Positions 1-64,000 of a stretch of DNA of 64,000 nucleotides are shown piece by piece (positions within the stretch are counted from its first letter, which is position 1; every line of letters starts with the position of its first letter). The stretch comes from an uncultured Actinomycetes bacterium (GTDB lineage: Bacteria; Actinomycetota; Actinomycetes; Nanopelagicales; Nanopelagicaceae). Location: positions 1-64,000 of the forward strand of contig CAIKKN010000017.1 in assembly GCA_903827945.1 (NCBI GenBank). Reading direction: 5' to 3'. The position numbers and the translations under genes are program-made. The notes under the pieces are model-generated. The model worked only from the letters and a program-made list of their open reading frames with translations, was not told the origin of the DNA and did no database searches.

Positions 1-143
1 AGGCTGCTCCAAAGCGCCGCAAGAAGGCTGCTGCTAAGCCAGCTGCTAAGAAGGCTGCTCCAAAGCGCCGCAAGAAGGCTGCTGCTAAGCCAGCTGCTAA
101 GAAGGCTGCTCCAAAGCGCCGCAAGAAGGCTGCTGCAAAGTAA
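1..143 (+). CDS. C-terminal tail of a histone/HU-like DNA-binding protein (5' end outside window)
   Basis: Only the last 46 codons are present, read in the frame beginning at base 3 and ending in TAA at 141-143. They encode nothing but Ala, Lys, Arg and Pro. A 17-residue unit (AAPKRRKKAAAKPAAKK) is repeated almost perfectly: two full copies and a partial third. Such basic PAKKA-like tails are known on actinobacterial HU proteins (HupB/HupS type) and on histone H1-like proteins, where they bind and compact DNA. The globular domain lies outside the window, so HU versus H1-like cannot be decided. A good terminator follows directly. Confidence 0.7.
   Translation, partial: AAPKRRKKAAAKPAAKKAAPKRRKKAAAKPAAKKAAPKRRKKAAAK
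3..140 (+). repeat. 51-bp tandem repeat in the basic tail
   Basis: A 51-bp unit starts at 3, 54 and 105 (the third copy is cut after 36 coding bases). The copies are identical at nucleotide level apart from the last Ala codon (GCA instead of GCT). Near-identity at synonymous positions suggests recent duplication or ongoing homogenisation, so the tail length may vary between strains. Confidence 0.85.
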
Positions 144-158
144 TTTGCAATTAAAAAA

Positions 159-197
159 CCCCGTCGCATTCTGAAAAGAATGTGGCGGGGTTTTTTT
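159..197 (+). terminator. Rho-independent terminator after the DNA-binding protein
   Basis: A GC-rich stem (CCCCGTCGCATTC pairing with GAATGTGGCGGGG, one mismatch and one wobble) has a short A-rich loop and is followed by a run of seven T. It lies 15 bases after the stop codon. Preceding A residues could let it also act on the convergent MarR gene ending at 214. Confidence 0.85.
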
Positions 198-213
198 AGT
201 TATTAAATCTAAT

Positions 214-705
214 TTACTTTTTATCCTGTTCGGCCAAATACTGTTCGCGAAGTTGACTATGAACACGGTCGAAAATTCTCGCCATATCCTCTTGGTCCTT
301 GACTGTTAAATGATCGATGAATCTATTGCGAATGCTTTCAGTGTGATCAGGGGCTGCCTTCACCAAAGTCTTCCAACCACGATCAGTCATGACAGCCCAC
401 AACCCACGGCGGTCTTCCTTACAAGCTTCACGTTTTACCCAGCCAGCTTTCTCCATCACTTTCATCCGGTGGGATAGCCGAGACTTTGAGATTAATCCAG
501 CCTCTGCAAGTTCAGTCATTCGAAGCCGACGGCCCTCTGCCTCTGAAAGAAGGACCAAAACTTCATAGTCAGGGAGTGATAACTCATGTGGGGAAAGGTC
601 TGCTTCTAGAGCTTCCATCATGCGGCGAACGGTTTGGATATAGGAACGCCAAGCCTTCATTTCGCGCGGGTTGAGCCACTTTGGTTCTAGCTTCTTTATT
701 GCCAT
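214..705 (-). CDS. MarR-family transcriptional regulator
   Basis: The 163-residue protein has the usual MarR length and layout: N-terminal helices, then a winged helix with 'TELAEAGLISKSRLSHRMKVMEKAGWVKREAC' spread over about residues 63-95 (recognition helix and wing), then a D-R-R wing tip and a C-terminal dimerisation helix. MarR proteins are dimeric repressors that usually release DNA on binding phenolic or other small ligands. The start is ATG at 705. A -10 box TAGAAT (717-712) places the transcript start on or next to the ATG, so the mRNA is probably leaderless. A palindrome-like site at 721-742 overlaps the promoter, so autoregulation is likely. The same site is found before a dioxygenase at 11.8 kb and YceI at 57 kb. 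Confidence 0.9.
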   Translation of the reverse strand: MAIKKLEPKWLNPREMKAWRSYIQTVRRMMEALEADLSPHELSLPDYEVLVLLSEAEGRRLRMTELAEAGLISKSRLSHRMKVMEKAGWVKREACKEDRRGLWAVMTDRGWKTLVKAAPDHTESIRNRFIDHLTVKDQEDMARIFDRVHSQLREQYLAEQDKK

Positions 706-711
706 GCCTGA

Positions 712-765
712 ATTCTACGCTTTAGTTGAAAGTTGAACAAATATTGCCGTGCCTAGCTGTAATAC
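712..765. promoter_or_regulatory. Divergent promoter with MarR-type operator (marR / M13 peptidase)
   Basis: The left arm TTTAGTTGAA (721-730), a 2-nt spacer and an imperfect right arm TTGAACAAAT (733-742) match the perfect palindrome at 11801-11822 in 7 of 10 right-arm positions. Leftward, TTGTTC (740-735), 17 bases and TAGAAT (717-712) form a promoter reaching the MarR ATG. Rightward, TTGAAC (733-738) and TGTAAT (758-763, spacing 19) lead to the peptidase ATG at 775. Both transcripts would be leaderless or nearly so. Confidence 0.65.
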
Positions 766-774
766 GATTCCCGC

Positions 775-2739
775 ATGTCCACATTAAAAAGCGGTATCAC
801 TTTCGAGCATGCAGACCAGACCATTCGCCTTCAAGATGACCTCTTTCGCCACATGAATGGAAAGTGGCTTAAGGAGAGTGAAATCCCTTCAGACCGTTCT
901 GGCGATGGTGCCTTCAATGCACTTCGAGTGAAGGCAGAAAAAGAAGTTTTCGACATTATCGAAGAGCTTTCAAAACACGAGCATCCTGCCGGAAGCAATG
1001 CGCAGAAAATCGGAGACCTCTACCGATCTTTCATGGACGAAGATCGAATTGAAAAACTTGGAATAGCCCCCCTCCTCGAAGAGCTCACCGCTGCTGCCTC
1101 AATCAAAACTTCCAGCGACTTCATTCGCCTCATGGGCGATTTTGAAACCCGCGGAAATGGCGGACTTTTCTATTTGTTTATTACAAGCGATCACAAAGAT
1201 TCTGACACCAATATTTCTTATATCGGACAAGCCGGAATAAGTCTGCCGGATGAGGCTTACTACCGCGAAGAGGAATACGCCCCTCTCCGAAAAGCTCTTC
1301 TGGTTCATATTGAGAAAATGTTTGAGCTAGCAGGATTACCAGATGGAGTAGCTCACGCGAAAAGGATTCTTGCCCTTGAAACTAAAATCGCATCTCACCA
1401 TTGGGATCAAGTTCGTGATCGTGACAGCCTTGCGACGTATAACAAATTTTCATTTGCAGATTTGCAAAAACTCTCAGATGGGTTTGACTGGGAGCTATAT
1501 CTGACCGCTTCCAAGGCTCCTAAAAAGGTAGTAGAAAACGTCATCGTTAGACAGCCATCATTCTTTAGCGGAATTGGGCAACTTCTTGCAGATTTCGATG
1601 CTCCGGCTTGGAGTTCATGGCTGCAATGGCATCTGCTTTCAGGCTCGGCGCCATTCCTGAATAAGGCACTCGTTGAAGAAAACTTTTCTTTTTTTGGCAC
1701 AACTTTGAGCGGAACCCCAGAACTTCGAGAGCGCTGGAAGCGCGGCGTTTCAATGGTCGAAGGAGTCCTCGGCGAAGCTATTGGTGAAATTTATGTGGCA
1801 AAGCATTTTCCACCAGCCGCTAAGACCCGCATGGTTGAACTCGTCAAGAATTTACTTGAGGCATATCGCGTGGACATCAACGCCCTTGATTGGATGACTC
1901 CGCAGACTAAAGAAAAAGCTTTTGAAAAAATCGATAAGTTCACTCCAAAAATTGGGTATCCAGATAAATTCCGTGACTACTCGGAGCTGACGATTGTTGC
2001 CGACGATGTCATAGCAAATATCGCTGCCACCACAAAGTTCCAAATGGATTATGAATTTGCGAAAATAGGGGCGCCTGTAGATCGCTCCGAATGGCATATG
2101 TTTCCCCAGACCGTAAATGCGTATTACAACCCAGGGATGAATGAAATCGTCTTCCCGGCTGGAATTTTGCAGCCACCTTTCTTTGACCTTGAGGCAGATG
2201 ACGCCGCTAACTACGGTGGAATTGGAGCAGTGATTGGTCATGAAATTGGCCATGGCTTCGATGATCAAGGCTCCAAATATGATGGCGATGGAAACCTCAC
2301 TGATTGGTGGCAAGAAAGTGACCGCGCTGAATTTGAAAAGCGGGCCAATAAGTTAATTGCGCAATACGAAAAACTATTTCCACTTGAAACACCGGAGTCA
2401 CATGTAAATGGAGCCCTCACTGTTGGTGAGAACATCGGAGACCTTGGTGGATTAACAATTGCGCTCAAAGCTTATGAAATAGCCTTAAATGGCGCTTCTG
2501 CGCCCGTTTTAGAGGGTTTTACAGGTGTACAGCGGCTCTTCCTCGGTTGGGCACAAATTTGGCGCGGAAAAGTACGTCTAGAAGAGTTAAAACGGCGCCT
2601 TGCAACCGATCCCCACTCGCCCAGTGAATTTCGCTGCAACCAAATCGTAAAAAATCTTAACGAATTCTATGAAGCCTTCGATGTCAAAGAAGGTGACGCT
2701 CTCTTCTTGGCAGAATCTGAAAGAGTGCGAATTTGGTAG
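775..2739 (+). CDS. M13-family zinc metallopeptidase (PepO/neprilysin-like)
   Basis: This 654-residue protein has the full M13 catalytic signature: NAYYNP substrate-binding motif near residue 447, HEIGH with zinc ligands His489 and His493, and a third ligand Glu552 in GENIGDLGG. It ends in VRIW, close to the conserved C-terminal W motif of the family. M13 enzymes cleave oligopeptides. No signal peptide or membrane segment is seen, so it probably acts in the cytoplasm, as PepO does. This would suit the two peptide-type importers nearby. It is divergent from the MarR gene and shares the operator region. The ATG at 775 lies about 12 bases after a -10 box, which supports this start. Confidence 0.93.
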   Translation: MSTLKSGITFEHADQTIRLQDDLFRHMNGKWLKESEIPSDRSGDGAFNALRVKAEKEVFDIIEELSKHEHPAGSNAQKIGDLYRSFMDEDRIEKLGIAPLLEELTAAASIKTSSDFIRLMGDFETRGNGGLFYLFITSDHKDSDTNISYIGQAGISLPDEAYYREEEYAPLRKALLVHIEKMFELAGLPDGVAHAKRILALETKIASHHWDQVRDRDSLATYNKFSFADLQKLSDGFDWELYLTASKAPKKVVENVIVRQPSFFSGIGQLLADFDAPAWSSWLQWHLLSGSAPFLNKALVEENFSFFGTTLSGTPELRERWKRGVSMVEGVLGEAIGEIYVAKHFPPAAKTRMVELVKNLLEAYRVDINALDWMTPQTKEKAFEKIDKFTPKIGYPDKFRDYSELTIVADDVIANIAATTKFQMDYEFAKIGAPVDRSEWHMFPQTVNAYYNPGMNEIVFPAGILQPPFFDLEADDAANYGGIGAVIGHEIGHGFDDQGSKYDGDGNLTDWWQESDRAEFEKRANKLIAQYEKLFPLETPESHVNGALTVGENIGDLGGLTIALKAYEIALNGASAPVLEGFTGVQRLFLGWAQIWRGKVRLEELKRRLATDPHSPSEFRCNQIVKNLNEFYEAFDVKEGDALFLAESERVRIW

Positions 2740-4407
2740 TTAGTTTTTAGAAGCCAATCGAGCGGCGCGACGAAGTGCTTGCTCGGCTGGATCTGGAACC
2801 GGTACCGCCTCAATCAACCTTCGGGTGTACTCCATCGCAGGGTGCTTCAAAATTGCGTCACGATCGCCTTCCTCAATCAGAAGGCCATCCTGCATTACGG
2901 CTACTCGGTGAGAAAGAATATCGACGACTGCTAAATCATGGCTAATGAAGAGACAAGCGAACTTCAACTTTTCTTGAAGCCCTTGGAAGAGTTCAAGAAA
3001 ACGTGCTTGAACCGAAACATCCAAGGCAGATGTAGGTTCATCTGCAATCAATAAGTCAGGTGTGAGAGCAAGAGCTCTGGCAATTCCCACTCTTTGACGT
3101 TGCCCGCCAGAAAGTTCGTGCGGATATCGATTGCGATAACTCCGAGGTAGCTCGACTTGATCCAAGAGGTCTTCAACCAAGTGATTGAGTTCTGCGCCTT
3201 TTGCAAGACCTGCCAAGTAGATCGGCTCCCCAATGGATTCACCAATTGGTAGGCGAGGGTTCAGGGATGAGGCTGGATCTTGAAAAACTATTCCGGTATG
3301 CCGGCGGATTGCCGATAAGTCTTTTTGAGTAGCCCTGCTTATGTCTGTGCCTGCAATTGTTAGTTTTCCAGATTTAATTGGAATTAAGCCGATGGCCGCG
3401 CGACCAACTGTGGTTTTACCTGAACCCGATTCGCCAACGAGACCAACAATTTCTCCAGGGAAAATCTCAAGGTTAAAGTTCTTAACAGCAGTGAATGCCG
3501 GGATGCGTCCTCGCTTTGGGTATTCGATGGTGACATCGCTCAAAGTAAGTACTGGCGCAGGTTTTCCGCTCTTTCCAAAATCCAAGGTGCGCTTTGCGCT
3601 GTGTCCCAATTTTGGAACAGCCGCTAGAAGTTCTTTTGTGTATGGATGAGTTGGGTGATTGAAAATCGCATCCGCCGATCCACTCTCAACTACACGGCCA
3701 TCTTTCATGACGAGAATGTCATCGGCCATATCTGCCACAACGCCCATGGCGTGCGTGATCAAAAGGATTGCCGAATTAAGGCGGGACTTAAGCCCTCGCA
3801 TCAAATCAAGGATTTCTGCCTGGAATGTTACATCCAGAGCGGTTGTTGGTTCATCAGCAACAAGTAGCGCCGGATCGCAAGCAAGAGCTTGGGCAATCAT
3901 TGCTCGTTGGCGTTGTCCACCCGAGAGCTGGTGTGGGTACTTTTCAAATGACTTTTCTGGATCGGGAATTTCCACCATAGTGAGAAGTTCGACCGCGCGA
4001 AGACGCGCTTCCTTAGGGCCCATATCAAAATGAGTACGAAGGGTTTCCACGATTTGGAAACCAATTGTGTATACGGGGTTCAGAGCAGTCATTGGCTCTT
4101 GGAAGATATAAGCCACTTCCTTGCCGCGGAATTTGCGGAGCAAAGAAGATGGCGCCCCAATCATCTCTTCGCCTTTAACTTTGACACTTCCATGCGTGCG
4201 AGCATTGGATGCCAAAATACTCATGAGACCCATGGCGGTTGTTGATTTTCCACTTCCGGATTCCCCGACGATTGCGGTAACTTTCCCCGCCTCCACATCG
4301 AAGTTCATATCAATGGCTGCGGGATACCAAACACCATCTACCCAAAATTCAACGGTAAAATCTTTAACGCTTAGAACTGGCTCAGCCACGGAAATCACCA
4401 CTTTCAT
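2740..4407 (-). CDS. Double-domain ABC ATPase of a peptide-type importer (DppD-DppF fusion)
   Basis: Two complete ABC ATPase domains lie in one 555-residue chain. Each has a Walker A motif (GESGSGKST and GESGSGKTT), an LSGGQRQR signature and a Walker B ending in ADEP. The first H-loop reads THAMG instead of the usual THDMG, but the catalytic His is kept. Oligopeptide/dipeptide ATPases with this fused layout are known in Actinobacteria. It would energise the two permeases encoded just upstream at 5050-7670. I chose ATG 4407, because an in-frame upstream extension runs through the start region of the opposite-strand gene at 4424 and looks non-coding. The gene is separated from its permeases by that opposite-strand gene, so it needs its own promoter or transcription must read through it. 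Confidence 0.93.
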   Translation of the reverse strand: MKVVISVAEPVLSVKDFTVEFWVDGVWYPAAIDMNFDVEAGKVTAIVGESGSGKSTTAMGLMSILASNARTHGSVKVKGEEMIGAPSSLLRKFRGKEVAYIFQEPMTALNPVYTIGFQIVETLRTHFDMGPKEARLRAVELLTMVEIPDPEKSFEKYPHQLSGGQRQRAMIAQALACDPALLVADEPTTALDVTFQAEILDLMRGLKSRLNSAILLITHAMGVVADMADDILVMKDGRVVESGSADAIFNHPTHPYTKELLAAVPKLGHSAKRTLDFGKSGKPAPVLTLSDVTIEYPKRGRIPAFTAVKNFNLEIFPGEIVGLVGESGSGKTTVGRAAIGLIPIKSGKLTIAGTDISRATQKDLSAIRRHTGIVFQDPASSLNPRLPIGESIGEPIYLAGLAKGAELNHLVEDLLDQVELPRSYRNRYPHELSGGQRQRVGIARALALTPDLLIADEPTSALDVSVQARFLELFQGLQEKLKFACLFISHDLAVVDILSHRVAVMQDGLLIEEGDRDAILKHPAMEYTRRLIEAVPVPDPAEQALRRAARLASKN

Positions 4408-4423
4408 ATGACACCATGTAGTC

Positions 4424-5035
4424 ATGGTAGTTATGAGTGGCGTCAGCAACCCCGAGGTTTTCAGAACCAAATCCAGCACCATTGGTGCCGGCATAGTTCT
4501 TTTGTTGATTCTGGCCTTGAATATTCAAACCTGGTTTTCCAGTTCCTTGCGAAGTGACATTGTCACCCTCGTGTGGTCCACTTTTTTCTGCGGAATTATT
4601 TATTTGGTTATCTACAAACCCAAAATTACGATCTTCGATGAGGGCGTAACCATTACGAACCCCGTCAAGGAATTCACTATCGGATGGGATAGTGTCGATG
4701 AAGTCGAAGCCCGATACAGCATGTCCATCATTACCAATGATGGAAAAGAAATTTTCGCTTGGGCTGCCCCAGCTCCAGGCAGGTACCACGCGCGCAGTAT
4801 CCATCCGAGTGAAGTCCGCGGAATGAACGTTGGCGCCCAAGGAATCATTAGGCCAGGTGAATCCCCTCGCGCTGACTCCGGCGTTGCCAAACACTTGGTA
4901 TTGACTCGCTTGGAAAAGTTCAGGCACGGCAGCGTCAAACCTGTACAGGACAGCGCTCGACTTCAATGGACGGGAATCTCCATAACCGGAGTGAGCCTCG
5001 TCGTAGGAATAGCTCTGCATCTCATACGTTTTTAG
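4424..5035 (+). CDS. Membrane protein with bacterial PH-like domain
   Basis: The 203-residue product has two N-terminal membrane helices (about residues 20-36 and 46-63), then a beta-rich stretch opening KITIFDEGVTI and including a W-D-S-V-D-E-V turn typical of bacterial PH-like domains, and a C-terminal hydrophobic helix (about 184-201). Small membrane proteins of this shape are common in Actinobacteria and have no firm function. The gene lies on the opposite strand inside the importer-1 operon, 16 bases from the start of the ATPase and 14 bases before the end of a permease. ATG 4433 is an alternative start. The competing minus-strand frame over the same bases shows no domain or membrane pattern, so the plus strand is preferred. 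Confidence 0.75.
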   Translation: MVVMSGVSNPEVFRTKSSTIGAGIVLLLILALNIQTWFSSSLRSDIVTLVWSTFFCGIIYLVIYKPKITIFDEGVTITNPVKEFTIGWDSVDEVEARYSMSIITNDGKEIFAWAAPAPGRYHARSIHPSEVRGMNVGAQGIIRPGESPRADSGVAKHLVLTRLEKFRHGSVKPVQDSARLQWTGISITGVSLVVGIALHLIRF

Positions 5036-5049
5036 TTTTTGTTGCACAG

Positions 5050-6126
5050 TTACTCACCACCCTTTAATTCCGTACGGGCTACGCGTCGATCTTTAAGGGA
5101 AAGTCGGCGGCGTTGGCGCGGATCGAATGCGTCGCGAAGGCCATCACCAATGAAATTCACACTTAAAGCAATGGCGATGATAAAAAATCCTGGGTACCAA
5201 AACAGATACGGCCTGGAGGTGAAAGAGTCTTGATATTGACTAATCAATAGACCCAGTGAGACGTCGGGGGCCACAACACCAAATCCAATGTAGGAAAGCG
5301 CCGTTTCAAGGAGAATTGCGCCAGACATTAAAAGAGTAACTGAAACAATGATGACACCAACAGCGTTCGGCAAAATATGTTTAAAAATAATTCGACGATT
5401 GCTGGCTCCAGCCACACGAGCTGCGTCCACAAATTCAAGTTCGCGCAGTTTCAAGAATTCACCGCGCACCAGCCGAGAAAGTCCCGTCCATGAAAATAGA
5501 CCCAGATATAAAGCTAGAAAAGTTGCACCTAAGTTTCCAAAATGGAAACCAATCACTGAGCCGATAATGATTGATGGAATTGTGATGATGAAATCGGTGA
5601 AACGCATCAAGACTGCATCAACAGTTCCTCTAAAGAAGCCAGAGATTGCTCCAACGATTGTTCCAAGAGTTCCACCGACGATACCCACGACGAACATGAC
5701 CATTATCGATCGTTGTGCACCTTTCATCACAAGGGCAAAATAATCGCGACCAATATCATCTTGTCCAAATGGATGCTCGCCTAAACCAAACCCTGCTCCC
5801 CCAAGGAACTTAGGTCGAAGGCTAAATGTTGGGCAACCAACGTTTCCTCCAGCGCAATCCTTTGTACGAAGCTCAGGAATATCTTCAATGCGATATTTCC
5901 ACCAACCATGTATTTTCCAAGGACCAAATTTGAAATCCAAAGCGGTGTAGACAAATAGGGTCAGAAAAACAAGCGTGAAAACTGAAATCATTGCAGCTCG
6001 GTGACGAACGAAGCGCTTGAAAACAATTTGACGCTGGCTTAAGCCTTCAGTCTCCTTGTTTGAGATTGCGTTTTCAGCGGCATCCGTAGTCGTGAGCTCG
6101 ACGCTCTTGCCTTTAAAAATACCCAT
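5050..6126 (-). CDS. ABC importer permease, OppC/DppC type (importer 1)
   Basis: A 358-residue integral membrane protein with a cytoplasmic N-terminus of about 45 residues, a first helix (AAMISVFTLVFLTLFVYTAL), a roughly 100-residue external segment, and then the BPD_transp_1 core of five helices. The EAA loop that contacts the ATPase is seen as EFVDAARVAGASNRRI followed by KHILPN. It pairs with the OppB-type permease at 6126-7670; stop and start share one base (TAATG), so the two are translationally coupled. The cargo cannot be read from the sequence; the family transports peptides, nickel or opine-like compounds. Confidence 0.92.
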   Translation of the reverse strand: MGIFKGKSVELTTTDAAENAISNKETEGLSQRQIVFKRFVRHRAAMISVFTLVFLTLFVYTALDFKFGPWKIHGWWKYRIEDIPELRTKDCAGGNVGCPTFSLRPKFLGGAGFGLGEHPFGQDDIGRDYFALVMKGAQRSIMVMFVVGIVGGTLGTIVGAISGFFRGTVDAVLMRFTDFIITIPSIIIGSVIGFHFGNLGATFLALYLGLFSWTGLSRLVRGEFLKLRELEFVDAARVAGASNRRIIFKHILPNAVGVIIVSVTLLMSGAILLETALSYIGFGVVAPDVSLGLLISQYQDSFTSRPYLFWYPGFFIIAIALSVNFIGDGLRDAFDPRQRRRLSLKDRRVARTELKGGE

Positions 6127-7670
6127 TATTTACCAGCCCCCACTCGAATTCGAGGATCAAGAGCGCTGTAGAGCAAATCGGCGATTAAATTTGCGAGAAC
6201 TGAGAGTGAAGCAGTTATGAAGAAAACGGCCATCAAGAGATTGAGATCAAAACTACCAATAGCTTGGCGAAAAAGAGTTCCCATGCCTACCCACCCAAAG
6301 ACACTCTCTGTGATGATGGCGCCACCAATAATTCCAGCGAAATCGACAACAATAATTGTGGTTAATGGAATCAAAGTATTTCGAAATGCGTGACGCATTA
6401 TGACGGTGCGCTCGGTTAAACCTTTAGCTCGAGCTGTTCGGATGTAGTCAGCGTTTAGGACATCAAGCAATGTGCCGCGAGTAAAGCGAACATAACCTGC
6501 GAATGAAATAAGAGTCAGGGCAATTGTTGGCAAAATTAAATGCATCAGGGTGTCTAGGGTGCTCAACCAAAAATCGCTCTGGTCAAGAAGTGAATTTGCC
6601 TGCCCAATCGTTGGAACTGGGCGGCCATTTACCGCATCAGTTGCCATGTAAGGCGCCCAGGTTTGCATCAATCTGTCTAGCAGCATGAGGAGTGAAATCA
6701 CAAAACCTGTAATCATCGTTGTTCGAACGACAGGTCCACGATCAATCTTGGCAAAGAAGCGCCCCACAGCGGCGCCCAGGCCGAGGGTAAGTAGCGCCAT
6801 CAATAAGAGAGTACTTACATGTGGTGAATGCTTGAAAAAATATTGTGCCGGATAATATGAAATCAATCCCAGCAAAGCCATCACTTGCGAAGCGCGAAGC
6901 GCGCTTTTGTTATGCAAACCGACTGAAAGTTGAGTGACTCCGTAAGCAATTCCAATGCCTGCTCCAAAAATGACAATTGGGCCTAATCCAGGGTGGGTGA
7001 ACCACTTGAGAAGACTCAAAGCTTCCAAAAGTGCACCTGTGCCTACAGCGACTGCGGCAAATATTTGAAAAACTCGTGTGCGTGATCCGCTAATTACTCC
7101 AGCCCAAAAGATTCCGCTGACAACGCTAAAAGCGATGTTCCAGCCGAGCGGGACGCTTGGGTTTGCAAGAAAAGTATTAAATCTAATTGCGAGATATTGC
7201 TTGAGAAGCACGGCGACCCAGAAAACAGGGAGTGAATACATCAAGAACGATACAAAGGTCATTGCATAGTCAAAACGGCTGTATTGACGCAAGGCAGTCA
7301 CAATTCCGACAGTTATTCCAAGCACTATTGCAACAATTGTTGCCATCGTTACAAGTCTTATTGTTACTGGAATTGCATGCTGCACAAGACCTGAAACTTG
7401 TTGCCCGTTACGCGCGTTTCCAAAATCTAGGTGGCCGACAAAGAGACCAAGAATTCCACGAAGCCAAATGAAATAGCGAAGTGGAGGAGGGACATTGAGT
7501 TGAAGTTCGCGGGTTAAAGTGATGATTTGTTGCTTCGCACTTGGCTCGCTACTTGTACGAAGTCCTTCAAGGGGATCACCTGAAATTGCTGCAAGGTTAT
7601 AAAGAATAAAGCTTGAGCCAAAGAGAATGACCAAGAGGATTCCAAGTCTGCGCATAATGTAAGCAAACAT
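6126..7670 (-). CDS. ABC importer permease, OppB/DppB type with large internal membrane insertion (importer 1)
   Basis: The N-terminus (MRRLGILLVILFGSSFILYN) and the C-terminal half (EAA loop ADYIRTARAKGLTERTV, then RHAFRNTLIPL) are classic OppB. The 514-residue length is about 180 more than normal; the OppB of importer 2 is 329. The excess is one block at about residues 180-345, with roughly four or five further hydrophobic helices between the second/third core helices and the conserved LILPTIALTLISFAGYVRFTR segment. The start ATG 7670 has a GGAG ribosome-binding site 9 bases upstream. The gene follows the binding-protein gene after a strong hairpin. Confidence 0.92.
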   Translation of the reverse strand: MFAYIMRRLGILLVILFGSSFILYNLAAISGDPLEGLRTSSEPSAKQQIITLTRELQLNVPPPLRYFIWLRGILGLFVGHLDFGNARNGQQVSGLVQHAIPVTIRLVTMATIVAIVLGITVGIVTALRQYSRFDYAMTFVSFLMYSLPVFWVAVLLKQYLAIRFNTFLANPSVPLGWNIAFSVVSGIFWAGVISGSRTRVFQIFAAVAVGTGALLEALSLLKWFTHPGLGPIVIFGAGIGIAYGVTQLSVGLHNKSALRASQVMALLGLISYYPAQYFFKHSPHVSTLLLMALLTLGLGAAVGRFFAKIDRGPVVRTTMITGFVISLLMLLDRLMQTWAPYMATDAVNGRPVPTIGQANSLLDQSDFWLSTLDTLMHLILPTIALTLISFAGYVRFTRGTLLDVLNADYIRTARAKGLTERTVIMRHAFRNTLIPLTTIIVVDFAGIIGGAIITESVFGWVGMGTLFRQAIGSFDLNLLMAVFFITASLSVLANLIADLLYSALDPRIRVGAGK

Positions 7671-7726
7671 TGGAATTTTCTCCGTTTCTTAAGGGTGTAA
7701 GTGGTGTTTCAAGACTTTCATGCATA

Positions 7727-7752
7727 GTGGTGCCCGGCGAACCGAGCACCAC
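7727..7752 (-). promoter_or_regulatory. Intra-operon hairpin after the binding-protein gene
   Basis: GTGGTGC (7727-7733) pairs with GCACCAC (7746-7752); inside, CGG and CCG pair round a CGAA loop after one mismatch. There is no T run, so it is unlikely to be a full terminator. Placed between the binding-protein and permease genes, it most likely protects the 3' end of the binding-protein message or partly attenuates transcription. A similar element is found at 15639-15666 in the other importer operon. Confidence 0.6.
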
Positions 7753-7796
7753 TCTCCGAGATGCATGTACTAAGAACTAGTTAGTAAAACTAATTA

Positions 7797-11782
<3,986 letters not shown>

Positions 11783-11788
11783 ACTGAA

Positions 11789-11822
11789 AGAATAATCCTT
11801 TTTAGTTGAAAGTTCAACTAAA
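11789..11822 (-). promoter_or_regulatory. Promoter and perfect MarR-type palindrome before the LigB dioxygenase
   Basis: TTTAGTTGAA (11801-11810), AG, TTCAACTAAA (11813-11822) is a perfect inverted repeat with 10-base arms. On the minus strand the -35 TTGAAC is 11817-11812 and the -10 TATTCT is 11794-11789, spaced 17. The operator therefore covers the -35 element. It also contains the TAG stop codon of the upstream DUF2236 gene (11818-11820). Confidence 0.75.
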
Positions 11823-12714
11823 TTGAACTTCCACGCAAGCGAGAAATTCTTTGCAGGGCAGCGTCGTGCGATGGCGGCCTGTCCCCCAACGCGCCCTTCA
11901 GTAATTTCAAATTAAACCGAGCAAGGGTTAACCAAAATTTTCGTGGCTTCTTCAATCTAAGAAGTTCTCTTTCAGAATCCGTCAGAGTGATGACGGCAGC
12001 TTTCAAGAGAATGCGGTAAAAGAAAAGACTAACTTTTCCAAAGGGAGGCTTAAGTATGAAATCAACAACCTCCTTTGTGGTTGGCGAATACGAGAGTTCG
12101 GTCCGCATAAACAAGTTGATAGTCTCTTCCAATTCGGCAACCGACTTTGGTGCGTTTGTGAGTCCAAGTGGTTCAGCGCTCAGCCGCCATTGGCTGACAT
12201 AAGAGTCCGCCCCTTGATCAATTGGATAGCCACATGCTTGGTGTGCGAATAAGAATGACTCTGTGAATGCGCAATGAACCCACAACAAGAATTTTGGATC
12301 TCGGGCTTGGTAGGCGGACTCCGCTCCATCCTTCTTTACATATTGCCCGGCTACTCGCTTGTGCATTTCATTGACTCGATTGGCTTCACGAGCAATCGCT
12401 GCCTTAGATCCAAAGGTGGTGATCGTTAACCAGCGAGAAGTTCCTTCTAAGCGACCCAATAAATCAGTCTGATATCTCGAATGTGTAGCCACGCCGGCGA
12501 GCGCAGCTGGATGGGCTGCCTGTAGAAGGAGCGCCCTAATGCCTCCTATGAGCGTCGCCACACTTCCATGGACCTGCCAAACGGCGCTTTCTGGCCCAAA
12601 TAACCCCTCGTCGTCACCTTCTTCTATGTACTTAATCCAAGCAGGCCTGCCATCAGGCTCTCCGGAGACCATTTCTCGGAATCCATCGGCCACTCGGCCC
12701 ATGATGCGTTTCAT
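11818..12714 (-). CDS. DUF2236 / MpaB-like (latex-clearing-type) haem oxygenase
   Basis: The 298-residue protein matches the oxygenase MpaB / rubber oxygenase catalytic family by LLQAAHPAALAGVATHSRYQ (residues about 62-82), a following DLLGRLEGTSRW segment, WVHCAF and the mid-protein Phe/Leu-rich helices. Family members bind b-type haem through conserved His and oxidise hydrophobic substrates; the substrate here is unknown. I chose ATG 12714; GTG 12720 is also possible, as a -10-like TAATCT (12733-12728) would place the transcript start at about 12721. Its stop codon lies in the operator of the downstream LigB gene, so some co-transcription may occur. Confidence 0.82.
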   Translation of the reverse strand: MKRIMGRVADGFREMVSGEPDGRPAWIKYIEEGDDEGLFGPESAVWQVHGSVATLIGGIRALLLQAAHPAALAGVATHSRYQTDLLGRLEGTSRWLTITTFGSKAAIAREANRVNEMHKRVAGQYVKKDGAESAYQARDPKFLLWVHCAFTESFLFAHQACGYPIDQGADSYVSQWRLSAEPLGLTNAPKSVAELEETINLFMRTELSYSPTTKEVVDFILKPPFGKVSLFFYRILLKAAVITLTDSERELLRLKKPRKFWLTLARFNLKLLKGALGDRPPSHDAALQRISRLRGSSI

Positions 12715-12740
12715 AATCACCAGGCAAAGATTAGAGCCAT

Positions 12741-12795
12741 TTTCAGGTGGTCACTGCCTGAAAGTTCCTTTACGATAGCGAGCCTGCTCACAGGC
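12741..12795. promoter_or_regulatory. Inverted repeats upstream of the importer-2 operon
   Basis: TTTCAGG (12741-12747) and CCTGAAA (12757-12763) form an inverted repeat with a 9-base spacer. A second, smaller one, GCCTG-CTCA-CAGGC, lies at 12782-12795. A possible -10 TACGAT is at 12771-12776. The position, between divergent genes at 12714 and 12840, suits an operator, but no regulator can be assigned. Confidence 0.4.
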
Positions 12796-12839
12796 AGAAT
12801 TAACTTTTGATGAACGATGAGTGACGGATTGGGAGTGAG

Positions 12840-13805
12840 ATGTCAGAAGCGATCGCGACAAGCGAGGCGGCGATTGAAGGCCGCTCGCCCTCTCGCCTGG
12901 CTTGGGAACGACTGAAGCGCGACAAGACCGCTTGGGTTTCATTTCTTGTCGTCATGCTTTTCATCTTGCTAGCTGCAGCTTCCCCTCTTTTCCAGGCCAT
13001 TATGAAAACCACCCCGGATGCTTTCCATCCGGAAGCACTCGATGAGATGAAGGGCGCTCTTCCACTCGGCAAGCTCGGCGGCGTCAGTGGACACCATTGG
13101 TTTGGCGTGGAGCCACGTACCGGTCGAGATATTTTCCTACGTTTTGTTTTCGGGGCTCGTACCTCTTTATTAATCGCTTTGGCTGCCACCACTGTTGCAA
13201 CAATCATCGGCGTTCTTGCCGGATTGATTTCTGGATTTTTCGGTGGAAAAGTTGATCAGCTCATCTCTCGAATTTTAGAAATTGTTATGGCATTCCCTTC
13301 AATTCTTTTCGCACTCGCAATTACGCCAGTTCTTGAATCTGTATTGGAGAGCGCCGGAGTTCCGCAAGGAAATGCTGCACGTATCCCCGTCATGATTATT
13401 GTGATGGCAACTTTTGGTTGGCCATATATTGCGCGCATTGTTCGCGGGCAAGTAATTTCACTTCGAGAGCGTGAATTTGTTGAAGCCGCTCGGGCACTCG
13501 GCGCTAGTCGTATGCATCTTGTTTTTAAGCAAATCTTGCCAAATCTTTGGGCGCCAATTCTTGTAACCGTTGCCCTTAACATTCCATCTTTCATCACAAC
13601 CGAAGCTGCGTTGACCTTCTTAGGTGCTGGAGTTATTGAACCTGCATCTGACTGGGGCGCAATGTTGCTCCAATCCGTTCCGTTTTATGGTGTAGATCCC
13701 CTCTACACATTTATCCCAGGAATCGGATTGTTCCTTCTAGTATTGGGCTTCAACCTCTTTGGAGACAGCGTACGTGATGCGCTTGATCCGAAGAGTGCTC
13801 GATGA
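12840..13805 (+). CDS. ABC importer permease, OppC/DppC type (importer 2)
   Basis: A 321-residue permease with an N-terminal cytoplasmic segment, a first helix (AWVSFLVVMLFILLAAASPL) and the BPD_transp_1 core. The ATPase-contacting loop reads EFVEAARALGASRMHLVFK followed by QILPNLWAP. It is the first gene of an operon with the unusual order C-A-B-D-F. GGGAG lies 6 bases before the ATG. With the OppB-type protein at 15710-16699 it should form the transmembrane channel. Confidence 0.93.
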   Translation: MSEAIATSEAAIEGRSPSRLAWERLKRDKTAWVSFLVVMLFILLAAASPLFQAIMKTTPDAFHPEALDEMKGALPLGKLGGVSGHHWFGVEPRTGRDIFLRFVFGARTSLLIALAATTVATIIGVLAGLISGFFGGKVDQLISRILEIVMAFPSILFALAITPVLESVLESAGVPQGNAARIPVMIIVMATFGWPYIARIVRGQVISLREREFVEAARALGASRMHLVFKQILPNLWAPILVTVALNIPSFITTEAALTFLGAGVIEPASDWGAMLLQSVPFYGVDPLYTFIPGIGLFLLVLGFNLFGDSVRDALDPKSAR

Positions 13806-13887
13806 TCACATCACGTGAAATAAAGGCAAGACAACTTAATAACCCTCATATGAGAAAAAACCCTCACAGAAAAGGAAAAAAGCCTAG

Positions 13888-15606
13888 ATGAAACTTCATC
13901 GCAAAGCTGGACTCGTAGCTGCCGTCGCTGCACTTGCAGCAACCGCTCTCTACTCAGTCCCATCCGCAAATGCTGCAAGCACTTCATGGAATGGACCAGC
14001 TCCAACCGTGGCAGGCGCAGTTTCAGGCGGAACACTTAATATCCTAAATCAGGGCGATTTCGAGCACGTTGATCCAGCTCGTAACTACGTCGGTGGAACT
14101 CTAGATTTCTACCGCTTCTTTATTCGCACACTGACTCAGTACCGCACCGTTAATGGAAAGACAGAACTCATTCCTGACTTGGCTTCAGATCTTGGTACAA
14201 CAAAGGATGGCGGCCTTAACTGGACCTTCAAACTTCGTACCGGAATCAAGTATGAAGATGGAACAACTGCAACTTGTGCAGACATGAAGTATGGCGTTGA
14301 GCGCACATACAACGATGATGTTCTAGATGGCGGAACAACGTATGCACATGACTTCTTGGCAAACCCAACAGGTTATGCAGGACCATACACAACCCCAACT
14401 AAGGACCTCACATCTGTGACTTGTTCTGGAGATTCAATCTCGTTCAAGCTTGCACAAAAGGTTCCTTACTTCCCATACGTAACTACTTTTGGAGCTTTCT
14501 CTCCTATTCCAGTAGCGAAAGATACAAAGCAGAACTACGACTTGCACCCAATGTCAACCGGACCATACAAGATTGAATCGTATGACCGTGGCAAGCAAAT
14601 GACTTTGGTTCGCAACTCATATTGGGATCCAAAGACAGATCCACTACGCCATGACTTCCCAGACACGATCAAGGTGAAGTTCGGTTTTGAACAGAACGCT
14701 CTTGAGCAGCAACTTATTGCTGACTCTGGTGATGCCAAGACAGGAATCTCACTTGATACAAATGTGATTACAAATATTGGTAGCGTTGTTGGTAACTCAA
14801 AGTATGCTGATCGATTCTTCGGATTCAACTCACCATATGCTCGTTACCTAGCAATCAACATGGACAAGGTAAAGAACTCAAACGTACGCAAAGCAATTCA
14901 ATGTGCGATTGACCTCAAGACTGTTCTATTAGCTGCAGGTGGCTCAGCCGCTGGCGTCTATGCGAACTCTTTGATTCCTTCAAACGTTGATCCTGCATAC
15001 CGCAACTTCCCAGTTTGTGGCCGCGATGTTCACACAACACCAGGTGCTCAGGTTGCAGCAGCGAAGAAACTTCTCGTTGGAGCAACAAAGGCGCAGAAGA
15101 ATCTGATCCTTGCTTACCGCGATAAGGGTGTAGAGCCACAACGTGCAGCAGCAGAACAAGCTGCTTTGCAGGCTGTTGGATTCAAGGTAACAATGCAGAA
15201 GCTTCCACGTGCTGGTTATTACACAGCAGTTGGCAAGCGCGGCGGTGCTAACGAGCCTGATGTTGTTCAAACATCATGGGGATTTGACTGGCCAGCAGCA
15301 TCAGGAATTGTTTACGCACTTCTTGATGGACGCACAATGACCAAGGAAGATTCACACTCAAACTACTCACGTCAAAACGTTCCTGGAATCCAGGCAATGT
15401 TCCGTTTGGCTGATAAGACAGTTGCAACTGATGCACAAGAGAAGCTTCTTGGCGACATCGAGCAGAAGTTGATTCAGGACTACGCAGCTGTCGTACCTAC
15501 ATACATCGAAACCTCTAACTTCATTGTTGGTTCAGGTCTTGGTGGAGTACAGGCTGATGGTGGTTACGGAACAATCTCACCAATTAACGCATACGTTAAG
15601 AAGTAA
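13888..15606 (+). CDS. Solute-binding protein of importer 2 (SBP family 5)
   Basis: The 572-residue exported protein has a signal peptide of about 30 residues (cleavage after ANA) and no lipobox. It carries family-5 features: GGTLNILNQGDFEHVDPA at the start of the mature chain and WTFKLRTGIKYEDGT near residue 115. Related proteins bind oligopeptides, dipeptides or sugar-like solutes. AAAGGAAAA precedes the ATG. Its sequence clearly differs from the importer-1 binding protein, so the two systems are probably not redundant. Confidence 0.93.
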   Translation: MKLHRKAGLVAAVAALAATALYSVPSANAASTSWNGPAPTVAGAVSGGTLNILNQGDFEHVDPARNYVGGTLDFYRFFIRTLTQYRTVNGKTELIPDLASDLGTTKDGGLNWTFKLRTGIKYEDGTTATCADMKYGVERTYNDDVLDGGTTYAHDFLANPTGYAGPYTTPTKDLTSVTCSGDSISFKLAQKVPYFPYVTTFGAFSPIPVAKDTKQNYDLHPMSTGPYKIESYDRGKQMTLVRNSYWDPKTDPLRHDFPDTIKVKFGFEQNALEQQLIADSGDAKTGISLDTNVITNIGSVVGNSKYADRFFGFNSPYARYLAINMDKVKNSNVRKAIQCAIDLKTVLLAAGGSAAGVYANSLIPSNVDPAYRNFPVCGRDVHTTPGAQVAAAKKLLVGATKAQKNLILAYRDKGVEPQRAAAEQAALQAVGFKVTMQKLPRAGYYTAVGKRGGANEPDVVQTSWGFDWPAASGIVYALLDGRTMTKEDSHSNYSRQNVPGIQAMFRLADKTVATDAQEKLLGDIEQKLIQDYAAVVPTYIETSNFIVGSGLGGVQADGGYGTISPINAYVKK

Positions 15607-15638
15607 GAAGAAGCACCACAAATAAATAAGTAAGTCAG

Positions 15639-15666
15639 ATCCGGTGGTGGGTGACCACCACCGGAT
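15639..15666 (+). promoter_or_regulatory. Strong hairpin between binding-protein and permease genes
   Basis: A perfect 12-bp stem, ATCCGGTGGTGG (15639-15650) with CCACCACCGGAT (15655-15666), closes on a GTGA tetraloop and is followed by TTCTTAAG rather than a long T run. It lies 32 bases after the binding-protein stop and 43 before the next start. It likely stabilises the upstream message or acts as a partial terminator so that binding protein exceeds permease. Confidence 0.75.
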
Positions 15667-15709
15667 TTCTTAAGTCGCTAGAAATGACCAGAATGTTTGA
15701 AGGAGAGCC

Positions 15710-16699
15710 ATGAGATACCTAGTTCGCCGCCTTGTAGGTGGTGGAATTGTGCTGACTATCGTCAGTGCAGTTGTCTTTGGTATTTTCTATATCCTCCCAG
15801 CTGATCCAGCGCGCCTTGCATGCGGCAAATCATGCACACCGGAATTGATGGCGAAGATTCGCCACACACTTGAAATTGATCAACCAATCGCAGTTCAATA
15901 CGAGCGTTTTGTTAAAGGTATTTTTGTTGGACGCGATTATCTAAAAGGAACTACTGCGCAAATTCACTGCCCAGGCCCTTGCCTTGGATATTCATATCAA
16001 ACTGATGAGCCAGTTACATTCCTAATTCGAGATCGCTTGCCCGCGACCCTTTCAGTTGCATTCGGTGCATCCATATTGTGGTTGCTAGTCGGGCTCCTCA
16101 CGGGAATTGTTTCGGCGCTGCGCCGAGGAACGTGGATTGATAAGGCTGCCCAAGCATTCGCATTAGGTGGAGCGTCGCTGCAAATTTATTTCGTCGGACT
16201 TGTTTTGCAATTTATTTTTGTGGACAAACTTCAGATAATGCATTCACCAGGTTATGTTTCGCCCTTTCAAAATCCTAAAGAGTGGTTCTTGGAGATGCTT
16301 CTCCCTTGGATAACACTTGCCTTTTTACTTTCTGCTATTTATGCAAGATTGACTCGCGCTGGAATGCTTGAAATTATGAGCGAGGATTACATTCGCACTG
16401 CCCGTGCGAAAGGACTTAAAAAGACAACCGTCAACTTAAAACACGTTTTGCGAGCTGCAATAACTCCGATTGTTACCGTCTTTGGACTTGACCTCGGCCA
16501 ATTGCTTGGCGGAGCTGTTATTACCGAGTACGTCTTTAATATTCCTGGGCTTGGTCGCCTAGCGACGGACGCGGTCTCCAACGTGGATCTACCGGTTATT
16601 GTGGGAACAGTTATGTTCGCTGCATTCTTTATTGTTGTTGCAAATATTGCGGTCGATTTGCTCTACAGCCGCCTAGATCCAAAGGTGCGCATGCGATGA
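15710..16699 (+). CDS. ABC importer permease, OppB/DppB type (importer 2)
   Basis: The 329-residue permease has normal OppB length: an N-terminal helix starting MRYLVRRLVGGGIVL, the core helices and the EAA loop EDYIRTARAKGLKKTTV, ending [14 protein letters not shown]. An external segment of the first loop carries Cys residues (CGKSC, then CPGPC), which could form disulfides outside the membrane. A strong GGAGAG site precedes the ATG. The stop overlaps the next start by four bases (ATGA). Confidence 0.94.
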   Translation: MRYLVRRLVGGGIVLTIVSAVVFGIFYILPADPARLACGKSCTPELMAKIRHTLEIDQPIAVQYERFVKGIFVGRDYLKGTTAQIHCPGPCLGYSYQTDEPVTFLIRDRLPATLSVAFGASILWLLVGLLTGIVSALRRGTWIDKAAQAFALGGASLQIYFVGLVLQFIFVDKLQIMHSPGYVSPFQNPKEWFLEMLLPWITLAFLLSAIYARLTRAGMLEIMSEDYIRTARAKGLKKTTVNLKHVLRAAITPIVTVFGLDLGQLLGGAVITEYVFNIPGLGRLATDAVSNVDLPVIVGTVMFAAFFIVVANIAVDLLYSRLDPKVRMR

Positions 16700-17721
16700 C
16701 CACTCCCTTCTTGCAAGTTAAAGATCTTAAGGTTCATTTCCCGACAGATGATGGTTTGGTCCGAGCTGTAGATGGACTTAGCTTCTCAGTTGAAAAGGGT
16801 AAGACCCTTGGAATTGTTGGCGAATCTGGCTCTGGAAAATCGGTCACAAGCCTTGCAGTGATGGGCCTGCATAAAGAGACTCGCGCGCAAGTAAGTGGTG
16901 AAATTCTAATTGACGGAATTGATGTCGTCTCGGCTTCTGAAGATGACGTCCGCAAACTTCGCGGTAAGAGCATGGCGATGATTTTCCAAGACGCACTTGC
17001 TGCGCTTCATCCTTACTACAAGGTTGGCTCTCAAATTGCTGAGGCATATAGAGTTCACAACGATGTCTCAAAAAAGGTTGCAAACGACCGTGCAATTGAA
17101 TTACTTGATCGAGTAGGTATACCTGATCCGGTAAAACGTGCTGAGTCCTACCCTCACCAGTTCTCTGGCGGAATGCGCCAACGCGCAATGATTGCAATGG
17201 CACTGTCATGTAATCCATCACTCTTGATTGCCGATGAGCCTACAACTGCTCTAGATGTAACAGTCCAAGCTCAAATTTTGGATTTACTTCGAGATTTGCA
17301 GAAAGAGTTTGGCTCGGCGATTATTTTGATTACTCACGATCTTGGAGTAGTCGCAGAAATCGCAGATGAGATTCTTCTTATGTATGCAGGTCGTGGCATT
17401 GAACGCGGAACAACTAGAGATTTATTGAAGAATCCACAACACCCTTATGCATGGGGACTTCTCTCTTCGATTCCTCGCCTCGACGGGGATCCCACTGTGA
17501 AGCTACCTTTTATCGAAGGCACTCCTCCATCACTCATTCGCCCACCAACGGGATGTTCATTCAACCCACGTTGTAAATATGTAGACCGTGTCGGTGGCGC
17601 GTGCACCGTTCAGATGCCAGAATTAATTTCTGTTTCCGGTTCGGCTCACGAGGTCCGATGCCATCTAGACCACAACAATCGCGTTGAGATTTTCAACTCT
17701 GAAGTCAGGCCTTTCCTATGA
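16696..17721 (+). CDS. ABC importer ATPase, OppD/DppD type (importer 2)
   Basis: A 341-residue ATPase with Walker [10 protein letters not shown], signature [11 protein letters not shown], Walker [11 protein letters not shown] and H-loop [12 protein letters not shown]. The C-terminal oligopeptide-transporter extension includes [22 protein letters not shown], with Cys residues known in DppD/DppF homologues to hold an iron-sulfur cluster in some cases. It overlaps both neighbours by 4 bases, so the operon is translationally coupled. Confidence 0.95.
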
Positions 17722-18692
17722 CAAAACCACTTCTCAAAGTAACTGGGCTAACAAAACATTTCCCAACTGAAAAGACTGGACCTTTCACGGCAGGTCCCGT
17801 TGTTCAGGCAGTAGATAACATTTCTTTTGAACTCGGGCAAGGAGAAGCGCTCGGGCTGGTCGGTGAATCTGGTTGCGGAAAATCAACTACTGGTCGCCTG
17901 ATTACTCGTTTGATAGAACCGACTGCAGGATCAATCGAATTTGAAGGCCAAGATATTTCAAAGCTTTCTTCTGGTGAACTTCGTCCAATCCGCACTCATC
18001 TACAAATGATTTTCCAGGACCCTTATGCATCGCTAAATCCTCGTCACACGGTTGGAACTATTGTCGGTACGAGTTTTGCAATTAACAAGATCAAGCCAGA
18101 GGGTGGCGTCAAGAAAGCAGTTCAGGAACTCCTTGAAATTGTTGGATTGAATCCCGAGCATTACAACCGTTATCCGCATGAATTTTCTGGTGGGCAACGT
18201 CAACGTATTGGTATCGCTCGCGCACTTGCGGTAAGGCCCAAGCTGATTGTGGCTGATGAACCAGTTTCCGCTTTGGACGTTTCGATTCAAGCCCAAATCA
18301 TTAACCTGCTTCAGGACTTGCAGCGAGAATTTTCCCTTGCATTCGTATTTATTGCCCACGATCTTGCTGTAGTCCGCCACTTCTCTCAAAGAGTTGCAGT
18401 GATGTACCTTGGAAAGATTGTTGAAGTTGCAGATCGAGACACTTTGTACTCACATCCAAGACACCCGTACACAAAGGCGCTTCTTTCTGCTGTACCTGAT
18501 GCAGATCCAGATGCAATTGGTGCACGTGAGCGAATTCGCTTAACCGGCGATGTTCCAAATCCAATTAACCCGCCATCAGGCTGCCGATTCCGAAACCGCT
18601 GCTGGAAGGCTCAAGATATTTGTGCTTCCCAAGAGCCGCTGCTTGTACAACTTGGCGCAACATCTGTTGCGTGCCACTTTCCAGAGAACTAG
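17718..18692 (+). CDS. ABC importer ATPase, OppF/DppF type (importer 2)
   Basis: A 324-residue ATPase partner of the preceding OppD-type protein: Walker A GESGCGKST, signature FSGGQRQRIGIARAL, Walker B ADEPVSALDV, H-loop AHDLAVVRHFSQ and the C-terminal PPSGCRFRNRCWKAQDIC extension. Two different nucleotide-binding subunits are the rule for this family. It is the last transport gene of the operon; the PLP-enzyme gene begins 18 bases later. Confidence 0.95.
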   Translation: MTKPLLKVTGLTKHFPTEKTGPFTAGPVVQAVDNISFELGQGEALGLVGESGCGKSTTGRLITRLIEPTAGSIEFEGQDISKLSSGELRPIRTHLQMIFQDPYASLNPRHTVGTIVGTSFAINKIKPEGGVKKAVQELLEIVGLNPEHYNRYPHEFSGGQRQRIGIARALAVRPKLIVADEPVSALDVSIQAQIINLLQDLQREFSLAFVFIAHDLAVVRHFSQRVAVMYLGKIVEVADRDTLYSHPRHPYTKALLSAVPDADPDAIGARERIRLTGDVPNPINPPSGCRFRNRCWKAQDICASQEPLLVQLGATSVACHFPEN

Positions 18693-18710
18693 AAACTAGG
18701 TACACCGAGG

Positions 18711-20141
18711 ATGAGCGAGCTTCGAAACAACGCTCCCCTGCTTGACGCATACCTTTCTTATTTTGAAGAACACCACATTTCCTTCACCATTCCTGGACAC
18801 AAACACAAAGCTTCTTTACTAGATGAAGGTTTGGGAAGAGTTGTGGATTCAGATTTGCCGCTATTTGGTGGACTCGATGAAATCAAATTAACTCACAACG
18901 TGCTTGATAAAGCCGAAAAACTTGCGGCCAAACTTTGGGGAGCGCAGTGGGCAAAATTCTCAACAGGTGGTTCAACCCACGCTAATCAAGCAATTGTGCT
19001 TGCTCTTGGTAAGCCTGGAGATAAAGTCGCAATATCAAGAACTGCACATCGCTCAGTTCTCAGTGCGCTGGTATTAAGTGGCCTTGAACCTATTTGGATC
19101 TTTCCTGAAATCGATGAGGCAACCGGCGTCCCAGTTGGAATACCGCTAAGTGAGATTGAACGAGTATGCGAACTAAATCCAGTAGCAATACTCCTTACAG
19201 AGCCCGGTTATCTTGGCACCCTCTCCGACCTCTCCCCGATTATTGAGAAAGCCCATTCAAAGAATATTGCGGTTGTGATTGATGCAGCATGGGGTGCTCA
19301 TTTTGGATTCCACAGCGCGATTCCGGCTCATGCAATTTCACTTGGCGCCGACGCTCTTATTACAAGTGTTCATAAGAACTTGCCTGGTTATAGCGCAGCG
19401 GCCCTTTTACTCGTTCAAGGGTCGCTTATTAATCGCGAGCGTTTGAATCAAAGTTTCGAGACAACTCATACAACATCTCCTGCAGGCGCCCCGCTTGCCT
19501 CCATCGATGGTTCTCGCGCATTGCTTGAAGCCAGAGGCGCCGAACTGATCAAAGAGCTTCTCCATAACGTAGCAACGTTTAAGTCTCACATTGAATCTTC
19601 ACTCGATAAGAAAGTATTTCTGTCGCCAGAAGATTTCAAGCCCGGCCGCTTTGATCCAACAAAAATTGTTCTGCAAACTGCCGGAATTGGCCTTTCTGGA
19701 GTCGAACTTGAAACTGAAATTCGCAAAGATGGAATTCGAGTCGAGATGGCCGATCGCGATACCGTCGTATTTCTAGCAACTCTGGCCGATACTCATAAAG
19801 ATTTTCTCGAGCTTACAAAGGTTCTCAATGATGCGCTTCTGAAGCTAAGAAGCGACCCTCGCCCAGTTAAGACATCACTGAGTTGGTCAGTTAAACCTGA
19901 ACAAGTAATTACACCTCGGGAAGCCTATTTTGCAGATACGGAATTGATTGGACGAAGCGAAGCTGCCGGAAGAATAAGCGCAGATTTGATTGCTCCATAT
20001 CCACCTGGAGTCGCGGTCTTAGCCCCAGGTGAAAAAATTACCGAAACAATCCTTGCTGGATTAATTGCAACCCAGGCCGATGGCGTGCGAATTGCTTATG
20101 CGACAGATCCTTCGCTTCAAAATTTCCGCGTTGTGAAATAA
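18711..20141 (+). CDS. Orn/Lys/Arg decarboxylase-family PLP enzyme
   Basis: The 476-residue protein follows the prokaryotic fold-type I Orn/Lys/Arg decarboxylase pattern: SFTIPGHKHK near the N-terminus, STGGSTHANQA for cofactor phosphate, VVIDAAWGAHFGFH with the PLP-ring Asp, and TSVHKNLPG with the Schiff-base Lys. At this length it resembles the shorter YaaO/SpeA-like Gram-positive enzymes, which decarboxylate arginine or lysine, rather than the >700-residue inducible enzymes. The substrate cannot be decided by eye. It lies just after the importer-2 operon with a GAGG site, so amino acids released from imported peptides could be its substrate; that link is inference. Confidence 0.85.
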   Translation: MSELRNNAPLLDAYLSYFEEHHISFTIPGHKHKASLLDEGLGRVVDSDLPLFGGLDEIKLTHNVLDKAEKLAAKLWGAQWAKFSTGGSTHANQAIVLALGKPGDKVAISRTAHRSVLSALVLSGLEPIWIFPEIDEATGVPVGIPLSEIERVCELNPVAILLTEPGYLGTLSDLSPIIEKAHSKNIAVVIDAAWGAHFGFHSAIPAHAISLGADALITSVHKNLPGYSAAALLLVQGSLINRERLNQSFETTHTTSPAGAPLASIDGSRALLEARGAELIKELLHNVATFKSHIESSLDKKVFLSPEDFKPGRFDPTKIVLQTAGIGLSGVELETEIRKDGIRVEMADRDTVVFLATLADTHKDFLELTKVLNDALLKLRSDPRPVKTSLSWSVKPEQVITPREAYFADTELIGRSEAAGRISADLIAPYPPGVAVLAPGEKITETILAGLIATQADGVRIAYATDPSLQNFRVVK

Positions 20142-20144
20142 GCC

Positions 20145-20606
20145 TTATTTGCCTAAAGCTTTAAGGATTTGTTGTCCATGGTCTACTGGATGGTTTGTAT
20201 AACCCTTGACCCACTTCTCAATAGTGAAGTGGCCCGACTCAGTGTGCTCGCCAAAATTCTGCAACTGTTCTTGAGTTAAACGGCGCAGAATCATTAGCGA
20301 TCCAGCGCGGACTGCGCGAAATACGTTCAGAGAAATTTCTATCGGAAGTTCCTTGTAACCCAACGTCGCGCTCTCAGCCCAGGCTCCTTCGTCATATCCT
20401 TGAATAACTGAACCAGGTTCAGCCACGAGGCGACGAAGACGTGCATAAGACTGCGCTTCACTATCTGCAAGGTGGTGGACCACTTGTCTTGGAGTCCAAC
20501 CCTCTCCATCGCTCTTGTCGAGGTCACCCTCTTGAAGGCCAGCAACAATTTTTAGAAATTCATTCGTAGCGTTTTCATACTCTGAAGCAATCGATGCAAT
20601 AGTCAT
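20145..20606 (-). CDS. DinB-family (DinB/YfiT-like) four-helix metal-binding protein
   Basis: The 153-residue helical protein has the DinB_2 His pattern: VVHHLADSEA (residues about 43-52) and a C-terminal HPVDHGQQIL, which together give a three-His metal site. Family members include thiol transferases that use bacillithiol or mycothiol, and many of unknown role. Convergent with the PLP enzyme: only 3 bases separate the two stop codons, both inside a small AAATAAG/CTTATTT palindrome (20136-20150). The ATG at 20606 is the only sensible start. Confidence 0.82.
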   Translation of the reverse strand: MTIASIASEYENATNEFLKIVAGLQEGDLDKSDGEGWTPRQVVHHLADSEAQSYARLRRLVAEPGSVIQGYDEGAWAESATLGYKELPIEISLNVFRAVRAGSLMILRRLTQEQLQNFGEHTESGHFTIEKWVKGYTNHPVDHGQQILKALGK

Positions 20607-20629
20607 CCCAAGAGTCTACTTATAAATAC

Positions 20630-21415
20630 CTAGGAAACTGCAACTCCTGTTAAGTCGTGTAGCGCTGAATAAACAGCGTCGGCCGACCAGGAAGGTTCCT
20701 GAGGTTTTGCAAGATTTCCTAGCCCATCTTCACTCAGAAAAGCTTTTAATTTCTCCGGAATCGTAGCTTTCCCAGGATTAGGATTACCTAGATCCAACCA
20801 TTTCCAATGAGAATCCGGGCCAATAACAATCACAAGATCCGGATGGCTCATATCGTAAGCGCCAGGTTTGCCTGTCTGCCAATCAACTGGAAGCATGGCT
20901 TTATCCTTCGCAGTGAATTCCATTCTCGTAGCGGGAGCTCCAAAATATTTCCATAACTTCTCTAGATTAGAAGATGTTCCCGAGGCGAGCGAAAATGTAT
21001 TGTCGTTGTAAAGCGCGTAATAAGCCGACAGGCGTGAGGAAATATCTCTCTGCCCATCAACTGAAATCTCAAGAACCTTTACTTTATCTTTCAAGGTAGA
21101 AGATGAAACCGCGTCCCCAATGCTCCGCATGGTCGCTGTCGTCATTGGACAAATTTCTTGGCATGAGGTCAGAAAGTTAGAAACGACAACGTATTGACCT
21201 TTCAAATCTCCGAGTGTGAAGGCTTTCCCTGTTTGATCAAATAAAGGCGCGGATAAAACATCTGCGGGAATAACCTGATCCAGATATGACCCACCTCCAC
21301 GCGCTGCCTCGCCGGCGACTGGTTTTGTCAACGTGGTGTCATGTTTCATTTCAGAGCCACACCCGGTCAAGAGGAGAGCGCTAATAGAAATGATTGCGAG
21401 TGAACGAATTTTCAT
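20630..21415 (-). CDS. Sco1/SenC-family copper-metallochaperone lipoprotein
   Basis: The 261-residue protein has a lipoprotein signal ending LLTGC (lipid-anchored Cys19). A thioredoxin-like domain follows with the SCO copper motif C85-x3-C89 (TSCQEICP) and the distal ligand His191 in DMSHPDLVIVIG. SCO proteins deliver copper to the CuA site of cytochrome oxidase, or serve as thiol reductases for it. It is the third gene in a minus-strand copper group, after YcnI and CopC; only 1 base separates it from the CopC-like gene. No oxidase subunit gene is in the window. Confidence 0.92.
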   Translation of the reverse strand: MKIRSLAIISISALLLTGCGSEMKHDTTLTKPVAGEAARGGGSYLDQVIPADVLSAPLFDQTGKAFTLGDLKGQYVVVSNFLTSCQEICPMTTATMRSIGDAVSSSTLKDKVKVLEISVDGQRDISSRLSAYYALYNDNTFSLASGTSSNLEKLWKYFGAPATRMEFTAKDKAMLPVDWQTGKPGAYDMSHPDLVIVIGPDSHWKWLDLGNPNPGKATIPEKLKAFLSEDGLGNLAKPQEPSWSADAVYSALHDLTGVAVS

Positions 21416-21416
21416 T

Positions 21417-21800
21417 TTACGCTTTCTTTGTAGGAAGATAATAAAAGAATATCGAACTCTGAACTGGATGTCCGTCTTCAGAAACTACTCGCCACGACAT
21501 CGTAATTTTCCCAACGTTTGCAATCTTTCCAAGTGAGACCGATAAGCGCGCACCATCAACGGAAGAATTCTTCACATCAACCTGCTTTCCCATTGAATCC
21601 TTAACAGTGAGTTGATCCACTTTTGATCCTGGTAAAGAAATTAAATTTCCATCGAATTCAACCCAAGCCGTGGTTGGCCATATCTTCACAATTGCCTTTG
21701 CTTTTGGAAAACTTGATGCAAGCTGGGCATGAGCCATCGCAGATGGCGCTGTTGCCAGCGCCATCCCGATAGTTGCCACTACGGCAAGGATCTTCTTCAT
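21417..21800 (-). CDS. copC: CopC-domain copper-binding protein
   Basis: A 127-residue exported protein. The signal peptide ends AMA, so the mature chain starts with His24 (HAQLASSFP); an N-terminal His is the hallmark Cu(II) ligand of CopC. The second conserved segment VVSEDGHPV supplies another His. The usual fused CopD membrane domain is absent; the His-bearing membrane protein at 22484 might take that place, but this is speculation. It lies between the YcnI-like and Sco-like genes in one transcription unit. Confidence 0.9.
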   Translation of the reverse strand: MKKILAVVATIGMALATAPSAMAHAQLASSFPKAKAIVKIWPTTAWVEFDGNLISLPGSKVDQLTVKDSMGKQVDVKNSSVDGARLSVSLGKIANVGKITMSWRVVSEDGHPVQSSIFFYYLPTKKA

Positions 21801-21809
21801 GCTCTTAGG

Positions 21810-22379
21810 TTACGCCTTAGCCTTCGTGGTTATTGATGGTGCAGGACCAAATTCAGTGTCTTCAGTTCCAGCCTTTGTGGTTCCATCAGTAATAACCCAC
21901 TTCAGGTAAAGAGGCTTCTTCAAGCCTGCTGTCGTAGACGGCGCAAAACAGGTTTGCGTCGTTGGCAAGTTAATCTTCTGAGGAGTTGCATCCCAGGTAA
22001 CTTTTAAACCGAAATCATAGAAAGTTCCGTCGTCAATAACATAGGACTTTGCCTTCGCGGTCCATGTCACTGTATAGAAGTCAGGGACTCCTTTTGCATC
22101 TACCGCAGCAGAAGGGACCACTGAGGTCTTGTACCCCACATGGAATTCCGGTGTTGGCTTTCCTGCGGTGCGAGGAACATCCACGCTGAAGATGCTCGTT
22201 CCATACTTGTGATCTTTATAAGTACATCCGTGACCTAGAGACAACCAAACACGACTCGCGGTACCAGCAGTGTCCGTGTAGCCCTTAAGCTGAAGGGAAA
22301 CGTGAGCAGATGCAGCTTGCATTGAAATAAGACTTAGCGCGGCGGCAATCGCGCACGCCAATAGAGTTTTCTTTTTCAT
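21810..22379 (-). CDS. YcnI-like (DUF1775) copper-binding protein
   Basis: A 189-residue exported protein with a signal peptide ending ASA, so the mature protein starts HVSLQL. DUF1775/YcnI proteins bind Cu(II) through this N-terminal His (a mono-histidine brace) with a Trp nearby. Later conserved parts are GCTYKDHKYGTSIFSVDVP and the C-terminal tail. No C-terminal membrane anchor is seen, unlike many YcnI proteins. It lies 9 bases upstream of copC. Confidence 0.88.
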   Translation of the reverse strand: MKKKTLLACAIAAALSLISMQAASAHVSLQLKGYTDTAGTASRVWLSLGHGCTYKDHKYGTSIFSVDVPRTAGKPTPEFHVGYKTSVVPSAAVDAKGVPDFYTVTWTAKAKSYVIDDGTFYDFGLKVTWDATPQKINLPTTQTCFAPSTTAGLKKPLYLKWVITDGTTKAGTEDTEFGPAPSITTKAKA

Positions 22380-22483
22380 TATTACCTTTTCTTATGTAAA
22401 TTGTTAAATGAATTTAGGCTAGAAAGCCAATTTGACTCGTAAGAAATATGCGAGTTTCTAGTAAAAGAATTGAGAAAATCGTA

Positions 22484-22993
22484 TCAATTTAATGCAGGAG
22501 GGCCACGCCAATTAAGTCGCATTTCAGACAAATGAGACTTGAGTCGCTCGGGTGATTGAGCCGGGACATTTAGACTTTCGCATTTAATAATATAAGGGAC
22601 GAAGGTGAAACTCTGAAAATAGTTAACACACTTATCGGTGGCCAGTTCCCAGAATTTTTCACTATTACAAATATAAAAGTAGCTAAGAACGCCTGCACCA
22701 ATGTGAGAAAGTGCCATTGGTAGACCAGATTTTGAATTTCCGCCCATTGCGATATGGGAGATGCCTTGGGAAAGCACAATCAGCATTGCCAACTTTGGAC
22801 CCTCAAGAGATTTACGCGAGAATAAATAAAGCACAGCTGCAAGAATTGCAAATTCAAGAACTACTGGTGCAAAGGCAATAAATGACCCTCCTGCCGCGTG
22901 ATGCGACAAGGCTCCTGCGGCAACGAGAACGACAGCGTTAGAGGCGCTCCTGGGTTTCCGCGTGCTTTGGTTCACGCCCAAATTGTACGACAC
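22484..22993 (-). CDS. Small membrane protein with His-containing helices, unknown function
   Basis: About 169 residues with three or four hydrophobic helices. Three of them carry similar His motifs: ALSHHAAGGS, ISHIAMGGN and LSHIGAGV. Such buried His residues suggest metal or haem binding. No family is recognised. The C-terminal about 65 residues are soluble and Cys-containing. The start is uncertain: GTG 22993, TTG 22981 and GTG 22975 are possible, as is ATG 23062. I prefer a start after the -10-like TATACT at 23015-23010, which would leave the ATG untranscribed. It lies 104 bases upstream of the YcnI gene on the same strand, so a copper-related job is plausible but unproven. Confidence 0.6.
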   Translation of the reverse strand: MSYNLGVNQSTRKPRSASNAVVLVAAGALSHHAAGGSFIAFAPVVLEFAILAAVLYLFSRKSLEGPKLAMLIVLSQGISHIAMGGNSKSGLPMALSHIGAGVLSYFYICNSEKFWELATDKCVNYFQSFTFVPYIIKCESLNVPAQSPERLKSHLSEMRLNWRGPPALN

Positions 22994-23109
22994 GCACTTG
23001 GGCTTATGAAGTATATGCAAGTGCAAATTAGTCGCGTTTAGGTAAACAAGCACCCATTCCATAAAATTCAGTCAGGTTTTCAAAGACATATTATCCAAGG
23101 GAGCAACAC

Positions 23110-24039
23110 ATGAAGGTTCACGCAAATATCACCGAAATAGTCGGTAACACTCCACTTGTTCGGATCAACCACATTACTGATGGAGCCGAAGCTCAAGTAT
23201 TTGCAAAACTAGAATTCTATAATCCGACAAGCACAATTAAAGATCGTATAGGTATTGCGATGATTGATGCTGCGGAGAAGTCTGGCGAGCTAAAGCCTGG
23301 CGGAACAATCATCGAAGCAACATCAGGAAATACAGGTATTGCACTAGCAATGGTTGGTGCTGCTCGTGGTTACAAAGTGATTCTCACGATGCCAGATTCG
23401 ATGTCAAAAGAACGTCGCGCACTCCTTCGCGCCTTTGGTGCCGAGCTTGTGTTGACACCAGCCGCTGAAGGTATGCGCGGGGCAGTTGCAAAGGCAGAGG
23501 AACTTGGTGGGAGTGATGGAGCAGTTTTGGTTCGACAATTTGAAAATGCTGCAAACCCTGAAATCCACCGCACGACTACGGCGCAAGAAATTTGGAATGA
23601 CACCGATGGTCAGGTTGCAGCGCTCGTAGCTGGAATCGGCACTGGCGGAACAATCACAGGAGTCGGTCAAGCTCTCAAAGAGAAGAATCCAGATATAAAG
23701 ATCTTTGCAGTTGAACCCGCTGCTTCACCGATTCTAAATGGTGGCAAACCAGGAGGCCATCCAATCCAAGGAATCGGACCAAACTTTGTACCGAATATTC
23801 TTGATACAAAGATTTACGATGAAGTTCTAGATGCAGCAAATGAAGATGCGCTTGGTTACGCACGTCGTGCGGCTAAGGAAGAAGGACTCCTCGTTGGAAT
23901 TTCTTCAGGAGCTGCTCTATGGGGTGCATCACAAATTGCAAAGCGACCAGAGTTCGCTGGAAAAATTATTGTCGTCATCATTCCATCATTTGGTGAGCGC
24001 TACCTTTCAACGGTCCTGTACCAAGATTTGATGGACTAG
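23110..24039 (+). CDS. cysK: Cysteine synthase A (O-acetylserine sulfhydrylase)
   Basis: The 309-residue PLP enzyme has [11 protein letters not shown] with the PLP Lys near residue 43, the [10 protein letters not shown] substrate loop, [10 protein letters not shown] for the cofactor phosphate and the C-terminal [10 protein letters not shown]. It makes cysteine from O-acetylserine and sulfide. Its length fits CysK; CysM and CBS forms differ. GGGAG precedes the ATG. The serine acetyltransferase gene follows after 11 bases, giving the complete two-step cysteine pathway. Confidence 0.95.
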
Positions 24040-24050
24040 CCTTCAACTAT

Positions 24051-24548
24051 ATGTTTAAGACAATTAAGGAAGACCTCGATAATGCAATACTCCGCGATCC
24101 CGCGGCCCGTAATAAATTCGAGGTCTTTCTTACATATCCAGGTGTTCATGCAATTTGGAATTATCGAATTGCACATAAACTTTGGAAACACGGTTTCAAA
24201 TTAATTGCGCGAATGTTGTCCAACCGCGCCAGACGCCGAACTGGAATTGAAATCCATCCTGCTGCAGTGATCGGGCACCGCTTCTTCATCGATCACGGAA
24301 TTGGCGTTGTAATTGGCGAGACAACTCAAATAGGCGATGATGTAATGCTTTATCACAACGTAACTCTTGGAGCACGACGTTTTGCTACCGGCAAGCGCCA
24401 CCCAACAATCGGTGACCGAGTAACTATTGGCGCGGGAGCGAAAATTCTTGGCCCTGTGAATATTGCCGACGATGTGCGAATTCCTTACAACCGCGTCGTA
24501 CTAGAAGACATCGCATACGAAGTACACGAATACTTCTACGAAATTTAA
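24051..24548 (+). CDS. cysE: Serine O-acetyltransferase, short form
   Basis: The 165-residue protein is a short-type SAT: a helical N-terminus ([21 protein letters not shown]) and left-handed beta-helix hexapeptide repeats ([19 protein letters not shown] with the catalytic His, [22 protein letters not shown]). After [11 protein letters not shown] the usual IGANAVV-type coil is replaced by [14 protein letters not shown] and the chain stops at YFYEI. The end is shorter and different from most SATs, yet it keeps the C-terminal Ile that docks into CysK in the cysteine synthase complex. It is co-transcribed with cysK. Confidence 0.9.
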
Positions 24549-24554
24549 GCTCGA

Positions 24555-25187
24555 TTAACGAGGGTGGCTGAGGGCCAATCCGAGGGCAAGAACCAAAATT
24601 CCTCCCGCTGAAATAGCAGTCAATATTCGACGAACTTTCGGACGAGATAATACGGCGGATGACTTTTCAACAACCGCGATCAAACTGAAATACCATGCCA
24701 TCGACGTGGCAGATTGAACGCAGGAAAGAATAAAAATTCCCCACCCGAGATTGAACTCTTTGGGAACAAATTGTGGAATAAATGCAACAGCAAAAACTGC
24801 GGCTTTAACATTTGTTAGATTTGTTATTAACCCTAATCTGAGGGCAGGAAAGAATGACGTCTTTGCTTTTCCAGAAACTTCAAACTTGCCCGATTCTTTT
24901 CGAAGTTCCCAAAGGGTCTGAATGGAAAGCCCCACTAGGAAAATTACACCCGCCCATTTCAAGATGGAGAATGCAAAGGGAGAGCGAGCAAAAATCGCAG
25001 AAAGCCCGATTGCCGAGGCTGCGCCCCAAATGATGAGTCCACCAGAGTTTCCAAGAACTGAGTACGTTGCAGCGCGAGAGCCACCAACAAGTGATTGGCG
25101 AAGGATCATGGCCACCCCTTGACCGGGAACCATCGCAAGCAGGAGCGCAGTCAGCGCGAATGCTGGAATTACACTCAAAAGGTTCAT
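24555..25187 (-). CDS. LysE/RhtB-family amino-acid exporter
   Basis: The 210-residue membrane protein has about six helices and the LysE-family N-terminal pattern (AMVPGQGVAMILRQSLVGGSRAA followed by NSGGLIIWG), where GPG/GQG and the following Arg-rich turn are family marks. Members export amino acids such as lysine, threonine, homoserine or cysteine-pathway products. It lies convergent to cysK-cysE, 6 bases away. Its start overlaps the stop of the lipoprotein gene by 4 bases, so it belongs to the SDR-lipoprotein-LysE operon. Confidence 0.88.
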   Translation of the reverse strand: MNLLSVIPAFALTALLLAMVPGQGVAMILRQSLVGGSRAATYSVLGNSGGLIIWGAASAIGLSAIFARSPFAFSILKWAGVIFLVGLSIQTLWELRKESGKFEVSGKAKTSFFPALRLGLITNLTNVKAAVFAVAFIPQFVPKEFNLGWGIFILSCVQSATSMAWYFSLIAVVEKSSAVLSRPKVRRILTAISAGGILVLALGLALSHPR

Positions 25188-25735
25188 GCAGCAATCATCG
25201 CTTTCGCCAGTGGAATTCCATCAGAAAGTGATTGTGCAAAGGCTGTACAACTTAGAGAGAACCATGCGCCCTGATACTTAAAATTCAAAACCCAGATATG
25301 AAATTCTTGAGTTGGCGATTGTTTCTTCAATAAGAAATATGCAGCATCTGTATCAATGCCATCAAGGAGGACTTTGCTATACCCGTCCTTCAACCAGCCG
25401 TTTACTCGGTTTTCAAAAATCATATTTTTATCCTCTACCCACCTAGCTGTAGCACCGATTTCTGCGCTTTGTAAGCCATACGAGCACGCCAAGCCGCCGT
25501 TGTTCAAAACATCAGCAAGTTCGGTTCCGAGAGCGGGTTGCCATTGGGTAGCGATGTATTTCGAACCTTTTACAATCTTGGCAAGAGCCTTATTAAGGCC
25601 GGTTTTAGTACAGTCGGAAGGAATAGAAAACTTGGCTTGAGGTGTAGGTGTGGGAGTCGGTAGAACTTTTGTTACTCCCCCACACCCGGTGAGGAGCAAG
25701 ACAGAAAGTAACGAAAAACTAATTTTTCGTAACAC
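25184..25735 (-). CDS. Putative lipoprotein, unknown function
   Basis: About 183 residues: a lipoprotein signal ending LLTGC, a Thr/Pro linker (TPTPTPQ), then a soluble domain of about 150 residues with a few Cys (SDCTK, LACSY, LSCTA). No family is recognised. The N-terminal half resembles the general pattern of actinobacterial surface lipoproteins only. I chose GTG 25735, which overlaps the last codons of the SDR gene by 17 bases; an ATG 30 bases upstream would place extra residues before the signal peptide. It is translationally coupled to the LysE gene downstream. Confidence 0.72.
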   Translation of the reverse strand: MLRKISFSLLSVLLLTGCGGVTKVLPTPTPTPQAKFSIPSDCTKTGLNKALAKIVKGSKYIATQWQPALGTELADVLNNGGLACSYGLQSAEIGATARWVEDKNMIFENRVNGWLKDGYSKVLLDGIDTDAAYFLLKKQSPTQEFHIWVLNFKYQGAWFSLSCTAFAQSLSDGIPLAKAMIAA

Positions 25736-26480
25736 GATGAACTTTATGTTGGGCTGCCTGTGCAACGGGGCGAATAGTCATCGAATCAACATTGAAATGA
25801 TCAGGCAACATGATGCTCCAGCGAATTGCTTCCGCAACGTTCTCTGCGGTTAAAGGGTGCGCCACTCCTTCATAAACCTTTGCTGCCTTTTCTGCGTCAC
25901 CAGCAAAGCGATTGATCGCGAATTCATCAGTCTTCACCATACCTGGCGCAATTTCGCAAACCCGAATCGGTTCGCCATTTAGCTCAAGTCGCAAAGTTTG
26001 GACCATTGCCTTTTCTGCATGTTTCGCGGCCGCATAACTGCCACCGGTTTCATACGTTACATATCCAGCGGTAGAAGTGACAACGACAATTATGCCGCGG
26101 CCAGAATTACGAAGAATTGGAGTTAACGCTTTGATGACTCGTACTGAACCGAGCACATTTACTTCAAAAGTTTTTGCCCACGACTCCAGATCTGATTGCA
26201 AGAGAAGAGATCCGTCAAATGAACCACCAGCATTATTCACAATCACAGTTACGGGCTTATTTGCCAGTTTCAGAGCGAGCGCATCGACTGAGCTCTGGTC
26301 AGTTACATCTAATTCACAAGCTTCGATATTTAGATTTGACGCGGCAAGTTCATTGAGACGATCCATGCGTCTGGCCGCAGCTATTACGTGATAACCGTTT
26401 TCGGCAAGCACCCTAGCCGTTGCCGCCCCAATACCGCTGCTCGCACCTGTAACAACTGCATATTCACGTTCAATACTCAT
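25719..26480 (-). CDS. Short-chain dehydrogenase/reductase (SDR)
   Basis: A 253-residue classical SDR: the cofactor-binding TGASSGIGAATA (residues about 10-21), NNAGG, and the catalytic Ser...Tyr-x3-Lys in STAGYVTYETGGSYAAAKHA. The ARRMDRL stretch after the second strand suggests NADP(H) preference. It resembles YdfG-type serine/3-hydroxy acid dehydrogenases, but the substrate is not defined. First gene of the SDR-lipoprotein-LysE unit. Confidence 0.92.
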   Translation of the reverse strand: MSIEREYAVVTGASSGIGAATARVLAENGYHVIAAARRMDRLNELAASNLNIEACELDVTDQSSVDALALKLANKPVTVIVNNAGGSFDGSLLLQSDLESWAKTFEVNVLGSVRVIKALTPILRNSGRGIIVVVTSTAGYVTYETGGSYAAAKHAEKAMVQTLRLELNGEPIRVCEIAPGMVKTDEFAINRFAGDAEKAAKVYEGVAHPLTAENVAEAIRWSIMLPDHFNVDSMTIRPVAQAAQHKVHRVTKN

Positions 26481-26506
26481 TTACGAATCTTACTTCTCAC
26501 TTCCAC

Positions 26507-27157
26507 TCAGGGCGTAATTAGTAAGTCCAACTTCCATGGATCCTTTCCAATTCCCTTTACAAGTTCACATTCAAAGGCCTTGGACGCAATCTTCGCCAAT
26601 TGCGCCGGAGTCGTTGGCGCAACGGGCTCAAGGAGTAACAAGCGGGTCAGCTCCCCCCGATACTTCTTTGACATGTGAGTTATGACTGTACGTTTCTCAC
26701 CATCAACTTTGAAAACTCGGATAGCTACCGTCCTGGTGGGGTCTGGTGTCCAAGCCCCTGCGTATGTCGAACTTCTGCAGTCGATGACGAGATCAGATTC
26801 AAGAGAATCAAGGGCCCTCGTAACTGCTTCTTTCCAGATTGAATTCTTCATTTTGACCTTGTAACTCGGAATGCAATCGCTAAGTCTGACTGCCCCAAAG
26901 AGCGCTGAAATTATCACTACGGACTTTTGCCCACGATTTTGTGCCGACTTTGGCAAACCTTCCCAGTTAAGCGCCTGATACAGAACTCCAGAATAGATTT
27001 CATTCGCCGGGCGGCATTTTGCGTTCGCGATGAGGTTTGTTATTTGGGAAGCGCGTACGGCGCCAAGTTCTTTATCAAATGAGAGGTTGGTCAGGTTCAG
27101 GAGTTCTCCGGATTCTGGAGAGCTCTTTCCTTCACTCGGCGGAAGCAAAATCAACAT
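26507..27157 (-). CDS. yaaA: YaaA family (DUF328) peroxide-stress protein
   Basis: The 216-residue product begins MLILLPPSEGKS and contains YSGVLYQALNW, ISALFGAVRLSDCIPSYKVKM and YAGAW, all conserved in the YaaA/UPF0246 family, which lowers free iron and protects DNA in peroxide stress in E. coli. The start is set at ATG 27157, since the family begins with this LPPSEGK motif; an in-frame upstream extension exists but is not family-like. A -10-like TACGAT lies about 8 bases upstream, so the message may be leaderless. Divergent from the GNAT gene. Confidence 0.9.
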   Translation of the reverse strand: MLILLPPSEGKSSPESGELLNLTNLSFDKELGAVRASQITNLIANAKCRPANEIYSGVLYQALNWEGLPKSAQNRGQKSVVIISALFGAVRLSDCIPSYKVKMKNSIWKEAVTRALDSLESDLVIDCRSSTYAGAWTPDPTRTVAIRVFKVDGEKRTVITHMSKKYRGELTRLLLLEPVAPTTPAQLAKIASKAFECELVKGIGKDPWKLDLLITP

Positions 27158-27200
27158 ATATGAGCATCGTAGCGCCATCGGAATCTTGTAACCTTTGGAC

Positions 27201-27647
27201 ATGACCACCATCGTCCGTAAAGTTGAATTAACCGATAAAGAACAATGGCTCACATTATTTAAGGCCTACATCGTTTTCTACGAGTCCGAACTTACTGATG
27301 AGCAATATGAGTTGACCTGGCAGCGGATACATTCAGATTTCAATATGTATGGTCTTTTGGCTGAAATCGATGGAGAAATTGTTGGTCTAGCGCATTATCT
27401 ATTCAGGCCTAGCACTTGGGCTGTGAATAATTTTTGCTACTTAGAAGATCTCTTTGTTGATCCATCAGTTCGCGGAAAAGGGGTTGGCCGGGCACTTATA
27501 AAAGCGCTGGAAGATGTGGCAACAAAGGCAGGCGCAGAACGTCTCTACTGGACAACTGCGCCTGACAACGCAACAGCTCGCCGGCTTTATGACTCTGTAG
27601 CGACTACAAACCGCGTGCAATATCGGATTCCGCTCAATCAAAAGTAG
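27201..27647 (+). CDS. GNAT-family N-acetyltransferase
   Basis: The 148-residue protein has the GNAT acetyl-CoA loop in LEDLFVDPSVRGKGVGRALIKALE (residues about 80-104; R-G-K-G-V-G) and the C-terminal strand-helix unit YWTTAPDNATARRLYD. The acceptor substrate is unknown. ATG 27201 is chosen over an in-frame TTG 6 bases earlier. The MMPL transporter gene begins 13 bases after its stop, so the two are likely co-transcribed. Confidence 0.9.
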   Translation: MTTIVRKVELTDKEQWLTLFKAYIVFYESELTDEQYELTWQRIHSDFNMYGLLAEIDGEIVGLAHYLFRPSTWAVNNFCYLEDLFVDPSVRGKGVGRALIKALEDVATKAGAERLYWTTAPDNATARRLYDSVATTNRVQYRIPLNQK

Positions 27648-27660
27648 TTAAACTCCGAGA

Positions 27661-29760
27661 ATGCTCGAGAGATGGACTGCCACGATTATTCGAAATCGCT
27701 TGCAAGTCCTTGCCCTTTGGCTGATTGCAATAATTCTTGGGCTCATGGCAAGTGCCAATATCAACGATCGACTAACCACCTCGCTGACAGTTCCAGGTAG
27801 TCAATCGGCGCAAGCGGACGCGATTTTGGTAAAAAACTTCAATGAGAACATTGAGGGCACTTTTACGGTCTTCTACAAATTTAAGAACGCCTCAAAAGTA
27901 GAAATTCAACGATATACAAATGAGATCGCCAGAGCGGCACAATCAATTCCCACAGCTCATGTTCTTCAATCTAAAGCCCTAGCCGGAACCTTGTTTGCAA
28001 GCATTGGGACTTCCTTTGATTTACCTCACGCTGCCGCTTACACGCAGACTCTACGAAGCGCTCTCCTCGAGCAGGGACTTAGAAGTGCACTCGTAACTGG
28101 CCCTCCGGCAATTAAGTTTGATGTGACTCCAGTCCTGGCAAGTGATCTTCATAAAGGCGAATTAGTTGCGATCGGAATCGGCTTGCTTCTGCTAATTCTT
28201 GTACTGGGATTTTCGTGGGCGACGATAATTCCGTTGATTCTTGCAACGGCCACAATTTCAACCACCCTTGGCCTTGTTTACCTTCTCAGCCATAAATTCC
28301 TTATGGTTCTTTATATTCCAAATATTGTTGAACTCACTGGGCTCGGCCTTGCCATCGACTACTCGCTTCTGATGGTGCAGAGATTTCGTAGAGAGTTAAA
28401 AGATGAGTCAACAGATGTTGCAATTCAAAAAACGATGCAGACTGCGGGCAAGACCGTAGTTCTCTCTGGATTTACTGTTGCGCTCGGCTTAGCGTCGCTA
28501 CTTTTGGTCCCCGTTCCATTTATTCGATCTCTTGGAATGGCTGGAATCCTTGTTCCTCTTATTTCAATCATCTCAGCCTTAACACTCCAGCCCGCGCTAC
28601 TGTCCTTTCTTGGCCGAGAAGGTGTCGCGAGCGTCGGCTTCAAAGGTTTGCTCGATCAGAAGGATTTCTCCGCGGGTTTCATCGCAAGAACTGCGCGCTT
28701 TGTAATAAGAAAACCGATGGCAGTCTTTCTTGGCTCTCTTTCTTTTCTTGCGATTGCAATAACACCAATCATTTCACTGCACGTTACTCCCAGCTCGCTG
28801 AGCGCGATTCCAAGAAACTTAGAATCATCAAAGGCGCTCGAGCTTGTAACGAATAGTGCGGGACCAGGCTCAATCACACCGACCGAAGTACTGATCGATT
28901 TGGGTGCACCGAATGTGGCCGCTTCCGTTGACTCTGCTCGCCTAGATCTTGCAACAAAGATTTCGAATGATCCAGAAGTATTTCTTATCGCTAATGGCAA
29001 GCAGTCGCCATACGTAGATTCAAGTGGTCGTTATTTACGGATGTTTGTGATTGGAAAGCATGATTTAGGAGCGCAAAAGACAAAGGAACTAACAGAGCGA
29101 ATTCGGGATCAATACGTAAAGGACTCTGGCTTCCTAAGTGGGGCAAAGTTTTATTTGGGCGGCGCACCCGCACAAGGTCGCGACCTCCTCAAAGAAATAT
29201 ATAGAGCATTGCCATACGTTTTGGCGATAATACTTATTTTCGTTTACCTCATTCTTTATTGTGCTTTTAAATCCCTTATTTTGCCCATCAAGGCAATAGC
29301 TCTAGATTTAATTTCAGTTCTTGCTTCATTCTCTGTCGTAGTTTTGGTTTTTCGATACGGAGTTGGTTCGGGAATTCTAGGTACCTACCATTTGCCTCAG
29401 ATTGAAGCTTGGGTGCTGGTTTTTCTCTTTGCAATTCTATTTGGACTCTCAATGGACTATGAGGTATTTCTCGTTTCTCGCATGCGCGAAGCTTGGGATC
29501 GCGGTGCTACCAATGATGAGGCAATCCTTGAGGGCATCTCTCACACTGGTGGCGTCGTAACGGCAGCGGCAGCAATTCTCATTGTTGCGGTAAGTGGACT
29601 CGCGGTGGGACATTTTGCAGGATTGCAACAACTTGGGGTTGGACTTGCATGTGGAATATTTATCGACGCAACGATCATACGCATGCTACTTCTGCCAAGT
29701 GCCATGGTTCTTCTGGGTAAATGGAATTGGTGGAAGCCGGTTCGAAGCGGGCATAAGTAA
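27661..29760 (+). CDS. MMPL/RND-family membrane transporter
   Basis: The 699-residue protein has the two-fold MMPL layout: helix 1 (LQVLALWLIAIILGLM), an external domain of about 130 residues, five helices including GLGLAIDYSLLMVQRFRREL with the Asp-Tyr proton-relay motif, then the repeat with LFGLSMDYEVFLVSRMREAW. Mycobacterial MmpL proteins export lipids and siderophores and are proton driven. This one is of minimal size and lacks the long extra domains of MmpL3, so a small amphiphile or lipid is expected. A candidate terminator follows. Confidence 0.92.
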   Translation: MLERWTATIIRNRLQVLALWLIAIILGLMASANINDRLTTSLTVPGSQSAQADAILVKNFNENIEGTFTVFYKFKNASKVEIQRYTNEIARAAQSIPTAHVLQSKALAGTLFASIGTSFDLPHAAAYTQTLRSALLEQGLRSALVTGPPAIKFDVTPVLASDLHKGELVAIGIGLLLLILVLGFSWATIIPLILATATISTTLGLVYLLSHKFLMVLYIPNIVELTGLGLAIDYSLLMVQRFRRELKDESTDVAIQKTMQTAGKTVVLSGFTVALGLASLLLVPVPFIRSLGMAGILVPLISIISALTLQPALLSFLGREGVASVGFKGLLDQKDFSAGFIARTARFVIRKPMAVFLGSLSFLAIAITPIISLHVTPSSLSAIPRNLESSKALELVTNSAGPGSITPTEVLIDLGAPNVAASVDSARLDLATKISNDPEVFLIANGKQSPYVDSSGRYLRMFVIGKHDLGAQKTKELTERIRDQYVKDSGFLSGAKFYLGGAPAQGRDLLKEIYRALPYVLAIILIFVYLILYCAFKSLILPIKAIALDLISVLASFSVVVLVFRYGVGSGILGTYHLPQIEAWVLVFLFAILFGLSMDYEVFLVSRMREAWDRGATNDEAILEGISHTGGVVTAAAAILIVAVSGLAVGHFAGLQQLGVGLACGIFIDATIIRMLLLPSAMVLLGKWNWWKPVRSGHK

Positions 29761-29794
29761 AGCCTCCCCTCCCGTTTCCGAGAGAGAAGGCTTT
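29759..29794. terminator. Candidate bidirectional terminator between convergent genes
   Basis: AAAGCCT (29759-29765) pairs with AGGCTTT (29788-29794); the interior is purine/pyrimidine biased and partly pairs (CTC with GAG). The T runs are short, so strength is uncertain. The position, between stops at 29760 (plus) and 29811 (minus), fits. Confidence 0.5.
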
Positions 29795-29810
29795 AACTTC
29801 TAGACGTGTG

Positions 29811-31472
29811 TTACTTTGTTATCGTAATTGCGAACTGGACAGTTGGTGGCTGGTAGCCAAGAGCAAGTCCTGGAATGTCGTTCATGTTCGAAAGAACTGG
29901 CAACATTCCGTATGGAGTATTAGCAAACGATGGTTGATTCGTGTAAAGCACTGGATGCAAGTCAATGAGATGTGTTCCAGGCTTTCCAGTTGCGATTAGG
30001 TGAACGACCATATAGCCATTTGAATTAAATCCACAACCGTATCCGATGTAGCTGTTGTCGTACGTGACAGCCAAGGTGTTATCAAGTTGAGTCCAACCAA
30101 CACCCTTCATTGCTATGGTGAATTCTTCACCAGCTTTGAAAGTTGTCTTTGGAACGCCTGATCCATCGCGAAGTTCAGGTGCATTTGAAGTATCAGCAGC
30201 GGCGATGCCTTGGCTGAGAACTTTTCCGCTCTTATCCACGTAATTGAAAATGCTTTCTTTCACATAGATGGGAACCTGGGCTTCAATCAAGTCACCTTGC
30301 TTTACCTGGATGACGTGCCATCCACCAAGGTGGTCTGGGATTGTTACATCAGTTGAAAGAGTTCCTGCTGTTGGCGTAGCGCTTCCAAGTGGAACGCCTG
30401 TATAAATCCAGCATGTTCCTGTGCAGTTCACTCGGTTTCCAATAACAGAAGCCCAAACAATCTGATGAGCGCCCGTTGTTGAAAGACCTGTGACGTTGAG
30501 CTTTACCTTGGCACCAACAACACCGCTATCAGCTGAAAGAGTTGCTACTGCCTTTGTGTTTGGATCTACGCCGGCATTAGACAAGGTTGTGTGCTGTGCA
30601 TCTGCTGGCTGGAATGTTTCAGGGAAGATGATTGCTGGCTTTGGAGCTCCAGCATCCTTTGTGATTGTGAAAGTCTTCGAAGAACCTAGAGCAAAAGGAA
30701 CTGGAGATTGCTTGATGTTCATGTATTGAACGCCAATTCCAGCTGTTAGGGCAACGACATGTTTGCCGACATCTCCCGATGCACGAATTGTGAACTTGGT
30801 ATATCCGCGAGTCCAAATACCTTGGACTTCACCAGCGTAGAGGTTGTCCCAAAGTACTGAGTCTCCACCCGTATAAAGATTTGGTCCCATACTTGAGTAT
30901 TCAATAGTTATTGGAGTTCCAACTGGTCCAGACGTTGGAGAAATTTTTAGAGTTGGATTCATTTGAAATCCGCCATGAGCAATTGCCGTAGAACCTTGGA
31001 GAGCATAAATGTCATGCAAGCCACCGAAGTCACGAGGAATTTTGGTCTTCAGAGTGAAGTTTCCACTCGCATCCGTTGTTACGTCACCAAGATTTACGTT
31101 GTACTTGATGTATCCATTACCCATGTAGTTAACAGTCGTTGGGTCTATGCCAACCTTCCAATAACCCTCGGCAGTTGACCAAGTCAACGGAAGGGTCGTG
31201 CTTGCTGGGAGGCCTTTGCCTGAGATCGTTATTGGCGTACCTTCTGGGCCCTGTTGAGGGACGACATCAATATTAAGAATTTTATCTGCGTTAGTGAAGG
31301 CCGCGCTCTTGACCCCCGTAAATGGAAGGGCCGGAACTCCTTTGAGATCTTTTGGTGCGAATACCTGTATTGGAGTTGTTGCATCTGCTGCCATTGCGGG
31401 AGCAATCATTGCCATTGGCACGATTGCGGCAACTGCGATTCGCAGTGCAATCCCCTTTTTACTTGTAAACAT
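29811..31472 (-). CDS. Secreted protein with IPT/TIG-like repeats, unknown function
   Basis: The 553-residue exported protein has a signal peptide (cleavage after AMA) and no anchor. It contains repeated beta-sandwich-like units, each opened by a Gly-Pro phrase such as GPEGTPITISGKGLP, SGPVGTPITIEYSSMG and DSGVVGAKVKLNVTGLS, which resemble IPT/TIG immunoglobulin-like domains. Two phrases are echoed in the two halves: IPRDFGGLHDIYALQG and IPDHLGGWHVIQVKQG. This suggests duplication of a larger unit. Only four Cys are seen (NCTGTCW, GYGCGF). Probably a surface or matrix protein. It is first in a run of secreted proteins, each with its own upstream gap. Confidence 0.8.
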   Translation of the reverse strand: MFTSKKGIALRIAVAAIVPMAMIAPAMAADATTPIQVFAPKDLKGVPALPFTGVKSAAFTNADKILNIDVVPQQGPEGTPITISGKGLPASTTLPLTWSTAEGYWKVGIDPTTVNYMGNGYIKYNVNLGDVTTDASGNFTLKTKIPRDFGGLHDIYALQGSTAIAHGGFQMNPTLKISPTSGPVGTPITIEYSSMGPNLYTGGDSVLWDNLYAGEVQGIWTRGYTKFTIRASGDVGKHVVALTAGIGVQYMNIKQSPVPFALGSSKTFTITKDAGAPKPAIIFPETFQPADAQHTTLSNAGVDPNTKAVATLSADSGVVGAKVKLNVTGLSTTGAHQIVWASVIGNRVNCTGTCWIYTGVPLGSATPTAGTLSTDVTIPDHLGGWHVIQVKQGDLIEAQVPIYVKESIFNYVDKSGKVLSQGIAAADTSNAPELRDGSGVPKTTFKAGEEFTIAMKGVGWTQLDNTLAVTYDNSYIGYGCGFNSNGYMVVHLIATGKPGTHLIDLHPVLYTNQPSFANTPYGMLPVLSNMNDIPGLALGYQPPTVQFAITITK

Positions 31473-31507
31473 TTTATTCCTCTCCGAATGAAATTAAATC
31501 TTTGGAA

Positions 31508-31539
31508 AAGGGCCCAATCCTTTCAAGGCTCAGGCCCTT
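31508..31539 (-). terminator. Probable terminator after the 31573-32493 gene
   Basis: AAGGGCC and GGCCCTT arms (31508-31514 and 31533-31539) form a 7-bp GC-rich stem; on the minus strand it is followed by TTTTCC. It lies 34 bases after the stop codon of the upstream secreted-protein gene and 36 before the start of the next. Confidence 0.6.
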
Positions 31540-31572
31540 CTCAATTTTGACGTGCTATTTAGTTATAACTAA

Positions 31573-32493
31573 TTACTTAGTTGGGACTGCAAACAAGGTG
31601 AGCTGTGAAGCTGGGTTGAAGTGTGAAGACCAGACTCCAGTTGCTCCAGCGATTGGAGTCTTGAGGGTTGTATTGCGATAGTAAGAGACGTTTTGATAAA
31701 CGGTCTTTCCATCTACAACCGACTTAACGCGCTTTGTAGCAAGCACCTTTGCAACACTTGAATCCTTCGCAACCATGGTGATCTTGAAGTTGATGATTCC
31801 AAGAGTGTTATAAAGAGGTGCGGCACCTGTCTTAAGGATTGCCGTCCAGAATGCGGCTCCGCTGTGATTGCCGTAAGCCATTTGGATTGGAGCTGCTACG
31901 CCGTCAACGGTAATGAAAGCCTTTGCTGTATTTGAAGAATCCATAACAGCGCCACCTAGATCGGCATTGTTAGCGTATACGCGCCAAACAATTGTCTGTC
32001 CCAAGATGTACGTGCTTGTTACTGCGCAACCGCCACCAAGGAATGGAGCTAGTACGCCAGTTGTTCCTGTTGCAAGAACTTCATCAACATACATGTTGAT
32101 AGGTGAAACAACACCTTGGACTGGAACACCAACCACTACGTTAAATGGAACTGCAGAGACTGCAGCAATTGTCGTGTCTGTTGGTGTCAATTTTCCGGTC
32201 AATACTGTTTTGCCTGCAGCTGCTGGGGTCCAGAGACACTTGGCAACGAATGGTGTTGCGGTGGTTGTAAGAACTGCTTCGCAACCTTTAACAACAACGC
32301 CAGCTGCCGAGAACTGAACTGCGCCGGCAACGCTTGCTGTTGCAACGATATTTGCTGGATCCAAGCCGAACACGGCACTTCCACCAGATAGGACGACTGT
32401 TGGTGCATCTGCAGCTTGAGCAGGTGCCCCTACGAATACTCCGCCGAAAAGTGCAATCGCACTTATGACTGCGGCTCCTGTGAATCTTTTCAT
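31573..32493 (-). CDS. Secreted beta-rich protein, unknown function
   Basis: A 306-residue exported protein: signal peptide ending AQA, then a chain rich in Val, Ala, Thr and Gly. The first mature 100 residues read like an Ig-like beta domain with one Cys pair (KGCEAVL and AKCLWTP). The rest includes VVDGKTVYQNVSYYRNTTL near the C-terminus. There is no membrane anchor, lipobox or known domain that I recognise. Single gene with a likely terminator; 39 bases downstream of the 32533 gene. Confidence 0.75.
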   Translation of the reverse strand: MKRFTGAAVISAIALFGGVFVGAPAQAADAPTVVLSGGSAVFGLDPANIVATASVAGAVQFSAAGVVVKGCEAVLTTTATPFVAKCLWTPAAAGKTVLTGKLTPTDTTIAAVSAVPFNVVVGVPVQGVVSPINMYVDEVLATGTTGVLAPFLGGGCAVTSTYILGQTIVWRVYANNADLGGAVMDSSNTAKAFITVDGVAAPIQMAYGNHSGAAFWTAILKTGAAPLYNTLGIINFKITMVAKDSSVAKVLATKRVKSVVDGKTVYQNVSYYRNTTLKTPIAGATGVWSSHFNPASQLTLFAVPTK

Positions 32494-32532
32494 TTTTTCT
32501 CCCTTTATATAACTAGCACGTCTATTTTTTAA

Positions 32533-33186
32533 CTATTTAGTTGTGATGTTTCCACTGATATTAAGTGTTACTGCATCGCTCTCAGATGAGCCCGCAGCAG
32601 TCGATTTGATTCCGAAGCTTCCTGTAACTTTCAAAGTTCCAGTTGCTCCTACAAATTTTCCTGTGCCGCCATTGACGACTGCATTTCCCTTAATGGTTAC
32701 GGTTGCTGGTGCCTCTCCTGCATCAGCACAACCTTGCGATGTAGTATCGAAAGAAACTTTGACTGTGTTTGCTCCGGATCCGAGAACTCCTGAACCACTG
32801 ATTGCATCGCATTGACTAGATGGAGCTGCTGAACCTGTCCCGGTTAGCGCATCCAATCCAGCAGTGGTGCCAGAACCTGTTGCAGAAACTGAGGTAACAG
32901 TTACGGCGCTATCGCTCCAAACCATCTTCATAGTTCCTTTATAGGTCGCGGTGAGTGAAACAGATCCGCCAGCTGCGGCAGGCGCTGCTTTAGTTGCAGT
33001 CGCTTTTGGTGCCGTGGTGGAATATCCAGTAGGACACTTTGCAGTCGTAACTTTCTTGACTGCTGTTCCTTTGTAACAAGTAATTGTTTTTGTTGCTGCA
33101 TTTGCAACTGTAGATCCGGCAACGAGTGCTCCTACAGCGGCCACAACAATGAGGCCTTTGGCAAACTTTGAATTCAATATGTTCAT
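32533..33186 (-). CDS. Secreted protein with N-terminal KCPTGY cysteine motif, unknown function
   Basis: The 217-residue protein has a signal peptide (cleavage after ANA) directly followed by TITCYKGTAVKKV and KCPTGYS, a two-Cys basic motif, then an Ala/Thr-rich linker and a beta-rich domain of about 150 residues with a Cys pair (SSQCDA, QGCAD). The same motif ends the FMN-binding-domain protein at 33864-34841. I chose ATG 33186, with GGGGA 6 bases upstream, over a TTG 12 bases earlier. A tandem repeat upstream (33291-33341) may control it. Confidence 0.75.
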   Translation of the reverse strand: MNILNSKFAKGLIVVAAVGALVAGSTVANAATKTITCYKGTAVKKVTTAKCPTGYSTTAPKATATKAAPAAAGGSVSLTATYKGTMKMVWSDSAVTVTSVSATGSGTTAGLDALTGTGSAAPSSQCDAISGSGVLGSGANTVKVSFDTTSQGCADAGEAPATVTIKGNAVVNGGTGKFVGATGTLKVTGSFGIKSTAAGSSESDAVTLNISGNITTK

Positions 33187-33290
33187 TTGATTCCCCAACT
33201 CTCCGTTGAATACTTTGGTTCTTTCTTACAACGGAATCTTTTCACTATGGAAAATTGAACGGCAGAAAAAGGCGAGGGGCAGCCCTTGCC

Positions 33291-33341
33291 GATGTATTCC
33301 TTGCATCACAGTGATTTTCTTGATGTATTCCCTAGGTCACA
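33291..33341. promoter_or_regulatory. Tandem direct repeat GATGTATTCC-N6-CACA upstream of secreted-protein genes
   Basis: Two copies start at 33291 and 33322, so their spacing is 31 bp, almost three helical turns. Each has the same 10-base core, a 6-base variable gap and CACA. They lie 105 bases upstream of the secreted-protein start at 33186 and after the arsC stop region. Cooperative binding by a regulator is a reasonable guess. The rest of the 33187-33415 gap shows a small GAGTG/CACTC hairpin (33355-33374) and nothing else. Confidence 0.45.
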
Positions 33342-33415
33342 TTCAGGGAAAGGTGAGTGCTAACACCCACTCAAAATTTGCAACTTATAAAACGTTAGTG
33401 AACCGGCTAAAGAAA

Positions 33416-33817
33416 TTAAGCCAACAATTCAGTTAATAGATTCTCTACTCGAACCTTTATTTCATTGCGTATTTCGCGGACTTTTTCAATATCTTGACCA
33501 GCGGGGTCTTCTAAAACCCAATCCTCATAACGCTTTCCTGGATAGAACGGGCAAGCATCTCCACAACCCATTGTTACTACGGCATCGGATTCAATGACCG
33601 CTTCGGTTGTAAGAATCTTTGGCTGTTCGTTAGCAATATCAATTCCTTCTTCGGCCATAACAGCAATCGCTTGGGGATTAATAGAATCTTTTGGCGCAGA
33701 TCCCGCAGAGAGTACTTCCACTCGACCACCTGAAAGTGCACGCATATATCCCGCTGCCATTTGTGATCGGCCAGCATTGTGAACACAGACAAAGAGGACG
33801 GAAGGCTTTTTGCTCAT
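33416..33817 (-). CDS. arsC: ArsC-type arsenate reductase (low-molecular-weight phosphatase fold)
   Basis: The 133-residue protein has the P-loop CVHNAGRSQ near residues 11-19, then MGCGDACPFYPGKRYEDW and LEDPAGQ, typical of LMW-PTP-fold ArsC enzymes. Actinobacterial relatives reduce arsenate with mycothiol/mycoredoxin or thioredoxin. The start at ATG 33817 removes an upstream extension that overlaps the previous gene and is not conserved-looking. No other ars gene (acr3, arsR) is near, so a phosphatase or general stress role cannot be ruled out. Downstream of the FMN-binding-domain gene by 46 bases. Confidence 0.87.
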   Translation of the reverse strand: MSKKPSVLFVCVHNAGRSQMAAGYMRALSGGRVEVLSAGSAPKDSINPQAIAVMAEEGIDIANEQPKILTTEAVIESDAVVTMGCGDACPFYPGKRYEDWVLEDPAGQDIEKVREIRNEIKVRVENLLTELLA

Positions 33818-33863
33818 GTCGCAAGTAAAGCAGAGGAAAGTGAACGCTCGATGAACGCCTTCT

Positions 33864-34841
33864 TTATTTTTTGACGAGTTTGTAGCCTGTCGGGCACTTA
33901 ACAACGGTTGCTTTAACCGTTTTCTTCACTAATTTACCCATGGCAGTCTTGGAACAGACAAAAGTCTTCAACACAACGCCGGCTCCTGGTTTGATCACAA
34001 AGGGCGCATCAGTTGGAGTCGGAGTGACAAAAACGGTGACGGTTGGGGTCGCTGTTGGGGTCGCTGTGTAGTTACACGTTACAACTTGAGTTTGAATTTG
34101 GCTCTTCGTTACGGTTTGCACTTGGTTTTGAATATAATTTTGAATTTGATTTTGGCCAACCGTAATAGTGGTGACTCGTCTTTCACCAGCGCTTGTTGTT
34201 TGGGTAGAAAGCGGCGTCGGAACTCCTTGTGGGATAGGCGCACCGGAAGCAGTTGCATTTCCTTGGGGAACGGGAGCGCTTGTTACATCAGGAAGTGTGG
34301 TTGTAATTGGTGGAGTAGTTGCGCAATTTGAGCTGACAGGAGATGGTGTAGATGATGTACTGGTTGACGTCCCGCTTGTTGTTGTTGGGTTCGCTGCCGC
34401 GGTGCTTTGGGAAGGCGCTGGCTGAGTAGGAGTTGGGGCAACAGGAGTTGGCGTTGGAACTGCCTGAACACCAATCGAAGACCCTGCAGATGAAATAGCA
34501 GCAGCTAGAGATTGCTTCCAAGCCGCAGAAATTTGAGATGCTCCAGAAACCCCTTGGATATTTGCGCTCTGGGCCACCAGTGCCTCAGAGGTCAGTGTTG
34601 GAATTGCAAAATTTGAATATGATGAATTGGAACCGGTTGGTTGAATCGGCGTGGTTATGGCAGTAATTCTGCCCGCATTTACCGTAATCGAAACTTGAAC
34701 AGAACCACCATGTGGGTTTGCCACAAGAGAACCAGTGAATGTGGCGGCGATTGCGCTGCCTTGCTGAAGTTGGATCAGATCCACTGCGGAAAGTGTGCCA
34801 AGGGCAGCAAGGCCGATGACCTGCTTTGATTTAGCTCTCAT
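33864..34841 (-). CDS. Secreted FMN-binding-domain protein with Ser/Thr/Pro linker and KCPTGY tail
   Basis: The 325-residue protein has a weak signal peptide or anchor, then an FMN_bind domain (about residues 34-125): FTGSLVANPHGGSVQVSITV, later ANIQGVSGASQIS, where Ser replaces the usual flavin-linked Thr. A linker of about 150 residues rich in Thr, Pro, Ser and Gln follows, and the C-terminus ends LKTFVCSKTAMG, then VKCPTGYKLVKK. Covalent FMN attachment by ApbE is known for the family but uncertain here. The domain is a clear paralogue of the one at 54529-55065. GGAG precedes the ATG. Confidence 0.75.
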   Translation of the reverse strand: MRAKSKQVIGLAALGTLSAVDLIQLQQGSAIAATFTGSLVANPHGGSVQVSITVNAGRITAITTPIQPTGSNSSYSNFAIPTLTSEALVAQSANIQGVSGASQISAAWKQSLAAAISSAGSSIGVQAVPTPTPVAPTPTQPAPSQSTAAANPTTTSGTSTSTSSTPSPVSSNCATTPPITTTLPDVTSAPVPQGNATASGAPIPQGVPTPLSTQTTSAGERRVTTITVGQNQIQNYIQNQVQTVTKSQIQTQVVTCNYTATPTATPTVTVFVTPTPTDAPFVIKPGAGVVLKTFVCSKTAMGKLVKKTVKATVVKCPTGYKLVKK

Positions 34842-35073
34842 GGGCAGACTCCAATGCGCATCGGGGGAATACGAAGTTGCCGAATCTTAACTGAGGCGAC
34901 ACAGAAAACCCTGTGAATAGCCTCCCAAATAACTCTAAACCTCTACTTTATCCTTTGAGTTGACCCGGGATTTACTCCCCTGATTGATCGGAGTCGACCC
35001 TTTGCGCTCCCCTGCAAAGTTTGCTTCTCACGCTTGTGCCACGTGCATCAATTGCACGAATGGCCACAAGCAG

Positions 35074-36684
35074 ATGCGGCGACGGTCGGCAGCAGCCTTG
35101 GTCTTCATATTCCTTGGGGCAACCCTGACCCCCGCCTTTATACAACAGGCTCACGCAGACTTCAGTCGGCCGGTGGATGTCATCTCAATAACCTGGCCTC
35201 ATGCCCCAGCTTTGACGACGAGCGTTTCCACGGCACGCAAAGAAGTGCAGAGTTACACAATTCCTTATTGGAGAAGTCACGCAAGTATTGAATTCACAAA
35301 AGGTTTAGATTCTTCTGCTCCCGTTTCAATGAGCGTGGAGGTTCCGTGCAACGGGGATGCCACTGTTACTTACATGAACGATGTTGCAAATAAATTTTAT
35401 GCTTCACAAGGTTTGAATTCTAATAACAGGTACCTTGTCATTCTCTCTCCCAAAATTTCGAAAAATTGCGTCTGGGCAGCAAAAAGTATTGTGGGCGATT
35501 ACAAGATTTCATTCGGTATCTCAATTTTTCAAGACAACGCTCAGCCTTTTGTTATTACTCACGAACTCGGTCATGCACTCGGGCTTGGACATACAAACTA
35601 TATGAGTTGTCCAACACCGGGCGATTCAGATTGGACGCAATGTCAAAATCTTGAATATGCCGGGGCTGTAGATTTGATGAGCAACATTGACACATCTGCT
35701 CCACTCAATCTTTACCACATGTGGCGCTTGGGTCGAATGGATGAAACTTCGATTCAATCAATTCTAAATAGTGGAACATATACAGTCAACGAATTAAGTT
35801 CCGGTTCTGGAGTACGCGGACTCTTTATTCACGACACCGAAGGTTTCTACTGGGTCGAATATCGAAAAGCTTTTGGAACTTTTAAAGCTGGACTCTATAT
35901 TTATAGAACAGATACACCAGTCGCCGCTACATCAACATCCTCCCCTAATCCGGAATACTCAGGACGTTACATTGGCGACACTTCTGGTGATGCATGGCTC
36001 CTTAATCTTGGTGATTACCAGTATTCGGCACATCCCATAGGTTCGCCTTCAGGATTTCATTTTGCGACACATACTGGCAATGTGACTTTAGACATGGTCG
36101 AAGTTGGTGGCCAAGCGGTTGTGAACGTCAACGTGAAGCCAGGCGTCATTCTTCACCAGATGCCTCCAACGCCTCCAGATCTGACGAAATACACCTTTGC
36201 GACAACTGATTTTGGCTCACTCTATGAGGTGGAACCAGTGGTAGGTGGAAACGCTCTCACCGATCCAACGCTTCAAATTTGCAATGGTAATTTCCCGAGC
36301 GAAGATCACCGGGTCCTGCGAACACAAGTTTCTGCCAACCCTATTTACCAATCCAAATACACATTCATCTCAAGTGAAGCAGTGCAGTATGAATCTGCGT
36401 ACTGGGCCGCGCAGGCTCTCAAGGAGATTGATTTAGCCACAGCGAAATGTCCTGCAAAAGTCGCACAGATTCATCCAGTGAGTTATGCCCCTCCGGCACA
36501 AGTAAGCGCTCGTTCTCTTATTTCAGTAAGTACTTCCAATAAGAAGACCCAAAATCTTCTGGCCACATTCCAGGTAAAGGGAAGCACGATGGTTGGAACA
36601 TATGTAGTTTCAAATTATGACTTCAGTTCAGTTGAAATTGCGCGCTGGTTAAAGATTACTAAGAAAATGGGCCTTCGTTTATAG
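35074..36684 (+). CDS. Secreted metzincin zinc protease (gametolysin/M11-like)
   Basis: The 536-residue exported protein starts MRRRSAAALVFIF with signal cleavage after AHA. It has HELGHALGLGHTN (His163, His167, His173), the HExxHxxGxxH zinc motif of metzincins, with a Met-turn candidate in VDLMSNIDTSA about 40 residues later. Layout and length fit the M11/gametolysin-like group often exported by actinobacteria. The C-terminal 250 residues have no recognised domain. ATG 35074 gives a proper signal peptide; earlier in-frame TTG codons would not. The stop overlaps the convergent prepilin peptidase by 6 bases. It may process surface proteins or pilins, but this is a guess. Confidence 0.83.
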   Translation: MRRRSAAALVFIFLGATLTPAFIQQAHADFSRPVDVISITWPHAPALTTSVSTARKEVQSYTIPYWRSHASIEFTKGLDSSAPVSMSVEVPCNGDATVTYMNDVANKFYASQGLNSNNRYLVILSPKISKNCVWAAKSIVGDYKISFGISIFQDNAQPFVITHELGHALGLGHTNYMSCPTPGDSDWTQCQNLEYAGAVDLMSNIDTSAPLNLYHMWRLGRMDETSIQSILNSGTYTVNELSSGSGVRGLFIHDTEGFYWVEYRKAFGTFKAGLYIYRTDTPVAATSTSSPNPEYSGRYIGDTSGDAWLLNLGDYQYSAHPIGSPSGFHFATHTGNVTLDMVEVGGQAVVNVNVKPGVILHQMPPTPPDLTKYTFATTDFGSLYEVEPVVGGNALTDPTLQICNGNFPSEDHRVLRTQVSANPIYQSKYTFISSEAVQYESAYWAAQALKEIDLATAKCPAKVAQIHPVSYAPPAQVSARSLISVSTSNKKTQNLLATFQVKGSTMVGTYVVSNYDFSSVEIARWLKITKKMGLRL

Positions 36685-37464
36685 TATTTTTAACCCAATT
36701 AGTGTCAAGGAAATAAATTGCCCCGCAATCATAAATGGCCCAAATGGAATGGCTGTTTTTCTTCCTGCGCTTCCAAATATCATCATTGCAATTCCAATTA
36801 CTGATCCTAGAAAGAAAGCAGAGAAGGAACTCACTAATACCGTGCTTAATCCAAAGTAGCCAGAAACCAAGCCAATGGATGCCGATAGTTTCACATCGCC
36901 AAAACCCATGCCGCCACGCGATATAAATGCAATCAAAAAATAGAATCCGACAAGTGAAATGGCGCCAATGAGCGATGGTTTGATTCTTGAATAATTAGAA
37001 GTTGAGATTGCGGAAACCACAATCACGATTAAGGAAATAATAGATAGAGAAACCGTAAGTCGATCAGGGAGTCGATGAACCTTCAAATCGATGACCGTAA
37101 GTGGCAATCCGATAATTGCGAAGATTATCCAGAGGGCAATGTGAGTATTTGTATTAAGCAGAAATAGAGGTGCGATAAATAGCGCTGCCATAGATGCTTC
37201 AATGGCCGGATACGTCCAAGAGATTTTCTCAGAACAACCGCCGCATCGACCTTTAAGTAAGAAATAGCTGATGAGTGGAATATTTTTTGAAGCGTTAATT
37301 TGCGTCGAGCAATGAGGGCATGCTGAACGAGTCCAAAGACTCTCGTTTGTTGGAATTCTCGCAATCAAAACCGTGGCAAAGGATCCAAAAACCAATCCAA
37401 AAATTGCGGCAAAAAAGAACCAGAACGGTGCTAATGAACCACTTAGCACCGTTCTGGTATTCAA
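36679..37464 (-). CDS. pilD: Prepilin peptidase / N-methyltransferase (PilD, A24 family)
   Basis: The 261-residue membrane protein has the N-terminal methyltransferase domain with two CxxC pairs (Cys49/52 and Cys74/77, probably zinc-binding), then the A24 core with catalytic Asp126 (IDLKVHRLPD) and Asp190 (GMGFGDVK). It cuts the leader before the conserved hydrophobic helix of prepilins and methylates the new N-terminus. Last gene of the pilus operon, 4 bases after the major pilin candidate. Confidence 0.93.
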   Translation of the reverse strand: MNTRTVLSGSLAPFWFFFAAIFGLVFGSFATVLIARIPTNESLWTRSACPHCSTQINASKNIPLISYFLLKGRCGGCSEKISWTYPAIEASMAALFIAPLFLLNTNTHIALWIIFAIIGLPLTVIDLKVHRLPDRLTVSLSIISLIVIVVSAISTSNYSRIKPSLIGAISLVGFYFLIAFISRGGMGFGDVKLSASIGLVSGYFGLSTVLVSSFSAFFLGSVIGIAMMIFGSAGRKTAIPFGPFMIAGQFISLTLIGLKIL

Positions 37465-37468
37465 TTAC

Positions 37469-38113
37469 TTAGAGACCAGCTACCTGACAACCAGCGATCG
37501 AATTCTTCGAAAGTGGAGATACTGGCAAGCCTGCCGCAGTTGAACTGCCATCTGTATTTTTATCAGCAAAGTTAGGACCTACTGCATAAACATACTTGGA
37601 AGGCGTTGTGATGTTTCCTGCACCGTCTTTAACTGCCGGGGATGTCTCAACATAGTAGACGACGACATCATCTGGAATCTTGGACAGGTACTGAGGTACG
37701 AGTGGAGAAAGTTCCATATAGGTGCCATTTGCGCGAAGTTCAACAGCAGTTCCTGTTGTTCTGTAGTAAGCGGCTTTATATGAAGTATCAAAGTTATTTG
37801 GTGCGCCAGGAATCGTGGTCACGTATACAGGCGTAAACGGAGCTGTGGCAGGTTTGATTGGATCGCCACTGAAATTGGCCGGAACGGGGAAATCCTTTGT
37901 ATGCATCACATAGTTATTCAAAGCGTTGTAGACGTTTGCAGTATCCGATGAGCAAGCCTTCGTCTTTGCTTCCTCGGAGGAGCCAGACAGCGCTACTACA
38001 ACGATGGCGGCAAGGATGCCGAGAATCAAAATTACAACGAGCAGTTCAATCAAGGTGAATCCTTGATCTCTGCGAGCGCGTAGCTCTCGCAACTGGGCTT
38101 GTAGGTTCTTCAT
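37469..38113 (-). CDS. Type IV prepilin (major pilin candidate)
   Basis: The 214-residue prepilin has an unusually Arg-rich leader and the class signature RRDQG|FTLIELLVVILILGILAA, with the Gly-Phe cleavage site and Glu5 of the mature chain. The globular part has two Cys (KACSSD and the C-terminal AGCQVAGL), which could form the D-region disulfide of pilins. Of the prepilin-like genes here it is closest to a classic PilA/GspG. The ATG 38113 with GAGGAG 5 bases upstream is preferred to an upstream ATG lacking a site. Confidence 0.9.
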   Translation of the reverse strand: MKNLQAQLRELRARRDQGFTLIELLVVILILGILAAIVVVALSGSSEEAKTKACSSDTANVYNALNNYVMHTKDFPVPANFSGDPIKPATAPFTPVYVTTIPGAPNNFDTSYKAAYYRTTGTAVELRANGTYMELSPLVPQYLSKIPDDVVVYYVETSPAVKDGAGNITTPSKYVYAVGPNFADKNTDGSSTAAGLPVSPLSKNSIAGCQVAGL

Positions 38114-38139
38114 AGTGCTCCTCTTATTTTGTGATTTTC

Positions 38140-38796
38140 TTATAATGAAGAACAAGCCGCGGGTGCGGTGGTTGTTCCAACTCTGTTTTGGCCGGTCGAA
38201 TCAAAGATGTAGACATCAAATGGATCGCCAGTCTTTGTGATGGCGTTGATGTAACCACCAACTGGGGCGAGTGTTAGGTTCACAGTCCCCGAGTAGCTGG
38301 TCAGATTAAAGGATACCGCCCAAGCCCCAACAGTCGGGTCAAGTGTGGCCGGAGCCAACACGGTCGATGTCCCATCAATCGTATTGGAGTCGATTCCGGC
38401 GACAATGATTTTTTCGCCAGCGACAATTTGTGGCTTGTAGTCAGACTTGAAGTAAACCGTTGCGACCCCCGCATCGATCTTGTACTTCCAAGCAGAGAAC
38501 GAGCCAAGCTGAAGAGTGAAGTTTTTGCTGTAAGTCTCAACGGTCGAAGCGCTGAGGTAGTTTGGCTCTAGCGCCACAATTGAACCAGGCATATTGCCGC
38601 CATGATCAGTCTGATAGCTAGAAATTCCAAGGTAAGTTGCTTGGAATGCCGCTTTGCAAGAATCTTGAATCGAATTGCTGCGGGCAGATGAGAGACCCAC
38701 ATAAGCAATGCCCGAAAGAATGCCAATGATCACAAGAACTACAAGTAACTCAATTACTGTAAATCCAGCATCCATGTTCTTTCGCAGCGTCTTCAT
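38140..38796 (-). CDS. Type IV prepilin-like protein
   Basis: A 218-residue prepilin with a short leader MKTLRKNMDAG followed by FTVIELLVVLVIIGILSG, with Glu5 present. Two Cys (DSCKAAF near residue 49 and AACSSL at the C-terminus) again suggest a pilin disulfide loop. It sits between the putative major pilin and the PilX-like gene. It could be a second structural pilin, since it is of similar size, or a minor one. Confidence 0.88.
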   Translation of the reverse strand: MKTLRKNMDAGFTVIELLVVLVIIGILSGIAYVGLSSARSNSIQDSCKAAFQATYLGISSYQTDHGGNMPGSIVALEPNYLSASTVETYSKNFTLQLGSFSAWKYKIDAGVATVYFKSDYKPQIVAGEKIIVAGIDSNTIDGTSTVLAPATLDPTVGAWAVSFNLTSYSGTVNLTLAPVGGYINAITKTGDPFDVYIFDSTGQNRVGTTTAPAACSSL

Positions 38797-38798
38797 GG

Positions 38799-39239
38799 TT
38801 AGTAATTTGACTCAGAAATATGTTCAGATTGGCCGAACATTGTTGCAGGATGAATTGTGAATATTCTTTCTGTATGTGAGCCATTCTTAGCAGTAAAGGT
38901 AACTTTTGTCTGTGGCGGCGCTTTTGAATCTGCGTTAGGTACAAGAACGCAAGAGATTTTCACGTCTTCCCTCTCGGTTGCGAAACCACAATTTGAAACC
39001 ATTTTTGCTTCGGCATCAGCAATACCAGCCGACGCTTGCTCATGCATTTGCTCCAGCACATTTGCGGTGGCTGATGAAATGCTGTTCGAAGCCTTTAGTT
39101 GTTCGACTCCGCGCCCTTGGGCGTCAGCAGAAAGCTGGGTTACTGTCATGACAGAACCAAGAACGGTGCTTACGGCCATGACAAAAATAAGTACGAGTCC
39201 AAGTGAATATCCAGAATCAGATTTGAAATAGTTTTTCAT
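38799..39239 (-). CDS. Pilus-operon protein with one N-terminal helix (PilX-like or degenerate prepilin)
   Basis: The 146-residue protein starts MKNYFKSDSGYSLGLVLIFVMAVSTVLG. The Gly before a hydrophobic helix resembles a prepilin site, but Glu5 is missing (YSLGL), as in PilX-type minor pilins. A Ser/Ala/Glu-rich helix and a small Cys-bearing C-terminal part follow (SNCGFA, ISCVLV). It overlaps the previous gene by 4 bases and is clearly part of the operon. Confidence 0.75.
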   Translation of the reverse strand: MKNYFKSDSGYSLGLVLIFVMAVSTVLGSVMTVTQLSADAQGRGVEQLKASNSISSATANVLEQMHEQASAGIADAEAKMVSNCGFATEREDVKISCVLVPNADSKAPPQTKVTFTAKNGSHTERIFTIHPATMFGQSEHISESNY

Positions 39240-39919
39240 CCAAAATTCCTTGCTGCAATGATGATTTGCTCTGCCTGCAAAACATCAGCTGAACTTAAAG
39301 TTTGTGGGATGGTGATAAATACTCCTGGGAAAGTTTTGATATCCGCAAGAAGAACATTCTTATCGCATTCAAATGTCGTGAGTGATCCACCGACTGGGAA
39401 ACGTGCGCACATCATAGAAGTATTCCACACAGCACTTGAAGCTACAGGAAGTGAATTGCGAAGCATTTGAGAACTTCCATTTGCTACACCCGCAGATAGG
39501 CAATTAATTCTCCAAAGGGCGCCAGAGGTAGTCGTCGTGCGAACTTCATACCCCGTATAAGTTCCATCAATATTCTTCATGGTAAGAAGAGGCTTAACAG
39601 AGGCGGAGGCTTGGGCTGCCGTTGAGCATTCCTGGCTGTTTCGCGCAGAAACCTCGCTTGAGGCGATGAATCCTGATGCGTGCTCCATGTCTGTTGTAAT
39701 AATGCGGTTGAGATTTCCAGAGTTGAGTGACTTAACAGCCACATCCTGGGTGTAGTTAGCCGAGGTGAATGAAGCCATGGCAAGTTGGGTACAACCGAGT
39801 GCAAGCAAGCCGCTCAAGCCGATCGCGATGAGAACTTCTAGAAGGCTAATTCCACGATCCCCCTGAGAGGTAACCTCTGAAATTCGCGTGGCGAAGCGCT
39901 TCTTAAGTGAACTCATCAT
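39236..39919 (-). CDS. Minor prepilin (PilW/GspJ-like)
   Basis: A 227-residue prepilin with leader ending QGDRG and a hydrophobic helix ISLLEVLIAIGLSGLLALG, with Glu5 kept. The longer leader and the size suit a minor pilin that primes assembly. Two Cys pairs could form disulfides (QECSTA/INCLSA and MMCARF/FECDKN). It shares ATGA-type overlaps with both neighbours, so dosage is coupled. Confidence 0.85.
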   Translation of the reverse strand: MMSSLKKRFATRISEVTSQGDRGISLLEVLIAIGLSGLLALGCTQLAMASFTSANYTQDVAVKSLNSGNLNRIITTDMEHASGFIASSEVSARNSQECSTAAQASASVKPLLTMKNIDGTYTGYEVRTTTTSGALWRINCLSAGVANGSSQMLRNSLPVASSAVWNTSMMCARFPVGGSLTTFECDKNVLLADIKTFPGVFITIPQTLSSADVLQAEQIIIAARNFG

Positions 39920-40824
39920 GCGAGTGCCTTTGTTACAACTTTTTGCAAAGGAGATCCTGAAGCACTTGTTGTGAGTACAACTTGTTGAATGTTGATTTGA
40001 GATGAAATATTGGCTTGTCCGCCAGATGAGGAAATTCCCTTTGGAATCGTTGTGGCAACCGTGAATGAGTTTGAATCGGCAGCGACGATTGCCAAGGAAT
40101 TACCATCGAATGCGGGATTTGAAGATCCCCAGATAGTGACAGATTCGCCTGTTACAAATTGCTTTCCAGAATATGAGTATGTGATGAATTTTCCATCACT
40201 CTGAGCCCCAGAAATCGTTGCAATTGTCGATGCTTCGCATGGAATCCATGTTAGGCCGTTATTTACTTGGACCTGGAGGGTTGCGGTAATCAATTCCAAA
40301 GTCTTGGTGGCTTTTTGCGCGCCATTTGATGCTGTGAATAGATGTTGTGAAGAAAATTCTTTTGAAATCTTGCCGGTGATGAGACCTGAATCCGGATTCA
40401 AAGTTAGACCACTTGGCAAAGCAGGTTCTACGCTCCATGTGACAGAACCGATTGCATGATCGGCGCTCAACTGAGCTGAATAGTTGTATTGCTTTGAAGG
40501 AGTGCTAATAACTACAGGAGGAAGACTCGTCGTTGCGATTGCATAATTTGTCGACGGAGTTGAAGAACGTTGGGTGGTTGCCGAAAGACCATAAGGCTGT
40601 GGATTAGTAGGTGTGCAGAATGTAAATGGTTGAAGGTTGATTGATTCAGCCATTGTGTTGAGATTTTGAACAGTCTGACCTACGAGAGACATTTTGTCAG
40701 CAAAGGGACGGGCAACTGCAATTGAAGAAACGAGAAGAACGCCAATCATTCCCATGATGACAGTTGAAATCACTACTTCTAGCAAGCTATCGCCGCGGTC
40801 TTTGTTATTCACTTTGTTGTTCAT
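39916..40824 (-). CDS. Minor prepilin (PilV/GspI-like) with inserted Ig-like domain
   Basis: A 302-residue prepilin: leader KDRG, helix DSLLEVVISTVIMGMIGVLL with Glu5. The central part carries a putative-Ig (He_PIG) signature, WSVEPALPSGLTLNPDSGL then ITG, about residues 130-150, a domain usually found in surface adhesins. Such a fusion could put an adhesive module at the pilus tip, which is inference. It is followed at 2 bases by the platform protein gene. Confidence 0.82.
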   Translation of the reverse strand: MNNKVNNKDRGDSLLEVVISTVIMGMIGVLLVSSIAVARPFADKMSLVGQTVQNLNTMAESINLQPFTFCTPTNPQPYGLSATTQRSSTPSTNYAIATTSLPPVVISTPSKQYNYSAQLSADHAIGSVTWSVEPALPSGLTLNPDSGLITGKISKEFSSQHLFTASNGAQKATKTLELITATLQVQVNNGLTWIPCEASTIATISGAQSDGKFITYSYSGKQFVTGESVTIWGSSNPAFDGNSLAIVAADSNSFTVATTIPKGISSSGGQANISSQINIQQVVLTTSASGSPLQKVVTKALA

Positions 40825-40826
40825 CG

Positions 40827-42098
40827 TTAGCCACGAACTCCGCTATAGACGCCATACATGGCAGAAACAAGAGCAATTGCCACGAATCCAACGCCTCCAC
40901 CAATAACAAGCAGGGTTGCTGGCTCAAGAAGGGCAGTGAAGTTCTTTAGCTTGTGGTCAAGTTCATCTGAATAGAACGAGGCTGCCTGATGAAGTTGTGA
41001 GCCGAGTTGGCCTGATTCCTCACCAATTCTAAAGATTTGGATTGCTGCTGCTGGGAAGATTTTGGCAGAATCAAGAGGACCTGCAAGTCCTTCACCCTGC
41101 AATACGCGTGTACGTGCATGCATGATGGCGTTTTCAAAGACGCGGTTTCCCGTGCTTGCACCAGCAAGCTCGAGAGCTTCTGGAAGGTGCACATGGGTGC
41201 GCACGAGAGTTGAAAGAACGCGGCAGAATCGCTCGAGTGCAACAAGTTCAATCAGCGAGCCTGCTACTGGGATTGAAAGCATGAAGCGATCAAGCTTGAG
41301 TCTTCCCTTTGGATTACGGCGCATAAAGCCAAGAGCAGTAATTCCTGAAATCAAGAGGAAGGTCATCAACATCCACCAACCCTGAACAAAGTGAGTGGTT
41401 GCGAGGAGAATTCTTGTAGGAAGAGGAAGCTTCACGCCAAGTGAGTCAAAGAAGACCTGAAAGCGTGGGAGAACAAATACAGAAAGAACAACTGTTGCAA
41501 CAATTGTTAGTGAAACTAGTACTGCTGGATAAATCATCGCAGAGCGGACAGCACGTTTGCTGCGAAGATCGCGCTCGAGGTAAGAATTCAGAGTTGAAAG
41601 AGCCTCTGTGAGGTTTCCGCTACGTTCAGCAGAACTAAGAATCGCGCTGTAATAGCGAGGGAAAACTGTTGGATACTGCTTTACGGCATCGCTCAGGCGA
41701 GATCCGCTTTCAATGTCAATCAAAATCTCTTCCAAGATTTCGCGCATCTTCTTGTCATCAGCTGTTTGTGTCAGGATTGAGATTCCCTTGGCTGCTGGGA
41801 TTCCTGCTTCCGAGAAAGATGCAAGCTGACGCGTAATTTGCAGAAGAACCTCTAGCGGAACTGCGCGACCAAACTCGATGTCATACCAATTCTTCTTGTT
41901 GTTGATTTCAAGTTCAGAATTTCCATCGCGCTCAAGCATGAAACGCGCTTCACTGCGAGACATTGCTGTGATTGTTCCGGAAGTCTTATTTCCACGAACA
42001 TCAAAGCCTTTGTAGGAAAATTCGCGAAGCTCAGCAACTTCCTTTGCTTCCTTTTGCCACATCAACTTGAATGAAGCTTTTGAATTAAGCAATGTCAT
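40827..42098 (-). CDS. pilC: Type IV pilus/type II secretion inner-membrane platform protein (PilC/GspF)
   Basis: The 423-residue protein has the two GspF domains: FSEAGIPAAKGISILTQ in the first and LSTLVRTHVHLPEALELAG in the second, and three main membrane helices near residues 180-200, 225-245 and 395-415. It couples the ATPase PilB to pilin assembly. An N-terminal region of about 60 residues resembles the usual PilC leader domain. ATG 42062 is an alternative start, which would avoid the 14-base overlap with pilB. Confidence 0.93.
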   Translation of the reverse strand: MTLLNSKASFKLMWQKEAKEVAELREFSYKGFDVRGNKTSGTITAMSRSEARFMLERDGNSELEINNKKNWYDIEFGRAVPLEVLLQITRQLASFSEAGIPAAKGISILTQTADDKKMREILEEILIDIESGSRLSDAVKQYPTVFPRYYSAILSSAERSGNLTEALSTLNSYLERDLRSKRAVRSAMIYPAVLVSLTIVATVVLSVFVLPRFQVFFDSLGVKLPLPTRILLATTHFVQGWWMLMTFLLISGITALGFMRRNPKGRLKLDRFMLSIPVAGSLIELVALERFCRVLSTLVRTHVHLPEALELAGASTGNRVFENAIMHARTRVLQGEGLAGPLDSAKIFPAAAIQIFRIGEESGQLGSQLHQAASFYSDELDHKLKNFTALLEPATLLVIGGGVGFVAIALVSAMYGVYSGVRG

Positions 42099-43296
42099 TT
42101 GCCACCGCCAAAGTAAGTGCTTCCTCTACAGATGTGACACCTTCGGATGCGAGGCGAAGTGCTTCGTATTCCATTGTTGTCATGCCTGCTTCAAGAGCAT
42201 GCTTTCTAAAAAGAGTTGGTTGTGGGCGAGAAACCATGAACTCGCTAAGAAAATCACTTGATTCAAGAATCTGGAAGGCAGCAACGCGCTCTCTGTAGCC
42301 GGTGTTGCGGCAAGAGTCGCATCCTTTACCGATCTGAAGATCTGTTGCAGGTAGGCCATGAAGCTTTAGGATTTTCTGCTCTGTGAGGGTGGCCTTGTGG
42401 GCAGTTGCGCAATCAGCACAAATTTTACGAATAAGGCGTTGAGAGATTGCACCGCGGAATGCTGAAGCCAAAAGGTGAGATTCGATATCCATTTGAATGA
42501 GGCGGTAAATAGCGCCTACTGCATCCGTTGCGTGGATGGTGCTGAGAACCAAGTGACCTGTGAGGGCTGCTTGTACGGAAATTCGAGCAGTTTCCACGTC
42601 ACGAGTTTCGCCCACCATGATGATGTCTGGATCTTGGCGAATAACGGCGCGAAGTTGGACAGCAAAGCCAGCTTCATTTGCATCGTGCACTGGGATCTGT
42701 GTGATTCCTGGAACGACGTATTCGACAGGATCTTCGATGGTCACAACATTTTTATGCTCTACTGAAATGATTTTTAATGCTGAGTGGAGAGTTGTTGACT
42801 TTCCACTTCCCGTAGGACCAGCCACAAGAATGAGGCCGTTGCTTGCTGAAATCATACGTTCAAATGAGTTGAGTTGGCTTGTGCTCATGCCGAGGTCAGC
42901 TAATTCAACTGTTGGACGAGAAGAATCCAAGAGACGAAGAACTACTTTTTCGCCATTGATGGTTGCTACAGAGGAGACGCGGACGTCAACTTGGCGACCT
43001 TCAAAGGTAGTTGAGAATTGTCCATCTTGTGGTCGGCGACGCTCAATGATGTTCATCTGAGACATAACCTTTACACGACTAACAATCGCAGATGCCAAAC
43101 GAGCTGGATATTCAGCATAGTTTGTTAGGCGACCATCAATACGCGCACGTACAAGAAACTTCTCTTGATAAGGCTCTAAGTGAATATCGCTCGCACGATC
43201 ACGTACTGCCTTTTCAATTACTTGTTGAACCAAATCCGAAATTGACGCCTCTTCGAATTCACTTTCAATAATAGGAAGTTCTTGTATTTGTGCCAT
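42085..43296 (-). CDS. pilB: Pilus assembly ATPase (PilB/GspE)
   Basis: The 403-residue ATPase has Walker A GPTGSGKST (160-168), the Asp box, Walker B RQDPDIIMVGETRD, a His box (HLVLSTIHATDAVGAIYRL) and the zinc-binding ICADC and CDSC pairs of PilB. It lacks the large MshEN N-terminal domain of many PilBs, which accounts for the short length. That domain often binds c-di-GMP, so this kind of control is probably missing. No PilT retraction ATPase is seen in the window. Confidence 0.93.
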   Translation of the reverse strand: MAQIQELPIIESEFEEASISDLVQQVIEKAVRDRASDIHLEPYQEKFLVRARIDGRLTNYAEYPARLASAIVSRVKVMSQMNIIERRRPQDGQFSTTFEGRQVDVRVSSVATINGEKVVLRLLDSSRPTVELADLGMSTSQLNSFERMISASNGLILVAGPTGSGKSTTLHSALKIISVEHKNVVTIEDPVEYVVPGITQIPVHDANEAGFAVQLRAVIRQDPDIIMVGETRDVETARISVQAALTGHLVLSTIHATDAVGAIYRLIQMDIESHLLASAFRGAISQRLIRKICADCATAHKATLTEQKILKLHGLPATDLQIGKGCDSCRNTGYRERVAAFQILESSDFLSEFMVSRPQPTLFRKHALEAGMTTMEYEALRLASEGVTSVEEALTLAVANDIA

Positions 43297-45174
43297 TTAG
43301 CCCACCGAAACTTCCGCGCGACGGTTATTCTCACGGCCGGTGACAGTTGCATTTGTTGCTACTGGCTCAGTTGAAGAGAAGCCGCGATTAACGATCTTTA
43401 CACCTGGGAAGAACTTGGCGATGTAACTCTTTACAGAGACAGAACGAGCTGCAGAGAGCGGCTTATTCAAAGCTGCTGAACCGGTTGAGTCTGTGTGACC
43501 TGTGATGTAAATAGTATTGAGGCCAAGATTCTTAGCCGCCATTACGAGGTCATCAAGAAGTGAGCGGTCGTAAACCGAGAGAACGGATGATCCAGTCGCA
43601 AAGTGAACGACCTTCGCTGGAATCAACTTCGCGGCTGTGTACTTTGGACTCATCATTGTTGAGAAGGTTTGTTGGTGTCCAACAGCTTCAATGGTTAGGT
43701 CAGCGTGCGTATTGAGTGATTCCACCTGTGTGCACATTGTCTTTGGCGTTGTGCAAAGTAGCTTTGAACCAACATAAACGTTGTAGAAGACAACTTGTGA
43801 ATTATCTGGCTGCCACTTGATGGTGGCAGACTGCAAGTCATCTAGGTAGAACTTAGGAAGAAGAACCGGACCAGGATTTTCGACGACCCCGATGTAGAGC
43901 TCGACAAGGGCTCCATCTTGGGTGACTACAAAAGGAACAGCGATACGGCCTGTCCATCCATTAACCGCAGTAAAGATGACTCCTTCATCGGTGATTTCAA
44001 GCTTTAAACGAGTTCTTAGGCTGTCTTCAACACCAGGTGTCAATTGAATCTTTGTGCCTGGATCATGAGGAATCTTTACGAGGCTTGGCTTACCTGTGAT
44101 GTTAGAGAACTTGGCAAAAGTTGCGATGCGGCTATTCATACTTGCAGAACGAGCAAAACGCTTCTTTGAAGCTTTCTTAACAACAGGTTTTGTTGTCACA
44201 ATAATTGGACGAGCAACCTGAGGAAGTGTTGGTGCCGGAATTACTTCTACTGTAGAAACAGTTGGCTGATTGTCTGGAATATAAACTTCACATGACCCGC
44301 ACCCAGTTGGGGGAATAACAACATCGTCAGCTTTAGTAACTAAATAAACAACCGTTTTTTGTGAGAAAGGATCAAAGACAAAGCCAGATTTAGGAGTTCC
44401 GCCTGAACAGGAAGCTAGGTGTGATCCAACTGTTAATCCTTCACCGATGCAAGTTGGCGCGATATCGATTCCTTCAGGATGATATGTCGAATACGAAAAA
44501 ATTGGAGATGGATCTGTTCCAATTTTCCACGTTCCAGGATTAACCGTTGGCGTAATTACAATATGTGTAGGACCAGGAGCCGCAGCTTTAACTTCGAAAA
44601 CAGCAGGACCACCGATCACAACAGTGAAGTCATCAGTATCGGCACCGATAACGACTGAACCAGTTGAAACAGCAACTGAACAAGTTGCATTGTATGAACC
44701 GACAGGAGTTGATGAAGTAATTTCGGGTGCAGAAACTACTGGTGCGGACGGGAGAATTCCTGCAGGCGCTTCATTGCATGAAGCATGAATTCCACTCGCG
44801 TCGCCACCAAATGTCATTGAAGATTGGGACCAGCTTGGCGTTACGGTAACTATAACGCTCTTATGTTCGCGGTGGACCGTATCTGTTTCTGTTTCTGTTT
44901 CATCAAATCTAAATTTTCTAAAGTCAGCAATGTGTAGTGCTTTTGTATTTGAAGCAATAACAAGTGATTTAGTTGCAGGTGTTTTCGCAGTTGTAGAACT
45001 CTTTGGATTTGTAATTTTTTGCACAGGAACAAAAATGCGATACATGCGATTACGTGCTTTTGCTGGAAATTGATAAGCCTGCGCAGCACTATCTCCAAGT
45101 AAAAAGAACGACAAAATTACAGCAATCACCGCGATGGCTGGCTTGGAAAAAGTGTTATGTGGCGCTGGTTTCAT
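43297..45174 (-). CDS. Secreted protein with C-terminal OmpA-like domain, first in pilus operon
   Basis: The 625-residue protein has a signal peptide or anchor (ending DSAAQA), a long low-homology region with several Cys (SCNEAP, PTCIGEG, ASCSGG, CGSC) and beta-rich segments, and a C-terminal OmpA-like peptidoglycan-binding domain: VVHFATGSSVLSVYD, YITGHTDSTGS, LSAARSVSVKSYI and GRENNRRAEV. Such a domain would bind the cell wall, which in a monoderm could anchor the pilus base. It directly abuts pilB. I chose ATG 45174; a GTG 24 bases upstream is possible. Confidence 0.8.
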   Translation of the reverse strand: MKPAPHNTFSKPAIAVIAVILSFFLLGDSAAQAYQFPAKARNRMYRIFVPVQKITNPKSSTTAKTPATKSLVIASNTKALHIADFRKFRFDETETETDTVHREHKSVIVTVTPSWSQSSMTFGGDASGIHASCNEAPAGILPSAPVVSAPEITSSTPVGSYNATCSVAVSTGSVVIGADTDDFTVVIGGPAVFEVKAAAPGPTHIVITPTVNPGTWKIGTDPSPIFSYSTYHPEGIDIAPTCIGEGLTVGSHLASCSGGTPKSGFVFDPFSQKTVVYLVTKADDVVIPPTGCGSCEVYIPDNQPTVSTVEVIPAPTLPQVARPIIVTTKPVVKKASKKRFARSASMNSRIATFAKFSNITGKPSLVKIPHDPGTKIQLTPGVEDSLRTRLKLEITDEGVIFTAVNGWTGRIAVPFVVTQDGALVELYIGVVENPGPVLLPKFYLDDLQSATIKWQPDNSQVVFYNVYVGSKLLCTTPKTMCTQVESLNTHADLTIEAVGHQQTFSTMMSPKYTAAKLIPAKVVHFATGSSVLSVYDRSLLDDLVMAAKNLGLNTIYITGHTDSTGSAALNKPLSAARSVSVKSYIAKFFPGVKIVNRGFSSTEPVATNATVTGRENNRRAEVSVG

Positions 45175-45207
45175 TGGATATTTATACAAGAAGTCCACTT
45201 ACCCAGG

Positions 45208-45260
45208 TGGTCAAAAAGTGGCTATATATAAGCCGAAATGGTCAATTCAAATGACCATTT
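45208..45260. promoter_or_regulatory. AAATGGTCA palindrome before the pilus operon
   Basis: AAATGGTCA (45236-45244) and TGACCATTT (45252-45260) form a perfect inverted repeat with 9-base arms and a 7-base gap, ending 5 bases before the stop codon of the LuxR-type gene. A third TGGTCA lies at 45208-45213. The pilus-operon start codon is at 45174, so the sites are 35-86 bases upstream. AT-rich TATATATA at 45224-45231 could serve as -10. The same half-site recurs upstream of the giant oxidase. Confidence 0.6.
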
Positions 45261-45264
45261 TTTT

Positions 45265-46035
45265 CTAAATAATGTTTTGTCGAAGCGCCTCTTGTGCAGC
45301 CGCGCGACGGCCGGTCACATTGAGTGAGGAGTAAATCTTGATGGTTTCTTGACGCACAGTCGAGACGCTGTAACCAAGATCAGCTGCAATCTCGAAATTT
45401 GTTTTTCCTTCAATCAATCCTTCAAGAATTTGAAGTTGGCGACCGCTGAGATTGCCTTCTTTTGAAGGTTCAGATCGTGAATTGTTAAATGATTCACGAA
45501 TTGTTTCGTATTCATTTGGAATTTGTGCAATAACAGGTTGTTGATCCGAAGCAATTCGTTTGTTGGAAGTTAGATTTACATACAATCCAACTGCCATTCC
45601 AATTTGCGATGCAATCATTCCAATCTCATCGTTCTTTCGTTGTGGTAAATCAAAACCAATTGATAAAGCGCCAGAAACAACACCGCGTGGGCGGAAAGGC
45701 GCTACTACAGCTGATGAATTACGGTTCCAATAGAACTTCTCTTGGCAACCAAGTAACTTTGAAAAATCATTTGTTGATTGACGCCATTGCGCTGGTGTCA
45801 AAGTTTTTGATGCATGTCCAACAGAACTTAAGTAACCATATTCAGAAAGAACAGTTAGTGAGTCATCGTTGCTGAATTGAACAATGCGGCTCTTAGATGG
45901 TTGATATTGATGAAGATATCCGAGAACAATTCCACGGCAAATATCATCTAAACCAGGCTCGCTATTTAACCAATCAAGCAAACTTAAAAGAGAAAGCGAG
46001 AGAGTGTTATTGAGTTCATTATCATTCTGAGCCAT
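45265..46035 (-). CDS. LuxR-type transcriptional regulator
   Basis: The 256-residue protein has a C-terminal LuxR/GerE helix-turn-helix: LSGRQLQILEGLIEGKTNFE followed by IAADLGYSVSTVRQETIKIYSSLNV. The N-terminal about 170 residues resemble a GAF-like sensory domain rather than a receiver; no phospho-Asp pattern is visible. The start is ATG 46035 with GGGAG 6 bases upstream. It lies between the pilus operon and the giant oxidase gene, and AAATGGTCA-like sites flank it on both sides. It is thus the likely regulator of one or both. Confidence 0.87.
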   Translation of the reverse strand: MAQNDNELNNTLSLSLLSLLDWLNSEPGLDDICRGIVLGYLHQYQPSKSRIVQFSNDDSLTVLSEYGYLSSVGHASKTLTPAQWRQSTNDFSKLLGCQEKFYWNRNSSAVVAPFRPRGVVSGALSIGFDLPQRKNDEIGMIASQIGMAVGLYVNLTSNKRIASDQQPVIAQIPNEYETIRESFNNSRSEPSKEGNLSGRQLQILEGLIEGKTNFEIAADLGYSVSTVRQETIKIYSSLNVTGRRAAAQEALRQNII

Positions 46036-46346
46036 AACTTCTCCCTTCATTTCTCGTGTAAACCCCCGGAGTAGCCCAAGGTGAATCCCCAACGATACGG
46101 CGTGACGGTCAGGGTGACAACCCGCGGTCTAGACCACATACTTAATTACAGCCTTGTAATTCAGCGTAAATCAGGGGTTGTATGCATTTCGCTGATTTTG
46201 AAAATGGTCAAACTTTTGGTCAATTGCTTCGAATAACCATTTTTCGTAATTGTAGTCAACGAATGGGCAACAACTCTGACTAACTTCGCAAAAATTGAAC
46301 ACGCAATGAACAGTTTCGTAATTCGTACTTAGTTATAAATCTCCAC
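46036..46346. promoter_or_regulatory. Intergenic control region between LuxR gene and giant multicopper oxidase
   Basis: 311 bases without a gene. AATTACA-N4-TGTAATT (46144-46161) and AAATCAG-N17-CTGATTT (46168-46198) are inverted repeats. AAAATGGTCA (46201-46210), TTTTGGTCA (46214-46222) and the inverted TAACCATTTT (46235-46244) repeat the motif found before the pilus operon. TATAAA at 46334-46339 is a good -10 that places transcription start at the ATG of the oxidase (46347). The LuxR gene promoter must also lie here. Confidence 0.6.
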
Positions 46347-49300
46347 ATGGACATACGTATCAAGTCAACAGTTGGAGTAACTATGAAATTATTTAAGACA
46401 AGAGTGCAAATGCCATTCATTGCAATGCTGCTTGTGATCTCTTCGCTTTTCTCATCTCAGAGTGCGACATTCGCATTCAACACACCAACACCAACAACGG
46501 GCGGTGCAAATCTTGCAGCGTTGCCGACTGGTGCAACACCTGGTGCTGCAAGTGTTATGGCCACGACAGGCGATCCGTATCTTCCAACAACATCAACCCC
46601 TGACTACTTCGGTACGCCAGACCTGCACGCAAATGGTTCCGGCTCTGGTTATGCAACAGGTAACTTCGCAAATAGTCCATTGCCAGTTAGCGTATTGATT
46701 CAAGGTTCTGGAAGCGGAGCTCTTTACACAGCGGTTTACGATGCAACTTCAAATACCGGATCACCTATCACAGGTTTCCATATGATCAATGCTGGATTTG
46801 GATACGACCCAGCAACCACGCTTGTCTCTGTCATCGGTGGTGGCGGGTACGGCGCAGAAGGCGCTCCAGTAATTGACGCGTCAGGTGCCATCACTGAAAT
46901 TTCATTAACAAAGGGCGGTTCTGGTTACGGAACAACTAAGGGAATAAAGAAGTTCGTTCAAGATCTTCCAGATTTGCCAGTCGCAGAACCACACCACAAC
47001 ACAACTTCATACGGTGTTCCAGGAACACCTGGATATGTCCCAGCATCAGATTCGTATGAAATTGCTGCAGTCCGTTCGCAATGGAAATTTAGTCCAGACT
47101 TGCCTTACACAGAAGTCAATTTGTACGTACAGGTAGTTCCATGTTCCACACCAAACTCAGTTGCTCTCCATTATCCTGATTCAAAGGGAGTTCCAAATGA
47201 GGGGGCTTCGGTTCTCAATCATGGCGCGCAAGTTTGTGCAACGAAAACAAATAACGATGCCCTAGCTCCATTCCACTACCTTGGACCAACGATTGTTGCA
47301 AATAAAGATGTTCCAGTTCGCGTAACTTTTGATAACTACCTTCCTAGTGGTGATAAGGAATGTACAAGCAAGACAACCGGTACAGGAACCGGAACGATGA
47401 AGTGCGGCGGAGATTTATTCCTGCCCGTTGACTCAACAGTTATGGGCGCTGGATCAGGCCCAAATGGTGGTTTTTACTCTTCAAACCGCTCGACAATTCA
47501 CTTACACGGTGGAGTAACTCCTTGGATCAGCGATGGAACCATGGATCAATGGACATCACCTGCAGATTCAAATGAGCAATATCCAAAGGGTGTAAGCACT
47601 CGAAACGTTCCTGATATGTGGTACTCAACCACAACAGGTCAAATCGATGATGCCTGCACAGGACTACTTACATGTGTTGGTGCTACAAATGATCCAGGTA
47701 ATGGACACATGTCCTTTTATTACACAAATCAGCAAACTGCTCGTTTGATGTTCTACCACGACCACTCAAATGGAACTACTCGCCTCAATGTGTACTCCGG
47801 TATCATCGCAGGTTACATTCTGCATGATCAATGGGAAGCTCAGTTGATGGCAGCTGCGGGAATTCGCGGTGGTTCAAAAACTGTAGACACAATGACAGTA
47901 AATGCGGCTCAGGAAAAGGTTCTTGTTATTCAAGATAAGACTTTTGTTCCTTCTGCAACTCAACTGCTTCTTCAAGATCCAACATGGAACACTGCTGCGT
48001 GGGGTGGCGAAGGAAACTTGTGGTTCCCTCACGTTTACCAACCAAACCAAAACCCAGCACTTATTCCAGTTCCAACATTTGTAACCTCTGCATTCGCTGC
48101 TGGCGGATCTGGTCTGAAGGGTGCATCTACTGTCAATCTGACGGTTCCAAATTTCCAAATTAAGGCCTCACAACTTGTTTCAGGTACTGGTGTCGCAACT
48201 GGTGCAACTGTTCTCAATGTTTCAGCTAACGGCGTGACCGTCACATTGAGCAAGCCTGCTGCTTCAAACATCCTTGGAAAACTAACATTCCGTATCGCTG
48301 CATCCACTTCTCCTGGTGCAAATCCAACCGGACGTTGGGATTACGGCCCATGGACCTGGCCAGCTGCTAGAAACGTGATGATTGGTGAGACAACAAACCC
48401 ACTGTGTAAGACAGCGGCGACGTGCGTCCCAGGTCAATACAAAGCAAACCCAGGCGTGCCAAATGTAAGCGCTGTTCCTGAATCATTCAGCGACGTCATG
48501 ACTGTAAACGGTGTAACTTACCCAGTTGCAAAATTTGGCCGTAAGGTTTATCGCTTGCAGCTTCTAAACGGAAGCAACGAAAGAACACTTAACTTGAGTT
48601 TGTACTTTGCAAAGTCAACAAATTCCGATTCAACCCTTACAAATCACTCTGCAACACATTGCACGGGCAACTTGTGGGCAAATTCCGCTACTGATGTGGC
48701 TCCAGCTTGCGCAGATGCCGGTGAAATTTCACTCGTAACTCCGCTAGGAGGAACACCTGGTACTGAAGGTTTGGTTGCAAGGGATCAATTTGCTAACCAC
48801 CCTGCCGGTGTTCCAGATATGGGACTTGCTGGTCCAGATTGGGTTCAATTCGCCTCAGAAGGCGGAATCCTTCCTGATCTTGCGGTCACTCCTGCAAATC
48901 CAATTGGATTTGAAACAAGCAATCAGAGCGTCATCGTTGGTAACGTCAAGGAGCACTCGTTGATCCTTGGACCAGCCCAGCGCGCTGAAGTTTTTGTTGA
49001 CTTCACCTCAGTTCCAGAAGGTTCAACGTTGATTCTTTATAACGATGCTCCGGCTCCTTTCCCTGGTTTCGATCCTCGTTTTGATTACTACACAGGTGAT
49101 CCAGATCAGACTGCATCCGGTGGAGCTCCTTCGACTCTTCCTGGTTATGCGCCAAACACTCGTACCATCATGCAGATTCAGATTGACAACTCTCCTGCAG
49201 ATGCTCCACTTGATATCGCTGCAGTAACTGATGCTTTGCATAAGGACTATGCAGCGACACAACAATCTCCAGTTGCTGCCCAGATGGCGTATGACGCTGC

Positions 49301-52190
49301 TCTTGGCACAACAACACCAACAGATGTTTATCCAGCACTTGGCGACAACACTGTGCCAGTCACATCAACTGGTGTTTCCTCAATCTCTGTTACTCCAAAT
49401 GCTCGCGTTGGTACACCAACAGTTCAGATTACTGGCGGAAACGGAAACGGCGCACGCGCTGTTGCAAACGTTGCTGCAGGAAATGGAATTGGAAAAGTAA
49501 CAATCACAAATGGTGGCGGTTATACAGTCGCCACTCTTCCAACTGTTACTGCGCCTGCTCCAAAGGCCGCTGGCGGCCGCACTGCAAAACTCTCTACTTC
49601 TATCGGCGGAGCGGATCAACTTGGCACCGTCAATGTAATAAATGGCGGATCAGGTTATACATCTGCGCCAGTCGTCACCATTACAGGCGCATCTACAACG
49701 CAAGCTGTCGCAACAGCTCGCCTAACCCCGACAACCATCTCGAGTATTCGAATTGACACTGGCGGATTAAACACATCAGTTCCTGGAGTTTTACTTGAAG
49801 GTGGTCAGGCTGGGGCTGGAATTGCTGCAACAGCGGTTCTTGATAAGACACACATCACTGTTATCACACCAATTGAAGGTGGCTTGTACAACGTTGCACC
49901 TATCCTGTCTCTCAATCCGGTAGCTGCAGGTACAGCAATCGCGCACCTTTCCACAACAATTTCTGGCCTCACTGTGACTTCTGCAGGAACCGGTTGTTCT
50001 GTTGATGGAGGCGCCGCTTACAACCCAAGCAACGCATACTTTGTTGCCACTTTAACTGGCGGCGGCAAAGCACCAATTCAAGGAATTGCGTGGGCGAATG
50101 CTGGAGGAATCTCCTCTGCCGTCTACTTGCAATCTCTTACCTTGTTCTATGAAGGTTTCAATTACGAAACAGCTCCAACGGTTACGATTACAGGACACAA
50201 CATCACCTGTGGCACATACCCAACAGCTGTTGCTCAACTTAACCCAGGCCCAATCGCTTCGGTTGAAATTGTGACTGCGCCAGATCTCACTGATCTGACT
50301 TCAAACCCAACCGTGGTTGTGGACAATGCTGGACAAGGTGTAGCGCCAACATTTGATGTTGCCGTCCAAATCGCGCCTGTTGTAAGAATTGACTATGCAT
50401 CTGCAGTTGGAAGTACAAAGTTCTACGATGCGCCAGCAGTTGTTTTTGACTCTGGTAGCGCCGTAGCAACTGCGTTGCTTACCCCAACTTCTGTTGCGAG
50501 TGTTTACGTTGATCCAACAACGGGTCGAGGAAGCGGTTATGCCACTCCTCCAACCATCACGTTGGATGCTCCAAGCGTAATCACAACGACAACATCAGTT
50601 GGAAGTACTGTAGGTAGAACTGCTGGAACCGGAGTAACTTTGACGCAGGCGAACTCGCAAATAGCAGTCGGAATGAGTGTCACCGGAACTGGCATTGCTG
50701 CAAACACTTTTGTTAGTTCGATAAGTGGAACGAGTCTGGTTTTGAGTGTTAGCTCAAGATCAGTTATTTCGACAGGAACACTTACATTCACCACATCGAC
50801 TGCGACTGCGACTTCGACCATGCTCTCAGCAGGTGGGTTGTCAATCACTGTTGTTGATCCAGGTTCTGGTTACACCTCTGCAGATGAAGTTGGCGGAAAG
50901 ATTCCTCTGACGCTCTCAAAAGTTGTTGGGGGCGCTACTGCCTCAGCAGTTCGTGGAGATGGAAGCGTTTATTCCATCACTGTGACAAATCCTGGTTCTG
51001 GATATATCTCAGCACCAACTGTGTCTTTGATTTATCCAACAGGCGCACCTGATACAACCTCAGCTAAGGCAACCATCGTTTCTCAAAACGTTGTTATGAC
51101 TTACGCTCCAAAGGGAATCATGGAAGAGTTTGAAGCAATGTATGGCCGCATGGATGCCATCATGTCTTCAGAACTTCCAAGCACGAACTGGGCTAACCAG
51201 ACCTCTGTTCCTTGGTCAAGTGTGGACTCCCCTACCGAGTTGATTGATACAAACCAATCAAGTGTTCTCGTAGGAGCAGGAACAACACCTGTTGCCAGCT
51301 TGCCTGATGGAACTCAGATTTGGCGCTACACCCACAACGGTGTGGATACCCACTTCATGCACTTCCACATGTTTAACGTTCAAGTTATCGCACGATTCGG
51401 TTGGGATGGAGTGATCCAACCTCTAGCTGCTTACGATTTAGGATGGCGTGACACGGTTCAATTCGATCCACTCACAATCCTGTACATCGCAATCAAGCCA
51501 GTGGTTCCAATCGTTCCTTGGTCACTGCCAAACAGCATTCGCCCGCTATCTGCTTCAGAAGCGATCGATATGCCAGGCATGATGATGTCCGCATCGGATC
51601 CAGCGAACAACCCAATAACTCAGACAAACGTCTTGGTTAACTTCGGTTGGGAGTACATGGTCCACTGTCACCTCCTCGGCCACGAAGAGGGCGACATGAT
51701 GCGTCCAATCGTCGTCGGAGTCGTACTCAACACACCAGAGTTAACTTCGGTTACTAAGAAAACCACTTCGACAATAGTCTGGCGTACAACAGGAAGAAAT
51801 TCACGTACCTGTACACCAACTCCTGCAAATACCTTAACCTGTCGTTCGACGACCACTACCACCACAACTGGACACGTTGTGTTCGTCGACAAATCCAATA
51901 ACGAAAGTGGATTCTTGATCCAACGTCGTACCTCAGGTACTACAAACTGGAGCACAGTGACCACGATTTCCAGAGCTGCGCCAGTCTGGGATCCAGTTAC
52001 TCAGACTGCGACAGATGATGGATTGTCTACAGGAATACCTGAAGTGTATGAAGACACAACAGTGAGAACTGGAACGTCCTACGAGTACCGAGTCATAGCT
52101 TTCGACTCAATCGGAGCACAGAACATGGGTGCATTCCCATCCTCTGATGTTCAATCAGATCCATCCACTACCGCTTACGTAACAATCTAA
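46347..52190 (+). CDS. Giant secreted multicopper oxidase with repeat insertion
   Basis: The 1947-residue exported protein has all four copper motifs: HLHG (His385, His387), HDH (His471, His473), H-x2-HFH (His1669, 1672, 1674) and HCH-x3-H-x4-M (His1773, Cys1774, His1775, His1779, Met1784), giving type 1, 2 and 3 copper sites. About 1195 residues separate motifs 2 and 3. That region has repeats of a G-x-GY-x-APTVTI phrase (about residues 1056, 1100, 1270, 1393, 1549) and a duplicated GTGVA/GTGIA module (about 585-650 and 1418-1481). The last about 160 residues look like a fibronectin-type domain. A signal peptide precedes FNTPTP; starts at 46347 or 46383. Large oxidases such as MofA/MnxG oxidise Mn(II); that activity is only a hypothesis here. 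Confidence 0.93.
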   Translation: MDIRIKSTVGVTMKLFKTRVQMPFIAMLLVISSLFSSQSATFAFNTPTPTTGGANLAALPTGATPGAASVMATTGDPYLPTTSTPDYFGTPDLHANGSGSGYATGNFANSPLPVSVLIQGSGSGALYTAVYDATSNTGSPITGFHMINAGFGYDPATTLVSVIGGGGYGAEGAPVIDASGAITEISLTKGGSGYGTTKGIKKFVQDLPDLPVAEPHHNTTSYGVPGTPGYVPASDSYEIAAVRSQWKFSPDLPYTEVNLYVQVVPCSTPNSVALHYPDSKGVPNEGASVLNHGAQVCATKTNNDALAPFHYLGPTIVANKDVPVRVTFDNYLPSGDKECTSKTTGTGTGTMKCGGDLFLPVDSTVMGAGSGPNGGFYSSNRSTIHLHGGVTPWISDGTMDQWTSPADSNEQYPKGVSTRNVPDMWYSTTTGQIDDACTGLLTCVGATNDPGNGHMSFYYTNQQTARLMFYHDHSNGTTRLNVYSGIIAGYILHDQWEAQLMAAAGIRGGSKTVDTMTVNAAQEKVLVIQDKTFVPSATQLLLQDPTWNTAAWGGEGNLWFPHVYQPNQNPALIPVPTFVTSAFAAGGSGLKGASTVNLTVPNFQIKASQLVSGTGVATGATVLNVSANGVTVTLSKPAASNILGKLTFRIAASTSPGANPTGRWDYGPWTWPAARNVMIGETTNPLCKTAATCVPGQYKANPGVPNVSAVPESFSDVMTVNGVTYPVAKFGRKVYRLQLLNGSNERTLNLSLYFAKSTNSDSTLTNHSATHCTGNLWANSATDVAPACADAGEISLVTPLGGTPGTEGLVARDQFANHPAGVPDMGLAGPDWVQFASEGGILPDLAVTPANPIGFETSNQSVIVGNVKEHSLILGPAQRAEVFVDFTSVPEGSTLILYNDAPAPFPGFDPRFDYYTGDPDQTASGGAPSTLPGYAPNTRTIMQIQIDNSPADAPLDIAAVTDALHKDYAATQQSPVAAQMAYDAALGTTTPTDVYPALGDNTVPVTSTGVSSISVTPNARVGTPTVQITGGNGNGARAVANVAAGNGIGKVTITNGGGYTVATLPTVTAPAPKAAGGRTAKLSTSIGGADQLGTVNVINGGSGYTSAPVVTITGASTTQAVATARLTPTTISSIRIDTGGLNTSVPGVLLEGGQAGAGIAATAVLDKTHITVITPIEGGLYNVAPILSLNPVAAGTAIAHLSTTISGLTVTSAGTGCSVDGGAAYNPSNAYFVATLTGGGKAPIQGIAWANAGGISSAVYLQSLTLFYEGFNYETAPTVTITGHNITCGTYPTAVAQLNPGPIASVEIVTAPDLTDLTSNPTVVVDNAGQGVAPTFDVAVQIAPVVRIDYASAVGSTKFYDAPAVVFDSGSAVATALLTPTSVASVYVDPTTGRGSGYATPPTITLDAPSVITTTTSVGSTVGRTAGTGVTLTQANSQIAVGMSVTGTGIAANTFVSSISGTSLVLSVSSRSVISTGTLTFTTSTATATSTMLSAGGLSITVVDPGSGYTSADEVGGKIPLTLSKVVGGATASAVRGDGSVYSITVTNPGSGYISAPTVSLIYPTGAPDTTSAKATIVSQNVVMTYAPKGIMEEFEAMYGRMDAIMSSELPSTNWANQTSVPWSSVDSPTELIDTNQSSVLVGAGTTPVASLPDGTQIWRYTHNGVDTHFMHFHMFNVQVIARFGWDGVIQPLAAYDLGWRDTVQFDPLTILYIAIKPVVPIVPWSLPNSIRPLSASEAIDMPGMMMSASDPANNPITQTNVLVNFGWEYMVHCHLLGHEEGDMMRPIVVGVVLNTPELTSVTKKTTSTIVWRTTGRNSRTCTPTPANTLTCRSTTTTTTTGHVVFVDKSNNESGFLIQRRTSGTTNWSTVTTISRAAPVWDPVTQTATDDGLSTGIPEVYEDTTVRTGTSYEYRVIAFDSIGAQNMGAFPSSDVQSDPSTTAYVTI

Positions 52191-52204
52191 GGAAGATGAG
52201 AAAC

Positions 52205-54001
52205 ATGAAAATCAATACAAACATGACAGCTGGAAAGAAGCTTCTATCAGTTCTTTTCCTCTCAACGTTGATTTCAACGCCTACATTCCTTAGTCAAGGT
52301 GCATGGGCCGGATCAAAGATGAGCATGCCAATGAACATGCCTATGCCTACAACGGCGCCAAAAGCGCCGGCTGCGGCGAAGGCGTCGACGCCTGTTGCGC
52401 CAAAAGTTGCAACGCCTGCGAAAGCTCCTTCCACAACCTCTTCCTACAAGGTCGCAGTTGGTGTGAAGTATGCATCTCAAAAGGTCACCTTGCAGCTCAA
52501 GACTAAAGTTGGAAGTAAGACAACAAAGACAACTATTGGATCATTTACAGCCGATAGCAAAGGATTTGTTGTAATTCCAAAACTTACAAAGCCTGCATCA
52601 AATGCCCAACTTCTTGTTGTGGTAGCCGGAAGGCAAGTAAATAGCTTCTCTGCTTCACTCATGAAGCCGGCTTCAACGTCGCTACCTCAAGGAAGCGTTG
52701 CTGCGCCATTCGTAGCACCAACAGCTGAGCCAACACCAACACCAGCTGCCGAACCAACAGTTGCTCCGACTCCTGTACAGACTGCGCAACCAGTTGTTCC
52801 TGCGCCGGTTGTAACTCCAACCCCAACAGTTGCAGATGCTCTTGTTCCACAATTTGGAACAATCAACCTCACAAACGAGGGTTACACAATTCAGATTACA
52901 AACTACGATCCCGCGTTCACATGGAAAGCAACTGATACTTCAGGCGCACTTGTCACGATTTCAAAAACTGGACTCGTAACTGTTGTGTACAACGGATTGC
53001 CAGGAAAGGTAACAATCAGTACTTCACGTACAGATTACAAGCCTTCTTCTGTAGCGGCGCCAACAGTCTCCATTAACGGGGCTGCTGCTCCTGCCGCACC
53101 TGCTGCTGCTCCTGCCGCTGCTGCTGCTCCTGCCGCTGCTGCTGCTCCCGCTGCTGCTGCACCGTCGCCTTCAGCGTCGTCGGCGCCCGCTTCACCGGCA
53201 CCTGCTGCAATTGTTGCCCCGCATTTCGCACTCACGGTTCCAAATAAGGTCATCACAATTGGTTCATCCGTAACAAACGGGTACTTGATCAACACAAGCG
53301 GTGGACCAGTTGATTCATACCTCATCTTCCCTGCAGCTCCTGCTGGAACATCTTTCGATGCTGCTACTGGGTTGCTAAGTGGAACACCAACTAATCAACA
53401 AGCTGCAACGCAGTATCAGATCACCGGTGTGAATACTTCTGGAATCTTCCAGGTCATTTACACATTGACTGTTAACGCACGTCCATCAGCAAGTTCAGGA
53501 ACTGCCGCGAATATTATTCGCCTAGGCTCTCTGAAAGCCATGCGCGTTGGCGCCGCTGATCAAGTTATTCCTGGTCTTGCAAGCAGCAACTTGCCGATTG
53601 TCTATACGACATCAAATAGCGCTGTCTGCGAAATCGTTACTGGTACATCACTCGTTCACGCTAAGGCTGCTGGTGATTGCCAAATCATCGCAAATCAAGC
53701 GGGTAACGGCACATATGGTCAAGCAAACTCAGTGACTTCAGCCGTCTTCACCGTAATAGCGGCGAATGACACGCGCTGGATTGTTGTTCTAGATCCAAAT
53801 GGTGGATTGAATAACGGAAGTTCAGCTATCACATGGCAGCTAGTTGCTCGTGGAAGTTCAATTACTTTGCCAGCAGGTCTGACAAACCTTCCCGGTTACA
53901 CAACATACTTATGGCAATATGATAGCGTTGCAAATGTGAATACTGCTGCGCCCACTTTCATACCAACAGCGGACACAACACTCGTCGCTAAGTGGAGTTA
54001 A
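52205..54001 (+). CDS. Secreted Met-rich, Pro/Ala-rich multidomain protein, partner of the oxidase
   Basis: The 598-residue exported protein has a signal ending AWA, then a Met cluster (MSMPMNMPMP) that looks like a copper-binding site, a Thr/Pro/Ala linker, a beta domain, an Ala/Pro run near residues 293-320, a putative-Ig (He_PIG) unit (PAGTSFDAATGLLSGTPTN) and a C-terminal Listeria-Bacteroides-type repeat (LDPNGG to FIPTADTTLVAKWS). ATG 52205 is chosen because AAGGA lies 8 bases upstream; an ATG at 52196 overlaps that site. It follows the oxidase by 14 bases, so it is surely co-transcribed. A role in copper loading or surface attachment is plausible. Confidence 0.82.
   Translation: MKINTNMTAGKKLLSVLFLSTLISTPTFLSQGAWAGSKMSMPMNMPMPTTAPKAPAAAKASTPVAPKVATPAKAPSTTSSYKVAVGVKYASQKVTLQLKTKVGSKTTKTTIGSFTADSKGFVVIPKLTKPASNAQLLVVVAGRQVNSFSASLMKPASTSLPQGSVAAPFVAPTAEPTPTPAAEPTVAPTPVQTAQPVVPAPVVTPTPTVADALVPQFGTINLTNEGYTIQITNYDPAFTWKATDTSGALVTISKTGLVTVVYNGLPGKVTISTSRTDYKPSSVAAPTVSINGAAAPAAPAAAPAAAAAPAAAAAPAAAAPSPSASSAPASPAPAAIVAPHFALTVPNKVITIGSSVTNGYLINTSGGPVDSYLIFPAAPAGTSFDAATGLLSGTPTNQQAATQYQITGVNTSGIFQVIYTLTVNARPSASSGTAANIIRLGSLKAMRVGAADQVIPGLASSNLPIVYTTSNSAVCEIVTGTSLVHAKAAGDCQIIANQAGNGTYGQANSVTSAVFTVIAANDTRWIVVLDPNGGLNNGSSAITWQLVARGSSITLPAGLTNLPGYTTYLWQYDSVANVNTAAPTFIPTADTTLVAKWS
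53083..53162 (+). repeat. Ala/Pro-coding low-complexity tract
   Basis: GCTGCTGCTCCTGCCG-like units repeat through this tract and encode APAAA runs. It is locally much richer in G and C than the flanks, and reads as an Ala-rich chain on the opposite strand too. It probably works as a flexible linker and is prone to length change by slippage. Confidence 0.75.
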
Positions 54002-54525
54002 TGAATATAAATAAGAAGTTGATTGGGGCAGGGCTAGCATTGCTGCTCTGCCTCCAATCTGCGCCTGCAAAAGCCGATGTGGATCTTCTTGTTGAATTGG
54101 ATTCAACTGTCGTCGCCATGCATGACTTCTCAGTCTTATCGGCTCAAATAAATAGCAAGTCAACACAGGATTCAGTAAAAGCAATCAACTCACCACTCAA
54201 TCAACAGCTCGGGACAATCCGAACAAAGCTCACTAAATTTGATAAGGATCTCACTCACAATTGGGTGTACTTAACGGTCGACGCTAACTATTTGTATCCA
54301 GGCCGTGAAACTCTTCGAAAGTTCGATTTAACGTCTTTCAAGTGGTACACATTTGAGCTCAACGCTCAAAAACAAATCACTGCCTGCTATAAGAATGTGG
54401 CAACAAGCAAGAAGTGCGTGTCGGATATTCGCGCAAAGAATAAGGCCTCTGAATTAAAACTATATGGCGCAGTAACGTCAGTACTAAATCAGATTCAAAC
54501 CTGGCGCAAGATCGCTAAGAGATAA
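54001..54525 (+). CDS. Small secreted protein, unknown function
   Basis: A 174-residue protein with a signal peptide (cleavage after AKA), then a helical chain rich in Lys, Leu and Thr, with a Tyr/Trp-bearing middle (NWVYLTVDANYLYPGRETL) and two Cys (ITACYKN, KKCVSD) that may pair. No known family. Its ATG shares a base with the stop of the previous gene (TAATG), so it is translationally coupled to the Met-rich protein and belongs to the oxidase operon. An in-frame GTG 9 bases earlier is unlikely. Confidence 0.8.
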   Translation: MNINKKLIGAGLALLLCLQSAPAKADVDLLVELDSTVVAMHDFSVLSAQINSKSTQDSVKAINSPLNQQLGTIRTKLTKFDKDLTHNWVYLTVDANYLYPGRETLRKFDLTSFKWYTFELNAQKQITACYKNVATSKKCVSDIRAKNKASELKLYGAVTSVLNQIQTWRKIAKR

Positions 54526-54528
54526 CTC

Positions 54529-55065
54529 TTACAAACCCGCTCTAGCGAGCGCACTCACCAGCGAGTCATACCAACCTTGGGATGTATAAGTCGCTCCCCC
54601 AACACCTTGAATATCTGCCGACGATGCTTTAACTGTCTCCTGAATTAAATAAGGCACAGCCAACTTGTTTAGCTCTATATCTTTCGCAGTTCCACTGGGA
54701 AGTTGAATGGCTCGCGCAGCAACAATCTTGCTTGCAACAATATCGATTTGAACTTGAACTGGACCGTATTGAGTTTGCGCGGCCAGACCAGTAAACGTCC
54801 CATTAATTGGAGCCTTTGGAACTGCAATTGTTTTCACCGGTTTTGGCTTGGCAATCTTCGTGGGGGAAACTGTCGCCGGGGTCGTTGGCGTTGGCGTTGG
54901 CGTTTCTGAAGGGGTCGGAGTTTCTGAAGGCGTTGGAGTTTCTGAAGGGGTCGGAGTAGCAATGACGCCACTTGAAACTCCCTGATGAGGCGGCGCGTAG
55001 GCCAAAATTGCGCCAACTCCGCCAACCGTGCCGGCAACGACTGCAACTATCTTTACTGCGCCCAT
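54529..55065 (-). CDS. FMN-binding-domain protein
   Basis: The 178-residue protein has an N-terminal membrane helix, a Thr/Pro/Ser/Glu linker with three SETPTP units, and an FMN_bind domain at about 88-178 ending ADIQGVGGATYTSQGW. Here GGAT-x-T matches the flavinylation motif whose Thr takes FMN from ApbE. It lies 17 bases after a ferric-reductase-like membrane oxidoreductase on the same strand, a common pairing for electron transfer across the membrane. The domain is outside the cell membrane by topology. Confidence 0.88.
   Translation of the reverse strand: MGAVKIVAVVAGTVGGVGAILAYAPPHQGVSSGVIATPTPSETPTPSETPTPSETPTPTPTTPATVSPTKIAKPKPVKTIAVPKAPINGTFTGLAAQTQYGPVQVQIDIVASKIVAARAIQLPSGTAKDIELNKLAVPYLIQETVKASSADIQGVGGATYTSQGWYDSLVSALARAGL
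54902..54955 (-). repeat. Three tandem 18-bp repeats encoding SETPTP units
   Basis: On the plus strand GTTTCTGAAGGGGTCGGA starts at 54902 and 54938, and a copy with two changes starts at 54920. They encode the SETPTP linker. Low divergence implies recent expansion. Confidence 0.85.
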
Positions 55066-55082
55066 GTCATTGCCTCTCTCTT

Positions 55083-56417
55083 TTATTCAGCATGAAATTC
55101 AAAAGCTTCTGCGTGAAAACGTTCTTTCGGAATGCCGCAGGCTAGGGCTGCTGCCCTGACTGCGTCAACAAGTGGGGTTGGCCCACACACATAGACGTCA
55201 CTGTAACGAAAGGCCGGAACATACTTCATTATGTGGCTGGCATTCATAGGATGCTGCTTTCGAGATCCCATTAAGTAATGCACTCGGGCTCCGCGAGCTT
55301 CTGCTAATTCATCTAGCTCTAATTTGAAGACTAAATCATCTTCGGAAGCTGCTCTAAAAATGACATCAACTTCAACGGACGGGTCAAACTCTTCCATAAG
55401 CGCCCGAAGCGGAGTTATTCCGACTCCCCCGCCGACAAGAACTGCGTGCCCCAAACCCTTTGTCGCTTTGGACGCTGTGAAAATTCCAAAAGGACCTTCG
55501 AAGAAGACTTTAGTTCCTGGCTTGAGATGCTTAACGGCGCCGGATGCATCACCGAGATTCTTAACAGTGACACGCATTTCTTCGGAAGTAGGTGCTGCAG
55601 AAAGTGAATAAGGATGGGCGATCCACCATTGTCCTTTTGTCATGAAGCGCCAACTAAAGAATTGTCCGCCTTGCGCGTTTAAGCGATCCAATTTATGTCC
55701 GCGCATCACGATGGAAACAACGCTAGAACCCTCATCAACTATCTCTGCGACTCGAAGATCATGCCTAAATGATCTAAAAACTGGAATCACCACACGCCAA
55801 TAGATAATTGTGAATGCAGTGAGGAGGTAAAGACCTTCCCAGTAATACTTATTGAGGGGATGGTTTAAAAACATCGGCCCGGTTAGCACCTGGTGCATGT
55901 AACTCAACGCGATGGCCAAGTAGGTATAAAGATGAATCGTCCACCACGTCTCATATGACATCTTGGATCGAACACGCTTGTAAGAGGTAACTCCGGCGGC
56001 AACAAAGAATAGGAATCCAACGGCAGCTGGCAACATCCATTGATAGTTTCGCGTCATTCGCCACAACTCGCCACCTATACGCAAGCCTTCATTTCCGGCG
56101 TAACCAAGTGCAACGAGTAGCACGTGGAATGTGATGAGGAAGAGCGCGTAAGGGCCAAGCTTGCGATGCCACCGCACTAATTTGTCATGTCCAACAGATC
56201 TTTCAATCCATGAAATTCGAGAGACCATCACGATGCCGACGAGGGCGAAATACGTTCCAACAAGCGCGCAAATTCGTGACACAGAGATGATGGCGGGATA
56301 TGGCCACGCCCAGTCCGAACGCGTTGTTGACTCTAGAAAAATTGCGACAGTAAGACCGAGTCCAACTCCCAAGACGGCGCTCGCCCAATCAGCATAATAT
56401 TTCGCCCGAACGCTCAT
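55083..56417 (-). CDS. Ferric-reductase-like transmembrane oxidoreductase (FAD/NAD(P)H)
   Basis: The 444-residue protein has six N-terminal helices with haem-ligand His candidates (WHRKLGPYALFLITFHVLL and WTIHLYTYLAIALSYMHQVL), then a ferredoxin-reductase-type module: FAD-binding HPYSLSAAP, FEGPFGIF, and nucleotide-binding VGGGVGITPLRALMEE and VYVCGPTPLVDAV. It resembles the NOX/FRE family that moves electrons from NAD(P)H through FAD and haem to an outside acceptor, here likely the FMN-binding protein downstream. ATG 56417 chosen over an in-frame TTG 21 bases upstream. Confidence 0.9.
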   Translation of the reverse strand: MSVRAKYYADWASAVLGVGLGLTVAIFLESTTRSDWAWPYPAIISVSRICALVGTYFALVGIVMVSRISWIERSVGHDKLVRWHRKLGPYALFLITFHVLLVALGYAGNEGLRIGGELWRMTRNYQWMLPAAVGFLFFVAAGVTSYKRVRSKMSYETWWTIHLYTYLAIALSYMHQVLTGPMFLNHPLNKYYWEGLYLLTAFTIIYWRVVIPVFRSFRHDLRVAEIVDEGSSVVSIVMRGHKLDRLNAQGGQFFSWRFMTKGQWWIAHPYSLSAAPTSEEMRVTVKNLGDASGAVKHLKPGTKVFFEGPFGIFTASKATKGLGHAVLVGGGVGITPLRALMEEFDPSVEVDVIFRAASEDDLVFKLELDELAEARGARVHYLMGSRKQHPMNASHIMKYVPAFRYSDVYVCGPTPLVDAVRAAALACGIPKERFHAEAFEFHAE

Positions 56418-56505
56418 AAAGAGATTGAAACCTCGCAATCTGCATTTATCCTGAGAATCGGTTAAGAGTCTGGGAATAATAGCCCGATTCGGGCCTTCTG
56501 AATAT

Positions 56506-56931
56506 TTACTTGGTTATTTTGATGTTAACCAGATACTTGCTCTGGCTATCGGTGCATCTCAGCGCTTCTCCACACGAGGTCCGAGTTGCTTGCAGCGAAA
56601 ACTTGCCGACGCGAACGGCTTTGAGCGCCCAATCCAACGAACCCGTTCCCATGCCGGGTGGATTGCTAGGGGTATTTGAGCCCAATGCGGCAACGGGATC
56701 ACCGAGAGACTTGATCGGAGCAGAGGCAGGAAGTGGCGTCAAGCTCCAATAGGTGGAGTGAAGAACTAAATGAAAGCTCGTGCCAACTTTTATGGCGTAT
56801 GTCTTATTCGCTGAATTTTCATTCAGAACTCTGCCAGTCCCTGCAGTCGCTGAATTCATCGTGGAAAGAAGAACAGCCACCACCGCAAGGGATGCAAGCG
56901 ATGCAAAATATCGAACTCGTCTCGTTCTCAT
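56506..56931 (-). CDS. Small secreted protein (possibly chagasin/I42-like fold)
   Basis: A 141-residue exported protein with signal cleavage after ATA. The mature chain is beta-rich, with KVGTSFHLVLHSTYWSLTPL, GSLDWALKAVRVGKFSLQA and a Cys pair (TSCGEALRCTD). The spacing recalls I42 protease inhibitors, but their NPTTGY loop is not evident, so the assignment is weak. An upstream in-frame ATG (56988) would put Cys- and Trp-rich residues before the signal peptide and is rejected. It lies 88 bases upstream of the ferric-reductase-like gene on the same strand. Confidence 0.65.
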   Translation of the reverse strand: MRTRRVRYFASLASLAVVAVLLSTMNSATAGTGRVLNENSANKTYAIKVGTSFHLVLHSTYWSLTPLPASAPIKSLGDPVAALGSNTPSNPPGMGTGSLDWALKAVRVGKFSLQATRTSCGEALRCTDSQSKYLVNIKITK

Positions 56932-57019
56932 GAGGCAATCGTGCCATAGAAATAAGCAGGATGGAAAAGATTTGCTTCTGCAAACCATTTGCGAATTTCC
57001 CGTGTTTACCTATTGTTCA

Positions 57020-57053
57020 TTTAGTTGAACATTCAACTATCTTCGGCTAGGAT
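57020..57053 (+). promoter_or_regulatory. YceI promoter with MarR-type palindrome
   Basis: TAGTTGAA (57022-57029), CA, TTCAACTA (57032-57039) is a perfect 8-base-arm palindrome with the same 2-base gap as at 11801. The -35 TTGAAC (57025-57030) lies inside it and the -10 TAGGAT (57048-57053) follows after 17 bases. Repression by occlusion is the simplest reading. Confidence 0.75.
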
Positions 57054-57110
57054 TCCACTCATCACTTTCGGTGATCTCAGCATTCAATTCAACAAAAGGA
57101 AAACAAATAC

Positions 57111-57653
57111 ATGTCAGTTCTTTCAACATTGCCAGCAGGTACTTTCAATATCGATCCATCACACAGTCGCGTAGGTTTCAGCGCGCGCCATGCAATGGTT
57201 ACAAAAGTTCGCGGTTCATTCAACGAATTCACTGGTTCAGGAACAGTGGCTGATGGCGCAGCTTCAATCACCATCGAAATTAATGCAGCATCAATTGATA
57301 CACGTAGCGCTGACCGTGATGGCCACCTACAGAGCCCAGATTTCTTTGATGTAGCTGCATTCCCAAAAATCACTTTTGCTTCAACATCTGTAAAAGATTC
57401 TGGATCAGACAAGCTTGTCGTTGAAGGAAACCTCACAATCAAAGATGTAACAAAGTCAATTTCAATTGAATTCGAATACACAGGAACAGCAACGGATCCA
57501 TACGGCAATGCCCGTTTTGGTTTTGAAGGTGCTTCTGAAATCAACCGTAAGGATTACGGTCTAACTTGGAATGCTGTACTAGAAACTGGTGGAGTCATCG
57601 TTTCTGAGAACATCAAGCTTGAGTTCGAAATCTCAGCAATCGCAGCAAAGTAA
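57111..57653 (+). CDS. YceI-family lipid-binding protein
   Basis: The 180-residue protein has the YceI beta-barrel pattern: GTFNIDPSHSRVGFSARHAMV at the N-terminus, GSGTVADGAASITIEINAASIDTR and the central DGHLQSPDFFDVAAFPKITF. YceI proteins bind polyisoprenoid or other amphiphiles; in Actinobacteria most lack a signal peptide, as here, and are cytoplasmic. An AAAGGAAA site precedes the ATG. A MarR-type palindrome covers the promoter, which supports a role in the response to a lipophilic or phenolic compound. A terminator follows. Confidence 0.93.
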   Translation: MSVLSTLPAGTFNIDPSHSRVGFSARHAMVTKVRGSFNEFTGSGTVADGAASITIEINAASIDTRSADRDGHLQSPDFFDVAAFPKITFASTSVKDSGSDKLVVEGNLTIKDVTKSISIEFEYTGTATDPYGNARFGFEGASEINRKDYGLTWNAVLETGGVIVSENIKLEFEISAIAAK

Positions 57654-57670
57654 TTAGTTCAATATCTTAG

Positions 57671-57703
57671 ATAGCTCCATGAGAAATCATGGGGCTATTT
57701 TTT
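57671..57703 (+). terminator. Rho-independent terminator after YceI
   Basis: ATAGCTCCATGA pairs with TCATGGGGCTAT round a GAAA loop (one T-G wobble), followed by six T. It lies 18 bases after the YceI stop and overlaps the end of the convergent BenE gene. Confidence 0.88.
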
Positions 57704-58933
57704 ATTGTGCCTCTTTTTTGTTGTGATTTGATGGATTACTACGCCAGCAATTAACCCCCAAAATGGCGCGCCGAGCTTTAAAACATGAATATTTGAGACG
57801 GTCACAAGGAAAGTGACCATTGCTGCTTCACGATAATCAGGATCGACAAGTGCATCGTGTGTGCTGCTGGCAATTGAAGGAAGTAGCGCAAGGCCCGTGA
57901 GCGCGGCAAGAAATGCATTTGGCACAAGATTAAAGAGCGCCATCATTGTGCTTCCAAGTATTCCAACGATTATGTAAGCAATACCAGCCGTGATTGCAGC
58001 GGTGTACCTGCGATTCTTATTTGGTTCAGCTTGCGGGCTTACCCCAATCGCAGCACTGATGGCCGCGCAATTCAAGCCGCTATTGAGAAATCCTGCAGTT
58101 AAGAAACTTAGTACTCCACTCACCTTAAGCATTGAATTAATTGGTGCTTTATACCCGTTGCTAATGAGCACGGCAGAACCCGGCGCGAACTGTGTGGTTA
58201 AAGTTAACAAGACAAGTGGGATGGCAAGAGTGAATAATCCACTCACTGTAAATTTTGGAGTCATCCACACAAACTTTGTTAGACCAAAGACCATGTGGGG
58301 GGCGTTTGCTTTCCCGAGTGCAATCGTTGTGATCAATCCAAGGGCGGTACTAAAGACGACCGGGGCTCTCCAATTTCGGCGGCGGCCGATAAAAAATGTA
58401 AAAAGCATCACAAGGACGATCACGGGTTGCGATGGAAGTTGTACAAATATTTGAACGCCAAATGTAAAGAGCACTCCCCCAAGCATTGCCATGATGACCG
58501 CACGTGGAACGAGGGACAAAATCTTTTCAAAGACTCCAGTAACTCCAATCACAAAGATTGCAATTGCCGCAATGTAGTAGGCAGCGACCGCCTCATTGAT
58601 TGAATGGACAGAAAGTCCAGTAACAAGAAGTGCGACCGACGGAGAAGACCAAGCTCCATAGATAGGTGCTCTATACCGAAGCGTTAAGAGCAAACCAACT
58701 ACTCCCGATCCGATCCAGCAAATCGAAAGCCAGGAAATAGTTTGATTTGTAGAGAAATGTCCTGCTCTCGCCGCTTGCAACATAAGAGCCGCAGGGCCGG
58801 TACTCGAAACCAGTACGACCAATATTCCAGTCAAAGCTGCTGACCAACTTAGGTCTTTGAAGTATGAGCGAAGGTTGCGGAAAACAGATTGAAATATTGG
58901 CTGATCCGAAGTACCGACAAACTCCTCAGACAT
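57695..58933 (-). CDS. benE: BenE-family benzoate/H+ symporter-like transporter
   Basis: The 412-residue protein has about twelve helices and follows the BenE family: GPAALMLQAARAGHFS, YGAWSSPSVALL, the MAMLGGVLFTFGVQIF stretch and a GLNCAAISAAIG motif in the C-half. Characterised members import benzoate by proton symport. No benzoate-degradation gene is in the window, so another aromatic or a related acid could be its substrate. GGGGAG is 7 bases before the ATG. It is divergent from the inositol operon. Confidence 0.88.
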   Translation of the reverse strand: MSEEFVGTSDQPIFQSVFRNLRSYFKDLSWSAALTGILVVLVSSTGPAALMLQAARAGHFSTNQTISWLSICWIGSGVVGLLLTLRYRAPIYGAWSSPSVALLVTGLSVHSINEAVAAYYIAAIAIFVIGVTGVFEKILSLVPRAVIMAMLGGVLFTFGVQIFVQLPSQPVIVLVMLFTFFIGRRRNWRAPVVFSTALGLITTIALGKANAPHMVFGLTKFVWMTPKFTVSGLFTLAIPLVLLTLTTQFAPGSAVLISNGYKAPINSMLKVSGVLSFLTAGFLNSGLNCAAISAAIGVSPQAEPNKNRRYTAAITAGIAYIIVGILGSTMMALFNLVPNAFLAALTGLALLPSIASSTHDALVDPDYREAAMVTFLVTVSNIHVLKLGAPFWGLIAGVVIHQITTKKRHNKK

Positions 58934-59012
58934 GCCATTCTCCCCACCGATTGCTCACTATTTGAACAGAGTATAGGAGTTCCTTTGATGAATATGGCCG
59001 ATACGGTCCGAA

Positions 59013-59041
59013 TTCAAAATGGGCCCAAATACCTCTATTAT
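59013..59041 (+). promoter_or_regulatory. Probable promoter of the inositol operon
   Basis: TTCAAA (59013-59018), 17 bases and TATTAT (59036-59041) form a reasonable -35/-10 pair; an AAGGGAG ribosome-binding site follows before ATG 59070. A small TGGGCCCA palindrome (59020-59027) lies in the spacer and could be part of an operator. Confidence 0.5.
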
Positions 59042-59069
59042 CAATACATATTCAATAAGGGAGCCTGAA

Positions 59070-60560
59070 ATGACTACAGTCGTAAATCACTGGATAAATG
59101 GCAAAGAGCACGTGAGCACTTCCGGGAGAACCGCTCCAGTTTATGATCCGGCACTTGGAATTGAAACAAAGCGAGTGGCTCTTGCAAATCAGACTGAAAT
59201 TGATCTTGCAATAAATGCATCTAAAGATGCTTTCCCTGAATGGCGCGATGCCTCACTTGCTAAACGGCAGCAAATTATTTTTAACTTCAGAGAGCTCCTC
59301 AATGCTCGTAAAGGTGAGCTAGCTGAAATCATCACAAGTGAACATGGAAAAGTGCTCTCCGATGCGCTCGGTGAAATTACGCGCGGCCAAGAAGTTGTCG
59401 AGTTTGCGACTGGAATTCCACACCTTCTAAAAGGTTTCTATTCTGAGAATGCTTCCACTGGCGTGGATGTGTATTCCACTCGCCAACCCTTGGGCGTTGT
59501 TGGCATCATCAGTCCCTTCAATTTTCCAGCCATGGTTCCAATGTGGTTCTTCCCAATCGCCATCGCAGCTGGCAACACCGTTGTTATCAAGCCGTCAGAG
59601 AAAGATCCATCTGCACAGATGTGGATTGCAAAACTCTGGCAAGAAGCTGGTCTTCCTGATGGAGTCTTCAATGTATTGAATGGCGACAAGGAAGCTGTAG
59701 ATGGATTGATTGAAAGCCCTGACGTCGAATCTATTTCATTCGTCGGATCAACTCCAATTGCACAATATATATATGAGAATTGTGCGAAGAAGGGCAAGCG
59801 CGTTCAAGCGCTCGGAGGAGCAAAGAATCACATGTTGGTCCTGCCTGATGCAGATCTCGAACTTGTGGCTGACTCAGCTATTAATGCGGGATTTGGAAGC
59901 GCCGGCGAACGTTGCATGGCTATTTCGGTCGTCGTTGCAGTTGAACCAATCGCTGATGCTCTCATTCCCAAGATTGTTGAACGCATGCACACATTGCGGA
60001 CTGGTGATGGACGACGCGGATGCGACATGGGTCCTCTTGTGACAAAGGAGCACCGTGACAAAGTTGCCGGCTATATTGAAATTGCCGAAAAAGATGGCGC
60101 AAAAGTTGTTGTCGATGGCCGTAATCCAAAGGTAGATGGCGAACCTGGTGGATTCTGGCTTGGACCTACATTAATTGATCAAGTGCCTACATCTTCCAAG
60201 GTGTACACCGAAGAAATCTTTGGGCCTGTTCTTTCCATTGTGCGCGTAAAGTCTTTTGATGAAGGCGTAAATCTCATAAATAGTGGGGCATTTGGAAACG
60301 GAACAGCAATCTTCACAAATGACGGTGGAGCTGCTCGCAAATTCCAAAATCAGGTTGAGGTTGGAATGATTGGAATAAACGTTCCGATTCCTGTACCTGT
60401 TGCTTATTACTCATTTGGTGGATGGAAAAATTCACTCTTTGGTGACACAAAGGCGCATGGAGTAGAAGGCGTTCACTTCTTTACCCGTGGAAAGGCAATA
60501 ACTTCACGTTGGCTAGATCCAAGCCACGGCGGTATCAACCTAGGCTTCCCACAAAACTAA
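59070..60560 (+). CDS. iolA: CoA-acylating methylmalonate/malonate-semialdehyde dehydrogenase
   Basis: The 496-residue aldehyde dehydrogenase begins TTVVNHWINGK and has the MmsA/IolA marks: GVVGIISPFNFPAMVPMWFFP, KPSEKDPSA for cofactor binding, and GSAGERCMAISVVV with the catalytic Cys (a Cys-Met pair is typical of this subfamily). It converts malonate semialdehyde to acetyl-CoA, the last step of myo-inositol breakdown. The next genes iolB, iolD and iolE make the inositol role more likely than valine breakdown. Confidence 0.94.
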   Translation: MTTVVNHWINGKEHVSTSGRTAPVYDPALGIETKRVALANQTEIDLAINASKDAFPEWRDASLAKRQQIIFNFRELLNARKGELAEIITSEHGKVLSDALGEITRGQEVVEFATGIPHLLKGFYSENASTGVDVYSTRQPLGVVGIISPFNFPAMVPMWFFPIAIAAGNTVVIKPSEKDPSAQMWIAKLWQEAGLPDGVFNVLNGDKEAVDGLIESPDVESISFVGSTPIAQYIYENCAKKGKRVQALGGAKNHMLVLPDADLELVADSAINAGFGSAGERCMAISVVVAVEPIADALIPKIVERMHTLRTGDGRRGCDMGPLVTKEHRDKVAGYIEIAEKDGAKVVVDGRNPKVDGEPGGFWLGPTLIDQVPTSSKVYTEEIFGPVLSIVRVKSFDEGVNLINSGAFGNGTAIFTNDGGAARKFQNQVEVGMIGINVPIPVPVAYYSFGGWKNSLFGDTKAHGVEGVHFFTRGKAITSRWLDPSHGGINLGFPQN

Positions 60561-60572
60561 CCACTCATCACA

Positions 60573-61505
60573 ATGACAAATTCCAGTAAGTGGTACTACC
60601 GCCAAGGAGAATTAGCATCAGGTGCATGGGAAGTGCGCGTTGATGCAGAAAATCCTCCCGTAACAGGATGGGCCCACACTGGAGTTCGCGTTGCAACTAT
60701 GTCGCAGGATTCGCAACTCACGATTCCTGCAGACAATAACGAGCGAATTGTTTTCATACTTGAAGGTGAATCCCTCGAACTTCAGTACAAAGTTGCCGGA
60801 AATAGCGATTTTCAAAGCAAAGTCTTGCGCGGGCGGAGATCGGTTTTCCACGGCCCCGCCGATTTTCTTTACCTTCCATTAAATACTGAGATAAAACTAT
60901 CTGGCACTTCTCGAATTGCAATCGGTGAATGTCCTGCGAAAAATTTAAAACCGGTCCAATTTATCGCTAAGGAAGATGTGCCCGTAAATATTCGTGGAGC
61001 AGGTCGTGAATCTAGACAAATTCATAACTTTGGTATGCCAGATATCTTGGATGCAGATCGAATGATCACTGTTGAGGCAATTGTCCCCGCAGGCAACTGG
61101 TCTGGAGCCCCGGCACATAAACATGACACTTACATTCCCGGTAAAGAATCTCACCTCGAAGAAATCTATTACTTTGAATCAGCCGTGACGCGTGGAGTTG
61201 CAAAACCTTCTTCAAGCTCCCCATTTGGAATCTTCAGAGGCAACTCATCAGATTCACGCGAATATGATGTAACTGAAGAAATTCATTCGGGAGATGTGGC
61301 CCTAGTTCCATACGGCTGGCATGGTCCGGTTGCTGCTGGGCCCGGTTATGACCTCTATTTCTTCAACGTCATGGCAGGACCAGACCCCGAGCGCGTTTGG
61401 AATGTGACAGATGAGCCAAATCAAGTGTGGATTAGAGATTCGTGGGCCACGCAACTGCCTGATCCTCGCTTGCCTTACACTGAATTGAATGCCAAGAAAG
61501 AATAG
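60573..61505 (+). CDS. iolB: 5-deoxy-glucuronate isomerase
   Basis: The 310-residue two-cupin protein has the IolB metal-site region APAHKHDTYIPGKESHLEEIYYFE and a later VPYGWHGPVAAGPGYDLYFFNVMAG. It isomerises 5-deoxy-glucuronate to 5-dehydro-2-deoxy-gluconate. Only 12 bases lie between it and iolA. A clear ribosome-binding site is not seen, so translation may depend on coupling. Confidence 0.94.
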   Translation: MTNSSKWYYRQGELASGAWEVRVDAENPPVTGWAHTGVRVATMSQDSQLTIPADNNERIVFILEGESLELQYKVAGNSDFQSKVLRGRRSVFHGPADFLYLPLNTEIKLSGTSRIAIGECPAKNLKPVQFIAKEDVPVNIRGAGRESRQIHNFGMPDILDADRMITVEAIVPAGNWSGAPAHKHDTYIPGKESHLEEIYYFESAVTRGVAKPSSSSPFGIFRGNSSDSREYDVTEEIHSGDVALVPYGWHGPVAAGPGYDLYFFNVMAGPDPERVWNVTDEPNQVWIRDSWATQLPDPRLPYTELNAKKE

Positions 61506-61517
61506 AAAGAGAAGGTC

Positions 61518-63407
61518 ATGGCAAAAAGAAAGATGACGGTAAGCCAAGCAGTCGTTGAATTCTTGGCGCATCAGTACACCGTCGATGGCGATTACCGCGA
61601 ACGCACAATCCCTGGTGTCTTTGGAATTTTTGGTCACGGAAACGTCGCGGGTATCGGCCAAGCACTCAAACAATTTTCTGTTGATAATCCATCTTTGATG
61701 CCGTATTACCAAGCACGTAACGAGCAAGCGATGGTTCATGAATCTTCCGCTTTTGCGCGCATCAAGCGCCGTCGTGCAACATTTGCGTGTACGGCATCCG
61801 TTGGACCCGGCGCGACAAACATGCTCACAGGAGCAGCTGTCGCAACAACTAATAGATTGCCAGTTCTGTTGTTGCCATCAGATGTATTTGCGAATCGCGC
61901 ATCTGATCCAGTTCTTCAACAACTTGAAATGCCCCATGATTCAACTCTTTCAGTTAATGATGCGTTCAAACCACTCTCCCGATTCTTTGATCGCGTGCAA
62001 CGGCCTGAACAACTTTTTTCTGCGCTTCTTGGCGCCATGCGAGTTCTCACCGATCCAGCAGAAACCGGCGCAGTTACAATCTGCCTCCCGGAGGATGTCC
62101 AAGCCGAGATCATCGAAGTTCCCGAAGAATTTCTTGCAGATCGCGAATGGCGCATTCGCAGGCCACGTCCGGATGCCGGAATCGTCAAAGAAGTTGCTCG
62201 CATTGTTAAATCTTCAAAAGCTCCATTCATTATTGCTGGCGGCGGGATCATTTACTCCGATGCTCACGGCGAACTACAGAAGCTTGTTGAAACTACAAAG
62301 ATTCCTGTTGGAGCGTCGCAAGCTGGGGTTGGTTCTCTCAATTGGGATCATCCACAATATCTGGGCTCTGTGGGTGCTACCGGCACAACTGCCGCAAACC
62401 GTTTGGCTTCGGAAGCAGATGTGGTAATTGGAATTGGAACTCGTTATAGCGATTTCACAACAGCAAGTCGCACCGCGTTTCAAAACCCTAACGTTAAATT
62501 TATAAATATTAATATTGCGTCTTTCGATGCATTTAAACACGGAAGTTCACTTCCTGTTGTGGCCGACGCCCGAGAAACATTGAAGGAACTCATTGTTGAA
62601 CTAAATGGATACTGTGTTTCTTCTGAATACAGCGCTAAGGCAACAACTGAAATGAAGAGCTGGAACGCACGTGTAGATGAAGCATTTGTCGACCAAAAGC
62701 GTGCGCTACCAAGCCAAACCGAGATTATTCATGCCGTCCAATCAGCGTCTGACGCCAATGACACTGTTGTTTGCGCGGCGGGTTCATTGCCTGGAGATTT
62801 GCATAAATTATGGCGAGTGCGCTCCCCTCTTGGATATCATGTTGAATATGCATTCTCATGCATGGGTTATGAGATAGCCGCTGGAGTCGGAGCGGCGCGC
62901 GCAGGTGCAAATCCAATAGTCATGGTTGGAGATGGTTCTTACCTCATGATGCACACCGAAATAGTTTCAGCAGTGGCTGAAGGAATTAAGTTCATCATTG
63001 TGTTAATTCAAAATCACGGATTCGCATCTATTGGCCATCTTTCTGAATCCGTAGGTTCGCAAAGGTTTGGCACGCAATATCGATATTCCGGAAAGGATGA
63101 GAAGCTTCCCGTTGATCTTGCTGATAATGCTGCAAGCCTGGGCATCGATGTGATTCGCATTGAGCAGACTCCTAGCGCCATCCAAGACCTATACGCCGCT
63201 GTTGAAAAAGCAAAAGCCTCTTCCAAAGCAACGCTCATCCACATTAATAGCGATCCATTACTTTATTCACCTGATGGCGAAGGTTGGTGGGATGTTCCTA
63301 TCTCTCCTATATCTACACTTGCAAGTACGCAAGAAGCGTACAAAATCTACAAAGCTGCACTTTCAAAGCAACGGCCACTTCTTGGCAATGGCGCCGAAGA
63401 TAATTAA
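61518..63407 (+). CDS. iolD: 3D-(3,5/4)-trihydroxycyclohexane-1,2-dione hydrolase
   Basis: The 629-residue ThDP enzyme has FGIFGHGNVAGIGQAL and RNEQAMVHESSAFAR (the cofactor-activating Glu) at the N-terminus, and VMVGDGSYLMMHTEIVSAV with N after 26 residues for the Mg-ThDP site at the C-terminus. IolD opens the inositol-derived ring. It starts 12 bases after iolB with GAAAGAGAAGG upstream and ends 12 bases before the next gene. Confidence 0.95.
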   Translation: MAKRKMTVSQAVVEFLAHQYTVDGDYRERTIPGVFGIFGHGNVAGIGQALKQFSVDNPSLMPYYQARNEQAMVHESSAFARIKRRRATFACTASVGPGATNMLTGAAVATTNRLPVLLLPSDVFANRASDPVLQQLEMPHDSTLSVNDAFKPLSRFFDRVQRPEQLFSALLGAMRVLTDPAETGAVTICLPEDVQAEIIEVPEEFLADREWRIRRPRPDAGIVKEVARIVKSSKAPFIIAGGGIIYSDAHGELQKLVETTKIPVGASQAGVGSLNWDHPQYLGSVGATGTTAANRLASEADVVIGIGTRYSDFTTASRTAFQNPNVKFININIASFDAFKHGSSLPVVADARETLKELIVELNGYCVSSEYSAKATTEMKSWNARVDEAFVDQKRALPSQTEIIHAVQSASDANDTVVCAAGSLPGDLHKLWRVRSPLGYHVEYAFSCMGYEIAAGVGAARAGANPIVMVGDGSYLMMHTEIVSAVAEGIKFIIVLIQNHGFASIGHLSESVGSQRFGTQYRYSGKDEKLPVDLADNAASLGIDVIRIEQTPSAIQDLYAAVEKAKASSKATLIHINSDPLLYSPDGEGWWDVPISPISTLASTQEAYKIYKAALSKQRPLLGNGAEDN

Positions 63408-63419
63408 TAGGAGATGCAT

Positions 63420-64000
63420 ATGGAATCAATAAAGATAAATATTGCCGGAGCACCAATTTCTTGGGGAGTCTGCGAAGTTCCTAACTGGGGTCATCAGATG
63501 GACCCTTCTCGCGTGCTCAAGGAAATGAGCGAATTGGGGTTAGGCGCTACTGAGTTTGGCCCTGACGGGTTCTTGCCGATGCAGCCTGAGTTAAAGGCAT
63601 CAATCCTTAAAGAGCACAACATGATTGCTGTCGGCGGTTTTGTTCCAGTCATTTTGCACCGTGAAGACCATGATCCGGTTCCGGGCGTAGAGCAAGAGTT
63701 GCTCAGTTACGAGGCAGCGGGGGCCAAAGTATTAGTTCTTGCTGCGAACTCGGGAATTGATGGGTATGACGCAAAACTTCCAGTTCTAGATGACGCACAA
63801 TGGCAAGTTCTCTTCACAAATTTAAATCGCCTGCAGGAAGTTGCTGCAAAGGTTGGAGTGAAAGCCGTTTTGCATCCACATGTAGGCACGATGATTGAAA
63901 CCCAGGATCACATAAATAAAGTCTTGTCTGGATCAACAATTCCATTCTGCCTAGATACTGGGCACATGATTATTGGCGGTACAGATCCAGTTAATTTCGC
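63420..64000 (+). CDS. iolE: Inosose dehydratase or related inositol TIM-barrel enzyme (3' end outside window)
   Basis: 193 codons of the N-terminal part of a xylose-isomerase-like TIM barrel: NIAGAPISWGVCEVPNWGHQ is typical of IolE, followed by TEFGPDGFLP, HPHVGTMIE and FCLDTGHM, which hold the metal-binding His and Asp. IolE dehydrates scyllo-inosose, the step before IolD. The related isomerase IolI/IolH shares parts of this, so the name is probable rather than certain. AGGAG precedes ATG 63420. Confidence 0.87.
   Translation, partial: MESIKINIAGAPISWGVCEVPNWGHQMDPSRVLKEMSELGLGATEFGPDGFLPMQPELKASILKEHNMIAVGGFVPVILHREDHDPVPGVEQELLSYEAAGAKVLVLAANSGIDGYDAKLPVLDDAQWQVLFTNLNRLQEVAAKVGVKAVLHPHVGTMIETQDHINKVLSGSTIPFCLDTGHMIIGGTDPVNF

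Follow-up and report, generated by a model that had tools for sequence, protein, structure and literature searches.

A giant multicopper oxidase gene linked to a pilus block in an uncultured actinobacterium

The window, a stretch of 64,000 nucleotides from an uncultured actinobacterium, encodes a giant multicopper oxidase (MCO). In a minority of related species, this MCO and a pilus machine are passed on as a single block. Judging from sequence comparisons, this MCO belongs to a clade of giant MCOs that includes MofA/OmpB-type operon genes. The reading that we favour, with somewhat better than even confidence, is that of a secreted giant MCO of the OmpB/MofA clade. It would likely act on the surface of attached cells, with Mn(II), Fe(II) or phenolic/humic compounds as the substrates that it oxidizes.

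The oxidase gene and its copper ligands

The open reading frame starts with ATG and contains zero internal stops. Same-genus orthologs of 1838–1867 aa, found in independent genomes, share its layout. A chance reading frame, a frame artefact and an assembly error are ruled out by these conserved full-length orthologs. The features of the gene are the following (residue numbers refer to the encoded protein).

46347-52190, plus strand: giant MCO, 1947 aa (reading frame, same-genus orthologs, tree)
46383-46472, plus strand: probable Sec signal peptide, residues ~13-42 (sequence KLFKTRVQ..FIAMLLVISSLFSSQSATFA, predicted helix 10-35)
46656-46946, plus strand: N-terminal GxGY-type repeat segment, residues ~104-200 (phrog_460 match, predicted strands)
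46941-49268, plus strand: cupredoxin domains 1 and 2, residues ~199-974 (structural match to CotA)
47499-47507, plus strand: copper motif 1, H385-L-H387 (sequence, ortholog and family alignments, as for the other copper motifs)
47757-47765, plus strand: copper motif 2, H471-D-H473
49269-51101, plus strand: insertion, residues ~975-1585, with about twelve GxGY-type units of about 40 residues and one further module (motif counts, linker lengths)
51099-51725, plus strand: cupredoxin domain 3, residues ~1585-1793 (CotA structural match, Pfam Cu-oxidase_2)
51351-51368, plus strand: copper motif 3, HFMHFH (H1669, H1672, H1674)
51663-51698, plus strand: copper motif 4, HCHLLGHEEGDM (H1773, C1774, H1775, H1779, M1784)
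51717-52187, plus strand: C-terminal fibronectin type III (FnIII) domain, residues ~1792-1947 (structure model)

The copper motifs succeed one another as H385-L-H387-G, H471-D-H473, H1669-F-M-H1672-F-H1674 and H1773-C1774-H1775-LLG-H1779-EEGD-M1784, which is the HxH/HxH/HxxHxH/HCHxxxH order of three-domain MCOs. The complete ligand set announced by the first-pass annotation (ten His, one Cys and the axial Met) is indeed present, and all ligand His and Cys residues are invariant in the three full-length same-genus orthologs and in 31-row family alignments. The axial Met is replaced by Phe in two of these three orthologs (L030 and L031). The Phe at this position, in the context HCHLLGHEEGDF or HEENDF, is seen in these two sequences and in L056. 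An axial Phe is a feature of high-potential fungal laccases, and the redox potential of the Phe-axial orthologs would differ.

A viral origin of the gene was considered and discarded, with no relative among viral contigs and a phage resemblance confined to the repeats. The plasmid relatives were limited to laccase-like matches, of 26–30% identity over 11–14% of the query.

Fold, domain plan and linker insertion

The MCO was modelled in two overlapping parts from family alignments, with a modest overall confidence (mean pLDDT of 56 and 54). Residues 199-971 superimpose on residues 2-358 of a Bacillus CotA-type laccase (Z 29.7, 314 residues aligned) and domain 3, residues ~1585-1793, on CotA residues 368-511 (Z about 13, 130 residues aligned). 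In these models the copper fold looks intact, with cupredoxin domains 1–3 in the CotA order. An HMM search and a structure prediction had been suggested as checks by the first-pass annotation, and both agree with an MCO: next to the CotA matches, Pfam returns Cu-oxidase_2 as its only hit (residues 1648-1717). NCBIfam gives a weak similarity to PhsA and CueO. The best PDB sequence matches are to CotA (E 1e-19), and no MnxG was recognised among the PDB sequence matches. The C-terminal FnIII domain is predicted with a pLDDT mostly above 80–90 and resembles FNIII domains with Z up to 12.9. Strands are predicted in the N-terminal repeat segment at a pLDDT of about 70–91, and residues 131-200 match phrog_460, a family of phage structural proteins (E 1.5e-18).

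In mechanistic terms, the three cupredoxin domains would constitute an ordinary catalytic core, where an external reductant would deliver electrons to the type 1 copper (H1669, C1774, H1779, M1784), from which they would reach the trinuclear cluster, the probable site of O2 reduction.

Since its flanks align to CotA residues 2-358 and 368-511, the segment from about 975 to 1585 is an insertion within the domain 2–3 linker, about 540–610 residues long. The distance between motifs 2 and 3 amounts to 1198 residues in the query versus 507–821 (median 558) in related giants, where 507–628 is the normal span; the net excess of about 540 residues lies entirely within this linker. The first-pass figure of about 1200 residues between the motif pairs was thus right as a distance, but about 560 of them are normal in the family, so that not all of this length is insert. 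From the N-x-RT motif to YGRM, the linker spans 662 residues in the query and 601–662 in its genus; it spans 96–180 residues in nearly all relatives, and 336 in a Methanoperedens relative. Strict G-x-G-Y motifs, which had been reported from first inspection between motifs 2 and 3, were counted four times in residues 1006-1585, versus 0.03 expected (2000 shuffles, none as high). The repeat units of the insertion were delimited by eye, self-BLAST of the MCO repeats gave no matches, and the insertion is modelled with a pLDDT below 50 over most of its length. Further GxGY motifs lie N-terminal of the oxidase, at residues ~99-200.

Both repeat regions (46656-46946 and 49269-51101) score against the phage families phrog_460, 708 and 19630. 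No Pfam match was found for the GxGY repeats, whose resemblances are of a kind pointing to a common surface repeat. In a Dehalococcoidia giant MCO of 4054 aa (L044, 8117-20281), the GxGY motifs number 37, and many of these precede the oxidase core.

Repeats and FnIII together make up nearly half of the query chain, the repeats resemble phage structural proteins, and the gene that follows encodes a protein whose Met-rich N-terminus is copper-binding-like. The protein might on these grounds be mainly a surface adhesin or structural protein, with an MCO part that is non-essential or copper-protective (cuprous oxidase). We give very little credit to this view, since distant relatives have strictly retained the copper ligands but not the repeats. 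For a surface oxidase, which we prefer, the G-x-G-Y repeats would fill a surface linker between domains 2 and 3; this linker, the N-terminal repeats and the FnIII domain would probably serve for binding or spacing on the cell surface, the pilus or mineral/humic particles.

Relatives of the giant oxidase

A search of 84,980 prokaryote species yielded 39 loci, nearly all of them giant MCOs. Their hosts belong to the Chloroflexota, the Actinomycetota (Coriobacteriia and others), Methanothrix, Methanoperedens and deltaproteobacterial groups, and also to the Acidobacteriota, Planctomycetota, Bdellovibrionota and others. A further search, in the phylum to which a Syntrophus relative belongs (297 genomes), gave some twenty additional long MCOs. 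Four giants with copper motifs (L046, L054, L071 and L072) are encoded in metagenome-assembled genomes (MAGs) of Methanothrix and Methanoperedens. An O2-dependent oxidase is unexpected in strict anaerobes such as these.

A quick tree with laccase-size outgroups places 51 giants on one side of a branch of SH-aLRT support 100; the query clade and four MofA/OmpB-type operon genes are among these 51, the MofA/OmpB-type membership resting on these operon anchors and not on named OmpB/MofA sequences. On the opposite side are found 18 laccase-size MCOs and three mid-size rows (1051–1069 aa), the latter encoded at loci with an FKBP gene as well. At two loci (L115 1636-4845, L116 1973-5155), the giant has another MCO, of mid size (about 1060 aa), as its neighbour, and an FKBP gene separates the two. 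The operon anchors carry genes for an FKBP, a SCO1/SenC and a one-haem protein beside the MCO, an arrangement described for mofABC and, in part, for the ompB cluster (PMC5566968). The query shares 31–42% identity with one of these anchors, L120 (E 1e-81); a laccase-size actinobacterial MCO scores 57.8 bits. Its own clade (four rows, support 100) emerges near the base of the giants and is not close to the other actinobacterial giants.

The split of the tree bears out the earlier expectation that the protein would group with giants and not with ordinary laccases alone. It also bears on a more classical interpretation, in which the protein would be a laccase-like phenol/humic enzyme, the repeats an adhesin and the pilus a means of attachment to humic particles, metals being irrelevant. 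CotA and PhsA are the closest solved relatives, and the same-genus records are environmental actinobacterial MAGs with isolate names pointing to lakes, both of which fit such an enzyme. This proposal however appears improbable to us, given that the tree puts the query among the OmpB/MofA giants, apart from the laccase-size enzymes.

The pilus block and its distribution

Upstream and downstream of the MCO gene, the window contains the following genes.

34984-36684, plus strand: secreted M57-like metallopeptidase, conserved at the block edge (Pfam 2.1e-5, synteny)
36679-37464, minus strand: prepilin peptidase (A24; Pfam)
37469-40824, minus strand: five pilin-like genes, at 37469-38155, 38140-38796, 38799-39239, 39236-39919 and 39916-40824 (N_methyl, start motifs)
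40827-42098, minus strand: PilC/GspF pilus platform protein (Pfam T2SSF, E 9.4e-52)
42085-43296, minus strand: PilB/GspE/ComGA-type pilus / type II secretion ATPase (Pfam T2SSE, E 6.7e-110)
43297-45198, minus strand: secreted protein with a C-terminal OmpA peptidoglycan-binding-type domain (Pfam)
45265-46092, minus strand: LuxR-type regulator, divergent from the MCO gene (GerE domain, synteny)
52196-54001, plus strand: secreted 601-aa protein with an Ig-like (He_PIG) domain and a Met-rich mature N-terminus, MSMPMNMPMP (Pfam, synteny)
53992-54525, plus strand: secreted 177-aa protein of unknown family, block-conserved (synteny)
54529-55065, minus strand: FMN_bind protein with a flavinylation-type motif, GGAT (Pfam 0.0014, just below cut-off; conserved motif)
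55083-56438, minus strand: membrane NAD(P)H:ferric-reductase-like protein, MsrQ-like with an NAD-binding domain (Pfam)

These genes include a type IV pilus / type II secretion-like set, with the prepilin peptidase, PilC/GspF, PilB/GspE and pilins with class III signals. The N_methyl domain is found in two of the pilin-like products and is marginal in a third; their starts read GFTLIE, GFTVIE, GISLLE or GDSLLE, the weakest being that of 38799-39239. The LuxR-type regulator shows 71–76% identity to its counterparts at syntenic positions. A short Met motif near the mature N-terminus of the 601-aa protein occurs in all five orthologs (partial conservation), which makes this protein a candidate copper donor or partner of the MCO.

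G007 and G031 have the same gene order across the block, as do the contig fragments of G001, G005, G014 and G025; beyond the block, the genes of G007 differ from those of the window. This conserved synteny within the genus confirms that the MCO is joined to a pilus locus, as first proposed from the window. The MCO was detected in seven of the 296 genomes of the family (17 genera), all seven in the window's genus (32 genomes), and the other genera of the family were without it. Seven of the 32 genus genomes, six of them MCO carriers, have a close ortholog (73–80% identity) of the pilus ATPase. The two exceptions are G028, with a pilus block and no MCO, whose contig breaks off within the OmpA-domain gene, before the position expected for the MCO, and G005, an MCO carrier without the ATPase, whose genome is 63% complete. 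By hand calculation, such an overlap would arise by chance with a probability of about 5e-5 under the assumption of independent genomes, which these are not. The MCO probably entered a few species of the genus as one block with the pilus/secretion-like machine and the LuxR regulator.

At two deltaproteobacterial loci (L059 4127-8158, L066 3042-7324), genes for a LuxR-type response regulator, a pseudopilin and GspF/GspE adjoin a giant MCO, and these neighbourhoods echo the layout of the window. The idea that giants are generally linked to pilus genes was also envisaged and rejected: among L043–L076, the ATPase and platform genes occur near this sister pair only. Two sister loci being too few, no enrichment of pilus genes near giants is claimed.

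Among the main reading frames of the Pfam-scanned neighbourhood, mofB (FKBP), mofC (haem protein) and SCO1 were not found, and none of the main genes of the window encodes a CxxCH motif. The mof/omp partner genes, usual but not universal in the clade, vary among relatives too, and their absence is therefore not taken as excluding an OmpB/MofA type.

The ferric-reductase-like neighbours

The ferric-reductase-like and FMN_bind genes adjoin the MCO block in G000, G005, G007 and G025. In G001, another gene follows that of the 177-aa protein, and the copies of the reductase are found on different contigs. The ferric-reductase-like protein was matched in 27 of the 32 genus genomes (E <= 0.001), mostly by strong matches and mostly without the MCO, and the pair belongs to the MsrQ-like flavinylation systems already known from Actinobacteria (PMC8238504). 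It is thus not regarded as specific to the block, and the idea of a fixed block component is weakened; a link to the MCO block is possible. The word "multicopper" is absent from the main text of PMC8238504. Contig C9 of this genome holds a further ferric-reductase-like copy near an ApbE flavin transferase gene. At 33864-34841, the window encodes another FMN_bind-like protein, whose C-terminal Cys/Lys segment (..VVKCPTGYKLVKK) is conserved; its gene stands at the block edge in G007 and G028. In G011 (contig C3, L155 446-1825), a ferric-reductase-like gene is split by one TAG stop, likely a pseudogene or an assembly error.

These neighbours are at the heart of the main competing proposal, a reductive electron transfer as for Geobacter OmpB. 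Electrons would run from NAD(P)H through the ferric-reductase-like protein and flavinylated FMN_bind proteins to the MCO, with Fe(III), Mn(IV) or humics as the final acceptors. The adjacency in four genomes, the ApbE flavin transferase of the genome and the MCO relatives in strict anaerobes speak for it. We nevertheless consider it rather unlikely: the reductase is widespread in genomes that mostly lack the MCO, its adjacency may be incidental for such a known flavinylation pair, the arrangement is broken in G001, and CxxCH motifs are lacking from the main genes of the window.

Proposed function

Oxidation of Mn(II), Fe(II) or phenolics with O2 seems most likely for what is presumably a planktonic lake actinobacterium. 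Secretion, copper loading, oxidase activity and display on the surface or the pilus are features that we infer for the MCO. Clade membership does not imply a "Mn oxidase", because OmpB is tied to Fe(III) reduction and many relatives come from strict anaerobes. Similarly, the clade may have a function other than O2-dependent oxidation, given these many relatives from strict anaerobes (Methanothrix, Methanoperedens, Syntrophus, Anaerolineaceae). The role reported for OmpB and the anaerobic relatives keep the reductive scheme alive.

The association of the MCO with the pilus is a genomic linkage, and physical contact between them is putative. Actinomycetota have no outer membrane. A bolder proposal, which we put forward as a doubtful one, is that a dedicated pilus or pseudopilus of a one-membrane bacterium carries or exports the giant MCO, as a transferable unit for extracellular metal/humic redox chemistry with no c-type cytochrome nearby.

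Metal oxidation and metal reduction are both candidate roles of the OmpB/MofA giants, whose function and secretion are unsettled. An MCO that is co-inherited with pilus genes in a lake bacterium of small genome offers a compact test system in this respect, where the pilus is a candidate delivery or display device and where the repeat insert is removable without touching the copper centres. With such a system, extracellular metal or humic redox chemistry would also extend to planktonic actinobacteria.

Comparison with known systems

OmpB of Geobacter sulfurreducens (GSU1394), the homologue best known from experiments and tied to the reduction of Fe(III) oxides, is a giant surface MCO with a reported FnIII domain (PMC5566968). 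The query has a predicted FnIII domain too, and its clade contains Desulfobacterota genes in ompB/mofA-type operons. It differs from OmpB by having no cytochrome c or SCO1 neighbour, by the long GxGY insert in its domain 2–3 linker, and by its junction to a pilus block in a host without outer membrane. MofA of Leptothrix discophora, a reported OmpB homologue, is an MCO encoded in an operon with mofB (PPIase) and mofC (cytochrome c) (PMC5566968). Relatives with a mofABC-type operon fall in the query's clade; in contrast, mofB and mofC are absent near the query, whose identity to the operon-anchored L120 is limited to the 31–42% given above.

With CotA laccase, bilirubin oxidase and PhsA, the query has in common the core fold and the ligand order, and its best PDB matches are of this kind. 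These enzymes are however about 500–600 aa long, versus 1947 aa for the query, which lies in the giant clade. The likeness to MsrQ-like systems (PMC8238504) concerns the neighbouring ferric-reductase-like and FMN_bind pair, which is separable from the MCO.

Eight other actinobacterial giants (L053, L057, L060, L065, L068, L074, L075 and L076, from Coriobacteriia and others; 1312–1757 aa) belong to the same clade. They have a short domain 2–3 linker of 102–122 residues and are not the sister group of the query, and no matches to pilus genes were obtained in the flanking DNA examined near them. The novelty initially attributed to an actinobacterial giant joined to a pilus locus has thus to be qualified: actinobacterial giants are not unique, but the pilus-linked, repeat-inserted form stands out among them.
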